Shown here: positions 1-64,000 of the stretch, piece by piece
How positions within the stretch are numbered: position 1 is the first letter of the stretch
Layout of the letters: each line of letters starts with the position of its first letter
Origin: Ptychodera flava
Taxonomy: Eukaryota; Hemichordata; Enteropneusta; Ptychoderidae
Length of the DNA: 64,000 nucleotides
Direction of reading: 5' to 3'
NCBI RefSeq assembly: GCF_041260155.1
Contig: NC_091933.1
Coordinates: 22,060,599 to 22,124,598, forward strand
Made by a program: the position numbers and the translations under genes
The notes under the pieces: generated by a model
What the model was told of the DNA's origin: nothing
The model's database searches: none
Seen by the model: the letters and a program-made list of their open reading frames with translations, nothing else

Positions 1-1937
1 ATTTTCATTGCGATCGCTGGTGAGAGCGAGTCGTCCGGTCGAATTTTTTCCCACTGGCTATTCGGCTTTGAATTTTCAATTGCCCTCATGTGCTAAAAAC
101 AAGACGGGCGTTCTCTGTGAATCAATAAGTCTTTTGAATATGAAAAAAATCAGACATCTGAACCTCAACTCGCAGCTTGAAAGTTGTTCTCCGAATCGGG
201 ACAGGGACATCGGTGAGGCCGGATTTCACGTAATAGCTATGGAACCGACGGCTCGTTCGGTGTAAGAAAGCATGCGATGTACGTCTACGTTATTTTTACT
301 GGTTTTGAGAACTTCTAAAATAACTTGTAATCTGTATATCTTAGCACATCGAACCGATATTGTATACCTATCACAAGTGTAGGCCTATAGCTTCGAAATT
401 TTATGGGAGAGACACCACGACTGAGACCGACAGTAGCGGCACAACAAACTATTCCGAATTATGCGTCCGTGTTTAATACAGACATCTCTGTAGGTGATTC
501 TGGTTTCTCAATCGAAATGAATCAAAAGTCCGACATTGACAACACTGACATAAAATATGTCCGAAAACTTTTGTTTTATTCAACCAACTGATTCATCTCC
601 TTTGATATCCCCTAAGTTACATGTAAACAGTCCGGAAAGACTGACATCGATGTCTCCCGGGCCCCCATGCATACAGTATGGCCGTACGAGTTTAAATATT
701 TCAGTGTTATACATTTTCTTGTCCTTCTCTTTCTTTTTGAGCCAGTGTCATTATTGTGAACACGGCTAATAAATAAATAATATTAATTTTCTTCACCGTT
801 TTGCAAAATATCTCGTCAACCGGGCGCATGGGCGATGTACGTTGGTCAAAACTAATGACACTATAGGTCAGGATATAACATTGGTCAATGTAAGATTGAA
901 TAAGGAAGACGAAAATGCTTTCATCGATTGACAAAAATGAGAAGGAACGAGTCAGTAAATATCAATCCATAAAGGGGAGATCGAGACTGCCATCCCCCAT
1001 GATTAATCAACTGAGAACAAAATATATATTTCGATCGACAGACTTACACAACCAGAGACAGCATTTTATTCAGCTTTAAAATAAGTCCCCGCCTTTCCTA
1101 TAATAACACCCCGTTTGCGTTTCGATCTACTCTGCTCTGTCCCCAATCGGTATGGTGTTAGGTGATAACGCAATCTCGACTGGCTTTTTAACCTCCCAGC
1201 GATAAAATGGGAAACAAAATAGGCATACAAACTTTAATACCTGTTGCTGTACCACTGAGGTGATCTGTCGGCTTTGTCGCGTACGGGCCATGTGCAATAC
1301 ATCGTGTTTGTAAATATGTTAATTTCCTGTTTATTTCTTGCATAAGGCACGCCCCACCACTCTTGAACGAGCCGTCACTCACCAGATTACATCCTCATTA
1401 TAAAGTATAATCAAGTTGCCCACACATGTACTTTACGGCGCACATGGGTCGCTTCGGACATGGTGCTGACAGCGTCCAATTTTCTTCACATTCTACATTC
1501 ACGGAGGTTCATTTTTAGACTTTAATGACATTGTCAGATCCTTGTGCCAAAACAATGGCCGTGTCCGTAAAAAAAAATTACCAAGATTTCATGTTTTCGG
1601 AGATTCACCATAACAATCATACTGCGGATATGGCCGGATCTGCCTCCCTTGGGAAATTAGTACAGTAAACACAGCGACGTCAGTAAACACAGCGACGTCT
1701 GTACGCATGGCCATATGGACAGGGAAGTAGGCATGGCTAGAGGTCACGGAACCAAAGGTCGCATTTACATATGATCACACTCCCTATTGGGGGCGCACTA
1801 TACATGCCAATACAAGCTACACAAAAGACAGCTACACAAGTGTTGTGCTCTTCAGGCTCAGCTAGTTTATTTGTAACATTGAAAAAGAAAGAAAAACGCT
1901 GTAATATTGACTTATATAGCCACTTGTGAGCCCCTGT
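1..1937 (+). repeat. 1.9 kb dispersed repeat, copy 1 (window starts inside it)
   Basis: This stretch is almost identical to 33368-35292 in the same orientation. The differences I see are mainly single-base length changes in homopolymer runs (T, C, A), and copy 1 usually has the extra base. Identity stops sharply after GTGAGCCCCT near 1937, next to the terminus of the transposon that begins at 1939. A third, diverged and interrupted copy lies at 7860-12870. The last 230 bp (about 1710-1937) also occur inverted at 30297-30570. No open frame of convincing coding character spans it. I do not recognise the family. Confidence 0.85.
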
Positions 1938-2126
1938 GCCGTGTGCGCTCGACTGAGTTATTTTACTCAAGACTTTCTACCTACGCGCATGCGTGGAATC
2001 ACATGACAGTACAAAATTGCTGCCCCCATGGAAAACGATAGTTATATTAATGATGCAGTTATTGAGGATAATTAGTTGAAATCTGGCCAAGTTATCCCGC
2101 CTTATACGACGTTAGATCACCCGATT

Positions 2127-3917
2127 TTAAGAATAGGGGAAAAAAAGAACATGCACTTGTAGCGATAGGGACGGAGCTTGGAAAAACAGGTAAAAATGGG
2201 AGATTCGCATATTTGTGTTCCTTCAAGTCAAACATATAACTCCGCTCCGGAGATTGAAAGTTCCTCTCTCGTAAAAATTACCTCATTTGCTAGTCTCGTC
2301 GTGCCGCGCTTGCGCGACTTTTATGTCGATAAACATACATTTTAGTACACCCAGAACTTCTCGGTTTCTATCGGGGTGAGACAGTAACTGTCCAACCTTA
2401 TTTTATGCAACCCCGTTTATATATCAATTCTGCATTCTCGCGAGCCAGACCAATGATTTCCGCTCCGCTGACCTACGCAGTAGCGCTGAGCTGTTGCCGT
2501 AAAGAGGCGCGTGGTTTACGACGATGCAATTCTGTCGAAAATCTGTGTACGGTTGTGTGTAGATTCCCAAGTATGCTCGAGCGATCAGAGTAACCGCGGG
2601 CTAAATACACGAAAATCACGATCAAATGTGATTTTAACATAATGTAATCCCTTTTCAATATTTAGCAGATATTTAAATTAGATCAATGGATCTTTTTATT
2701 GCGTGTTAGTTTTGGCAAGTTCGTTTTTGCGTACAGAAAGGCCACTGATTTAGTGAGGCATCTTGGGATATGTTTTCAACAAGGGGGACACCCTCACGAA
2801 GCGTGCGCCGCACGACGAAACTTATAAGCTGATTAAACATATGCGAAGACCGTCACAAAATAATTTGAATAATAATAAAGGCACAGCGACATGGTAATTA
2901 GCATAACAGGGGCAGGTAAGTATCTTCGGTGGGGGAGGGGTCACTTTTTCTTTTTAATTTTATTCTGGCGGCGAAGCACTTGGTCACCTGTTACAAAAAT
3001 GCTAAATGGGGCCAATATCTTATTGTTGTATCGCGCCTTTAATTTCGAAACTGTGGCATTCATAGGCAATTATGTGATTTTCAGAAAAAGGGGAACAAAC
3101 TGAAAAAGAAATAGGAAAAAGCCAGTCATGAATTTTAGCATATAATTTTTTTTTATATTTATCTCATAAAGATCAGGATAAAATCTGAATGTTTCGCCTT
3201 TTGAATTATCAAGTAAGGGTGGGTGGAGAGAAGGAAAAGCATGTTTGCAGGAAGTATATTTTACTTTTATAAATTAGTTATGGCTTCTCTCATTTTAATA
3301 AAAATTAATTTTTTAAACAATTGGCCGAAATGTCAATTTGAATCAGAAACCAATTGGTGTGTACAATAATTAATTCACATCCGCCCCTCCCCTGCTTAAG
3401 AAAATGACTTGTCCCTAATGCAGCTCTGTTCTATGTGATATACCCACATGTAGACATTATATAGGTAATTGTATCATACTTTACTACAAGCCTAAGCTAA
3501 TCCATAGAATAAAAATGGTCTCCACAATTTTCAAGTTGGATCATATTAATTGTCCCTCATAATGAGACACATTTCCTCGAATACATATGATTTGAACTAT
3601 TATATTTATATGACCTGTATGCCTATATCAAAGTAATTTGACAAGTGGTTTTGAGCAATGAAATATTTTTGACTTGAGTTTACATCAGGAATATTCTCAA
3701 AGACTTGCATATACTTACACATTTGGATCGGTGATTTTGAATAATTTTAAGTATGAATGAAAACAAATAGTTAAAGGCAACATTGCATATTTCATTATAT
3801 TCAAGGACATTGTGACATATTTTACATCTTTATGACAAATTTCATGTCAAGCAATCTGGCTGGTGGTTTTGGAAATAAGTTGGAATGAAACAATGAGCAT
3901 GATTGATTCTGTATGGT
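2127..3917. other. Transposon interior, no gene seen
   Basis: AT-rich sequence inside the 1939-6995 element. I see no conserved protein, RNA gene or ordered repeat in it. Short open frames here have no coding character. Confidence 0.5.
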
Positions 3918-4250
3918 AAAGCTCCATTAGGTGTAACTTTTGGCGAGATTTTCAGAATTTTTTGTTCTGTTTCAGCTACAGTTTCTTTTTAAAAACCTGA
4001 ATTATGATAAAATGCCCAATGATTCACTTATCAACAGAACCTATTTTAGTGTAATCAGAAAATTGTGTTCAAGTCCAGACTGGAACTCATTTGTCAACAA
4101 TAACAATAACAATGGTCATTTCACATATACAGGATGTCTTGACTGGCGGAATACTGGATATTTCAGCTTGACATACAGATGGGAATTGGGTATTGCAGTT
4201 ATATAAATAGAATACTGGAAAAATTACCAAAAATTATAATGTCCCTTTAA
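3918..4250. mobile_element. TTAA-ended MITE, copy 1
   Basis: About 333 bp starting near AAAGCTCCAT and ending ATGTCCCTTTAA. It shares ordered blocks with 26418-26773, including the phrases AAGTCCAGACT, a CAACAATAA-rich middle and GAATACTG near the right end, and it is more distantly related to 60752-61015. The ends are partly inverted (TTAAAG...CAT against ATG...CTTTAA). It is non-coding and lies inside the larger transposon. Confidence 0.6.
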
Positions 4251-6204
4251 CTTTGAAACCATAACAACTTGTTCTGTTCCATTAAAGCCCCAACTCCCGT
4301 ATAAAAGCGCGAGAACCTACGAGAGTGGTCATAATGGTGGGATATTCAAACGTACTCGGTACGCTCTGGACGCCGTCCATAAAAACCGTTAATTTAGAAA
4401 TCTACCGATTAATTTTTTCTTGGAAATTGAGGGATATGTGTATAAGTATTTGGAGCACAATATACTTGGTTTCTGACGAAATTAAATTTGAAATGACGTC
4501 TGGAACCAGAAAAAGGATAAAATATTTGCCGGTAATATCGCCGGTATAACGTTCGATGTTCAGTTTGAATCCGCATGATTGACATGATATGCAAATTGCA
4601 AATGAGTCATTAGCGATACCTTGTTTACTTTTTCCGTACGTAGCGTTGATTGTTCAAGGCGGGGAAAAACACCAAATACTCGGAGCGTACCGAAAGATAC
4701 AAACGCACACACACTGTGTATAACAAATACATGCAAACACATTTGATTCGGTAGTTCTCTTTTTGGAAAATTTGTTGGTCCTGAAAAGGACCGTTTTCAT
4801 TTATGTTGGCCTACCTGAGCCGTACATTTTACAGACAGGAAGGCCTATACTGTCATTCATGCCCGGCATAAAGTACGTCTGGTATGTTCGGGTTGAGACC
4901 ACGGACAAGTACCAGCACAAATTCTGGCATGATCTTTCACTTTTACTACACTGTCTGTACATCTTCTGTCTTCTTTTCAAATTTCAAGTTTTACCCTCTA
5001 GTCAACGTACTGTTGAAAGCGCAATCATCGCAATACGATATGCGTAACTATCGCTTAGCTGTTTCCAAAAGTGATATACATTTTCTTTCCCGATCTAAAG
5101 CCGTGCATGCCTATGTAACACTAAGCGAACAAAGTCAAAATTCAAAAAACAAGTGCCTTCAATGTGCTGACAAAACCGGGATTTTTTTTACGCCTGCAAT
5201 CGCCTTCGGCATATTCGGTCGTCACTGCTGGGTCACTTATGCTGATCTCAGTGATCAGACGTCGAGTTGACAAACGTCGCCGGCGGCAGCTGAGGTCACC
5301 GTACTAATCAGTCCATAAGTTGCACTCAAATGTCCGCGCTCGATCCCCATCACAGCTAGCTCCAATTCATTCCTGGCAAAGAAAGTTCCCGAGGCTACCT
5401 CTAGTGCTCATCAGTGACCGCTACCTTCATAAAGCTAGCTGACATAGTGTGATTAGCAGTCTGACTCTGACTACCCACGCGTTTGTAATGAACTAGTATC
5501 GCGACTGCGTGCATGAGAGTGCAGAAGTGCAGTGCACTCGATTTTGGCGGGATCGTTCAAAGTAGCGAAATACTAGAACTCACCATTTTATAAGGAGGGA
5601 TGAACATTGAAACGAATGCTCCGAGAATTCATGAAATCACTTTATTCTGATTTTATTTTTGGTGATTAAATATTAAAAGCTTTGATTTCTAAAATAAGTA
5701 TTTTTCAGAAGCTTTTTGAAATAATCATAAGACAACAAATCGACACCACATTTCATTTCGGTCACCATAAAACTTGTAATCGAAGCCGGGGGAATAGTCG
5801 TCGGTACCCTCCCATCCGCGACAGCGCCGAGTTCATGAGACAACGAAATTTTTGAAAAGGAAACTACAACTACCATCCAAGAACTGTGGAAAACTACGTT
5901 TTATAATGGAGACAGAGCCCTGCCTCGCTGAACTATGGTCGAATGAGGAAATGATTGTTTGTAAGACAAAAGCTCTACAAAATTTGGTAGACGACTTGGC
6001 CGTTGAGCATTGTGGTAAGTGTCCGTCGTCCATTGAAATAACCACACTCGATAAATTTGGACATCTAGTAGGCGAATTTGCTGTTCTTTCAGAACTGTTT
6101 TGATTTTTTCCCGTTCTTTCCTGAAATGCGGCATTTCTAGGACGGCGTTTGGACAAAACGGTGCTTCAATCAAGACTCCCTGCAAGAGTGATGTACACTA
6201 TACT

Positions 6205-6419
6205 ATGACTGAGCCAAGGAAAACCCCGATAATAGATCCCGTGGCAGAAAAACTACATTTTCTACGATTTCTGCATCGTTTACCCGTATACAAAGATGCG
6301 GATAGCTATTGCCACTGTCATGATATGCATTATGTTGAATCATTCAAAAACGCGCTGAATACAATGACAAACGCTTCGTTTTCGGACGAGAAACGTATAC
6401 CATGAAGCATGAGAACTAA
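6205..6419 (+). pseudogene. Transposase C-terminal remnant
   Basis: In one frame the translation contains HYVESFKNALN, and one frame over, immediately downstream, KRFVFGRETYTMK. The pattern YVESFxN, a short spacer, KRxxFGxxxY is what I associate with the C-terminal part of some animal DNA-transposon transposases (Kolobok or THAP-related groups). The two halves are in different frames, so one frame break lies near 6364, followed by a stop at 6417. It sits 390 bp inside the right inverted terminus of the 1939-6995 element, as expected for its own transposase. An upstream open stretch at about 5909-6019, ending at a GTAAGT, may be another piece, but I do not recognise it. Confidence 0.4.
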
Positions 6420-6745
6420 GGAGTGTCGATCGATCGCCTGGCAACGTCATCACGGTTTGTACAATCCGAAGCGACGCCGCGCCGAACCTCTGCTCCAGTA
6501 AGACTTCGAAAACGTCTATGTTCAAGACAAACCTATTGGGGAAATGAGTGGATGTATCGTATGGAAAGTAAACCGTAAAATTGGGTGAAAATAGTATACG
6601 TAAAGTCACCGTGCAGTCAATGTTTACATTATGTGGCGTGCACGATCTATTTTTGGAGGTGTTCAACCAGCTGTTTTAATTTGCTACTTTTTGTTCACAA
6701 AGAAACCATATTAGTTATGTTTTGCTCCGCCCATTTTATCGATTT

Positions 6746-6767
6746 TCTCGGTAGGGCCCTACCGAGA
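6746..6767. repeat. Perfect 22 bp palindrome
   Basis: TCTCGGTAGGG is followed immediately by its exact reverse complement, with no loop. It lies about 40 bp inside the right inverted terminus of the 1939-6995 transposon. No direct repeat flanks it. It could be a dimeric protein-binding site or a cruciform. Confidence 0.6.
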
Positions 6768-6995
6768 GTTACCGGTTTAAGAACTGAAGATCATTTTCAT
6801 TATTTCAATCGGGTGATCTAACGTCGTATAAGGCGGGATAACTTGGCCAGATTTCAACTAATTTATCCTCAATAACTGCATCATTAATATAACTATCGTT
6901 TTCCATGGGGGCAGCAATTTTGTACTGTCATGTGATTCCACGCATGCGCGTAGGTAGAAAGTCTTGAGTAAAATTACTCAGTCGAGCGCACACGG

Positions 6996-7165
6996 TGAGT
7001 AATTTTCCTCGCGAGGAAAAAAACATCAAACATGTTGGATATTTTACTCAACGCGCTAAAGAGTGATGCAACGCGCAAAAAGTCGACCGCACACGGGGAG
7101 AAGTTTGCTGAGCAATTTTCCTCGCGAGGATTTTTGCTCAGCTAATTTCTCTCGTGTGCGGCCGG
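6996..7165. repeat. Hairpin-forming repeat with CTCGCGAG core
   Basis: The segment 7082-7160 is self-complementary: CGCACACGGGGAGAAG at its left pairs with CTTTCTCTCGTGTGCG-like sequence at its right, around the central palindrome CCTCGCGAGG. A second CCTCGCGAGG lies at about 7007-7016, with ACTCA/TGAGT arms. It looks like a small MITE or a relic of one next to the transposon end. Confidence 0.5.
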
Positions 7166-7859
7166 CTTTAGGCCTACTCTGCGCCAAAACACTTCCGAGT
7201 GTCACAACATCGAGTAGTCGCACTTGCGTAGCAGGACGCTTTGGCAGTGCAGACTGTAGATATTAATATCCGTGCCCTAAAAAATGCAGCTCGAAAAATG
7301 ATATGACATGTTTTCACGGAGTCTCGGAGGTACGAGACCATGTTATGTTTGTATGGGACGGATTACACTCACTTGGCGGTATCGTGGCTTGGCCTCAGCA
7401 GCAGTCAAAATTTGTGAATTTTGCATCTCCATAAAGGCCAGGGACTTGATACCCGGGATCAAGTTAATCCCGTTCACCTTTGACATCCACGGACGGGATC
7501 GAATGTTTATGTCTGTGTAAATTACGGTCACGATTAGTGTGCACAGGAGGTTGTACACAGGCCAATGTGTTGACATGCAAACAACAGATTATACGACACT
7601 GAATATAACGGCAAGTAACAGAGAAACAACGTTTCATGAAGCCCCCAATTCTTGTAGCAATAATAGGTGTACTTCAACAGAAATGACAAAGGTACAGTCA
7701 ATCCACGACGCCGCTGCAACTGGCGTTATTACGTTCCGAATTCGGCTTACCCGGGGCTCTGGCTGCAACTGTACAATTATTGCAGCTAAACGATAGCGTA
7801 GATGTCGTGCCATTGCCAAGATACTCTGCTGTTTCCGATCGTTTTGTCTACAGAACTAC
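7166..7859. other. Intergenic, nothing recognised
   Basis: No conserved protein, RNA or mobile element is visible. It contains the short near-palindrome ACTTGATACCCGGGATCAAG at about 7444-7463. Confidence 0.4.
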
Positions 7860-8237
7860 TAAAAACTCTCTCAATTCGACAAGAAAAAATAATTACGGTT
7901 TGAAATCGGTGCATTAATTTATATTTATAAAAATAATAAAATGTGACATCACCGATCATAAGAAACGTGGTGTTGAAGAACATATATTTTTTGAACAGAA
8001 GACTACGGCGTCCATTTTCTGTAAGTATACATGTAATCTAACTTTAGCAAACTTGCAAGTCAAACATCCGAAGAGTAACGTCAATAATTTTGGTTTTGTT
8101 CAACTCATGTTATAAAATAAGTCAAATTTCGGGAAAGTATCTGTACATTTTCGATATCTGTGCAGCGCAAATGTGTAAACCGACCCTGCATTTATCCATC
8201 CTAAAGACCATGATCAGTTCGCGACTGCAGAAACCCC

Positions 8238-8242
<5 letters not shown>

Positions 8243-8290
<48 letters not shown>
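8243..8290. repeat. (CT)n microsatellite
   Basis: About 24 CT units, flanked by C runs on both sides. It lies inside diverged repeat copy 3. Confidence 0.95.
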
Positions 8291-8292
<2 letters not shown>

Positions 8293-9476
8293 CCCCCAAA
8301 AAAAGTTTAGCCATTTGATGTTTTATTTTGCCGACATTTATTTAACGGTTCACGATCACCGCTCAATGTTGATGTCGATTTTGATTTACGAAGTTTCTTC
8401 GTGACTAGAAACATGTCACGGCCTGGAGCTAGTTTTCACTATAAAAACATTCTGTGTAAACGTTTTTGCTTCCGAATGGAGGTGACAGGTGACTTCGTGT
8501 GTAAAATATTGAATGGCAATATGAATTTCACCTATAGAAAGTCTATGACTTTCAAACTAGTCGCACAAACAACAATAAACATGGCGGAGCAACGATACCG
8601 ACATATTTATTTTCCTCGACCTCTGATGAGAGCGACTCGCTGAAATTTTCCAACCTGGTATTGGTAAGTATTTGGCTTTTCCCCGTGTGCTGGGTTATGT
8701 ACACGTAAACTAATTACAAAAGTTGTATTCACTGTAAATCAATAAGCCTTTCGAACACGAAAGATATTCGGATATCTGAACCTCAACATCGGTTACGCAG
8801 CTCGAAAGTTATCCTCCGAAACAGGACAGGAACATTGGTCAAAGCCGGATTTTGTATGGTATATAGATATGGAAACACGCAGCTCTTTGTTAGAAAGCAT
8901 GCAATGCATGATGCTCCCCAGCTTGGTCCTTGGATTGTTTCTTTCCGTCTCGCCCCTACACACCATCAATTGTCTAACAATCACAGGATTTAGTCACATG
9001 TGTCTTCAAATTTTGATACATTAATTCTACCGATCATCAAGCACGGAAACACATCAAAAAACAATGGTCGCGGCTACGGGTTCAAGGACGTTCACGGGGA
9101 GAAACACCACGGATTTGTCGCAGAAGTGTTATGACTAGCTTTATCTGTTTATGGAGAATATGGGCGATCAGCGTATGGTTGCACATCGAATCGACGCCAA
9201 GATAAAAATATGATGTCCGAAAAGTTTAGTTTTGTTTTATGCAACTGAGTCATCGCCTTTGTTATCGCCTAAACATCCTCGGGTTTTGTTTTGGGCAGAC
9301 TGCAACATGAATATCTTTCCAATTAAGCATAGAGTACGGCCGTTCACGCAATCATAGACCCATGTGCTTTGGCAAACGGGCCAATTTTTTTGTACGTTGG
9401 TTAGAAACTAATGACAATATATAGGTGAAGATGTTACATCTGTCAAAGAGTATTGAAGATTAAATTAGGGGAAAAT

Positions 9477-12400
9477 GGGGCAAGTGGGCCACTTAGTGGT
9501 ATTTTGCTTTATATAATTGTAACAACTTCATTAAATCTCATGTTAATATGGTCATAATATAAAATGAGATCAATGAAATATAATGGTATAATAAATGATA
9601 TTAAAGAAATATTATTATGCAAATGACATGCCCATAAAAATATTTGTTGAAGCGGCCCACTTGCCCCACTATTTGGGGTAAGTGGGCCACCAATAATATG
9701 CAATTTTCCCCAAGGCTGGAATTTCTGCTTGATGTACAAATCTATGTATAAATATTAATTTATCACCTATTTGAAAGATATATGAATGTAAATGATTATC
9801 TTTATAAATAACACTTAATGCATTAATATTTTATTTATTTTTTGTCAATTTTACAATTAACATAACAATACATTGTAATTTTTATTTTAAATAAGTAACT
9901 GTATCCTCACAACCTGGAAAACATTGTGATAGTACCCGAGAACTGAGCAATGCTCAACAATTTGGATTCAATTACTGGTAGCTCTCACAGATATCTAACT
10001 AAGCACTAAACTATCAGCCTGATCATGCTTTAGTATTTTTGTGCCTTGCCATCTTGCTACATTTTTGTAGCTACAGCATCTCATAACTTAGAGCTATACA
10101 TTACAGAATGGCAATCGGGATGCAGACAAAATTCTGAGTAAAGTTGACCTTACTCAGTTTTGTTTAAGTGTAGTGTCATTCAGTAGTCCTTTGAGTTCTG
10201 TGACAGTGGCCTGAATTATCAACTGATTTACGCCATCACATGCAATTGAAGTATTGCATCAGTTTTTAACATGAAATTGTTGCAAGAATAAATCACTTGT
10301 CTTGTGTACAGATCTTACAAACTATGAATCTGGTCGAGCCTTCATGAAATATAATTCTCCATGAAGTCACCTGACAAAGTAGCAGTGCTATTGATCATAT
10401 AGTGGGCAGTGCTTTGTGAAATATATTTCTGTAATCATTGTATATTGAAAATGCAAAGTAAAGCAAGGCAAAAAATGCGGAAAGAGTTGTTTTCAAAGTT
10501 TAAAATATGCAAAATGTTGCGTAATTGTGAACGCTGTTATATGAACTGTACAGAGCTGCACAAGCCATTAATTTAATATAACACCATGGCTGCAAATATT
10601 AAATTTTTTATATTCTTCCGAGAACATGTAAAGAAAGGGAGTTATCCCAAAATTTGTAACCAAACAATTTGACTTTAACATTTGAAATTTGAATTTTACT
10701 CTCAAAAAAGTTTTGGTCCAAAATAGCCTTTCCAACCACCTTAAAGGGACAAACTCAGTCATTTTGACATTATTTCTGGTATTTTAGTTTCATTTGAAAT
10801 ATAAGTGTATTGCTCTGGTCGCTGAAATATGCTGAATAACCAGTTGCTACAGTTCAACTCTCACCATATGCATAGTTATAATGCATGAATTCTTCCACAA
10901 AGCAATTTTTGCAGTGGTACTTACCAAAAATTAAAATGATGGAAGTAATCATGCCTTATGTCCATGTACAGGGTGTGAGTTGAGCTGTGACAACTGGGTA
11001 ATTCAGCCTATTTCAATAAGCAGAGCAATACAATAATATTTCACAAGAAACTTAAATAACTGGAATAATGTCAAAATGAGTGACTTTGTCCCTTTAATCA
11101 TTGTCACTGCTGCTGTGGTCCGAACAGCAGAATTGTTCCAATTTAGGTGAACCAAATACACCAGTGCATGATTCATGGTGTCATTTTGTACATTTTCGGC
11201 ACTTCCACCAGTTGTAACGAACTGCTCTGACTGCATTTTGCATGGCAAATAGGGCCCAGAGGCCCTGCTTCTTGAGCAAGTCTTTTCTTCTTACCATGTT
11301 CTGTTGTGGAGCAAATATATAAAAAATCATATTAATATAACATATACTTGACTGTATTACCCTCACAATATAAATACATATTCTTAGTCAGACATATTTA
11401 TTTATCCACGCACGCACATATATTACACATAATATAAAATGTTGTGGGTTCGAATCCGATTGAAAACTAGCCGTATTAAATATATGCTATGCATACAAAA
11501 AATAAATACCTACATATTATTTATTTATAAGCTAATAAATTTATAGATTAACTTATTATATGTCAATAAATATATAATTTTAATTGATTGAAAAATTAAT
11601 TCATTACATCATCAATTTATCCACCAATAAATATATATATAATTAATTTATTCAATTACTTATATGCAAATAAATATATTATCTATATTATTATAAACAA
11701 TATTATAACTGTATACTTATAAATTCATTTATCCATTTATTTATTAATTCATTGTCATTTATCTATTTATTTCCTATGTGAATGTGTCTATGTGTTTACA
11801 GGTCAGCTGCTTCCGCTGGTAAACATTAATTTTTCAGGCAGTACACAGCTTTGAATTCACTATATGTGGTGGCCCACTTGCCCAGAGTAGTTGGGGTAAG
11901 TGGGCCAGTCAACAAAACATGTCACTATATTAGTAAAATATAACTTGCAGTACTGATTCAATGGGCTGCCATGGAATGTTTATTCAATTACATATATGTT
12001 TTGATAGATGAATTAAATTGTAATCGAGAATATTTATTTTATAAATAATTTTTTCAAATTTTACCAGTATTTCCCACGATAAGTATTTAAAAATGGCCGC
12101 CGAAGGAAATCAAGAGAGGAAATAATCGACTCTTGTTATCGAATACAATGTAATATATGCAGCAAAACTTGTACTGTTAACATGGAGGAGTTATTTATAC
12201 ATGCAAAATACAATGATAAATATGAACACTAAAATCTTAGAAAAATACGAGATGTTTTCACTTTATGTCGTTATATTTGAATTTGGCGGCCATATTGGAA
12301 AAAGCAAATACGATTTCTGTCAAAAATCGTGTAATAATTCAACAACTGTCATTGATCGTTGATTATTTGGTGTCATAAACAAATGCACCGTTGTCTCTGT

Positions 12401-12701
12401 CATGTTTACATAGTTATTTTTTATCGAAATAATCATATCAATAGAATACGGTCGAAATCCATGTTATCGCCACTTTCACACATACTAGTGGACACGTGAC
12501 AAGTAGTAAAACACGCAACCGTAAGAAGAAAATACGGATTTTTACCTGAAATCGGCGCCTCTGCTGACGGTTGCCACCATCGGCTGGATTCGTCTGATGT
12601 CTGGTATACTGGAACGTAAACTTGCCGTAAAGGGGGAGGTCGCTTCTAACGACAATTTATCGTAAAATGGAAAGTGGCCCACTTGCCTCTACGGCCCACT
12701 T
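9477..12701. mobile_element. 3.2 kb composite element with GGGGCAAGTGGGCC termini
   Basis: It begins GGGGCAAGTGGGCC and ends CGGCCCACTTG, which are inverted with respect to each other. It interrupts repeat copy 3 exactly where copies 1 and 2 read GAAAATGCTTTC. The same inverted motif recurs back to back at 9652-9691 and 11868-11908 (GGCCCACTTGCCC, short gap, GGGGTAAGTGGGCC), so the insert looks like three head-to-tail units of about 0.2, 2.2 and 0.8 kb. No coding sequence is visible and the interior is very AT-rich. The middle unit carries the MITE at 10741-11097. Confidence 0.65.
10741..11097. mobile_element. TTAAAGGGAC MITE, 357 bp
   Basis: The terminal inverted repeats are about 35 bp with only three mismatches: TTAAAGGGACAAA at the left against TTTGTCCCTTTAA at the right, continuing inward through CATTTTGACATTATT. 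It is non-coding. The TTAA ends suggest mobilisation by a TTAA-specific transposase (piggyBac or Kolobok type), which is inference. It is nested inside the 9477-12701 element. Confidence 0.85.
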
Positions 12702-12870
12702 GTACTTTCATCGATCGACAAAGAAGAGAAAGAATGAGTCAGTGAATATCGAATCATAGACGGGAGAATCGGGGGTTATGATCAATTGGGAACAAAAATA
12801 TTTCGATTAATTGACTAACACAACCAAAAAGGAAATTTTATTCAACTTTGAAAAAGTCACCGCCTTTCGT

Positions 12871-14400
12871 TGGCATAGGATTCCATGGCAATGGACCAAC
12901 ACATGATGTCGTTTAGGTCCTCACAAATCTTCTAAAACGGCACGACGATAGTAACTAAAATGAATGAACGATTAAAAGCCCGTATTTAAATGACACGATA
13001 TCAGTTGTCGTTTCAATTTTTTTCCTTTCTGTTAGAAACTCCACGATGATGTTTTGGAAATCAAACGGGAAATGCAATATTCTCGGTGCTCCGATTGATC
13101 CATCCATTGAGGTAAATTTCACTGCCATGATCCGCCCATGGATGTAAAAAAATCGATGATCCGCCTCAGTAAATATCTGACGTTTCTACAGGAAACCTCT
13201 CGTCCGTTCACGGATCTTTTTTCGTCTTTCATTTTAGTTTCAAGTTGTTTATAGGGTAAGGAAGCTAGAAATCCATCAAACATCGCTCCAGGGTCTATGA
13301 TCAAAAGTATGAGCGTGTTTTGTCATCAGCTGTCAGCAGGTCGTTTTCCAAACCGCGACAGGGACTCGGAAACCCACCATAGTGTCACAGAACGCTAGAC
13401 GTAGATTGCATGTAATTGTGTGCTATCGTTTGGTCCGTTTCAAGGTTAATTGACTCTGAATAGCCTAATCATGGTTGTGCCTCCTGTTTTTGACATAACT
13501 ACCGGTATAAATACCCGTCGGGATTGAGTGTTCATGGCGTCCCCTTTCACTTTGACCAGCACTTTGAATCAGTCTGTGAATCGTACGTCCCAGCCCGATC
13601 AATCTCTCGCTGATTTTTAAAACCTGGTAAATAAAGTTCTTCGTAGTCAGATATAATATTCTATTCTCCATTATGTAAAGATGAATGTCTCATTCATATT
13701 TTTATTTAGACGAATATATCAACTTCTTGGTGTTTGGAAATAAGAGTGTTGCAATACTTTCCATCGGGGACTCCAATGATGAATTCACTCAGCTGTTCGC
13801 TCATGATACACAGCACTGTACTTCCATGGAGATCGTATCGCTGTTTTCAGCAATGACTTTGATCGTACGTTTTCATTCGACCAAAGTGATGAAATAAATG
13901 CTGACAAGCACTAACTATGTACAGTCCGAGTTCACTTCACATTCTCACTATCGCCAGTATCGCTCGCACTTTCAAAGTGAGCACGTACACTTCAAGCCCT
14001 CACATTCGCTCTCGTAACTTTAGCCTCGCACTTGTCGATTTCCGGTACCCTTTATACCTTACGTCAGGAAGTCAGTCGTAAGGACGGTCGCATTTGCTGT
14101 TTGCACGTTAAATGAGAGTCTCTTTTTTTACTTTGAAAGTATTTACCGTCAAGGTTCGGGTAGAAACTACAAACAGATTCAAAGGTCGATTTAAGATGCA
14201 AATGACCCTCGACTGGCTCGGAGTTACCTTCCCTCTCGGGTGATGTTATTACATACTTCACATACGTGTCGGAAAAAAATTACTCCCATCCTCCGCATTT
14301 TAGTGACACATTTCACCATATTTCCCACGAAAAACATGAATATTTCTTTGAAATCGCCTGACTAAACCAAAATAGACTATTAATACCGTGCTTGACATTT
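12871..14400. other. Intergenic, nothing recognised
   Basis: I find no convincing exon, RNA gene or repeat terminus on either strand. Confidence 0.4.
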
Positions 14401-14406
14401 AAACTT

Positions 14407-14516
14407 TGCAATGGCGCAGAGTAAGGGCGCAGTTTGGGCGGCGCAATATACCGGCGCAAAATGGGGGCGCAGTTTGAAATGCGCCGGCGCAGTTTGCAGG
14501 CGCACTTTGGTGATTT
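14407..14516. repeat. GGCGCA-rich irregular tandem repeat
   Basis: The word GGCGCA occurs six times in about 110 bp, three of them as GGCGCAGTTTG, spaced roughly 15-35 bp apart, in an otherwise AT-rich setting. Just downstream, 14701-14717 is a pure GTCAG pentamer run. The function is unknown. Confidence 0.5.
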
Positions 14517-14719
14517 CAGACCGCTCACATATGCTTCCACAGCAGCTCAAAGAGTTAAAAGGCATGTATTGACATGCATTGGTGTAATGGTTGTGGCCCT
14601 CACACTTGGGCATTGCCACACTCCAAGCTGTGATGATACTTAAGCTCGCACCATCACCACAGCGCAAGTTGAATTTGCATAACAAAGGTGCCTCAAAAGT
14701 GTCAGGTCAGGTCAGGTCT

Positions 14720-17371
14720 ATCATGTCTAAGACTGCCATCTGGTACTGTCTTTTTTAATTTATACTGAACATGATTGAAAGAAATGGAAATTTTTTTAAC
14801 AAAACATTTCCTATTATCTCTATATCTGTGGCAAATACATCACTGAATGGAGATGGACCAGATACATTCAGTTATCATAACTGTTATATGCTAATATTTG
14901 CCTAAAACAACCTCTATAAACTTTTAAAAGTATATTTGTTTTAATTATTCTTTTACATTGTATGCATGCAGTCTAATTACCTTTAATATATGTGTCTAAA
15001 TCATTACACTCGCAGAGTTTTCTGCATTTTACACAAATACTGGTATATGTGATGAATCGCACTTTTGAAAAGTTGTGGTAGTAAGTGTTTTATGGTTGGA
15101 CAGTGATGACCACATTTATTGTATGTTACATGTTGATATTTCATCTACCAAGTCTACCAATGCTGTCTTTCAATTGCCAATAGTGATCACGTTAAACATT
15201 CATTAGGTTACATAAGATAGCTGTGATCTATGCACATCATTTGTAGACTTGTTAAATATATGACCATCCACTTGTGATTTAGCCTGGACATGAGTGTCTT
15301 CCCGTCTCTTCATTTCAGCAGATCTGTATTCTGCTTGCTATTGTCTCCTTTCCACCAATCATCAGCTCCACCAAATTAGTTTAATATTTGTGAAGAATCA
15401 GGTTTTTTTGTTTCAGTAAATCCATGCCCCATTCAGGTACAGTGATTGTACATTCAAGTCACACATGTTATGAACATCATGATACATTGTTTCCATGAAT
15501 GACTCTCATTGTTGTTTCCAGACAAAGAAGCCAATGGATTGTGTAGAATTTACACAAATATTGCTTTGTAAAACCATAGACAGAAGAGTAACTCTTATTG
15601 TCTATGGGAAACTAAAAGCATAGCCTTTGAGTACTGGTATGCAATTTAAATATTATGAATTATAATCTACCCATGTTTGTGAGATTCCTTTAAATCGTTG
15701 GTTTAATTTTGGGGTCTCAGCTGAGCACTGAAACACAATGGAATACTAGGTTTTCTGTCCACTGGAATTTGTCCAAATACTGCCCTCTATGGTCCATTCT
15801 GAACTGAGGAATTTGGTGTTGTTACGGTTGCAGTTGCTGGCACTATAACTCTGCAACCACAATGAATTCGGGCAATACATTATTTAAAAATCAACTTTTC
15901 TGGAAGGTTTATGGTCGTCCACCAGAACTTTATGGCTGCACAAACACTTTACAATGGTTCTACTCCGTGATGAAAAGGATGCATTCTGTAGACTCAATAT
16001 GCCCCGAGAGATCACGTTATGTTGGTACAAACAATCCATATTGTACAAATGCATATGGAAATACACATACTGCTATGTGTGCTTGTGCACATGGTTTTGA
16101 TTGTACCATGGTCTATTCATAATCTGGGTTTTAACTACTGGCAAACTGAAAATGTGATGTCCTGACACAGTTACTTTACGCTGAGCTACAAAGAAATGGC
16201 ACTTGTCAGACTGATTAAAATACACTGTCCATGCATTTTATTGTATTGAGACATGGCATCCATTTAAATACAGATATAACGCACACTAGCCAAGCTGTAC
16301 AAATGATGCAGAATATGTTCAAATTAGCATCTTGGCAACTGAACAATAAGGATAGATCAAACATAGATGATGTCATTTTGGGGCAAAAAAGGACAAACTT
16401 GCAAGCGCTACACAATGGCGAAATGTTGGTGACAATTTGAAATAGTCTGGTAAATAAATAAGTGTCTTGAAATCCTTGAAGCTTTTTGTTTTGTTTTGCT
16501 ATATGAAATAAGTACATCCCTACTGCACTGAAAACAAAGGAGGTGCCATACCACTACATTGATGGGGATCACTGATAACAATTCAACAAAGTCGAGATCT
16601 CTCTGGAGTCATTTTTTGATAATTTTCAATATGAAAAAAAATCATGATCATGTCACTTTGCGCATCACAGAATATTATGACATTCATTTTGTCTTCTGTT
16701 CTACATGGAGACATTATATGTCATGCACTTTCCCAGTAAACACTGTCATTACATTTTTTTAAAAAAATTTTCTCTGAATGCTCTGTACTAGATACCAACT
16801 TTGAAAAGTCAAAAAGCAGAACCTTATTTTACATTGAAATAAAAAAACAACTGCTAAGTTAATCAAACCCACCAAGCCATAATGTTACACCTTTAAAAAC
16901 ATCCAGCAGTTGGATATTTGGCACAGTTTCATCGTTCATATTCAAATGCAAAGAAGTTTTCTTTTTGTGAAATGAAGTAGATGGAATCCCTCAGAATCTT
17001 TTTTTCTGCATGATTGTACAACTGTTGGCAAGAAATATCTTCTTTTCCTAAACACCACATTTGGGATCAGTACAACTTAAAGGCTGAAACGTAATGAAAA
17101 CCAGAACAAAAAAGTAACACTGTTGATGTTTTGGTCTTGTATGATACATGTAACAATGACAGAGAAGCCGCCATTAGACTGAGAGGGACATCGGAAATGC
17201 TTTTCAGCTGCACATTCAAAAACAAGTTCAATGTAAGAGTTTTTGAGTAACTGTACAGGTCAGCTATGAAATGTGAGAGAACTTTGAGTGACTGATTGCT
17301 GACATTCGTTGAGCTTGATACGCATTCCTGTACTAACAAACAAGAGTGGTCCATATTGTTTTTGCAATCCT
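14720..17371. other. Region downstream of KIN, probably including its 3' UTR
   Basis: No protein-coding signal is visible on either strand. KIN is transcribed toward lower coordinates and its stop is at 17372-17374, so the right part should hold the 3' UTR. The nearest AATAAA on the minus strand that I found is at about 16237-16242, but this is only a candidate. A near-perfect hairpin with CCATAGACA arms lies at 15574-15607. Confidence 0.4.
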
Positions 17372-17452
17372 TCATAGTGTCTGGTCAGCTAGTTTACTAA
17401 TATCTTCATATTGTACACCATCCACAAGCCTTCCTTTCTGTGGTCCCTGTGT

Positions 17453-17490
<38 letters not shown>

Positions 17491-20400
17491 ATTGATCATT
17501 ACATGTAAAAATGACAATACATAGCATTTAGAATGCACGAGTCTAGATTTTTAACATCATAACACGATGCAACTTATAAGCATTTAAACTGTGATCCTCC
17601 ATGATTCAAAATATCATTGACTTGATTTTTTTCTCATTCAAGTCTCTCACTTACTGATAAGTCTATTCTTATCCTCATTGCTGGCATTAAAGCACGAAAC
17701 TGTTATGTACCAAACACAGCCGATATACATTTTCTCTTTCATACCCTTCGATATAATTAACATGTTGACCTCAGTGCCTGTTTAACCATTAAATGATACA
17801 CACAAGATGCTGTGTTAGTGCTCTTGTTACGAATGATCTACTTACTGTTTCTAGTTTAATTGACACACAAAATCTCTTCTCGTCCAGAGACAGTAGCCTT
17901 GCTTTGCTGTTCCTGTAAGCACCATTCAACACTAGGACAAGCTTGCCTGAAAGACAGAGGTTATGCCATATTGTACAAACAGCAAAGTGTAGTTCCGCGA
18001 TTGACAGCAAAGATTGAATATGATGCAGTTTTCTGAAATTGTGTAGGGAAGAACTCAAAGGTAGCCCTTCAGAAGTTGTAGAATTGCTCCATTTGCTACT
18101 AACCAACTATTTATAAGGTTTATTACATGCCTCGATGTGAGTGCAAATCAGTGCATTGATTTGAATAGGAACATCCGGGAAGTTAGCGGGCCAGTGAACG
18201 ATGTACTGACCGGTTTCCATGGTTACCCGGTCCAGTGAAGCCCTTCGACGTTTTCGACGTCAAAATAGACGCTTAACGCTAGATGTAAAATATCCATGCG
18301 CGCACTGCTATTTTGACTTTCGTTAAAATCTGTTTGATGCTGGTCGATAATGGTAAAATTGTTTGAAAATGCCCTGCATGTAACTAAATGTCATATAGCA
18401 TTAACTGTGAAGAGGCATGTAATAAAAATATTATTGCCTGAATACATGGGTTTATGTGCCCTCACAGCAGGAGACAATTTGCCCTCCTGGTGTCAGGCAA
18501 ATTGTCACCTGCTCTCGGGCACATAAACCCATGTATTCAGGCAACTATTTATAATGTTGGACACATTGTATCAAATGTAACAAACACGGAATGCAAAACA
18601 GGAACAGATATTTGAATTCTCAATTTTTACAATTCTTTTCTGGTCTACTGCTTGTGGGGGCTCAATTTGAAGCTCTTGAAGTATGTTAAGTTTTCAACAG
18701 CTTAGCTTTGTGGAAATGAAAATTTAATATACCCCATATAGTTAATAAGGGTATGGCAGCCATTTTGGATTTGAAATAATGGTGAATGTTAGAGAATCTG
18801 TGTCTGTAGTACCAAAATTTGCAAGGTGACCCTGATTTTATTTCTGATTTGTTAAAGGACAGTTGCAAGTTTCGTCACGGAAAGTTTGAGCAAAAGTTTA
18901 TGCCTTTTAATTTTGAGGCACGTACTTCCTAATCGGCACATCAATTTGATTTACAATAACTGAACTGCCATCCATCACATGCCAGTGGACGCAAAATTGG
19001 AAATCAGTCTATAGAAATAAGAGTCAAACACGGCAAATCGGTAGGTAGTCAGGGTACATGGACTTGAAGTGAAACTCACCTTGGGCGGGTATTACTGTTT
19101 CTACATGTGCTTGGTCCAGTTTCAACTTGTCACCGGAGTCTAACATTTTAACAATGGCAGTGTACTTGTCATGCACCTCCTGTTTAATAAGATACGACAG
19201 TCAGTTCCTGATGTGTTCAGCAGTAGGTGAGTTGACACTCTGGCATGACATACTACCGGTACAGCATATACAAACTGAATAGTGTTGGTAGTAAAGACTA
19301 CACCAGTTTCCCTTTACAAATGGTGTCTATTTAGCAGGGTTGATATGGCAAAACACCTGTTAATTCACTATTTTACAGTTCAAAAATTCCATTTCTTTTG
19401 TAAGATCTCCTCAGTACTACTGCAAAGACAGATATTACATTGCACTGTTGATGAAACTTCAGCAAGCACAACCAGCAGTCCACTGTGTGACTTTCACTAA
19501 GTTCTAAGTTTGACTTTGTGAGAATGCACTGCACTTTGCCAATGGTCATAACATCAAGCGCTGACTAATTCACCCACGGGATATTGGTCAAATTCAGTTC
19601 ATTTTAATAATACGTAGGGTTCCCCATTGGAGGATTTCAATGAATATGTCATCCTAGTGTTATGTTATTCACATCAATATCCCAACAAACTTATTTGTAA
19701 GACAACTGAATATGGAAATGACATAATTTAATTCTAGTAGACTTATTGTCTCTGAAATTTGACACGAAGGCTGGGCAATACTTGGAAAAAAATGGATGGA
19801 AAAACCCCAGAAGACATTACCAGAGATTTAAAAAGTAGTCACTTACCTTGATGACAGCCTTTTTCTTGTGGTATCTGTCACCCAGCCTTGCAGTGGTCAC
19901 CTTGACCACGATGCCTTCAGCCAGCCAGTAATCAGTTCTTTGGAATTTTGCTTTCTTGCTCTCTTCCTCCTGTAACAGAGTCGTACATCATGGAGTATAG
20001 AAATAGCATCCATGCCAGTATCAGAAGCATGAACCTCACAATGTGGGTAAGGCATGGAAATGTAGATAGAAAAGATGAGCTTGTTATACATGTGTACAGC
20101 AATTATTTGAAGGAAACAGATATTTGAACTCCACAGCCAGTAATCAGTTCTTTGAAATTTTGTTCTTTGAAATTTTGCTTTCTTGCTCTCTTTTTTGAAG
20201 ATACACTAAACCAATAAGTGATGGCCATTTTGAATTTCAAAAATCTGTAAACGTTGGGTAATCTGTCTCTCTAGTACTACTAGTAGCAAACTTTGCACAA
20301 TGACCCCTGATTTTTATTGTGATTTGGTAAGAGAATGGTTGAGGAAGCTTGAGCAAAAGTTTAGGTATTTCACTTTCGAGGCACATACTACCTTAAGATC

Positions 20401-23400
20401 AACTGTTACACGATACGGTAACTCAGGTGTTTCAGTTAGAGGAGCAATGTAACGCACTCCCCTCCTCCTCCAACTCTGAGAGTTAATTACAAACAGAACC
20501 TTATTAAATCATCATAAATTTACTTGCATTTTGAATGGGTGTACTGAGGAGTGTGAGAATAAAACGTTTGATGAAGAGATCACAAGGTTCACTTTTGATA
20601 GCTTTGAGTCAGCAGCACTCATTCATGTCTGCATTCTATGCTGTTATTTTTGTAGCAATCTTAGTACACTGTATTTGCAATGCAAAGGTCGGGGGAGGGG
20701 GAGGGAGATATGCTAAAACCTATACCTCCATGATTTCATCTAGTGCTGATTTCCTCTTCCTGTCTTTTGATGAGGATGTGCCTTCCTTCTTCTTGGTGAC
20801 GGTTGGTTTCAAGGGATTGACTGTCGGTAAAATCCTGTCAAAAACATTAAACACAAAAACAATCAGACAGGAATGTGACTGTACAAGTTTACCCATTGAA
20901 TGTGAATTATTTAATGTATACAATGTATATTGTATGTACAAACAAATACACAGGCAGCAACTCCACACACACACACATCTGTTCACCTTGGAAACTGTTC
21001 AGTAACACCATATATTATCTTTGAGAAAGGAACACCCGTGCATAAAATTGATCATAGTATGGTACACAGAGTACACACTTATTGAAAGAAAAGTGAATTA
21101 TACTTAATTCACCCCAAGAAAGATCAGATTTGATCCACTTGTCACATTACATGTGTGGGTAGTTTACAATGGACTTCAGTTCTTGGATTGCCGTGAGTGA
21201 TATCTTTCAGTTTTATTGGTCCTTCATCTGGAGGTTCCTCTGTGAATTGTTTTCATGAATGGAAGGGCGCCAGATATCAGCCTGTGGACGGACTGTACTC
21301 ACTTTGGTTTGGATGCCTTTGAAGTACTGCTCGTTGATGGTCGCGAACTGCTGTCCCCTTCTCTGGACGATTTGGATGCCTCTCCTTTGCTGCCAATACT
21401 CAGTGAAAAAGACACTTTGTCTTCATCATTGTCTCGCTGAAGTTCCGTGTAGACGGCTTCTTCCTAAAAAACAGAGGCAGGGTTGAGGGATGGGCAGAAA
21501 ACATCAAATTACAAAAAGTGTTAACTACATCAAATGTACATTCATTCCTTCAGGAGGAACACAATTTTGTCAGCGAATCTTACTCCTGAAAGAAAGAAAT
21601 GTGCATGTACATATTATGTATATCCAATTTATCCATAGTCTCCACAGGTCTCAGCAGAGATTCTTGACACAATGTATCAATGTACATACAGTACTTTCTG
21701 CTCTTGTTCTGTGCTCCATAAATAGTTATTTGTGTGAATAGTACATGCTGTTCATTGAAGGTTATACATTGGTTTCCTGTGCATGCATTCCTTTTACAGT
21801 ATGATTTAAAACATATTTTTGCATGTTGACAGGGTAGAACACACTCAAGATTCTGTGTTCAAAGTCATGGTCATACCATTATGTTTTTCACTTTGGCACA
21901 GAACTATTTTGATAAACTAGTACCGGTATTTTTATAATGATGCAATGTTCTGAATATGAAGTCAGAAAAGCAAATAACACGATGAATGACATTTCTCTTA
22001 CTTTTTCTCCCTCTGCCTCTTTCACTTTGTCAATTTGTTTTTCAATAAATTTCATGATTCTCTCTTCATCGTCCATTTCCATCTTCTCTTTCTTTGCCAA
22101 GGCCTCCTGTTTCCTTATTGTTTCCGGATCTTTGTCGATGTACGTTATGAACCATCCCTTCTCCGTGTGATCAACTTTGACTTTTCCTGGAGAAAGTCGA
22201 TTGGTAAGGAAAATGTTTAATAATCTCCACCCCTTTCACCTTCATTGTTTGGTCCAATACCATTGGTATAAAAGGTGATCGTGGTCATGTTTGCAGGAAA
22301 CTGGGGTGAATAGGGTTAAAGCTACGAGAGAGAGACTTCAGCATCATCAGAACAACTTGCCTCTTTACATTACCAGCTGCAGGAATAGATTTTTATATGG
22401 TATCATGCAGCATAAAGAAAGTTACAGCTCATGAAATGGACTTCAGACCAACACCTCTCAACTTGTGAGCCTGTGAGTAAATTGTAGTTTCAGCAAAATA
22501 ACCCCATATGTCTATAAGCTTGTTTTTGATGGATTCAAATTGAAAGATAGCCTGTGAGCCTGCCTAGACTGAAAATTTGCAAAGGCAAGTGAAATTAATT
22601 ATATTTCATTAACTTTCAAACCATGGCAGTAACAACGTTTTACAGGGTTCTGCTGATGGCTTGAAGGGATATCAAAGTATAGACAGCAGAGGGGGAAGAT
22701 GTCTATGGCCAAAGCCTGCACAGAGCCAACTCAACACATCAGGACTTCTCGGTGAAGAATCCTATAAATGGCAAAGTACTTTTTTATAAGATTCAACATC
22801 ACTGTTATCCATCATCCAGCACTGCCAAAGTACTCAAAAATACTATTAATTTGTGAAGGTGAATAATTCCTACGGGTTGTATCAGTTTGTTCAATTTTGC
22901 TGGTCAACGGAAGTTCATGGATAACTTCGTCAGCCAGCAGAAGATGACTGATCAATTCTGTTGGTCAACTGAAGTTCACTAGGCATTTTTACTTTACACA
23001 AAAGAGGAAGAATCCATGGTGTACCTTCCCTTCCAAGCCACTTCACAAAGTCTGTCAGTGTTTCCCATTGCGTTGAGTTCATGTGAATGTGTTCTTTGTG
23101 TTGAATGTACTCATTGTAAACAACATTACAGTGGACTCTCCTGGTTCCGAACCTTCTCCTCAGTAACTCCATGAAATCATCCAGGAATTCTCTGATAAAA
23201 AAAAAAGAGAAAAAAACGTTGACATTTTCAGTATGCACGCTTTTTGTTTATGGTGGCACGAATGTACAAACAAAGTAAACACTGCTACAGATCACCTAAT
23301 TCCTGGCAACTTTAAAGCTGATGCAAAATCACTTTGACACAAAAAATTAGCAATGGCATATGAAAGGAAATGAGCCTGGTTACGGGGTATGTGACTTTTT

Positions 23401-24761
23401 CTCTTAATTATCGCTACTCCACCTTTCTGATACATGTACAAAATGAAACCATTGTGAACTGTGAGTCTATCGTTTCAAACACTCTGTGTTTTGTCTTCAT
23501 CTGAAAAGTGCCAATGCCGAATCAAACTATCACTGGATGAGGTGATCTCAGGATAATATATGTACATGTATACTTACTCTGAATACGCATCTAAATATTT
23601 GTCAGGATTTTCAGCGAACAGCAACAACTGTCTCTGATGAGACTCTGACATAGTATGGCATTTGAATCCATTCTGAGGAAGGAAAAGAGAAAATTTTTAT
23701 TATATAATTTCTCATAATCATTTGTTAGCTTACACCTTTTTGAAGAGGACTTTCTAAGTCCAAAATGAACTGAAGACCTCACCACAGATCACCATTTGGA
23801 TTTTTGTAAATTTCTTTATTATCACAAAGCAAATTCTTATAGAACTTTCCATAATTAAGCAGTATGTATTCATAATAAATTTACAACAGCTGATGACGGG
23901 AACAACAGAAAGCAATGTGCTGTTGTGTTTGATGAATGTGACACTCTGATTATGATGTTTTAGTACAAAAATATGAACTAGGGAGTACTTATAAAAATAT
24001 GTCATAAGAATGTTGGTATCATTGATGATTTTTCAAATGTGCAATTTTTAGAGCAGTTGAGAAAAAAACATGTATGAAGGCACTTTCTTGAGCAACCGAC
24101 CACATCTTACAATCTTATTGAAAATCGAGCAGTAGCTAATGAAATTACACTGTAGACAAAATTCAGTTTGAAAATGAAAGAACAATTGTACATATCCAGT
24201 GATACCTAAAAATAAAGACCACTGTGTATTTTAAGAAAATACAGGAGTTCAGAAAAAATAAATGGGTGCAGACAGCAGTAAATAGGTAAAGATGCGATGT
24301 TAGATCTCCTTCGGTTACAAATTTATTTTTGTATACACATACAATATTGTTACAATAGACATTCAATGAGATATGAATCCTTGAATGATCAAAATATTTG
24401 AACATTTGTTGTTGTACCAGTATTAGCTACGTTCATGATTAAATTTGTTGTGAAAATAGGAGTGCCGAAGTCTGCTGGAGTGCTAGAGCTGAATGAAACC
24501 AGACCTCGCACCTGGACTGGACGTTAATCATGGAGGTAGCTGCTACCTCCTCGGGAAATTAGGCAAACAGGAAGTAGAAGACGGTGAAATCTCTACGTTC
24601 TTAAACCGTTCACCACGGTCCCTCCACAAAACAAGGAACTTACTCACCTCATCTCGACACTGTTTTTGGCACATCTGGCAATACCATCGTAGTTTTTGAA
24701 GTCCCTTCGCTTTTATTCTGTTTGCGATTGCCTTCGGGGTGAGAAAGTCGTGTTTCCCCAT
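17372..24761 (-). CDS. KIN: KIN (KIN17) DNA/RNA-binding protein, ten exons, complete
   Basis: KIN17 is a nuclear zinc-finger protein linked to DNA replication, repair and RNA processing. Exons, in gene order: 24648-24761, 23578-23672, 23025-23191, 22002-22186, 21303-21463, 20726-20834, 19847-19969, 19080-19179, 17846-17946, 17372-17446. All have GT-AG borders and compatible phases, summing to 1230 nt (409 residues; the human protein is 393). The start MGKHDFLTPKAIANRIKAKG matches the family N-terminus. The zinc finger uses C28, C31, H44 and H50 and is split by intron 1. Exon 3 encodes the winged-helix region (RRRFGTRRVH...NEYIQHKEHIHMN). Exons 4-6 are the charged helical linker with the conserved KSALDEIME. 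Exons 7-10 are the tandem SH3-like/KOW C-terminus (TDYWL, YHKKKAVIK, DKLKLDQ, LVLNGAYR, VQYEDISKLA). It is head to head with LAMTOR5. Confidence 0.97.
17454..17489. repeat. (GA)n microsatellite forming the last KIN 3' splice-site tract
   Basis: On the transcribed (minus) strand this reads as a (TC)n run followed by TAACACAG and then KIN exon 10 at 17446. The microsatellite is therefore the polypyrimidine tract of the last intron. Confidence 0.85.
18434..18546. mobile_element. Hairpin MITE, about 113 bp, in KIN intron 8
   Basis: The arm TTGCCTGAATACATGGGTTT at the left is matched exactly by its complement at the right end, and the arm continues inward through ATGTGCCC. An inner pair, GACAATTTGCC / GGCAAATTGTC, extends the hairpin. 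It is non-coding. Confidence 0.85.
18600..18930. repeat. Dispersed 0.3 kb repeat, copy a
   Basis: It shares ordered phrases with 20175-20395 and 58600-58915: TTCTTTTCTG, CTTGTGGGGGCTCA, GCCATTTTGnATTTnAAATA, AAnTTTGCAnnnTGnCCC, GAGnnAAAGTTTA and a cAnnTACTnnCT end. It lies in KIN intron 8. No ends or target duplications are resolved, so its class is unknown. Confidence 0.55.
20137..20195 (-). pseudogene. Duplicated fragment of KIN exon 7 in intron 6
   Basis: AGCCAGTAATCAGTTCTTTG...AATTTTGCTTTCTTGCTCTCT is a near copy of the 5' half of KIN exon 7 (19922-19966), with an extra internal repeat of TTCTTTGAAATTTTG. The true copy continues into CCTCCTGTAACAG (its 3' splice site). This copy does not, so it should not be spliced in. 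Confidence 0.7.
20175..20395. repeat. Dispersed 0.3 kb repeat, copy b
   Basis: This is a second, shorter copy of the family at 18600-18930 and 58600-58915, recognisable from GGCCATTTTGAATTTCAAAA through AAACTTTGCACAATGACCCC and AGAGAATGGTTGA to GAGGCACATACTACCTT. It lies in KIN intron 6 next to the exon 7 fragment. Confidence 0.6.
24529..24553. repeat. Short palindrome, CATGGAGGTAGC type
   Basis: CATGGAGGTAGC, one base, then GCTACCTCC is a perfect 9 bp stem around one base, with the outer ATG not preserved at the right. It lies in KIN intron 1. It is related to the palindromes at 30242-30296 and 32527-32555. No flanking direct repeat is evident here. Confidence 0.6.
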
Positions 24762-25397
24762 GGTGTGCTGTTCACGTTATGTCACCGAAGACGATTTCTG
24801 TGCACAGTGCTGTGAGTGAGACACTGACAGCGGCTGCAGCTGCCCACGAATTTTTTGTGCACGAATGACTTTCACTGGTTTCTGCGACAGAAAATCAGTC
24901 TAAACGTGATGGCAAAAAATCTTTAAAAAATGTGGCTGCGCAGTTCCGCCTGAAGTGTAGTCAAACCGGTCGAAATAGGCTAATATAATTTGGATCTGCC
25001 ACAACGAATGTTCATAATGCCACCAGCTCTCGGCCTGCTGAATGACGTCAGAGGGACATCCCAGTTACCCACAATTCCAAGTATGTAAAATGACCCTTTA
25101 ACTCAGTGAGTGTGCGAAAGGGTCAAAAATTAAAACCCATATTATACGCGTATCTTACGTCACCTTATTTTACCCTGGTGTTTAAATTCAAAATAAAATC
25201 ATATAATTGTTCTTTGTTAGATTGGGGAAAAATAGTAGGAAATGTCTTTTCAAACACTAAGCCTTTATTGTAAGCTAGGGGGTCTGAAGGAAACGGAAGT
25301 ACAGTACTTGGTTGACTCGTTTGGTTGCTTGACGTTGTGTTGGAAAGAGGGGTACATAATTGATATCATTTGGTTGCATTACTGCCCGGAGCTGAAT
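24762..25397. promoter_or_regulatory. Divergent KIN / LAMTOR5 promoter region with CRE
   Basis: The two start codons lie 636 bp apart and point away from each other, so both 5' UTRs and promoters must share this interval. TGACGTCA at 25043-25050 is a perfect palindromic CRE/ATF site. Nearby, ACCCACAATTCC (about 25069) resembles the ACTACAATTCC core bound by ZNF143/Staf, a common feature of bidirectional housekeeping promoters. No TATA box is obvious at the expected positions. Exact start sites cannot be read from sequence. Confidence 0.6.
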
Positions 25398-27453
25398 ATG
25401 GAAAGTTCTTTAGAAAAACACTTAGATGACACGTAAGTATCAGTCAGATAACACTGGTTTTTTGTCGTCCAGAAAACATCCGAAAGCATTTTTCTTTTGA
25501 CTGGCTGTTTGACCATGACCATTGATCGTCACGTGAAAGTGACTAGACATTATTGATAAATCACATGAATGGTAAAAGTCGAAAGCAAAAGCTTCCATTT
25601 AAACACTACATTTTACTAGCATTCACGAAGAGCATTAGTGTCAGGCACTGGAGCAGAGATGGCAGGGTCTTACGTTGGGGAACACTCCATCGCACTCTAT
25701 TTTTACATCCATGTATGTACTGACCACAGTTTTGTGGAGGGACCGTGTACTGACATAGCAAACTTATATCTGGACAACTGTTACAACTTGCCTTTCACCT
25801 CGACAAAATGAAGTAAGGGAGCTAGATTAATATTTCATAGAATTAGAGTAGTTCCAGAAAACGAAACAGTACGTGGTCAGAGGAGAGGGACTGTAGATCT
25901 GTGTTTCCTTGGATGAAATATCCTCATATGATATAACCATGGAGCTAAAAACAAGGAGCTCCATGATATAACGTACGTAAAATTTTGCCTCGGAAAGCAA
26001 AGTATTACTACTACCTTAAAATCCTTTAATTTAGCCTCAGGCCCTCCACACAGTGTGCTTTAGCCAGGTCCCTCCACAGAGTTTACAGGGGACTATATAG
26101 GGTCTGAATGTAGGAACCGTAAAGATAAGCAGTATATAAAACATAAGTATAATAATTTATAATCAACAGTGCACAAATATTAATACTCTATGGTGGTTTT
26201 GTACAGAGGCCTGCAAAGGGGCGCTGATGCGTTTTATGATATCAGACGAAGTTGAATTAATTATTCCCATTTCATACTTTGCTGTTACTCTACAGGATGA
26301 ATGTACATGGTGTAGTTGGTGTGCTAGCTGCTGACCAACAAGGGCTATGTCTAGGAGGTAAGATAACTTTCAATAGGTAAATAAAACTAGACCTGGACAA
26401 TACGTCTAGGGCATGAAATTAAAGCTCCATAAGCTGTATCTTTTGGCTATTTTTTCAGAACTTTTGTTTTGTGGTTTCCCTACACTTTCTGCATTGAATC
26501 CCTAAACTGTAATTTAATGCCAAGTATTTAGCATATCAACACCAGCTATATGAGTATAATCTCCATTGTTATTGTTGAAAATTGTATTTAAGTCCAGACT
26601 AGAATTCATTTGTAAACAATAAACAATGATCACTACACACATATAAGCTGTGTTGACAAAAAGAATACTTGAAATTTCAGCATGACAAACGGATTAGGGT
26701 CAGACACAGTAGTTGATATACAGAAGCAGAATACTGAAAAACTTGCCGCAAGTTACAACTTATGTCCCTTTAAGGAAAGTGAGGCTATTTGAGCCTATTA
26801 ATATTCTGCTTCTGTACAGTGATTCAAGCAAAATGTTATCTAAATATATGCATATCAAGACACCGCATAGAGTGAGTGATAGGAGACTTTGTTCAGAGTG
26901 GATTGGCTGTTTGAATATTTCAGTGACTAGTCAAGACTAGTCAGGTTTCATGAACTCCTAGAACAGGGCATAGAGAAATAAAAGATTTCTTCATCTCAGG
27001 AAATAATACCTGTAGATATTGTATTTTTATTTTTCAGCAAAAGGCAATGCACAAGTGAAATCAGCAGGGGCAATATCAGGATTATCAGAGGCTGCAAAAC
27101 AAATATCAACTGATGGACAAACATCACCGGTAGTCTGTATTGAATCAGATACGTGGTAAGTACTGACTATGGCATAACTGACACCATGCAGACATTGTTA
27201 TGACTTTTGAGTTATCATTTCAACGTAGTTGCAGTTTTCTCAACACTGTATCCAGAAACTGTGTACCGGTAGTCAACAAATATCTTACACATTTGACTAA
27301 CAATTTGAAAATTTCATACTCTTTAAAAACAGTACTTTTCAGAAACTTGTGTCTCTGTTCATGTTATTTTGTTTGTTTTTTCTCCACAGCAATGTTCTTA
27401 TCAAGTCACATGACACAGTTACCATGGCAATATACAAAGTGGCATCATATTGA
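25398..27453 (+). CDS. LAMTOR5: LAMTOR5 (HBXIP), Ragulator subunit, four exons, complete
   Basis: LAMTOR5 is a roadblock-fold subunit of the lysosomal Ragulator complex, which anchors Rag GTPases and activates mTORC1. Exons are 25398-25432, 26296-26357, 27038-27155 and 27390-27453, with GT-AG borders and phases 2, 1, 2. They sum to 279 nt (92 residues; the short human form is 91). Family landmarks in order: MESSLEKHLDDT (human MEATLEQHLEDT), GVVGVLAADQQGLCLG, GAISGLSEAAKQI, SPVVCIESD, then NVLIKSHDTVTMAIYKVAS at the C-terminus. An in-frame ATG at 25242 would add 52 residues, but the start at 25398 matches the conserved N-terminus. Intron 2 carries a TTAA-ended MITE. Confidence 0.95.
25931..25972. 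repeat. 28 bp palindromic insert with 7 bp flanking direct repeats
   Basis: CATGGAGCT (25938-25946), ten bases, then AGCTCCATG (25957-25965) form a hairpin. ATATAAC lies immediately on both sides (25931-25937 and 25966-25972). This looks like a target-site duplication around a 28 bp insert in LAMTOR5 intron 1. Confidence 0.75.
26418..26773. mobile_element. TTAA-ended MITE, copy 2, in LAMTOR5 intron 2
   Basis: It runs from TTAAAGCTCCATAAGCTG to TTATGTCCCTTTAA. It is the same family as 3918-4250, sharing AAGTCCAGACTnGAA, the AACAATAA block, TTTCAGCnTGACA and AGAATACTGnAAAA before the right end. It is non-coding. Confidence 0.7.
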
Positions 27454-27496
27454 AAAAGTGGCAGCTTGCTCTTCACATTATCAGATTTTTCTATTG

Positions 27497-27502
27497 AATA
27501 AA
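27497..27502 (+). promoter_or_regulatory. LAMTOR5 polyadenylation signal (candidate)
   Basis: AATAAA lies 44 bases after the stop codon. A second AATAAA at 28042-28047 would give a longer 3' UTR. Confidence 0.5.
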
Positions 27503-29930
27503 ATTCCTGGACTTCTTAGTTTCTTATTACTTATACATGCAAAATTTGTAAGAACTGTATGTTAAAGGTGGTAGATTTGGACATATTTATAAGCTGAAAC
27601 TTCTGTATGTCCACTGTCAGTACAGAAAAATACTGGAAAAATTATGTAAAGTGTATTTACTTTATTGTGAGGACTATTGGCTTGTGGCAAGAATGCAGTT
27701 ATCAGTTATGGCCATGGATGAGAAAAATTTTACAAAAGATTCCCCCTATCATATGTCAGGGGAGAAAACGGTTGATTTGAAAGGGACAGTTTTAGCAACA
27801 AATTTAAAGTCTGTCTGCTGTTCATAAACATTGCTCTGAAGTTACAATGAGGGATTTTTTTGCTCTATCATTTTCACTGAAGAGCCTGGAATGCTATTTT
27901 TTTTTAAGTTTCCCGTTGATTTGAAAATTGTTACAAAAAAACAGTGATTAAATGTTGAACTCTTGGTTGTACATGGTGCAGTATGAGTGACAATGTTTGT
28001 AATGCCTCTCAACTATAATTGTAACTTGAATAAGTAATGTGAATAAATAAGGCTTCAGGCCGGTCACATTCAATGCACATCAATCTATGCTCATCAAATC
28101 ACCGTGATTGTACTGCTCATTGCTCTCAACATGGACCAGTTACAGTTAAGCTACTCTTGAGTTGTAGAACAGATCAAGGTGACCCGTACAGAATGACATT
28201 TAGTCTTGTAGCATGTTGACAAGTGGCCATCCCTTTTGCGGCAGACTGTCAGTGTGGTGAGTGAAAGAAATAAAAAGCTTCATGATGAAGGAGTGTAATG
28301 CGAAAAGACAAAATAGCTCCAAAATCGAGAAAATCTCTTGTTTGCTAAACAACTATAAGGAAAAAATTATTAGGATTGCCTGATCAATGTAGCCGCCCGT
28401 AATTTGCATGCCCATCAGCCGTATTACCGTATGTTTATTATAACTCAATAGAAGGAATAGAGTGTTTATTGTAATTTCAGAAAGCGAGAAAAATAATGTT
28501 GCCATTGACCGTTGGGGAGGGGGCACCGTTCATGCAACTTTCATATAAACGGAATTCGATTTGTTTCCCAGTAGTGTTCTGCTGCAGTTGCGATGAATTT
28601 CACCGAAGTTTGATCAACTGGTCGGAACTAGTGCCGAGAACTATTACACATCGGGATTGTGCGCGAACTTGAAAAAACACACGATATTTGTCACTGTAGA
28701 GACAAGTCTGAGGTACGACAGTTCTTTTGTTTTTCCCCGTGGAAGTTCGTACCCTGAGGTCTCTCTCTCTATCGTGCTTTTACTTTCTGTTTAGGAGATA
28801 AGCTTATGTACACAAACAATTCCCGGAGGGTGCGAGCGACGAAAGAATTGAACAATGAATACATGTGACTTCGGCCATGAGCAGCAGTGAGGCTGCAATT
28901 GCTAGATATGCTTTTTCACCCCGATTGTCTATGGATCAATGATGATCACAATGCGATAGAGTGGTACAATAACGGAGTGCACTGTGGTATGCTACGATTC
29001 ACAGGAATCATGTCGCCATCGACGGCAAGGTTCACCCCATTATATAGAGTAGTAAGCAACTCCCGATCTCGCCCATCTATTTTGGTTGTCACTCATACAG
29101 TTTTGCTGAGTATTCATCGTTATAGTTCGATGAAACTATAAAAAATAAATAATAAATGAATAAAAAACATGTTATAGATATCATTACTCTAATCAACCGG
29201 CGATGTATTCGTAGAGCAGTGTTATTATCGTGTTTTGTTTTGTTTTGTTTTGTTTTGTTTTGTTTTTCTGTATAGGCCCCTGAAACTTTGACTGTAGTGA
29301 CTCAGCAAACAATGAATGCACGCAACGCAAAATAGATGAGCTGGGTGCCCGTTGTTCGTATATTTCGATGTAAAGCAAAACCTATGGTCCAACAATGCGA
29401 ATCGTTCATAAACGTGGGTTTTCCGCGATCAAATGCCGATACTACACTTTTCCATAACAACAGAAATGAATTCCCTCTTCTGAAGGAAGCACGTGATTTT
29501 CTTCTTTCGTAATGTCGAGTTTGGTTAAAGATCTAAATTTCTAATTCACCTACCCCTAAAAGTTTTGCTTTTCACTGAAGTATAAATTTCTTAATACTTT
29601 ATCTTTACTTCCCCGAAATGAACAGATCCAAAGACTTTTGCATGGGGTAGGAAGTAAGTCTTTGTTGGAAGCGAAGGGAGCAAATGTTACCCACGTTCTG
29701 GTGGTGATTGATTTACGATGAATGAATAAATTAAAACATGAATAAATTGAATTAGGTAGAAACAGATCAAAAATAGTGAAAAATGTTATTGTTAAAATTC
29801 CACTATCTCTAATATTTGGCAATTTTCTCAGTATTGTTTTGTGTTTTAACTGAAGCTGCCTGTTACAGAATACAGTCCATATCGCCCTCTCTGTTTTACC
29901 GATCACCAAGGCGGGGTGGGGCCGGGTGGA
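27503..29930. other. Intergenic region after LAMTOR5, nothing recognised
   Basis: The left part may be LAMTOR5 3' UTR. No coding sequence or mobile-element ends are convincing. A TTTTG repeat sits at 29231-29266. Open frames near 28887-29141 and 29556-29909 have no recognisable domain. Confidence 0.4.
29231..29266. repeat. (TTTTG)n microsatellite
   Basis: Seven uninterrupted TGTTT/TTTTG pentamer units. Confidence 0.95.
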
Positions 29931-29931
29931 A

Positions 29932-30025
29932 GTTTATCGCCCTGACTGAATAACCCGTTTAACAGCTCATAAGATGTTTTTTACCTTATGAAGTGCTAAC
30001 GAGTTATTTGGTCAGGGCGATAAGC
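29932..30025. mobile_element. Hairpin MITE, about 94 bp
   Basis: Left arm TTATCGCCCTGACTGAATAA pairs with the right-arm complement TTATCGCCCTGACCAAATAA. The stem continues inward through AACAGCTCATAAG / CTTATGAAGTGCT. It is non-coding. Confidence 0.8.
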
Positions 30026-30241
30026 CCCCTTCTTTTACGAGCTGTTACGAAGGGGATTAGGGAGGGCATTAAACAGATAGATAATAGGTATTCACGCGAT
30101 GTAGGTCAGGCTTGTATGATATAAGTTCAGTCCATGACATTTATTGATCATAACTCCTTGACGAAATATTGACTGCAATACCCTGTGGATTCCCTGCACT
30201 GGCACGTCAAAGTCGCCTATTATATGGCATCTTACCTACTG

Positions 30242-30296
30242 CATGGAGGTACCAGGTCTAGTACCTCCATGCATGGAGTATCCTGCTACCTCCATG
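30242..30296. repeat. Two adjacent CATGGAG palindromes
   Basis: CATGGAGGTAC, eight bases, GTACCTCCATG (30242-30271) is followed at once by CATGGAGTA, six bases, TACCTCCATG (30272-30296). They lie against the outer end of the inverted repeat fragment at 30297. No flanking duplication is seen. Confidence 0.7.
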
Positions 30297-30570
30297 CTCC
30301 AAGCACAGGGGCTCATAAGTGGCTATATAAGTCAATATTACAGCGTTTTTCTTTCTTTTTCAATGTTACAAATAAACTAGCTGAGCCTGAAGAGCACAAC
30401 ACTTGTGTAGCTGTCTTTTGTGTAGCTTGTATTGGCATGTATAGTGCGCCCTCAATAGGGAGTGTGAGCATATGTAAATGTGACCTTTAGTTCCGTGACC
30501 TCTAGCCATTCCTACTTCCTGTCCTCGCTATGCTTACTGTACTAATTTCCCAAGGGGAGCAGCTCTTCGC
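30297..30570 (-). repeat. Inverted fragment of the 1.9 kb repeat (3' end)
   Basis: The reverse complement closely matches 1710-1937 and 35060-35292 (GGCTATATAAGTCAATATTA, AACTAGCTGAGCCTGAAGAG, TATAGTGCGCCCTCAATAGG in this orientation). The segment therefore moves or is copied separately from the rest of the 1.9 kb unit. In this orientation it has a TATATAAG box and an AATAAA. Confidence 0.8.
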
Positions 30571-31299
30571 CAAGCCAAGACCATCAGCGCCGCTAAGTAC
30601 CTGGTTATTTAAAATGCATCATAAATATTCTATATTTATGTGGGCGAGTCTGCATTAATGAGCGTCAAAAAGCACCGGGCAGGGCTACCGGCAACCTCAA
30701 GCATATGGAGCAACATGTTTGTTACGGCTCTGCAGCTCTGGCGACTGTTGTTTTTGGCAAAAACGCAGAGCAAAGAAAGTCCGGCAAAGTATTCAGTGCG
30801 TTGTACGCGCGATCGAGCAAACATCGTAGAAGCCGTCGACGGCTCACAGGAAAATGGTCGAAAATACGTGTTCTTCTTATCTTCAAGAAAGTTAGCGTAC
30901 AGAACAGAATGAGTCTCAGCATGGAGGTAGCAGAGACATGGTCTCAGATAGTCAATAATAAAGATGATACAAGTTTTTTATTCAAAGTAGTTCATTATTT
31001 TGCAAGCTAAATCTACGATACCGGTCGGTCTCGTAGTAAACTGCCAACGAAGCCTATGCGTTGGCTCGCAGCGGGACTATGGCGATGACCTCAATGACCT
31101 GAGCGCGTTCGATACACGCCACAAGTGCCGCTGCGATATCACAGCTACATGAAAAGGGGATGCCCGGTCAGATCTCCACCCAACAATACCAGCACCGACC
31201 CATTTGTGAACGCAACACTACATTGTAACACTCTATGTATAAAACCATAAAAGTTACAAGTACTTTTATTTAGTATGCAACTCAATCTGAACAACATAT
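30571..31299. other. Intergenic, nothing recognised
   Basis: No conserved protein or repeat terminus is seen. A half CATGGAGGTAGCAG motif occurs at about 30919. Confidence 0.4.
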
Positions 31300-32437
31300 C
31301 AGGGCTCAAAGTTGCGACCATTTTAGTCGCTGCGACCAAATTTGAAAAAGTTGGGCCTAAAAAATGTAGGTTACTCGCATTTTGCGACTAATTCTACGCA
31401 AGGAATAATTCCCACCGTATTTCACAGAGTAAGTTACTCGCATTTTGCGACTAATTCTACGCAAGGAATAATTCCCACCGTATTTCACAGAGTTTGCAAG
31501 GGTCGTGACCCTGAAATCAGACGTGCCAAAAATAGATTTTAATAAACATTTGACGTCGCCCAGCCACACAGAGGCGAGCGCGTCTCTACCGCTACTTTGT
31601 TTTGATATGAGAGGTTACATGTTGCCAAACAGCTGTCAAGACATGCGATGAATTTAATCACAAATTAAATCACGACCCAATCAAATATCAGTATCATGTC
31701 AATGCTGTCATAATCAATTTTATTGAACCAATAACCATCACAGGAATTAGCAGTAACTAACGAAATAAATCACAAGCAAAAACTTCCCCCACGTGCACAC
31801 TACCTATAGGCCTATTTCAGTCCAAGATGTCGGGCCCACTAGATCGTTATTTTGGAAAGCAAGGGAAACTCAAGGTCGATCATGTTGGAACTGGGTCTGC
31901 CAGTGAAGGAGACGCAACAACAAAAAACGAAATCCCCAGCAGAACACTAGGGATATTGATAGCACCAGCGATCATACTGTTCACGGACAGTGTACCAGGT
32001 CAATCATTCGATGACGATGTTCCGTCTGTGATGTGAACACATGACAAATGGATCCGCAGCACAGCAAGAAACCGAGTCGGAAAGTCGATAGCAGGCACCA
32101 AAATACAGGAAAAACATGCCAAACAAAAGTATGGGATGAAAAAGTAAAAAAATCCCTTGCAAAATACGTGACAAGTCGAGAATTTTGAGATTGGTTTCGG
32201 CACGACAAAGAAACGGACTTGAAATACTGTTACTGTTACCAAATTGTATGTATAAACGCAGATTTAGAAAAAAGTACTACGAGATGAATAATGAATGGCA
32301 ACTGTTCACCTTTATTTGATATGTACCACATTGTTTGAACAGTTTCAAAAATGCTCCTAGTTTTTTTGGGTTTGCTCCTAAAATTTTGGACTTGGGAGCA
32401 AATTGCTCCTAGCTGAAAATATTAACTTTGAGCCCTG
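31300..32437 (+). mobile_element. hAT-like element with TTF/ZNF862-type zinc-finger remnant
   Basis: It begins CAGGGCTCAAAGTT and ends AACTTTGAGCCCTG, a 14 bp inverted terminus. CATAT flanks both ends as a possible short target repeat. CAGGG-type ends are typical of hAT and ZNF862-like elements. 32080-32260 translates to VWDEKVKKSLAKY, a stop, DWFRHDKETDLKYCYCYQ, resembling the W...WL...CxxC zinc-finger module (TTF type) at the N-terminus of such transposases or domesticated genes. An in-frame stop sits between the two halves. Upstream, MSGPLDRYFGKQGK (31827) looks like the short PIP-like N-terminus of these proteins. A 63 bp unit is tandemly duplicated at about 31369-31494. Confidence 0.55.
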
Positions 32438-32526
32438 CATATATATGCATTATTGGATAAGAGGTTTAATGGGTCACAGTATGTGGAAGGACTGTCACTG
32501 GGTAAACCGTTCAGTTAATAATGTAC

Positions 32527-32555
32527 CATGGAGGCAGTAGCGGACTACCTCCATG
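32527..32555. repeat. 29 bp CATGGAGG palindrome
   Basis: CATGGAGGCAGTAG, three bases, ACTACCTCCATG. The left flank AATGTAC and right flank CATATAC agree at five of seven positions, possibly a decayed 7 bp duplication. Confidence 0.6.
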
Positions 32556-32639
32556 CATATACTATGCATACACAACGGGCAACACGACTCAATCAAATCC
32601 CGTGCACTTTTCCTAGTGTTTGACTGTTGCTGCTGTTTT

Positions 32640-35292
32640 AAGCAGAGTTTGAGAAGTACCGTAAAAACCCCATCAATTCGACCAGAAAAAAATAATTACG
32701 ATTTCATAATCGTCGATTTATTAGGAAATTAAAGCTGCCGAAATAATTTAGTGGTCGAATTAATTGGAACGACAAGGATGAAATTTACGCGAGACATGTT
32801 TGCCATGTTGAGACTGCTTCAAAGCATGAACTGTGAAATTTTGTGAGGTCGACAAATTGGGTAACAAAAAACCTCAAACGCACCTGGGTTTCACATCAAA
32901 ATCAAAGTGGCCGCGATTACAGACGGAGCGATCTGTGACACTGCCACCGGCCGCTCAACGGACGACGCGTAAGTTGCCATCGTGTGCCAGCCCTGCAGTG
33001 GAAATATATTGTAACTCCCTGACAGGCAGATGAGATAGTCTAATGGCGTTTGATGTTATATTCGATATCAGACTCAAAACAAAACGTGAACAATGCTGAT
33101 AATATATTGCATATTTCGTATCGAAAACCGGTAAAGTTCGTAACTGGTGACATGTCGCGGCCTGGAGAAAGCTCATCACCATCGATCGAATGTCCGTGAC
33201 GCTTTTTCTGCCAAATAGACATATTGACATAAGACATATTGCACAGGGAACTTCGCGGTATGGCAATTATATGAATTTACCGTGAAGAAAATCTGTGACT
33301 TTAAACTGGCCGTACAACCAACAGTAAACATGGCGAGCAATGATACCGACTTCAGAGACTTCGATTTTATTTTCATTGCGATCGCTGGTGAGAGCGAGTC
33401 GTCCGGTCGAATTTTTCCCACTGGCTATTCGGCTTTGAATTTTCAATTGCCTCATGTGCTAAAAACAAGACGGGCGTTCTCTGTGAATCAATAAGTCTTT
33501 TGAATATGAAAAAAATCAGACATCTGAACCTCAACTCGCAGCTTGAAAGTTGTTCTCCGAATCGGGACAGGGACATCGGTGAGGCCGGATTTCACGTAAT
33601 AGCTATGGAAACCGACGGCTCGTTCGGTGTAAGAAAGCATGCGATGTACGTCTACGTTATTTTTACTGGTTTTGAGAACTTCTAAAATAACTTGTAATCT
33701 GTATATCTTAGCACATCGAACCGATATTGTATACCTATCACAAGTGTAGGCCTATAGCTTCGAAATTTATGGGAGAGACACCACGACTGAGACCGACAGT
33801 AGCGGCACAACAAACTATTCCGAATTATGCGTCCGTGTTTAATACAGACATCTCTGTAGGTGATTCTGGTTTCTCAATCGAAATGAATCAAAAGTCCGAC
33901 ATTGACAACACTGACATAAAATATGTCCGAAAACTTTTGTTTTATTCAACCAACTGATTCATCTCCTTTGATATCCCCTAAGTTACATGTAAACAGTCCG
34001 GAAAGACTGACATCGATGTCTCCCGGGCCCCATGCATACAGTATGGCCGTACGAGTTTAAATATTTCAGTGTTATACATTTTTGTCCTTCTCTTTCTTTT
34101 TGAGCCAGTGTCATTATTGTGAACAGGCTAATAAATAAATAATATTAATTTCTTCACCGTTTTGCAAAATATCTCGTCAACCGGGCGCATGGGCGATGTA
34201 CGTTGGTCAAAACTAATGACACTATAGGTCAGGATATAACATTGGTCAATGTAAGATTGAATAAGGAAGACGAAAATGCTTTCATCGATTGACAAAAATG
34301 AGAAGGAACGAGTCAGTAAATATCAATCCATAAAGGGGAGATCGAGACTGCCATCCCCCATGATTAATCAACTGAGAACAAATATATATTTCGATCGACA
34401 GACTTACACAACCAGAGACAGCATTTTATTCAGCTTTAAAATAAGTCCCCGCCTTTCCTATAATAACACCCCGTTTGCGTTTCGATCTACTCTGCTCTGT
34501 CCCCAATCGGTATGGTGTTAGGTGATAACGCAATCTCGACTGGCTTTTTAACCTCCCAGCGATAAAATGGGAACAAAATAGGCATACAAACTTTAATACC
34601 TGTTGCTGTACCACTGAGGTGATCTGTCGGCTTTGTCGCGTACGGGCCATGTGCAATACATCGTGTTTGTAAATATGTTAATTTCCTGTTTATTTCTTGC
34701 ATAAGGCACGCCCCACCACTCTTGAACGAGCCGTCACTCACCAGATTACATCCTCATTATAAAGTATAATCAAGTTGCCCACACATGTACTTTACGGCGC
34801 ACATGGGTCGCTTCGGACATGGTGCTGACAGCGTCCAATTTTCTTCACATTCTACATTCACGGAGGTTCATTTTTAGACTTTAATGACATTGTCAGATCC
34901 TTGTGCCAAAACAATGGCCGTGTCCGTAAAAAAAATTACCAAGATTTCATGTTTTCGGAGATTCACCATAACAATCATACTGCGGATATGGCCGGATCTG
35001 CCTCCCTTGGGAAATTAGTACAGTAAACACAGCGACGTCAGTAAACACAGCGACGTCTGTACGCATGGCCATATGGACAGGGAAGTAGGCATGGCTAGAG
35101 GTCACGGAACCAAAGGTCGCATTTACATATGATCACACTCCCTATTGGGGGCGCACTATACATGCCAATACAAGCTACACAAAAGACAGCTACACAAGTG
35201 TTGTGCTCTTCAGGCTCAGCTAGTTTATTTGTAACATTGAAAAAGAAAGAAAAACGCTGTAATATTGACTTATATAGCCACTTGTGAGCCCC
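32640..35292 (+). repeat. Dispersed repeat, copy 2 (longest copy, 2.65 kb)
   Basis: 33368-35292 is nearly identical to 1-1937. 32640-33367 extends further left and aligns only with the diverged copy 3 (7860-8640). It includes AACATGGCGAGCAATGATAC (about 33328), a good Kozak start whose frame runs MASNDTDFRDFDFIFIAIAG into a GTGAGAG donor-like site. That looks like a first exon embedded in the repeat, but I cannot tie it to any gene. Confidence 0.75.
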
Positions 35293-35432
35293 TATGCTCC
35301 AAGGTTACTGAAGTACTGGGCCGGCCTTGGTTTGAATCAATCAAACGGCCGTTTTCAGGGTCACCACATCCTCCAAGAGATCATCTATATCTTACCTCCG
35401 ACAGTCACACAGAAAGATGTGCTTGTTTATGT

Positions 35433-35472
35433 CTTACACCATGGAGCTCCGTTTCTAGCTCCATGCTTACAC
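35433..35472. repeat. 26 bp palindromic insert with 7 bp flanking direct repeats
   Basis: CATGGAGCT (35440-35448), eight bases, AGCTCCATG (35457-35465). CTTACAC lies immediately on both sides (35433-35439 and 35466-35472), an exact target-site-like duplication. Confidence 0.75.
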
Positions 35473-35938
35473 GCAGACCGTTTCCTACTGTCTACGATCA
35501 GCGATATATTCTTCTCTTTTGAAAAATTGTCGAACATTTGCTCCCGTATTATACAATAAAGATATATCAGTTCTCGTACGTTTTCAGTTAAAGGGCCATT
35601 ATTTGTAACTTTTGACCATTTTTACCTCGGAAAATTCCATGTTTGAGGCTCATATTTGTTGCAAAATGTTGTTTTACAAAAGAAAAAAACATGATTAGTG
35701 ATGTTATAGCCACATAAAACAGCTAATTTTTGTTCAAATGTGTTGCCCTTCCGAGCTCGTTTGTTGACGTCTGGCATGCTCAGCGTGCTGGGGAGAACGC
35801 AGTTATGGTGACGCCGCGATCACGCGAGATAACATTGCGTCATGGATTGCCAGACATCTGGCTACGGAACGTGCTCGGACAATGGACTACGACGTAAGTA
35901 CAGGCATAAGTAATGAATATTTAGGGACCGTTCAGTTT

Positions 35939-36050
35939 TTACGGCCGGGGGGGGGGGCGGCAAAATCCAAGGGGGGGGGGGGTCATCGCAATTTTGGAAT
36001 CCGCAAAGGGGGGGTCATCACTTTTTCACTGGTAGGAAAGGGGGGTCACC
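35939..36050 (+). repeat. G-run block with quadruplex potential
   Basis: Four G tracts of 6-13 bases within about 110 bp, separated by phrases such as GGTCATCACTTTTTCACTGG. It is probably the end of a dispersed repeat. The G-rich strand could form a quadruplex. Confidence 0.6.
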
Positions 36051-36089
36051 ACATTTTCAAAAACATAATACCAACAATAAAGTTCACTT

Positions 36090-36575
36090 TATGCCATGGC
36101 CATGATCGACCCTCTTTACCGGCGGGCCGCCTTCGGCGGCCCACTACAATAAATATACATTATGTATTAGGCTACCCATGACACTCTTAATGGGCAGACG
36201 CCTTTGGCGGCCCACTCCAATTAGGTTTACTTCATGCAATGGCCATGATTGACCCTCTTTACCGGCAGGCGGCCCGCTACAATAAGTTGACTTTATGTAA
36301 TACCCCACGGCAATCTTACCGTAAAATTCCCAATTGAAGCCGCGGCTTGTATTAGAAACATTTTTGAGGGACCCCTGGGATCACGCACTGAATAATGGTA
36401 ATGGCTGCGCGCCTTCAGCGGCCCTGTCCAGTAAAGTCTACTTTATGCAATAGCCATGATCGACCCTCTTTACCGGCGTGCCACCTTTGGTGGCCCACTA
36501 GAATAAAGTTGACTTTACGTAATGGCCCATGACCCTCTTAACCGGAGGGCTGCCTTTGGCGAACCACTCCAATGA
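36090..36575. repeat. Minisatellite with GGGCCGCC-TTCG-GGCGGCCC hairpins
   Basis: About six diverged units of 70-100 bp share CATGATCGACCCTCTTTACC, then a stem-loop such as GGCCGCCTTCGGCGGCC, then CACTACAATAAAGTTGACTT. The TTCG/TTTGG loops and both stem arms vary together in several units (for example CACCTTTGGTGG), suggesting that stem pairing is kept. Confidence 0.65.
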
Positions 36576-37694
36576 GCCACGTTGTAGCATGGGAAGTAAA
36601 TTATTACTCTTTACGAAAAAACATAATCAGTCGGAACTGAACAGAGGACTGTTCGTAAATTCATTCATTAAATCTGTTTCTGTATCGGTACCATTGAGGG
36701 GATCGCTAATAAAATATACGCATTTTTTGTATAAATCACGTCGGTATTTTGCAGAAGACAATAATTGTTGTGAGATTGACGTGGGCGAAGTTGTTTATTC
36801 AAAGGATCATAAATTCTGCTTTTCTATTGATCCAAGGTGGCTTTAAAGATATTGAATTTTATGAAAATATATTAAAGAGGTAATTATACAAGGGCTTGCA
36901 ACTTGAAATTACGAATAAAAGATAGGCCTTTCATCAGCGAATGATGGCGGTATACGTAGTGAAGCCGTCCACGATGATATATTAATGTATTTGCCCAGGT
37001 TTATGTTATCAGAGATGCAATGGTCTCTGTCGAGAATAATTATATAGACTAAAGTCGATACTATTTTAGGTCAACGCATTTACAGAGTATGCTGAGTCGG
37101 CTGTAACCTCTGGATTGATGCGTGATAATCGCCATATGTTGCACTGATAGAATATGAATGCGGGTCACCGACCTCGGGAACCAAAATGTTGTTTGACCTT
37201 TGGCCCTATCCCAAATACCAAATTATCATTTACCACCTTCCATTCTTTCCGAGATATACACACGGACACAGGTGTTGCTAGCTCTATATCTTCTTGACAC
37301 CTCAAAGCCTTGAAAGCTCTATAATTATTATTTTCTTTGACAGTTATATCAACAAAAGAAAACGCTTGTGTTCTTCAATTTTATAATGATATCATCAATG
37401 ACAAAAACAACATCAAACACCGGGCCTGACGTGGCCAGGTTCGCGGCAATTATTCGGGCAGGGGCCTCTCTAAGCACCTACACTGGCGGTTTGGGATATA
37501 CTGAGATTAGAAAGTAAGCCGAATTATTCCAAAGGGGTAGTAATACTTTTAATATATTTTTCCGAGTTCGAAAGTTTCAGGGGAAAGGGTGTTGTAGGAA
37601 TGTTGAATAGGCCTTCTTACGGTTAATGTTAATCTAAATAATACCAACGCAAATAAGCAGATTATGAGTGACAGCAACAAAATATTTAATTGTT
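36576..37694. other. Intergenic, nothing recognised
   Basis: Open frames up to 105 codons occur (36529-36846), but I recognise no domain. No repeat ends are seen. Confidence 0.4.
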
Positions 37695-37728
37695 AACAAC
37701 AACAAACAACAACAACAACAACAACAAC

Positions 37729-37776
<48 letters not shown>
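37695..37776. repeat. (AAC)n-(AAT)n microsatellite
   Basis: A run of AAC units passing into a pure AAT run. Confidence 0.95.
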
Positions 37777-37778
<2 letters not shown>

Positions 37779-38090
37779 GGCAGTATTGCTGAAGGCAATG
37801 AGTACTTGGGCCATGATAGAGTAATTTTGAGGACAATATATACTACTATTCAAATATGGTCTTGAATTTCCTCCTGTCAGTTAGGCATTTGATTAACTGG
37901 TTATTAAACGAAGCAATGGCATGACAACGGCAAAATATGTCTAGCAACTTTTGTGGAGTTTGAGGCAGGGGTTCTTTATTTATAGTGGAAATTGCTTAAA
38001 CTCCTTAAATATTCAAATTACTGCAAATTTCTTTTGTTCTCGATGGTAGATGTCTAATATTTAGATGGGCATATTTAGATTTCTACCCTG

Positions 38091-39080
38091 TAGTTATCCC
38101 TATATACCAAAAATCGGACATCCAGCTCTATTGGCTTGCTCAGAATTAGATATGCGCATAATTAATGAGGTACAATATGTGGTGTCATAAGGTGTCCCAT
38201 CATACCAAATATGAAGGATGTAGCACTTGTGGTTACTGAGTTGTGGACAAATATATATATTTGAGGTCAAAGGTCATTCAGGTCACGTCACATTTTGTCA
38301 TAATAATTGTATAGCTAAGTTATTCCTATATACCAAAAATCAGACCTCTAGCTCTATTGGCTCGCTCAAAATTAGATATGCGCATAATTAATGAGGTACA
38401 ATATGTGGTGTCACAAGGTGTCCCATCATACCAAATATGAAGGATGTAGCACTTGTGGTTACTGAGTTGTGGACAAATATATATATTTGAGGTCAAAGGT
38501 CATTCAGGTCACGTCACATTTGTCATAATAATTGTATTGCTAAGTTATTCCTATATACCAAAAATCAGACCTCTAGCTCTATTTGCTCGCTCAAAATAAG
38601 ATATGAGCATAATTAATGAGGTACAATATATGGTGTCATAAGGTGTCCTATCATACCAAATATGAAGGGTGTAGCACTTGTGGTTACTGAGTTGTGGACA
38701 AATATGTATATTTGAGGTCAAAGGTCATTGAGGTCACGTGACGTTTTGTCAAACAAATTATATTGTTAACTTATCCGTATATACCAAAAATCAGACCTCT
38801 AGCTCTATTGGCTTGCTCAAAATTAGATATGCGCATAATTAATGGGGTACAATATGTGGCGTCATAAGGTGTCCCATCATACCAAATATGAAAGGTTTAG
38901 CACTTGTGGTTACTGAGTTATGGACAATAATGTATATTTGAGGTCAAAGGTCACCAAGGTCACATGATATTTTGTCAAAATGTCTGAGATATTGCGTGAA
39001 CTGATGGACTCACTGATGGACTCACGGACGGATATGACCCAATCTATAAGTCCCCTGGACTTTATCCGTGGGGACTAAAA
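38091..39080. repeat. Four-copy 226 bp tandem array, each copy with a DR1 nuclear-receptor site
   Basis: The phrase TATATACCAAAAATC recurs at about 38101, 38328, 38552 and 38778. Each unit contains AGGTCAAAGGTCA, a perfect direct repeat of AGGTCA with one base between (DR1), at 38264-38276, 38490-38502, 38715-38727 and 38941-38953. A third AGGTCA follows each (38280, 38506, 38731, 38957). The array ends in a block GGACGGATATGACCC...GACTTTATCCGTGGGGACT that resembles the end of the repeat at 39160-39417. DR1 sites are classic targets of RXR heterodimers, HNF4 and COUP-TF. Confidence 0.85.
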
Positions 39081-39159
39081 ACTGTGTCACTGCATCCTTT
39101 AGGCAATATGAATACGATGAGAAACTAAATTTTTATTTTTCTTGGCCTTATACATGGGA

Positions 39160-39417
39160 GTCTATGGAGAACTGCCTTATACATGGGAGTCTATGGAGGT
39201 GTAAACTAAAAAGTCCTCTAACACGGCCAAATTCGATCGCATTGTGAAACAAATCGACGTGCATCTGTATGGGGTTAGGTACTATTCTTGTACTGCAAAG
39301 TTTGAAAGAAATTGACCAGGGCATGTCTGAGATATCTGCGTGAACGGACGGACGGACGGACGGACTGACATGACCAAACCTATAACTCCCCCAGGACTTC
39401 GTCCGTGGGCACTAAAA
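39160..39417. repeat. Dispersed repeat ending in GGACTTCGTCCGTGGGCACT
   Basis: It includes a 30 bp tandem pair (CCTTATACATGGGAGTCTAT twice), a GACGGACG run, and a terminal inverted GGACTTCGTCC. The right end is like that of the 38091-39080 array, so both belong to one repeat group. Confidence 0.6.
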
Positions 39418-39767
39418 ACAACGCAACAGTTATTACAGCTACATCGGCGGTAGGTTCATATCCAGAGCCCCGTGCGGTCTGCCGCCGTCGCTTGAAAACA
39501 ATCTCATAAACTGGCCATATGGGCAACTGTGTATGGGCAGCTGGATACTTGACTTCCGGAGAAGGCGAGCTGTCACGTTCAAGCTCAGGATTATTTGTCG
39601 ATCAAATTTCAGTAAATTTACCTTACCTAGATGAAATTTTGTATAGGCTGAAATTTCGCCGAAGTTTGACAAAATTGCATCGATTTTTCAGGTTCATATC
39701 CGACATTTTTGAGTTTTGAGTGCAGACAGAAATAAGTTTTGAGGCAACATACATGGCTGCGACCCCA

Positions 39768-41335
39768 TGTTGACCCCTAGCCCTGCGTACGATGCTATGT
39801 GCTACAGCTAACACACAGCATAGTACGCAGGGCTAGCGAGAGAGTTGCCGACATCGACGGTTATTTACGAGAACTGAATAAAAGACTGTCATTTTTGGAA
39901 GCGATCGAGTAGCTGAGGTAGGCTGGGATACGACTTGGGCCCAAGAACGCTGAATTTCGGCAGTAATTTGGCTTTTTACGTCAAGTCCCAAAATCACAGG
40001 CGCTTGGCACATTGCTTGGATAATAATCGTATTTAATATGTAGAATGTCTATATTGAACCTGATTATTCAATAAAAGAATCACCCTACGCGATATTAGTG
40101 TAGGCCTATAGGCCTACACGTTGACTGGCATTGTACCTATGGCTGCCTGGCTCGGGCACGGCGAACGCACTGCATAATCATCAATGTGTAGAATGTCTAC
40201 ATGACTTCATTATTTATTAAAGAATAATGGTGCGTGATATTACTGTAGCATGTCAGCTTGCTTAACCGAGCGGCTGTAGAGCTCTGCAGGGCTTTGGCCC
40301 GGCTTTGGCCTGTTGTCCACTGCTGCACAGACAGGAAGTCAAGGCGTGAAAGTAATTCACAGCCCGACTTCATAAATCAGCGAAATTCACGAACTCTGAG
40401 CGTTTCCGGTGATAAAAACTGGTCAACGGTCAGATGGTTGCATAAACAATCGATCGACTGGCCTCTTTTGCCTAAAATCATACTTACCCTATGCTACTGG
40501 CGAGAAATCGTTCTGAAATCGGCTGGGCACACCAACCCAGCGCCGGCCATTTTGAATAAGCTGCATGCAATGTATGCGCCAGTGCAAACAACCCTGGCAG
40601 ATGACGTCATTGCTCTTCTCTCATTGGACGCGTACATTGAATGCAGCTCATTCAAAATGGCCGGCGCTGGGTTGGTGTGCCCAGCCAATTTCAGGACAAT
40701 TTCTCGCCAGTAGCATAGGGTAAGGTATGATTATAGGCAAAAGAGGCCAGTCGATCGATTGTTTATGCAACCATCTGACCGTTGACCAGTTTTTATCACC
40801 GGAAACGCTCAGAGTTCGTGAATTTCGCTGATTTATGAAATCGGGCTGTGAATTACTTTCACGCCTTGACTTCCTGTCTGTGCAGCAGTGGACAACAGGC
40901 CAAAGCCGGGCCAAAGCCCTGCAGAGCTCTACAGCCGCTCGGTTAAGCAAGCTGACATGTACAGTAATATCACGCACCGTTATTCTTTAATAAATAATGA
41001 AGTCATGTAGACATTCTACACATTGATGATTATGCAGTGCGTTCGCCGTGCCCGAGCCAGGCAGCCATAGGTACAATGCCAGTCAACGTGTAGGCCTATA
41101 GGCCTACACTAATATCGCGTAGGGTGATTCTTTTATTGAATAATCAGGTTCAATATAGACATTCTACATATTAAATACGATTATTATCCAAGCAATGTGC
41201 CAAGCGCCTGTGCGCAAGGCACTGGCTTTGAAGTCACCGACCCTACGTACGGGTCTTTGCAGGACTGTGGTGAGCGGGGCGATTAGCTGTAGCGGAACAC
41301 ACAGCATCGTACGCAGGGCTAGTTGACCCCAAGTG
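39768..41335. mobile_element. Foldback element with 580 bp near-perfect arms
   Basis: 39998-40575 and 40636-41213 are inverted copies, about 97-98 percent alike by eye, around a roughly 60 bp loop. Outer ends CCTAGCCCTGCGTACGATGC (about 39776) and its inverted partner (about 41305-41325) bound the structure. A further complete hairpin of this end sequence sits at 39777-39834. Each arm has the same open frame (for example RRESNSQPDF), which is a by-product of the duplication and not a recognised gene. A transcript through it would form a long double-stranded RNA. Confidence 0.75.
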
Positions 41336-42730
41336 AAAACGTGTTCGCGATCAAATCTTCCTATATTTTTTTCAGAATTTTCGACAAAATCATTGCTTCG
41401 TAAATCTTTTGTAAAATATAAAATACTAAAATAAAAATGCGATGTGCCATGTCTCCGGATTTCTAAAATATCGTTCGTTGACCGTTCGACGGAATACTCA
41501 TTTCGCAAACTTGTGACGCAGTTGAAATTCAATACTGACCGCCAAATAATCTTAATGAGACGAGATCATTCTGAACATCCTCCAAATTATCCAACCATTC
41601 GCGTTAGAGTTCAGCTCGCTTAGAGTATCATAACATTCTTCGGCCTTTGTTTAGATCGACCCTAATCTCTCCCATTTAGGAAATAAATACACAAGCTACC
41701 TTGACAAAACTTCGTGCACCATCAAGGACCAAACGCACTACAAATCTGTCTTGACGTCATCATCTCCTTACATGGTAATCGGCATACCGTATTTTTTAGC
41801 AAAGGAGACACAGAATACGTCGGAGTATTCAGTTTCAAAACGTATTACATTGTGTGATGTTGTCAAAAAAAGGTAATGTTACTGCAGTGGTATAAATTAC
41901 AATACACAAAAGTTCAAATCAGTTTATTTTGGACTGGCTTTACCCAACATTTCATATTGTTTCTTATGCCAGATTTGACCACGTGCTTACTGGAGACCCC
42001 TTTACATGCAAATTTTGTGTCAAATGGTGTGTTCTCCTGGAAAAACAAACGTACGATTTCTATATGAAGGAGGCGAAATTTGCCCTCAAAACTCGAAACC
42101 ACCCCTATGGGGTGTACCTAGCTATTTTGAACGAGCTTCTCGAATCTGCAGCTCTATTTCGAAATGATGGTCTGGTTTTCTCAGCTCAAGGATAAGTGTT
42201 CTCCATCGCTGTGGGCATTACTATTCTCAACTGGGGGTACAGTTTCCAGTCGTAATGTTTTTCATTGTGTCCGGGATATAAAACCTATAATTAACACTAG
42301 TCCACATATTGTCAGCGATTAAACATGTTACAAGTTTAAATGTTAAATTCTGGTCTCGAGCCCTCTGTTCGACCAAACTGAAATTACCCCTCCCACTTTG
42401 GCTCGTCCAGTGGGTGTAGCAAGGGTCGTGCCATCGCCTAGGAAACGGAGGGTGCATTAATTGTTGCATTTCGATGCACATTTTGATTATATTCAGAAGA
42501 TTTTGTGGCAAAAACTCAGATAGAGAAGCATTAATATTCACATCTCACTTATTCAAGACTGGCTGAGAGCAGCACTTCCATTCAGTTAACATCATTACGC
42601 CATTTATTATGCCAAGAAAGATGAAGCAAAGACATTTTGCCCTCCCTGGTCTCAGCCAGAAATGGTTATACCTTACAGAGTTTTTTCCCACGGAATGAAA
42701 ACAAATGTACTTGGGCTGAGGCCTAAGTAC

Positions 42731-42785
<55 letters not shown>

Positions 42786-43149
42786 CATTACAGAATATAT
42801 AAAGTATCATAGCTTGCACAATAGCGAATATTTTGATAATTTGATAATGCTTTGATCATAACAATCACTGTCATCTTGAATTTCAATGATTTACAAAAGA
42901 AACTAAGAAATCTCCCATATTAAGAATTGAGATATTTAAGACGGTGCCCTCTTTTTGCATTACACTGTTCTTATACTTTTCTTATTGAATGTCATGTATG
43001 AATAAAAACAAATAATTATCGGCTGGTCTAACGAACCTATCAAACATTACTGTTATTTCCGCTTGATATTTGCTATCGAGATCACGCACTTGTGACCTTA
43101 GGTCAATGAAGGAGCTTTCGACCTGCTCCAACCAATACCAAAAGTTTCA
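41336..43149. other. Upstream region of adaptor gene A
   Basis: An AAT microsatellite is at 42730-42784. No exon or repeat terminus is recognised otherwise. The promoter and 5' UTR of gene A should lie in its right part. Confidence 0.4.
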
Positions 43150-43522
43150 ATGGCGAGCGGTTCGAGTACCTCGGCAGGTACAGGGGAACCGCGAAGTACA
43201 GCGCCTCCGAACTGGCCCCTGTTCAGGAAAACGCCTTATTCAAAGTTGAAAACCAACGTCAAGAGGAAAATCGGAATGTACCTATCCGACAGTTACACGG
43301 TAGCTAATGACTGGGTTGTATTAGCGGAGGCACTCGGGCTGGACAACGACGAGATCACGATGATTCGCTTGGAGGGTAGGAAAGAAGGCAAACTCGCCGG
43401 CGAGATTATGCTCGATTTATGGTCGAATAAGGGAAATGACAGCACTGTGAAAGTTCTTGAGGACCTGTTGATTGGCATACAACGATACGACGTTCTCGAT
43501 GTGCTGTACCAAGGTGCGCAAC
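43150..43522 (+). CDS. Gene A exon 1: MyD88-like Death domain
   Basis: It starts MASGSSTSAGTGEPRS, a low-complexity lead, then YSKLKTNVKRKIGMYLSDSY and ANDWVVLAEALGLDNDEI. The A.DW..LAE spacing, the later W, and RYDVLDVL at the end match MyD88 better than Fas/TNFR Death domains. In MyD88 this domain builds the Myddosome with IRAKs. The exon ends in phase 1 at C|GTAAGT. Confidence 0.8.
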
Positions 43523-45035
43523 GTAAGTGGCTTTAAGTTCACCAGGAAGTTGACTGAAATATTTGCCCACGCATTTACACACACATACATGTAAAGTAGG
43601 TGGTTACCCTACAGCAAGGCTTACAGCTTGGAAAATTTATGACACGGCCAATTTTTATAAACATTCAGCACTACACGGTCTAACTGCACCGTCCGGTAAG
43701 TTCCATGATGTGACCGAAATAAGGCGCGATCTTTCGGAACCTCGCATATATAGGATCACGGTCCCTCCACCAAAACCGTGATAGGCTGAACACTTAAATT
43801 CAAGGTGACCCTGCATGTACCGGCAACACATCATCCCTGTGTACCGCCTACCTGGTCAAATGAATACATGTCTCATGCAGCCATCACGATTAAACAGCGG
43901 GTAGCAGTCGAACCATGGCACCCGCAGTACTGGTGGTATGCTTTTTTCGAGCGAAAAATGATGACGAGAGAAATTATGTCACTGATACGCAGTCCCTTCA
44001 CCTCTGTGGCGTGGTCGATAATAACATAGGGGTTCTCTACATGTCTGCCCCCCGGGGTTGGCGTTGGGTTAGAGGTGTCTTGGTCTTAGGTCCATGGTCT
44101 CAGCATGGACGTAAAAATGGTCTCAGCACAGGTTTCTTTTAGCTATTGTTTATTTTTATTGTTTTTTAATACGTTTTACTACGATATATTTTGCCTTAAA
44201 GATGGTGTCTTTGGTGTCTTATTCTCAGTATTCTAATTATGTTAGCGCTGGTTTTGTAAAGATTTCTTTTTCCCCTTCGCTGTGTCATGTATTTGTCCTG
44301 ACCATTTTTCAAGTCTATGCTGCGATCAAGACACCTCTACCCTCACCCCCACCCCAGGGGACTGACATGTAGACGACCCCCCTATGATAATAACGAGATG
44401 TTGAACAGTTTTCATTCGTCGATGTTTACATTCTTGATATTTTGAACATGAAATCGGGCTGGCATGACGACATTATAAAATGTTTGAAACTTTAGAAACG
44501 AGTGGACCGGCGATATCGACTGCTGGCGATTACTTCACGATATGTTACGGATGGCGGCCTTCATAACATTTATTCAGTGAGTACTTATTTCCCCGAGTAC
44601 GCATTACCATGGAGCTAGAAACGGAGCTCCGTGGTATTACAGACGTTTGAATACATGTAAGTAATGACACGTGATTGGTACGTGACAGTTGAAGATGTAA
44701 ACATCCCTCTGACGGGATTAACAATGACAGCAAGAATGAAGGAATGCGGTTTGGCACTATGGTTTTACGCACCAATTCCCACCACTTTCGCTTGTGTCAT
44801 AATTTAGTTATTAGTCATCGTACTATTCCTGAAGCTGTTTAAAGTAAAAAAGTTTGTGATTCCCAGTGCCACAATATCAAAACAGTTTCAACAACAACAT
44901 CAACCGCGGCTAGATTTGTTGACGACTATTACATTACTCAGGTAAACACACATAATTTTCTTTCCAATCCATCGGCAAAGAAAGGCTTTCTGTTAATAGC
45001 ATTTCGATTGCTAAGTTCCGTCATTCGTAGGCTTG

Positions 45036-45112
<77 letters not shown>

Positions 45113-48100
45113 CAGTATGTTTACCGTCTAGGAAATGTAGTAGGTTTCCGCTTGTTATCGTACCCTCGAAACTCTTCCGCTTTCAAGGAGTCATAACAAT
45201 TGCTAGTTCCGCCCAACGTTCAGACTGGGAGATCTGGTAGATCGTCCCTGATCCAACTTCCACCGGTTCTGACGTGAGTACAAGTAAGACTAAAGTCACG
45301 TTCATAATGGGCTTCCATGAATTAGATATGGGAGTGGGCGGCGCGACAATCATCAAAATACAATAATTTCATTTTTCAACTCTTTTACATGATTTACAAC
45401 CCTCTCGTGCCGAGTCGGAGCTTACTAATGACATGGAGTTGGCGTACTTTTATCTTGGACTGACAACCGTGCCAGCAAAAGATATACAAGCAGTAAACTT
45501 CGTTTGCCCATTCGCTTGATTATTCAGATTATTACAACGTGATAAAGTATCAAACATGGCGACTTCTGCATATGTTATTGAGTGTGTCAAGACTGCGTTA
45601 AATTACTCTTTGTAATGGTATGTTTTCAGTAGCACTTCTCGATTCCGATTCCCCTCAGCGCTTTGTGATGCCATACGCTGTGCTGCTTCACTCGATTTTG
45701 TACATGAAACATGTAATGCTCTCATGTCACACATGCTGTTTAATCATTATATATTATACTATAGCTCTGTGCCAACTCACCTGTACAGTCATAATGGACC
45801 AAGACAACACGGTAGACCTGCCCAGGGAAGAACTCACCGTGCCCGAACAGGACAGTCTCAGGGTAGCACTTGACGGGCCTCTGAGAAAACTTGGTTTCTC
45901 GCCGGACGATCTTGAAGTCAATCTTGTCAGCGACAGAAAAATTACCTGGGACACCGAAACCCACGTCCTAAAAGTGAGTACAATCGTGACTTGAAAAGTG
46001 TTCGTTTGCGATTTGCTTGAAAATATTGCGGCATTTGTTTTTCATACCACAAATTTAAAATAAGTACATTGTCAAGGTGATGAGCCATGCATCTATACTA
46101 TTAGGCCTATATACGCCAAAGAAGAAAAAATCACAAATGCATTGACTGTAGGTTTAGGTCAAAGTGTCATTCAAATCATCTAAATTTAAAAGATTTCTGT
46201 TTGAAACTCTTTGTCACACCTTTAAACAATATTTGCCATTTTGCCACAGTGCTGGTGATATTATTATTATTATACTTTTTGAAGTTTTGAACTTTGAATA
46301 ATTTTGCAAAAATAATTTGAATTTTTTGAAACATTTTCTAAGTTTTATGTGGAGTTAATAGAGCATAGACTCTCGAGAGTCTATGAGTTAATAGAGCAAA
46401 GATTTCCTTGCGATTGAGGACTTTCTTGCATGACATATGCAAATGTCCATCATGGGATTTACCTGTGTCATCATCATGTTCTGTTTTTGTCCATAAGGAA
46501 GAATACTATGATTGAACTCATTCATACGCACGAGTGATTATGTTGTAAACACTCTGGTGTAATGAATGCAGTAACTACTAACATTTTCACATCCTCATTC
46601 TGAACCACACCAGGGCTACCACATCTACCTTTCCAAAAAAATACCAATTCAGATGCCGGAAGTTAGCTCCTCATCATCGCCGTCGGGAACGGAAGGCTTG
46701 AGTCCTCTTCCAGAAAACGATAATGATGATGTGGAAGTGATTACACCGACCAGCAAAAGTGCAAATGAGGAACCAGAATACGCTAACCTTGATGTCAACT
46801 TTGGATGGCATCAGTATTTGCCTGATAATAAATATGAGGTGAATAGCATGGACTACTGTTTGGTTTCCCCCAATACGGTTTTCTTTTGCACTGTAGACGT
46901 TTTCTTTTGTAGACCTTATATATATAGCCAACAAGACTACACCACATGGTAAAGCCTTGAAAGATTTACAGTGCAAAGTAAGGGCACACTATTTGTACAT
47001 GTCATCCGTATGACTCCAAATGTAACTCTTGCGCGTGCACGTGTGATTAACCTCGCGTAGATTTTTTTTTTGGGGGGGGAGGGGAGTATGATTTACATTT
47101 GAAAAACGTCTGCCCTCTCAAATGTAATTTCCGTTTTTGACATCAGAGCTTTTGCACTATTTGGATGAACATTAAATGTTGTAATTATCTTGACCACCAC
47201 CAGTTTAAAATAAACTTCCATCACGTCGTGATAATTTCATGTTTAGTTCTATTTTTGTTGACTTTCAAGGCCAGCACCTGTCATAATTTCTTTGTGTCGG
47301 CAATTCAAATGTTGTTCCCGTCAGTATAGCTTCTCACTCCAAATGTGGAAAACATCGATTGTCACAGGCAATTACCGGGCGCACAAGCTTTGTAAAAAAT
47401 CTCTTATTGCTGTATATGGTGACCTTTATTGACCTTGGATGACCTTGAATGTCTCACATAGTCTCTTTCACTCTTCAAGATCATCAAGGTGATGAGAGAT
47501 TACCTGAAGGCAGATGGTTACTTCATCATCAGAAGGACGAAAGAGGGCCATCTTGCTGTCAGTGTCACGTAAGCACATTCAGATAATATCTTGACAGATA
47601 AATAGATAGAGGAAGAGAAAAACAAAGAATTTATTTACCACAATCGATATAGGAAAGTCGTACTTTGTTTCTTCAAATGAAAACCGTTGAACAAAGTTCA
47701 ATATTTGGATGTGATGGAATAATATATTCTAAATGACCTAGTCTCAATACCAACAATCATTTCAGCATGATCTGCTGTTTCCCTAACGTACATCACAGTG
47801 CTCTGAATTTCGGTGGGTTTGTCCTCCATCTATTGGCAACAACTTAGACTAGTATATTAATATAGGTATATCAAATCAACACTGTAGTAAGCTCTGAGAA
47901 GATACAGATACATCATCACTTTACAGATTAAACTAGATCCATCCTGTGGGCTAGTTTTATGGGTAATTATATATAGCATAATTCCTTCGTTTATTATATC
48001 CGATTCAGTTGTAACATTTTGTGCACATATGCAGTAAAAGTGCAATTTCAATAAACCAATATCATAAAAATGATATCAATACATCAACACCTAGCAATCA

Positions 48101-48503
48101 TGAACCTTCAGATAACAATAATTACATCAAAAATTAGGGAGACAACTTTTTGACTCACCTTGCCCACTTGTTTCTTTTGAATTCTGTATATAGTACATTA
48201 CAACAATTGCATTTAATTTTTTTCTTGTTGAATTTACTCAGATACATGGGAAAAATTAAACACTTCAAGATCTATAAGCGCAAGGGACTTTGGTACTTCT
48301 ACAGAGATGGGGAGAGGAAGGACTCCATCGAGGGACTGATAAAATATTACATGGACATGCCCTTGGTATACACACAGAAACAACTTAGGGAGTCCAATAA
48401 CTCGGAGGCGCCCCCACTGCCACCAAGAGTCTCGTTGAAACTGAAATATCCCGTGTGTGTTGACAGGAAACTTGAGGAGTCCCATCGAACTTTAAAATAT
48501 TAA
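43150..48503 (+). CDS. Death-RBD-SH2 adaptor, gene A (complete, five exons)
   Basis: Exons 43150-43522, 45765-45973, 46614-46838, 47480-47568 and 48242-48503 have GT-AG borders and phases 1, 0, 0, 2, and sum to 1158 nt (385 residues). Residues about 30-124 form a Death domain most like that of MyD88 (ANDWVVLAEALGLDNDEI, then RYDVLDVL). Residues 125-205 resemble the Raf-type Ras-binding domain (RKLGFSPDDL, KITWDTETHVLKGYHIYL). The linker has EPEYANL, a YxN Grb2-SH2 site. The SH2 runs from WHQYLPDNKYE to DMPLVY and keeps the FLVR arginine (GYFIIRR) and the beta-D histidine (IKHFKI). The tail has APPLPPR, an SH3 ligand. It is probably a cytosolic scaffold joining Death-fold, Ras-like and tyrosine-kinase signals. 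Function is inferred from domains. I know no described protein with this order. Confidence 0.82.
44601..44640. repeat. 26 bp palindromic insert with 7 bp flanks (one mismatch)
   Basis: CATGGAGCT (44608-44616), eight bases, AGCTCCGTG (44625-44633). Flanks are GCATTAC (44601-44607) and GTATTAC (44634-44640). It lies in gene A intron 1 and has the same design as 25931-25972 and 35433-35472. Confidence 0.7.
45040..45108. repeat. (AT)n microsatellite
   Basis: About 34 AT units in gene A intron 1. Confidence 0.97.
45765..45973 (+). CDS. Gene A exon 2: Raf-RBD-like module
   Basis: It begins with LCQLTCTV, a motif also found at the second RBD exon of gene B (RCQLQCTL). The core RVALDGPLRKLGFSPDDLEV and KITWDTETHVLK parallels the Raf RBD pattern SLHDCLMKALKVRGLQPE and LDWNTDAASLIG. 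The final strand GYHIYL is encoded by the next exon. The acidic loop (PREELTVPEQD) lacks the basic residues Raf uses to grip Ras, so binding to Ras itself is uncertain. Another ubiquitin-fold role is possible. Confidence 0.6.
46353..46396. repeat. Perfect 22 bp palindrome between exact 11 bp direct repeats
   Basis: CATAGACTCTC and its exact complement (46364-46385) lie between AGTTAATAGAG at 46353-46363 and AGTTAATAGAG at 46386-46396. It looks like a target duplication around a minute insert in gene A intron 2. A related CCATAGACA hairpin is at 15574-15607. Confidence 0.75.
46614..46838 (+). CDS. Gene A exon 3: RBD last strand, linker with YxN, SH2 start
   Basis: It starts GYHIYLSKKIPIQM (end of the RBD fold), then a Ser/Pro/acidic linker, EEPEYANLDV, and WHQYLPDNKYE, whose Trp begins the SH2 fold. 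YANL fits pYxN, the Grb2 SH2 consensus. It could also be an intramolecular ligand for the protein's own SH2. Confidence 0.75.
47480..47568 (+). CDS. Gene A exon 4: SH2 N-terminal half
   Basis: It encodes IIKVMRDYLKADGYFIIRRT and on to HLAVSVT. Arg in FIIR is the phosphate-binding FLVR arginine. Lys replaces the usual Arg at alpha-A2, whereas gene B has Arg there (ITRVMGEYL). Confidence 0.8.
48242..48503 (+). CDS. Gene A exon 5: SH2 C-terminal half and PxxPxR tail
   Basis: It encodes YMGKIKHFKIYKRKGLWYF with the beta-D4 histidine, DSIEGLIKYYMDMPLVY, then APPLPPRVSLKLKYP. PPLPPR is a class II SH3 ligand. The stop is at 48501-48503. Confidence 0.8.
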
Positions 48504-48796
48504 AGCGACATGATGTCAACGTCTTGATCAAGAGTCTATACAACTTGTGGAACTGCCTGTCATAATTGCACAGAGTGTAAGTTATCTGTACTTTAAAAGC
48601 ACAGGTTCAGTGATCATGATTATTGACTTGATAAAGCCATGGCTCGGTATCAAGGCGAGTTTCAAGGAAAAACAAAGGATTTTAAAAACAAAATGTAGCC
48701 AGGGCAGACATTAGATTTCTGTGAGTTTTACCAGAAATTGAGGACAGCAGAAACCCGCGGTGCAATGACACTTGTCATCATTTTTCTGTATATCAA

Positions 48797-48802
48797 AATA
48801 AA
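48797..48802 (+). promoter_or_regulatory. Gene A polyadenylation signal (candidate)
   Basis: AATAAA lies 294 bases after the stop. Another AATAAA occurs at about 50078. Confidence 0.4.
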
Positions 48803-50907
48803 ATGTTTGGCATTTTACTTTTGTCAGATTGTCTTTCACCAGAGGAATCAAGGAAAAATTCTAACTTGGGATTTTAAGACAGGATACATGTTATCGCGTA
48901 GCATATACTATCATCAGCTGTTGTGGATCGGAAACCATACACAGGATTCTTTGAATTCGTCAAATGTGTTGATGCAATTAAATTATATGTATAAAAACAC
49001 TGCTGTGTATCTAGGTTTTATTACAAAAAAATTGCGACCACCTTTGTATTTTTAGCCGTTTCCATGAAAGTCTCAGGGTTTGTAGAATTCATTTTTGTCA
49101 AATCTGTTGGTTTTATCACCAAGTCCGATAACTTCTGTAACTTCCAACACTTTTCGTTTTGAAATGTAAGTGAAGATCTTAAACTCATTTTGTCAAAAGG
49201 AGTATATGTTTGATGAGTTGATGTGTAAACATTTAGATATTAATATCAGAACTGCCTTCTAGTCCATTACTGGAAAATTGTAACAATCAGAAACTAGCCT
49301 AAGAAATCATAGTTTACACAGCAAACAATAACAAGAGAATTAGTTGCCATAGTGAACATGAAAAAGAGTTCCATCAAATCTGATGGAATACAAATACGAC
49401 ATCCATTGTGTCTACGAAATTACCAATTGTGATGGTGGATTCGTGCATTTTCTGAGGCGGGCAACCTGTCAAGTTTTGAATTCCCAAATTTTTGCCACGT
49501 GACCAGATTGGATGTCTATATATAGCTTTAACAGAGAACAGTTGTACATACTAATACAGTATATGGACATTACTTACTATTTACTACAGTAAGAATGACG
49601 GGGTGTTGGTGTTGGTTGAGTTTTAAAAATATTATATTCCTATATAGGCCTACATGGTAATTGTTCTAGCACCGGGCATATGATTTTTTTTTAGTTCACG
49701 TGTCTTCAAGGCTATACAGTCTGTTCACCCGTGGACATCCATTTTCTAAAACTGTACCAGAATGTTTCTTCAGAAAAGGCTTATAGAACTGTGATTTTTG
49801 TGACTAGTACCGCTAGTCGAAATACTTTGTAGCTCAAGTTTTCTTTTGTTAAAAAAACGAAACAAAGTCAAGGTGCAAATCTTAGAGGATTTAGGAAAGT
49901 TGACAGAAAGGACACAGAAGGAAGTACCAAAAGTGAAAGTTTCCTGTATCGATACAGGATTTGTGTTAGTAAACTTGGTACAATGTTTATATATAATGTA
50001 TGTATAATTACTACTAATTATAAGTTATTGCCAGATAATAGGCATGCTTATCATGCTGCCCTCGTTAAATAACGTTTAATAAAATAAACTAAAATACAAC
50101 CATAAGGCTGAAGTAATTAAAGTCTTTGTTTTACGTCCCTGCATGTGTACGTTTTCGAAGGTTTTCATGAAAAAACACCTACATTGTATTTGAATAGGAC
50201 TTTATTGCATAGCTTTATTGCCTACAAATCTTTGTGTATGAATTTTGTAAAATGTACAATGTCTATATGGTCGCAGATCGAAAGTTACATGGCCTTGTAA
50301 ATTACGGAGATGATATCGATAAAAAAGTTTCTGTTTTGATTCTTGAATGTGCACTTATGGAATACCACTCAAGTAGATGAGCTTGCAACATTACTACAAT
50401 ATCCCATTCTCCCAAATTTATATGTAAATGTTATATAATTATATATTATATATTAAGTGTTATATGCAGTCAATATGCCAAAGTCATTTTAAAGAACTTC
50501 GTTCTGATATTAACAGTCATCTGCACATACGATAATATCTGTCTCCTCTTTAATACCAGATGGAATAATTTTAATGAAGTCTTTGCAATCATTTGCAGTC
50601 GAGTCAGTATCTGTTGATGTGGAAACAGTGAGTAAGATAGAAGACTCTCTTCTGACGTGTCTACATTACCATAAAAGTAGATAAGCTAATGAAGTGGTAT
50701 AAAAAATAATATAACTTTATTTTACTGCCCATTGTTGTCATCTTATCTTCTGGATCAAGTGCATACCCAAAGTCCAGAGGGTCAGGACTGTGACATACCA
50801 TAGCTTAAATGAGAAAAGTCTTGCCGATTGAGGGCGCGTGTACTTTGGCTGTTTTGATTTGGTCAAACACTGTACAACGGGTGAATCCCGAGTTGTTTGC
50901 CACTCAA
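48803..50907. other. Spacer between adaptor genes A and B
   Basis: There is no coding signal. 50103-50198 is a one-ended relic of the MITE at 52781-53047 (AAGTAATTAAAGTCTTTGTT, then GGTTTTCATGAAAAA and TTTGAATAGGA). The promoter of gene B should lie just before 50908. Confidence 0.45.
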
Positions 50908-51246
50908 ATGATGGCTGGAAATGGTCTGCCGCGTAACTGGAGTGAAATCCAGATGCAACCGTTTAGTTCTGTCACTAACGCCGTGAAAGATCGGATGGGC
51001 GTCCTCCTCACTCAGAACTTATGCACTGCCGAGGATTGGCAGGACTTGGCGGAGCGCCTGAACTTCAGCAACGAAATATCACACGCATACGACAGGAGGG
51101 TGTCAAACATGGTCGAACACCCGGAAGGATTTTGCTCGACGAATTAAAGCGTCGGGGGAAGCATTGTACTGTGAAGACCGTAGAAGACTGTCTTATTATC
51201 ATGGAGAGACATGACGTACTTGAAGTTCTTCGTAAATGTAGTCTTG
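50908..51246 (+). CDS. Gene B exon 1: Death domain with frame break
   Basis: From ATG at 50908 or 50911, LPRNWSEI aligns with PPNWPLFR of gene A. EDWQDLAERLNFSNE and, in another frame, GRILLDELKRRGKHCTVKTV and RHDVLEVL complete a MyD88-like Death domain. It ends phase 1 before GTAAGT, as in gene A. The frame break lies in AACGAAATATCACACGC. Confidence 0.65.
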
Positions 51247-54200
51247 GTAAGTCAACGAGGTCATTCATGACTCGACTTTATATTCCAATGCGGAAGTTAA
51301 AACTTCGAAATCTGGATGAACCACAGTACGGATATACCACTGCCGATATACTTGGAACGAGTACAACCACGGAGCGGGCTCTCAGTTCGAAGGCGATCGA
51401 AGGCCTAATCTTGTCCCCAAGACAGAATACACGATGAGCTAGTACAGGTGAAACCGGAAGGTGAAACGCCCGGGGGGGGGGGGGGGGGGGGAGATGAATT
51501 TTCAAAAGTCCGCTGTACGCCAACTAAAACGCTGTTTTCAAAAGTCCGCTGTACACCAACTAAAACGCGGTTTGTTTGCGAGTTTCTGGCCACTTAAAGC
51601 TACTAAATTTATATCCAACGAACAGTTTTATATTTTTATCATAGGAAGATTGAAATACAGTGCTAAACGAAAGAGAACATGTAAAGTTTCACAGAACTAT
51701 AGCTTTCCGATCAGGACAGAATTAAACACTTTTTCTCTGATTCTTTGGGTGTATTGGTTTTTAAAAAATACATTCATTTATTGTTTTATGAAAAGCTATT
51801 GCCTGTATTCCGTCATACATAATTTATGCACCAACCATCCTCTACGACCTTTTATCATGTTTAAAGGAGGCAGTCGTCGGAACTGCGCGTGTGCGACTTT
51901 CTTGTTTACAAACAATGTATTTTCATGCATGATATGTAGATGCATCAAGTCAACGTAACTGCAACATTTAAATTTTACGATATTCATTGTTGACAATTTT
52001 TTAACATGTTTAAATTTTCATCAATCACAAACTTACCTTAGATACAGTGTATACATCAGTCGTAGGAGTCCAAGCATGGCAACCTTTAAGCAGAGTTCCG
52101 GCGACTGCCACCAAAATACTCCAAATAATTTATCATTTTGATTTTATACCCTAGAATTCATTGTTGTTTTAAAAAATTGTCAAAATTCTCATTTTTGCAA
52201 TTTGCCATTTTTGCGTATATACAATATCTGGCAACCCTCCAAGTTCATACCTTTATAAGAGCCATTAAACATTTTTCCATACAACACTCATTTTATAAGT
52301 TGTCAATATCATTCTAAAATCCTGAGGAGAGAAAAACATGCTGTATCTGAATATTACCATGCACTTTTTCCATATGTAGGATAATTACCCACAATGCATA
52401 GCAACATAGAATTCTTATGAGAAACACTGCTCACAAGTGTAAGAGTTGATAAGTTTTTGGGCACACAAACAACGATGGATGCTTTTTACAGGATGTTTAC
52501 CATTATGGTGAAATACACATTCATTCATCTTACAATCTCTATTGATTGCCGCAAGCTGGTGCATAAACTTTTTATGATGTATAAGCTGAAAGTGACTCGA
52601 TAGTCCAGTCAAAATAGAGTTAGACCCACCACAAATTGCAACAGAATTTTTTGCTTCGGAATGCATTTCAGAGAGGTACCCAGAACAACATATTAAAAGT
52701 TTACTCGAATCCACCTTGGGAAATATGTCTAATTTGCATAAATCAAATATGGCGGCCAACCATCCAACAAAATAACATAAGGCCAAAGTAATTAAATTCT
52801 TTGTTTTGCGTCCACTCACAATGGGAAAAGGTACGCGTCTAAGCGGCTGAAAAACACACACAAGAAAATTAACACAATGTAATTTGATTGCAGCAAATAA
52901 AAAATTGTAACAAAATTTTTAGTTCAGAAAAGCTAAGCGGTAATGTCCTAAAATTTCCTATTCAAATACACTGTGTGTGTTTTTCATGAAAACCTTAAAA
53001 ACCTAGGCGGGTGGGGACGCAAAACAAAGAATTTAATTACTTTGGCCTAATGTGCTATATATCACATGTTAAACAAGCTATTTCAGTGATTTCAAAGTCT
53101 GACACTAGTAATTTGGCCCAGGGAATTATTTTGGAGGTATAATGTTCCTTATAGGTCTTTATTAATTTGCATAATTCCAATATGGCGGCCAACATTCCTA
53201 CAAAGACATTTTCGGTCATATACCACGTATTAAACAAACTATTTCAGTGATTTTAAAGTTAAAAGTATATTTCTTTGGCATGGACAAGCGATTTTCGAGA
53301 TGTTATGATTTGCATAGGTATTTGTTAATTTGCTTAAATCCAATATGCTGGCCGACATTTCTACAAAGGACATTGTCGGTCATAAACCAGGCATTAAACA
53401 AGCTATTGATTTTAAAGTTTTAATATTTTTCTTGGGTATGAAGAAACACTTTTAGTGGCTCAATTTTTACAAAGGCCCTTTGATAATTTGCATAAATTAA
53501 ATATGGCTGCCATATTAATGCCCATGGCTTAATAGCTTCTAATATAAATAACGGTTTTGGTATAGATTTTAGCACTATTAAACTATCAAGAAGAAACTGT
53601 TAAGTCCTTGGACATTCATTTTTAAAATTTTTTGATTTTTCTGTGTATGACGACTGTTAATGTTAATGAATGTTAGTCTTCTGAATGATATATTCTCTTT
53701 TAAAATATGACATTGAATTCATCTGTGTGTGGCATTTTCGTTATTTGTAAGAGTGTTTAACACTCTAAAGTGTCAAAGCATGTAATCTGTAATGTTTACT
53801 GTTAAAAAAAGGGGTGTTCAAAACCTTTAGTTTTTAATTTAGACTTAACCCCCTCCTTATGGATGGGTGCATCTTTATAAGATCCCTTAGATGATAGGCA
53901 AGAAGTCATCACACATACCAGCAAAATACAATAAACACAACAAAGCTAAAAAAACAGAAAAAATGATATGACCGAAATAAAAATTGTCGTAATACACACA
54001 AATTGAAACTTAGCACTATTGCAAACAATGTCAGATTCATAAAAACTTTCTGGACACACAAACTCAAAAAATCTGAAAACTGCATGCTTTAGCAAAGACT
54101 TACAATTAATCCAAACACAGAATCGATTTATTACACAATACAAAGAAGTACATCTTGAGTCATTTTTCCAAGTGTCATTTTCCAGATGTACATGTTTGTA

Positions 54201-57200
54201 TCGTGTAACAGTTGGATTCTGTTGGGCTAATGAGTTGTTTGAATTAATTTTAAGTCTTTGCTAAGCATGCAATTTTCAATTTTTGTGAGTTTGTGGGTTG
54301 ATCAAGTTTTTAAGAGTCTGACATTGTTTGCATCAGCGTTAAGTTTTAACTTGTCTGTATTGTGGCATGTGTTATTTTTGGTCACATTATTTATTTTTTG
54401 CCTTGTTATTATCTTTGTTGTGTTTATTGTATTTTTGCTGTTATATGTGATGACTTCTTGCCTATCATCTAGGGGGATGTACCGGTACCAAAGATGCACT
54501 CGTCCATAAGGAAGGGGTTCAGTCTAAATTAGAAAATAAAGATTTTGTCCACGACTTTTTAAAACAGAAATATTAAAGATTATATGTTTTAACACTGTAG
54601 AGTATAAAGCACCTATTAAAATCACAAATAATGCCATACAAAGATGGATCAAATGTTATATTCAGAAAGAGATTATTATTAGACGACTAACAATCATTAC
54701 GGTTGTCATATATAGAAAAATCACAAAATAATTCAAATTGTATGACTCTCTTCCATCTCAATAGTAAATGCACATCAACATATACGTATTTGAATCCGTT
54801 CGTAAGTCAAAGATGTAAGTCTACCAAATTTGCTTTAACATTCTTTTCAAAATACAATATATTTATGGGGTATTTTAACGAATTCAGGTATCACAGACAC
54901 CTATTAAAATAAAACTTATTCGTAAATGGACTGTTATTGTATGTAAATTTATTGTATATTTTCTACATTTTTAAAAATAAATGTTCAAGGACTTAATGTG
55001 GAGCTGCACGTTGCCAACACAGTTTTTTTCGAAGGAATATTTCTCATCTAAAATGACAAGGAAAGCCTTACAAACTATTTTGTGAAATGTAATATTTCCC
55101 TTGAAACAAGAGTATATCCTCATTCTAAAATGGCATGGGCTGAACGACTGACATTCAAAAAAGTGCTTAAAATCATGGTTAGCAAAATAAAAATGCCTCT
55201 AATTCAAAATGTAAGAAATTTATTGCAAAACAAAATGGTTGTTTTGTTATATAGCATTTAAAAACATAATGTGAAAATTTCAGAAAATATGACCCAGCCG
55301 GAACAGAGTTATATTCTTTGGAAATCTAGAAATTTGGATAAAAGGGAAGCAGGAATTCGGGTGATTTGCATACATTTGCATACATTAACCCTTTTATATC
55401 ATGCCACTTACGACTGCTTGCCAAGCCAAAAGGTGGCCTAACCAATTTTTAATCTTGGGTTAACAAATAAATAAAAATTGGAAGAATATTTGCAAAATAC
55501 AGTGCGTTGGGTGCAGTGCCCTCTTGACAGTTTTTTCTTGATATTCCTATTCCTAAAAACTCTACCATAATCTTATTTATATTAGAAGCTATTCGGGCAT
55601 TAATGTGGCAGCCATATTTAATTTCTGAAAATCATCAAAGTGTCATTTAAAAACATTGAACCACAAAAGGTGTTTCTTCATGCTCCAGAAATATAATTTA
55701 ACTTCAAAATGGCTGAAATAGATTGTTCAATACATTTTATGACAGAAAATTTCTTTTGTATTGGATTTATGCAAATTAACGAAGTGCCAACGCAAATCAT
55801 TGCACCTCAAACATCATTTGGCCATGCCAAATAAATATACTTTTAACTTGAAATCACAGAAATAGCTTGTTTAATCCTTTGACTGCTGTAATTTTTTACA
55901 CCAAAATTTTAATGTGATATTTTACCAATTTCTGTGAACATTTCTGTACGTTTTTTCATAATTTTGGACCAAATGGATATCATTTTTCAGCAGCTACAGA
56001 TTTTAATCAAAATTTTGGCAAAAAGCAGAAAAATTGACTGTGGTACATTTTATAAAGTTGACAAAAATAGACTTTGGCGCCCAAAGGGTTAATACATGGT
56101 ATATGACAGAAAATGTCTTTTGTAGGTATGTTGGCCACCATATTGGATTTATGCAAATTAACGAATTACCTATGCAAATCATTGCATCTCGAAAATTGTT
56201 TGTCCATGCCAAAGAAATATACTTTTAACATTGAAATCACTGAAACGGCTAGTTTAACCCTTTGACTGCTGTAATTTTTACACTAAAATTTTAATGCAAT
56301 ATTTTACCAATTTCTGTGAACTTTTCTGTATGTTTTTTTGATATTTTTGACCAAATAGATATCATTTTTCATCAGCTACATTTTTTATCAAAATTTTGGC
56401 AAAAGCAGAAAAATTGACTGTGGTGCATTTTAAAAAGTTGACAAAAATAGACTTTGGCGCCCAAAGGGTTAATACGTGGTATATGACAGAAAATGTCTTT
56501 TGTAGGTATGTTGGCCACCATATTGGATTTATGCAAATTAACAAATAACCTATGCAAATCATTGCATCTCGAAAATCGTTTGTCCATGCCTAAGAAATAT
56601 ACTTTTAACTTTAAAATTACTGAAAGAGCTTGTTTAATACATGATATATAACCGAAAATGTCTTTTGTAGGAATGTTGGCCACCATATTGGAATTACGCA
56701 AATTAATGAAGTGCCCATATGAAACATTATACCCCCAAATGATTCCCTGAGCCAAATAACTAGTGTCAGACTTTGAAATAACTGAAATACATGTAGCTTG
56801 TTTAATATGTGATATATAGCCAATTATGTTATTTTGTTGGATGGTTGGCTGCCATATTTGATTTATGCCTAGGCGTCCTAGGTAAAGCCTAGGCGTCATC
56901 CTTGATTCTCATCTCACACTGAGACCTAATGTTTCAGAGATCTGCCGTACGGCAACCTTTCATCTACGACGCATTGCTCGTATTCGTAAATATTTATCAA
57001 GGTCTGCCACAGAACAACTTGTCCATGCATTTATCACATCTCGTATTGATTTCTGTAACTCTCTGTTGTATGGACTTCCGAATAATTTAATCATTCAGAT
57101 TCAACGTGTTCAAAACATGGCTGCAAGAATTGTAACTCGTTCAAAAATCTCTCTTCATATCACCCCTGTTCTGTACCAGTTGCATTGGTTACCGGTGACA

Positions 57201-57619
57201 CAGCGCATTGTATTTAAGATGTTAGTCCTGACTTTTAAGTGTATTCACGGGCTTGCTCCCAGTTATCTTTCAAATATGATATCACTCTATGTTCCATGTC
57301 GTAACTTGAGGTCAGCTGACCAGTTCAGACTTCGTCCGGTTCGATCGCGCACAAAGAAGTATGGAGATCGTTCGTTTAGTGTGGCAGCTCCCATACTCTG
57401 GAACAGTCTTCCATTAGATATTCGGCGTTCTCCTAGCCTGTCAATTTTTAAAACTAATGTTAAAACTTTCCTTTTTAAATTTGCTTTTTAGACTTTGGTT
57501 TTAGATGGTTTTATTGTAGTTTTTTTTTTTATTACTGTTTTAATTGCTTTTTGTGATATGTAAATTTTCTCACAGCGTCCTTGATCACTTTGTTGTGGAT
57601 ATTGACGCTTTATAAATAA

Positions 57620-57651
<32 letters not shown>

Positions 57652-60600
57652 GCAAATTAGACATATTTCCCAAGGTGGATTCGAGTAAACTTTTATATGT
57701 TGTTCTGGGTACCTCATTAAAATGCATTCTGAAGAAAAAAATTCTGTTTGCAATTTGTGGTGAGTTAGGTGCCAAAATCTCGTAGATTGACTGGACTACG
57801 AGTGAACGGCACGAGTATTGCCAGGGCAATTCCCCGAATACTGTATCTGTCATAAGAGCTGTCGTATTATAGCCTTGTCAGTACCAGTGAATTTTGTGAT
57901 GTCATCCCCAAAATTATTACTGATAATGTATCCGGTTATCCGGCATTTTAGCCCCAGATGTTTCTACAAATTCAATAGTATTGCCAAAACTTATAAAATA
58001 TAGCAATATGTATCTGCCCCTCCAGCCCATAATGGACTCAGGCAAACTTTGCACTCCATAATGTACTTGGCAAGATTGTGATTAAGTGCTAAAAAGCTGA
58101 AAAGAATGAAAAAAGTGGTAACAAAAAGCACAGTGAGAAAATCTGATGTTCCAATCATGTCAACAAAAACCCAATTTGATATAAAAAGTTCTGGTGGTAC
58201 CAATTGCAATCTTGTGCGTTTCACTTGGTGAGAGTGAGTAAGATAAATTGTTCAAACAGTCCCCCCATCCATTAAGGGACTGTGATGTTTGCAACAGTTT
58301 CGCTCACAGTAAACAATTAAAGACACGGTGTGAATCATACAGTTCCTTGTTGACAAAAGCTATAGAGCCCCAGGTACGTGAAAGTCTTGTAGATAACTCC
58401 AAATGAAACCATCCGGCTATTTGGATAGTATGCACAAATGCACAATAGAGCTAGCCCAAGATGACACCGCCAATAGAGCAAGTTGATGGTACATCTGATT
58501 CAAGAGTGAGACAACACTGGGCATAGCCAGGACGAGATAGGTCGATGGATCACATCGAAGTGAACAACATGCCTCGGGGACAGATATTCAGACTCTTAAA
58601 TTTTGATAATTCTTTTCTGATCTCCCACTTGTGGGGGCTCATTCTAAAGCTTTTGGAGAAAGAAAACTTTTACAGTTTTTATTTTTTTTTAATTTTTCCC
58701 CGTAGAGTTAACACAGGGGTGGTGACCATTTTGAATTTCAAATATCGGTAAATCTTGGGTTATTTGTTTCGCTAGTTCCAAACTTTGCATGGTGCCCCCC
58801 CCCCCCCCCCCCCCCCCCCCATTTTATCGTTGATTTAGTAAGAGAATGGTTGAAAATTGCATCTATCAAAGTGTGAGGGAAAGTTTAAGTCTTTTACTCT
58901 CGAAGCACATACTCTTTACTTTGCAACATTCAGAAAAGTTGATAAAAAAAAATGTAGAGTAGATGCAGAGATGTAGAAAATAGCTGGCAGCCGGCAACAC
59001 CAACTTGCTGTCAGCTAAAATTTGCCAGCTGGGAAAATTTAGCTTAAGTAAAAATCAGGACATTTTGAACAAACTTTTATGTGCACATACACTGCTTGTA
59101 ACCACCTTTACATTTTTTTGCCACCTGTAACCAAAATTTTCTACACCCCTTGGATGGCAATGGAAAAGTATGACAGTAATTTCATCATAAATCTGACAAT
59201 GAGATTCAATCGACAAAATAAATACCCTACTTCATATATATAACAATACCAGGTGCCCAAATTTTATTCAATATTGCCAGCGTTAATTATCGGCAGATTC
59301 TCGAATGCAAGAAAAGCAAAGAATAATACTTGCAAACCAAAATAAACATTGGATATGTAGATGCCTAGCTATTCATTTTGTCAGCAGCAACCTTGGAGTC
59401 AATTCTTCCTAGGGAGAATTCCCTGTAACACTGAGAGGGATGGCAATTTTTTTTGGCTGCATTAAAATTTTAGTAAAATGCAAGTTTATTGAATGTTCAT
59501 TAAAATTGTTTCATTAACCACTTTCACATTGACCTAATACATTAGAAGATATTCCTTTGAGTCAGACAACATGTTTTTTTTTTCAGCTGGTAATTGCACC
59601 TTTACATGCACGTGTGAAATTGCTGGCCAAGAACATATTGATCTGACATGCTTGGATGTTTGTAAAGAAATGACTGTAGAGGGCGCTCTGCAAGGGAAGC
59701 TGGAGAAGAAAAACTTGAAGAAAGAAGAACTTTATTTTGAAGATATCCCTGGTATTGGTGTCAACTGGAATGACAAAGTTGGCAAATTCAAGGTACTTAT
59801 TAGTAATTTTAATGGAAAGGATTGGTATTTGTCCTGTAAGTTTACATACATGGCTGTCAAATTGTACATAGGCTAGATCTTAGACTTGAATGAGGAATTG
59901 ACCTCCATTGTGAAATCGTACATGATCACATTTGGCCTTTTATTGGGGCGTTTTCTGTGAATTATTTGAATACCAGATAGAATAAGATTACTTTCACCGA
60001 TCATTTTTGTTCATGTAACGTACCACTACTGTATTATGGGTCCCTTAGCAGTCTGATACCAATGGAAGGGAAAACACACACAAAAAAACTATTGACTTTG
60101 AGAACAGCCAAAAAAATTACCTTTGTGAATATTTGCATTTAATGTTACTGTTATTTTGACACAGGGATATCATGTTAAGCTGCATAGGAGAGAAGCACCC
60201 ATTAGAAAAGACAATTTTGAAAACCAATCAGTTGCGAGATCTGATCCGACGCCACCTGTTAGAGAAGACACGTCTAAAAACCAATCAGTTGTGAGATTTG
60301 ATCAGATGCCACCTGGTGAAGAAATAGAAGCACAGAAAGATGGTAGGAAAGTGATATTGTGTGATATCAGAAATGTTTTGTCAACTCGGAAGTGTATACT
60401 CTTGAGACCATTATCTTGGTTTAACCCAGTTGTTTTGTTTGATGTTGTTTGACTTTAATGTATACAAGGAGAGGCAGGAGACATCATTGTACGTGTCTTG
60501 CTTTATGACTAGAACAAACATGGTATGTGTGGTACATGATTTGTGGTACATAAAAAACAAATCTTACAAGTTAGTGATTAGTACATATGACAAATGATGG

Positions 60601-63600
60601 TTTCAATTTCAACATTGATCTGTATCAGCTCATATCATTAAATGTTCATTGTCAACAGTCCAGTTTGAATCCAGAATTCTTGTGTGATGGAAGCACTAAG
60701 TCTGCACACCTGACTGGTGCCTGATTGTCCATGTTGGATAGCCATATCAATTGAAAGCTCCGTAAGCTTTCACATTTGATGTGTTTTCCTGATTTTTTGC
60801 TGTGTCTCTTCAAATGCTTTTGTGTTTAACTTTCAAAATCATGTTGAAGTGCCCAGTATTCAATCTATCAACGTTATACCTTTGTATCTGAAATGTTCAT
60901 TTTTACTGTCGACAGCTGAATTGTAGTCCAGACTAGAAATATTATAAGTTGTATGTGCAAGGCTAATACTAGATCAACATATGGAGATTGAAAGGTTCAG
61001 TAAATGTTCCTTCGAAGACATGAAGATACTGTAAAATTGTAAATGTACCAGCCATTACATATGTCTTGGGATATCGATTTTAACTTTTCACTCCTGAATC
61101 GATCACCATCCAATTTTTTTTTTCTTGTGATTGTGTACCAGAACGTTGCCAACTTCAGTGCACTTTAAAGATGGAAGACATGCCCATTGACCTATCAGTG
61201 CCTGATGTAGAAACTCAGGTCACTCTGAGGCAAGCATTAGGAGATGACTTGAAGATCAACGGTCTCTCGGTGGACCATCTTGAGTTTGAAGAAATTCCAT
61301 GTGTTACTGTTAACTGGGAAGTTAGTGTTGGACAAGTAAAGGTAACTCCTTTGGGCTGTTATAAAGTGCTCGGAAAATTAAACTGATCAAAATGTTGCCG
61401 TTCTTGAAGAATCAGAGGAGACACTTTTTTCCTTTACAGCCCTGATAAATATTTCAGTGGGTGACACGGTGGAAAGGAACAGACCTCCTGATGTCCTTTC
61501 CATTGTATGACATAGAATATATGTACTTCAATAATTCTCATTTCCGCAGAGGCTTCATCTTGCACCATATGGAACGTCAGACATCAGTGTTAAAAATTAT
61601 ATCAAAGCCTTGTCTATACCAGCAAATTTTGTGATGTCCCCCCCCAAGGTTGTTACTGATAATGTCTCTAATTATCCAGCATTGTGGGCCCAGATGTTTC
61701 CTACATCTACAAATTCCCTGGCATTGCCGAAACTATGAAAAAATAGCAATAATGTACCCCTTCCAGGCCTTAATAGACTCAAGCAAACTTTGCACTCCAT
61801 AATGTACTCTGCTTAACCTCGAACATCATGTCATGCAAAGTTTGTTTTCTATTATGGTGTGAGAAGGGGTACAGTATAGCTCTTGAATTGGATATGTTTA
61901 TCACTATCTCAATATGTTGCAATCAGTGGTGCATTAAATAGTAAAATATCGCACAAATATGAGGGCCCTTTCTTCTTTTATATCAAGATGTAAATATCAA
62001 GATTTGGAATAAAAAAATTGTGTGTTTCCGTCAATAAGCCTGTAGGAAAAATGTGGATCATTCAACAACTTTTTAGCTCTGCTGTCAGTGATGCGGAGCT
62101 TATCAAATAGGCTGATTGTCCATCATCATCATCCTTCCGTCCATCTGTCTGTCCGTCCATCATCCATCAACAATTGCCTTCTTTTCTGACACTGCATGTC
62201 AAATTGCTTTGAAAGTTGATGTGCAGTTCACTAGGTTTGTTCAAATTTTAATATACAAATTTGTATTTTTAAGGCGATTTTTGTCATTTTTGGTCAAAAA
62301 TTTATTTCACCTAAACCGCTTGTCTGACAGCTTTGATATGTGGTATATAGGTTCCTAAGGATTATCGAGTTTATGATGTATTGAAATAATGATTTTTGGG
62401 GCGATTTCTGCCATTTTTGGTCAAAAAAGATGCTTCTCAAAAAACTGCTCCTCTGATAACTTTGTTGACATGTTCTCTTAGATGATTTTAGTGTGAAATG
62501 TTCAAATTATGATGAAATCTTCAATTGTGTATTTTTGCAGGTATTTTTGACATTTTTTGTTGGGCCATCCTGAAATTAGCTATCAAAAATTTCCACCTTT
62601 CTACAAGTGTCACAAATATTTATTCTGTACATAACTGGCAGATCTGTATTGGCCAACAGGTCGCTTGTTTATTTCAGTGTTTCCCATCAAAAAACAGCAA
62701 ATTCAGCAAAATTGTGATCATTGAAAATGAAAGAAAATCTAAGCGTGGAGGGTTTTAAATAGTGTTGGTTGGATTACTGGAAACACACATTTTTTATTTG
62801 TTTGGTTTTTTTGAAATTCAGATTTTTAACTGCCTGGCTTGTAATGATAATCACATAACACTTTATACACTAAGAAACCATTCACCCTCAAAGATCACAG
62901 AAATTCCTAAATCCTGTGTTGACTACTACAGTGATGCTGACTGTGTTCATTGTTTATCTTTGCGCCAAAAGAATCATCATCTAATAATACGAAAGAAGGA
63001 AACAAGATCTGCTAGGGAAATTCAATCTGTGCCACTAGATGATGAGGATGATGATCACCTGGTTTCACATACACCTTTTGGAAAAGAAGAGGTCGGAAAA
63101 ACAGGGGAGACATTAGGGAGTAACTCAGTCTTTACAAAAACAGTGCACCCTGAAGGTGAAGTTTCTGGCATCAGTTTTATGCAGCCTTCTCCTCTCTATG
63201 ATGAAGCAATCTCAAGTACGGACGATGTAAGTGCAGGACACGGACATCGGCCGCTTTGCAAGACTGCCAGTGGTAGCTCTTTAAGGACTGAGGCAAGTGC
63301 TTGGTATGATCAATCTGCAAATTTGGATCAGCCGGAACAGGAGAGACGGAGACTGGCGAATCTTCCGCCGGGAGAAGCAGAAGACCTGTACATGCCACTG
63401 TTCAAAAGTGCGGCCGACAGGGAGCGTTTCCTGGCATCACAGGACACCCATTGTAAAACAGACGAAGATCAACATGTGACTCCGTATCAGCCCAGCAGTG
63501 GTACAACCGCTAGCATGGCCAGCAGCACCACTGCCATCACTATCGCAGAAACTGCAGTTGTCATGGAGAATGAGGCTGAAAACGATTATAGTGACATGAT

Positions 63601-64000
63601 AACAATTCCCAGTTGGCATCCACACCTGCCAGATGCCAAGGAAGAGGTACGTGTCATTCCAAATTGATAAATATCCATAAACAGACAAGTGTCTCCTAAA
63701 GCCAGACTCTCAGTTTCATCAGTGAATGTGGGTTTAGTCCAGTGGTGCAAATAACGAAATCAACCTGATCAATGTAAAATAGTGCATTCCATACCAGGGA
63801 GGGTGCCTTGCAGTCAGACACGTACAGCAAATCTTTTCAAGATGTCAGTCTTCATCAATTGTCTTTATGTAGGTTACAGTGTAGTGTCTATTATCTCTCT
63901 CATTTTGTCATTTTTATTGTTTTGCCAAAATTTCTTTCAAAGGTAATTTTACTGTCTTTGCAATTCTAGATCACAAGGGTGATGGGAGAGTATCTTCAGC
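50908..64000 (+). CDS. Death-RBD-RBD-SH2 adaptor, gene B (partial, runs off window)
   Basis: This is the tandem paralog of gene A. Exons: 50908-51246 (Death), 59587-59792 and 60165-60342 (first RBD-like module plus proline linker), 61142-61341 (second RBD-like module), 62822-63646 (275-residue linker ending PSWHPHLPDAKEE), 63970-64000 (SH2 start ITRVMGEYL). Phases 1, 0, 1, 0, 0 agree with gene A where comparable. The Death exon needs a frame change near 51072: sequence upstream reads DWQDLAERLNFSNE, downstream ITRIRQEGVKHGRTPGRILL, and two extra bases (or one missing) separate them. So the gene is damaged, or the base is a sequencing error. Intron 1 (8.3 kb) is swollen by a foldback element and a LINE. 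The exon at 62822 is the least certain call. Confidence 0.7.
51472..51568. repeat. G20 run and 33 bp tandem pair
   Basis: Twenty G residues are followed by two copies of a unit containing TTCAAAAGTCCGCTGTAC and CCAACTAAAACGC. It lies in gene B intron 1. Confidence 0.85.
51570..52591. other. Gene B intron 1, left part
   Basis: AT-rich, with no gene or repeat terminus recognised. Confidence 0.4.
52781..53047. mobile_element. PIF/Harbinger-type MITE with TAA target duplication
   Basis: It has perfect 33 bp terminal inverted repeats starting GGCCAAAGTAATTAAATTCT. TAA flanks both ends (52778-52780 and 53048-53050). The uninterrupted site is visible in the opposite arm of the host element (AACATAATTGGCTATATAT, inverted at about 56810-56840), which confirms a clean insertion. 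Three-base TWA duplications are the hallmark of PIF/Harbinger. Confidence 0.85.
56869..57647 (+). mobile_element. 5'-truncated non-LTR retrotransposon (CR1/L2-like LINE)
   Basis: It encodes the C-terminal part of a reverse transcriptase in one frame: LGVILDSHLTLRPNV (56889), FITSRIDFCNSLLYGLP, RVQNMAARIVTRS, LHWLPVTQRIVFKML, APSYLSNMI, RSFSVAAPILWNSLP, SIFKTNVKTFLFKFAF, ending 57491. The 3' end is a (TTA)n tail. TTATGC lies on both sides (56863-56868 and 57648-57653) as the target duplication, and joining the flanks restores the host repeat. The coding frame is intact over its 200 residues, so the insertion looks fairly young. Confidence 0.9.
57871..58067. repeat. Dispersed 0.2 kb repeat, copy a
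   Basis: About 200 bp are shared with 61605-61808: AATTTTGTGATGTC, TTACTGATAATGT, CCCAGATGTTTC, then CAAACTTTGCACTCCATAAT. Class unknown. Confidence 0.75.
58600..58915. repeat. Dispersed 0.3 kb repeat, copy c, with poly-C tract
   Basis: Third copy of the family at 18600-18930. It contains a run of about 26 C residues at 58795-58820 where the other copies have only a short C run. Confidence 0.7.
58916..59586. other. Gene B intron 1, right part
   Basis: Nothing recognised. It ends in a long T tract and CAG at 59584-59586, a strong 3' splice site for exon 2. Confidence 0.5.
59587..60342 (+). CDS. Gene B exons 2-3: first RBD-like module and proline repeat
   Basis: Exon 2 (59587-59792) ends VNWNDKVGKFK. 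Exon 3 (60165-60342) starts GYHVKLHRRE, the same strand and split position as GYHIYL in gene A. Exon 3 then has two diverged copies of a roughly 20-residue unit (NQSVARSDPTPPVRED, NQSVVRFDQMPPGEE). PTPPVR fits a class II SH3 ligand. Exon 3 ends phase 1. Confidence 0.7.
60752..61015. mobile_element. Diverged TTAA-type MITE, copy 3
   Basis: GAAAGCTCCGTAAGCTTTCA at the left and the AGTCCAGACTAGAA block match 26418-26773. The right end is eroded. It lies in gene B intron 3. Confidence 0.5.
61142..61341 (+). CDS. Gene B exon 4: second RBD-like module
   Basis: It begins RCQLQCTLKMEDMPIDLSV and continues QALGDDLKINGLSVDHLEF and VTVNWEVSVGQVK. It matches exon 2 of gene A at the CQLxCT start, the G-L-x-x-x-x-L core and the W strand. 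It starts phase 1 and ends phase 0, like that exon. It is closer to the gene A module in its first residues than the other gene B module is. Confidence 0.7.
61342..62821. other. Gene B intron 4
   Basis: It contains copy b of the 0.2 kb repeat (61605-61808). A possible alternative exon start at 61550 (CAG|AGGCTTCATCTT, reading RLHLAPYGTSD) lacks a convincing donor. Confidence 0.5.
62822..63646 (+). CDS. Gene B exon 5: long linker and SH2 start
   Basis: Open for 275 codons after a good T-rich acceptor. It ends IPSWHPHLPDAKEE, homologous to GWHQYLPDNKYE of gene A, then GTACGTG. It contains several Tyr motifs (LYDEAI, DLYMPLF, DYSDMI) that could be kinase sites, and is rich in Ser, Thr and acidic residues. 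The first residues (IFNCLACNDNHITLYTL) replace the expected RBD strand only loosely, so the 5' border is tentative. Confidence 0.6.
63970..64000 (+). CDS. Gene B exon 6: SH2 start, cut by window end
   Basis: After TTCTAG, the frame reads ITRVMGEYLQ, aligned with IIKVMRDYLK of gene A. Arg at the third position is the canonical alpha-A2 arginine. Confidence 0.75.
   Translation, partial: MTRVMGEYLQ

Follow-up and report, generated by a model that had tools for sequence, protein, structure and literature searches.

The locus described here, from the hemichordate Ptychodera flava, raises the question of whether a single natural protein can join Death-domain signalling to tyrosine-kinase signalling. 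It lies in a window of 64,000 nucleotides (assembly GCF_041260155.1, contig NC_091933.1, positions 22,060,599 to 22,124,598 of the forward strand), and all positions given below are those of the window. An initial annotation, made from the sequence alone, had placed there a five-exon gene for an adaptor with a MyD88-like Death domain, a Raf-RBD-like fold and an SH2 domain, and had proposed both a small-GTPase link and an undescribed order of domains. Here we present the structure of this gene (copy 1) and of a second, longer gene downstream (copy 2), together with an assessment of what the encoded adaptors may do.

Copy 1 consists of five GT-AG exons on the forward strand (Table 1), which join in frame into a predicted 385 codons plus stop. 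The coordinates first assigned to these exons are right, the intron phases are 1, 0, 0 and 2, and the splice donors are AAC/GTAAGT, AAA/GTGAGT, GAG/GTGAAT and CAC/GTAAGC (the slash marking the exon border). In-frame stops precede the ATG upstream. Trp259, encoded by exon 3, is the expected start of the SH2 domain, and the Pfam match of this domain (residues 279-335) crosses the exon 4/5 junction, which is thereby supported. The exon 2/3 junction appears to gain slight support from the Pfam RBD score, which rises from 18.8 to 20.4 bits when the first residues of exon 3 are added.

What had been missed is that the gene is one of a pair. A tblastn search of the copy 1 exons against the window revealed a diverged copy 2 (50908-64000), on the same strand and in the same order, which reaches the window end. 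Where copy 1 has a single RBD-like module it has two (A and B), its acidic linker is longer and contains tyrosines, and only the start of its SH2 domain falls within the window. The exon with the probable last strand of module A contains a 57-nt in-frame tandem repeat (60202-60315). The exon with the long linker also carries SWHPHLPD, the start of the SH2 domain. Its preferred form (225 residues) holds five tyrosines (in YDEA, YDQS, DLYMPL, PYQP and DYSDM), and another two are encoded upstream of the exon in the open frame. The Death exon is separated from the next exon by 8.3 kb, across which splicing is predicted. Its frameshift may reflect a pseudogene, an allele or a sequence error, and this exon may be dead.

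Table 1. Features of the two adaptor genes, in window positions.
Position	Strand	Feature	Basis or remark
43150..43522	+	Copy 1 exon 1: start codon, N-terminal stretch, whole Death domain	Splice borders, Pfam, solved structures
43297-43512	+	Death domain match within exon 1, residues 50-121	Pfam
45765..45973	+	Copy 1 exon 2: RBD-like module minus last strand, residues 125-194	Raf RBD analogy
46614..46838	+	Copy 1 exon 3: RBD-like last strand GYHIYL (by analogy), Ser-rich acidic linker, YANL	
46779..46790	+	Y250-A-N-L, pYxN-type motif	Sequence
47480..47568	+	Copy 1 exon 4: first half of SH2, FIIR	R287 codon 47531-47533
48242..48503	+	Copy 1 exon 5: second half of SH2 with H306, Pro-rich tail, stop	
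48411..48428	+	PPLPPR, PxxPxR-type motif, residues 356-361	Sequence
48797..48802	+	AATAAA, possible copy 1 poly(A) signal	
50908..51246	+	Copy 2 Death exon, phase 1 donor	One-base frameshift near 51075
59587..59792	+	Copy 2 exon for RBD-like module A, between a phase 1 and a phase 0 intron	
60165..60342	+	Copy 2 probable module A last strand GYHVKL and linker, phase 1	Weak donor GTAGGA
61142..61341	+	Copy 2 exon for RBD-like module B, between a phase 1 and a phase 0 intron	
62972..63646	+	Copy 2 probable module B last strand NHHLIIRKKE, long acidic linker, YSDM	Exon start uncertain
63970..64000	+	Copy 2 SH2 exon start, ITRVMGEYLQ, exon 4 counterpart	Cut by window end

Elsewhere in the window, exons of KIN17 at 21891-23247 on the reverse strand (WH_KIN17, E 2.4e-15 and 4.1e-28) represent an ordinary conserved neighbour gene. 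A direct repeat of 1.94 kb (1-1939 and 33369-35297, 99.3% identity, 33.4 kb apart) is a recent duplication, a mobile element or an assembly duplication. A near-perfect inverted repeat at 39995-40483 and 40725-41212 has arms of about 490 bases and a short spacer, and satellite-like arrays occupy 38092-38981 and 55759-56637, their units being 226 and 380 bases long. The open frame at 56886-57488 (201 residues) yielded no Pfam match at E 0.1; we take it to resemble the end of a non-LTR reverse transcriptase.

The two copies were compared at the protein level. Identity in the Death domain is 34% and 51% on either side of the frameshift; in the RBD-like modules it is 39% between copy 1 and B, 24% between copy 1 and A, and 37% between A and B; and 9 of 23 residues agree just ahead of exon 4, as do 5 of 10 where that exon begins. 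Across the five non-overlapping comparisons 80 of 193 residues are identical, with 87, 71 and 119 differences at codon positions 1, 2 and 3; the seven comparisons that reuse some exons (324 codons) gave 160, 121 and 209. As a control, the copy 1 exons were mutated at random to equal nucleotide divergence (48% of bases), with no selection, in 500 runs. None of the 500 simulations reached the alignment score or the aligned length of the real exons, and 10 of them reached the third-position excess. That excess is inflated by the aligner, which prefers amino-acid matches (simulated mean 0.080 vs 0.207 observed), and the same effect makes the chi-square p of 4e-6 for codon-position bias look stronger than it should. 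Since the simulations fall short of the observed score, the exons have been maintained as protein, and so, as judged from the sequences, were both copies during most of their separate history.

The domains at the two ends of the copy 1 protein are clear. Both the Death domain (PF00531, 36.6 bits vs a curated cut-off of 22.6, E 5.1e-9) and the SH2 domain (PF00017, 32.2 bits vs 21.0, E 1.1e-7) pass the Pfam thresholds in the profile search that had been proposed as a check, whereas RBD falls short. Considering solved structures only, the Death domain is nearest to MyD88 (6i3n, E 3.2e-5; 3mop, E 9e-5), the next family being NRADD (E 0.022), in agreement with its designation as MyD88-like. Phosphate binding by SH2 domains depends on the Arg of FLVR and the His of beta-D; copy 1 retains both, as R287 of FIIR and H306 of KHF. 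No Pfam match to TIR was obtained in the 385-residue protein, as had been claimed, nor on the forward strand of intron 1 or of 48504-50904, and no kinase match in the protein. The YxN motif and the PxxPxR tail lie where the initial annotation had them. We assume YANL to be a Grb2-type motif and PPLPPR to bind SH3 domains; tyrosine motifs together with Pro-rich stretches are typical of scaffolds that SH2 and SH3 proteins read. In both copies the ninth residue N-terminal of the SH2 Trp is a tyrosine; in copy 2 the counterpart of YANL is YSDM and the YxN context is lost.

The order of the adaptor is thus Death, RBD-like (a single module in copy 1 and a pair of them in copy 2), tyrosine linker and SH2, with the Pro-rich tail in copy 1 only. 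The occurrence of these motifs and a MyD88-like Death domain in one protein suggests that Death-domain clustering is gated by phosphotyrosine. We see an even chance that the tandem-pair gene encodes a scaffold carrying a MyD88-type Death domain to proteins phosphorylated on tyrosine. In the presumably cytoplasmic adaptor, the SH2 domain would dock on tyrosine-phosphorylated receptors or scaffolds, the YANL tyrosine and the PPLPPR tail could draw in Grb2-like SH2/SH3 adaptors, and the clustered Death domains may then nucleate or join a Death assembly of the MyD88/IRAK type. The net effect would be an entry into Death-domain signalling that is gated by phosphotyrosine.

The leading alternative is an inhibitory decoy, in which a MyD88-type Death domain lacking TIR is carried by SH2 to active kinases and there poisons or titrates Myddosome-type assembly. 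The short MyD88 isoform is an inhibitor of such assembly, and the missing TIR match and the nearness of the Death domain to MyD88 among solved structures speak for this explanation. The SH2 domain, YANL and PPLPPR, however, suit an active scaffold at least equally well, and we consider a decoy unlikely, if the most serious of the alternatives.

For the scaffold that recruits a Death domain to phosphotyrosine, the nature of the middle module is a separate question. The RBD score (PF02196) of copy 1 is 16.0 bits for the whole protein and 19.8, 18.8 and 20.4 bits for fragments (best E 4.9e-4), all below the cut-off of 25.7, and modules A and B gave no Pfam RBD match. The hhalign score to Raf RBDs was reached by none of 100 column shuffles; the helix region, ungapped within the helix, and the W-D-T align with Raf RBDs. 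In a second-look alignment of module A, ranks 1-20 were all Raf or Raf-derived RBDs, and structure modelling suggests a ubiquitin-like fold for the RBD-like module. As claimed at the outset, the module is probably a ubiquitin-like fold nearest to Raf RBDs, an assignment of moderate confidence only.

The residues at the Ras interface are less Raf-like. In a hand-read alignment, the positions of C-Raf K84, K87 and R89 are occupied by G162, R165 and L167 in copy 1, by G, E and K in module A and by D, K and N in module B. Each module therefore has a single basic residue among the three, R165 for copy 1 and a Lys in A (at R89) and in B (at K87), and Lys84 and Arg89 of C-Raf are not kept in any of them. 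According to PMC7895934, strand 2 and the helix (K84-R89) both supply basic residues to the Raf-Ras interface, and R89L in C-Raf causes near-total loss of binding. Because the K84 and R89 positions are changed and R89L nearly abolishes binding, a small-GTPase link of the Raf form is unlikely, and Raf-style Ras binding appears doubtful for these modules on sequence grounds, most clearly for copy 1. The working GTPase link first proposed is thus not supported: copy 1 has Gly and Leu at the K84 and R89 positions, K87 being matched by Arg165. The same observations bear on a Ras-family effector adaptor, whose RBD-like module would bind an active GTPase and couple Ras/Rap to Death-domain and tyrosine-kinase signalling. 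The E-value of the best Pfam fragment, the column shuffles, the twenty Raf or Raf-derived ranks of module A and the single basic residue per module all speak for it; we nevertheless regard it as quite improbable. In the phosphotyrosine-gated scaffold preferred here, the RBD-like portion would serve as a ubiquitin-like interaction module, probably without Raf-style Ras binding.

Between the Death domain and the RBD-like module, no domain spans the exon 1/2 junction, which is backed by its phase and by the same order and phase in copy 2. Three intron phases allow a comparison, and all of them agree between the copies (1 between Death and RBD-like, 0 within RBD-like, 0 before exon 4). That two genes, a Death-only exon 1 and an RBD-like/SH2 adaptor, were wrongly joined, or that the pair is a decaying duplicate, would fit the unspanned junction, the 2.2 kb of intron 1 and, in copy 2, the frameshifted Death exon with its next exon 8.3 kb on, but is very improbable against the phase-1 border and Death-then-RBD order, which copy 2 repeats on the same strand, an exon 1 donor with 8 of 9 consensus bases whose unspliced frame stops four codons later, and the lack of any Pfam match at E 0.1 on the forward strand of intron 1. 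For the adaptor pair as a whole, somewhat more tentatively than for the scaffold itself and at slightly less than an even chance, we propose that a natural tandem family of the form Death-(RBD-like)1-2-SH2 feeds phosphotyrosine signals directly into Myddosome-type assembly, as nature's equivalent of engineered DED-SH2 switches, copy 2 being a scaffold enlarged to two modules and several tyrosines.

To our knowledge, tyrosine-kinase and Death-domain signalling are linked in vertebrates through separate proteins. Among known systems, MyD88 shares the N-terminal Death domain with copy 1, which has an RBD-like module and SH2 and no TIR match. Raf RBDs likely share the beta-grasp fold, whereas copy 1 remains below the Pfam cut-off, is changed at C-Raf K84 and R89 and shows no kinase match. 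Adaptors of the SLP-76/BLNK type combine tyrosine motifs, a Pro-rich stretch and SH2 and are free of enzyme domains; copy 1 has the same motif set in another order and adds the N-terminal Death domain and the RBD-like module. TRADD-N proteins of marine animals, as described in PMC8195603, carry a Death-like N-terminus, in some cases with SH2 among the C-terminal domains, and have undergone lineage-specific expansion. They thereby resemble the adaptor pair in uniting Death-like and SH2 domains in one protein and in their expansion; they differ in the middle module, which here gave no TRADD-N Pfam match in the copy 1 protein or the module fragments (Pfam may miss divergent ones) and is modelled as ubiquitin-like. 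A search of one open-access library turned up neither a natural Death-RBD-SH2 protein nor one that simply joins Death to SH2. The order Death, RBD-like, SH2 is thus new as far as searched, as had been claimed, while shuffled immune-type adaptors, including the related Death-like/TRADD-N/SH2 theme (PMC8195603), are already known, and the pair adds to the domain-shuffling record of such adaptors in animals. There is also an engineered parallel: artificial DED-SH2 adaptors, cited in PMC2575513, turn tyrosine-kinase signalling to apoptosis, so that wiring of this kind is feasible. They share with the present adaptors the union of a death fold with SH2 but use DED rather than Death. If the reading proposed here is true, the pair offers a compact system for testing phosphotyrosine control of Death-domain assembly, and animals have themselves evolved a direct wire between tyrosine kinases and Death domains of the kind that had been built artificially.
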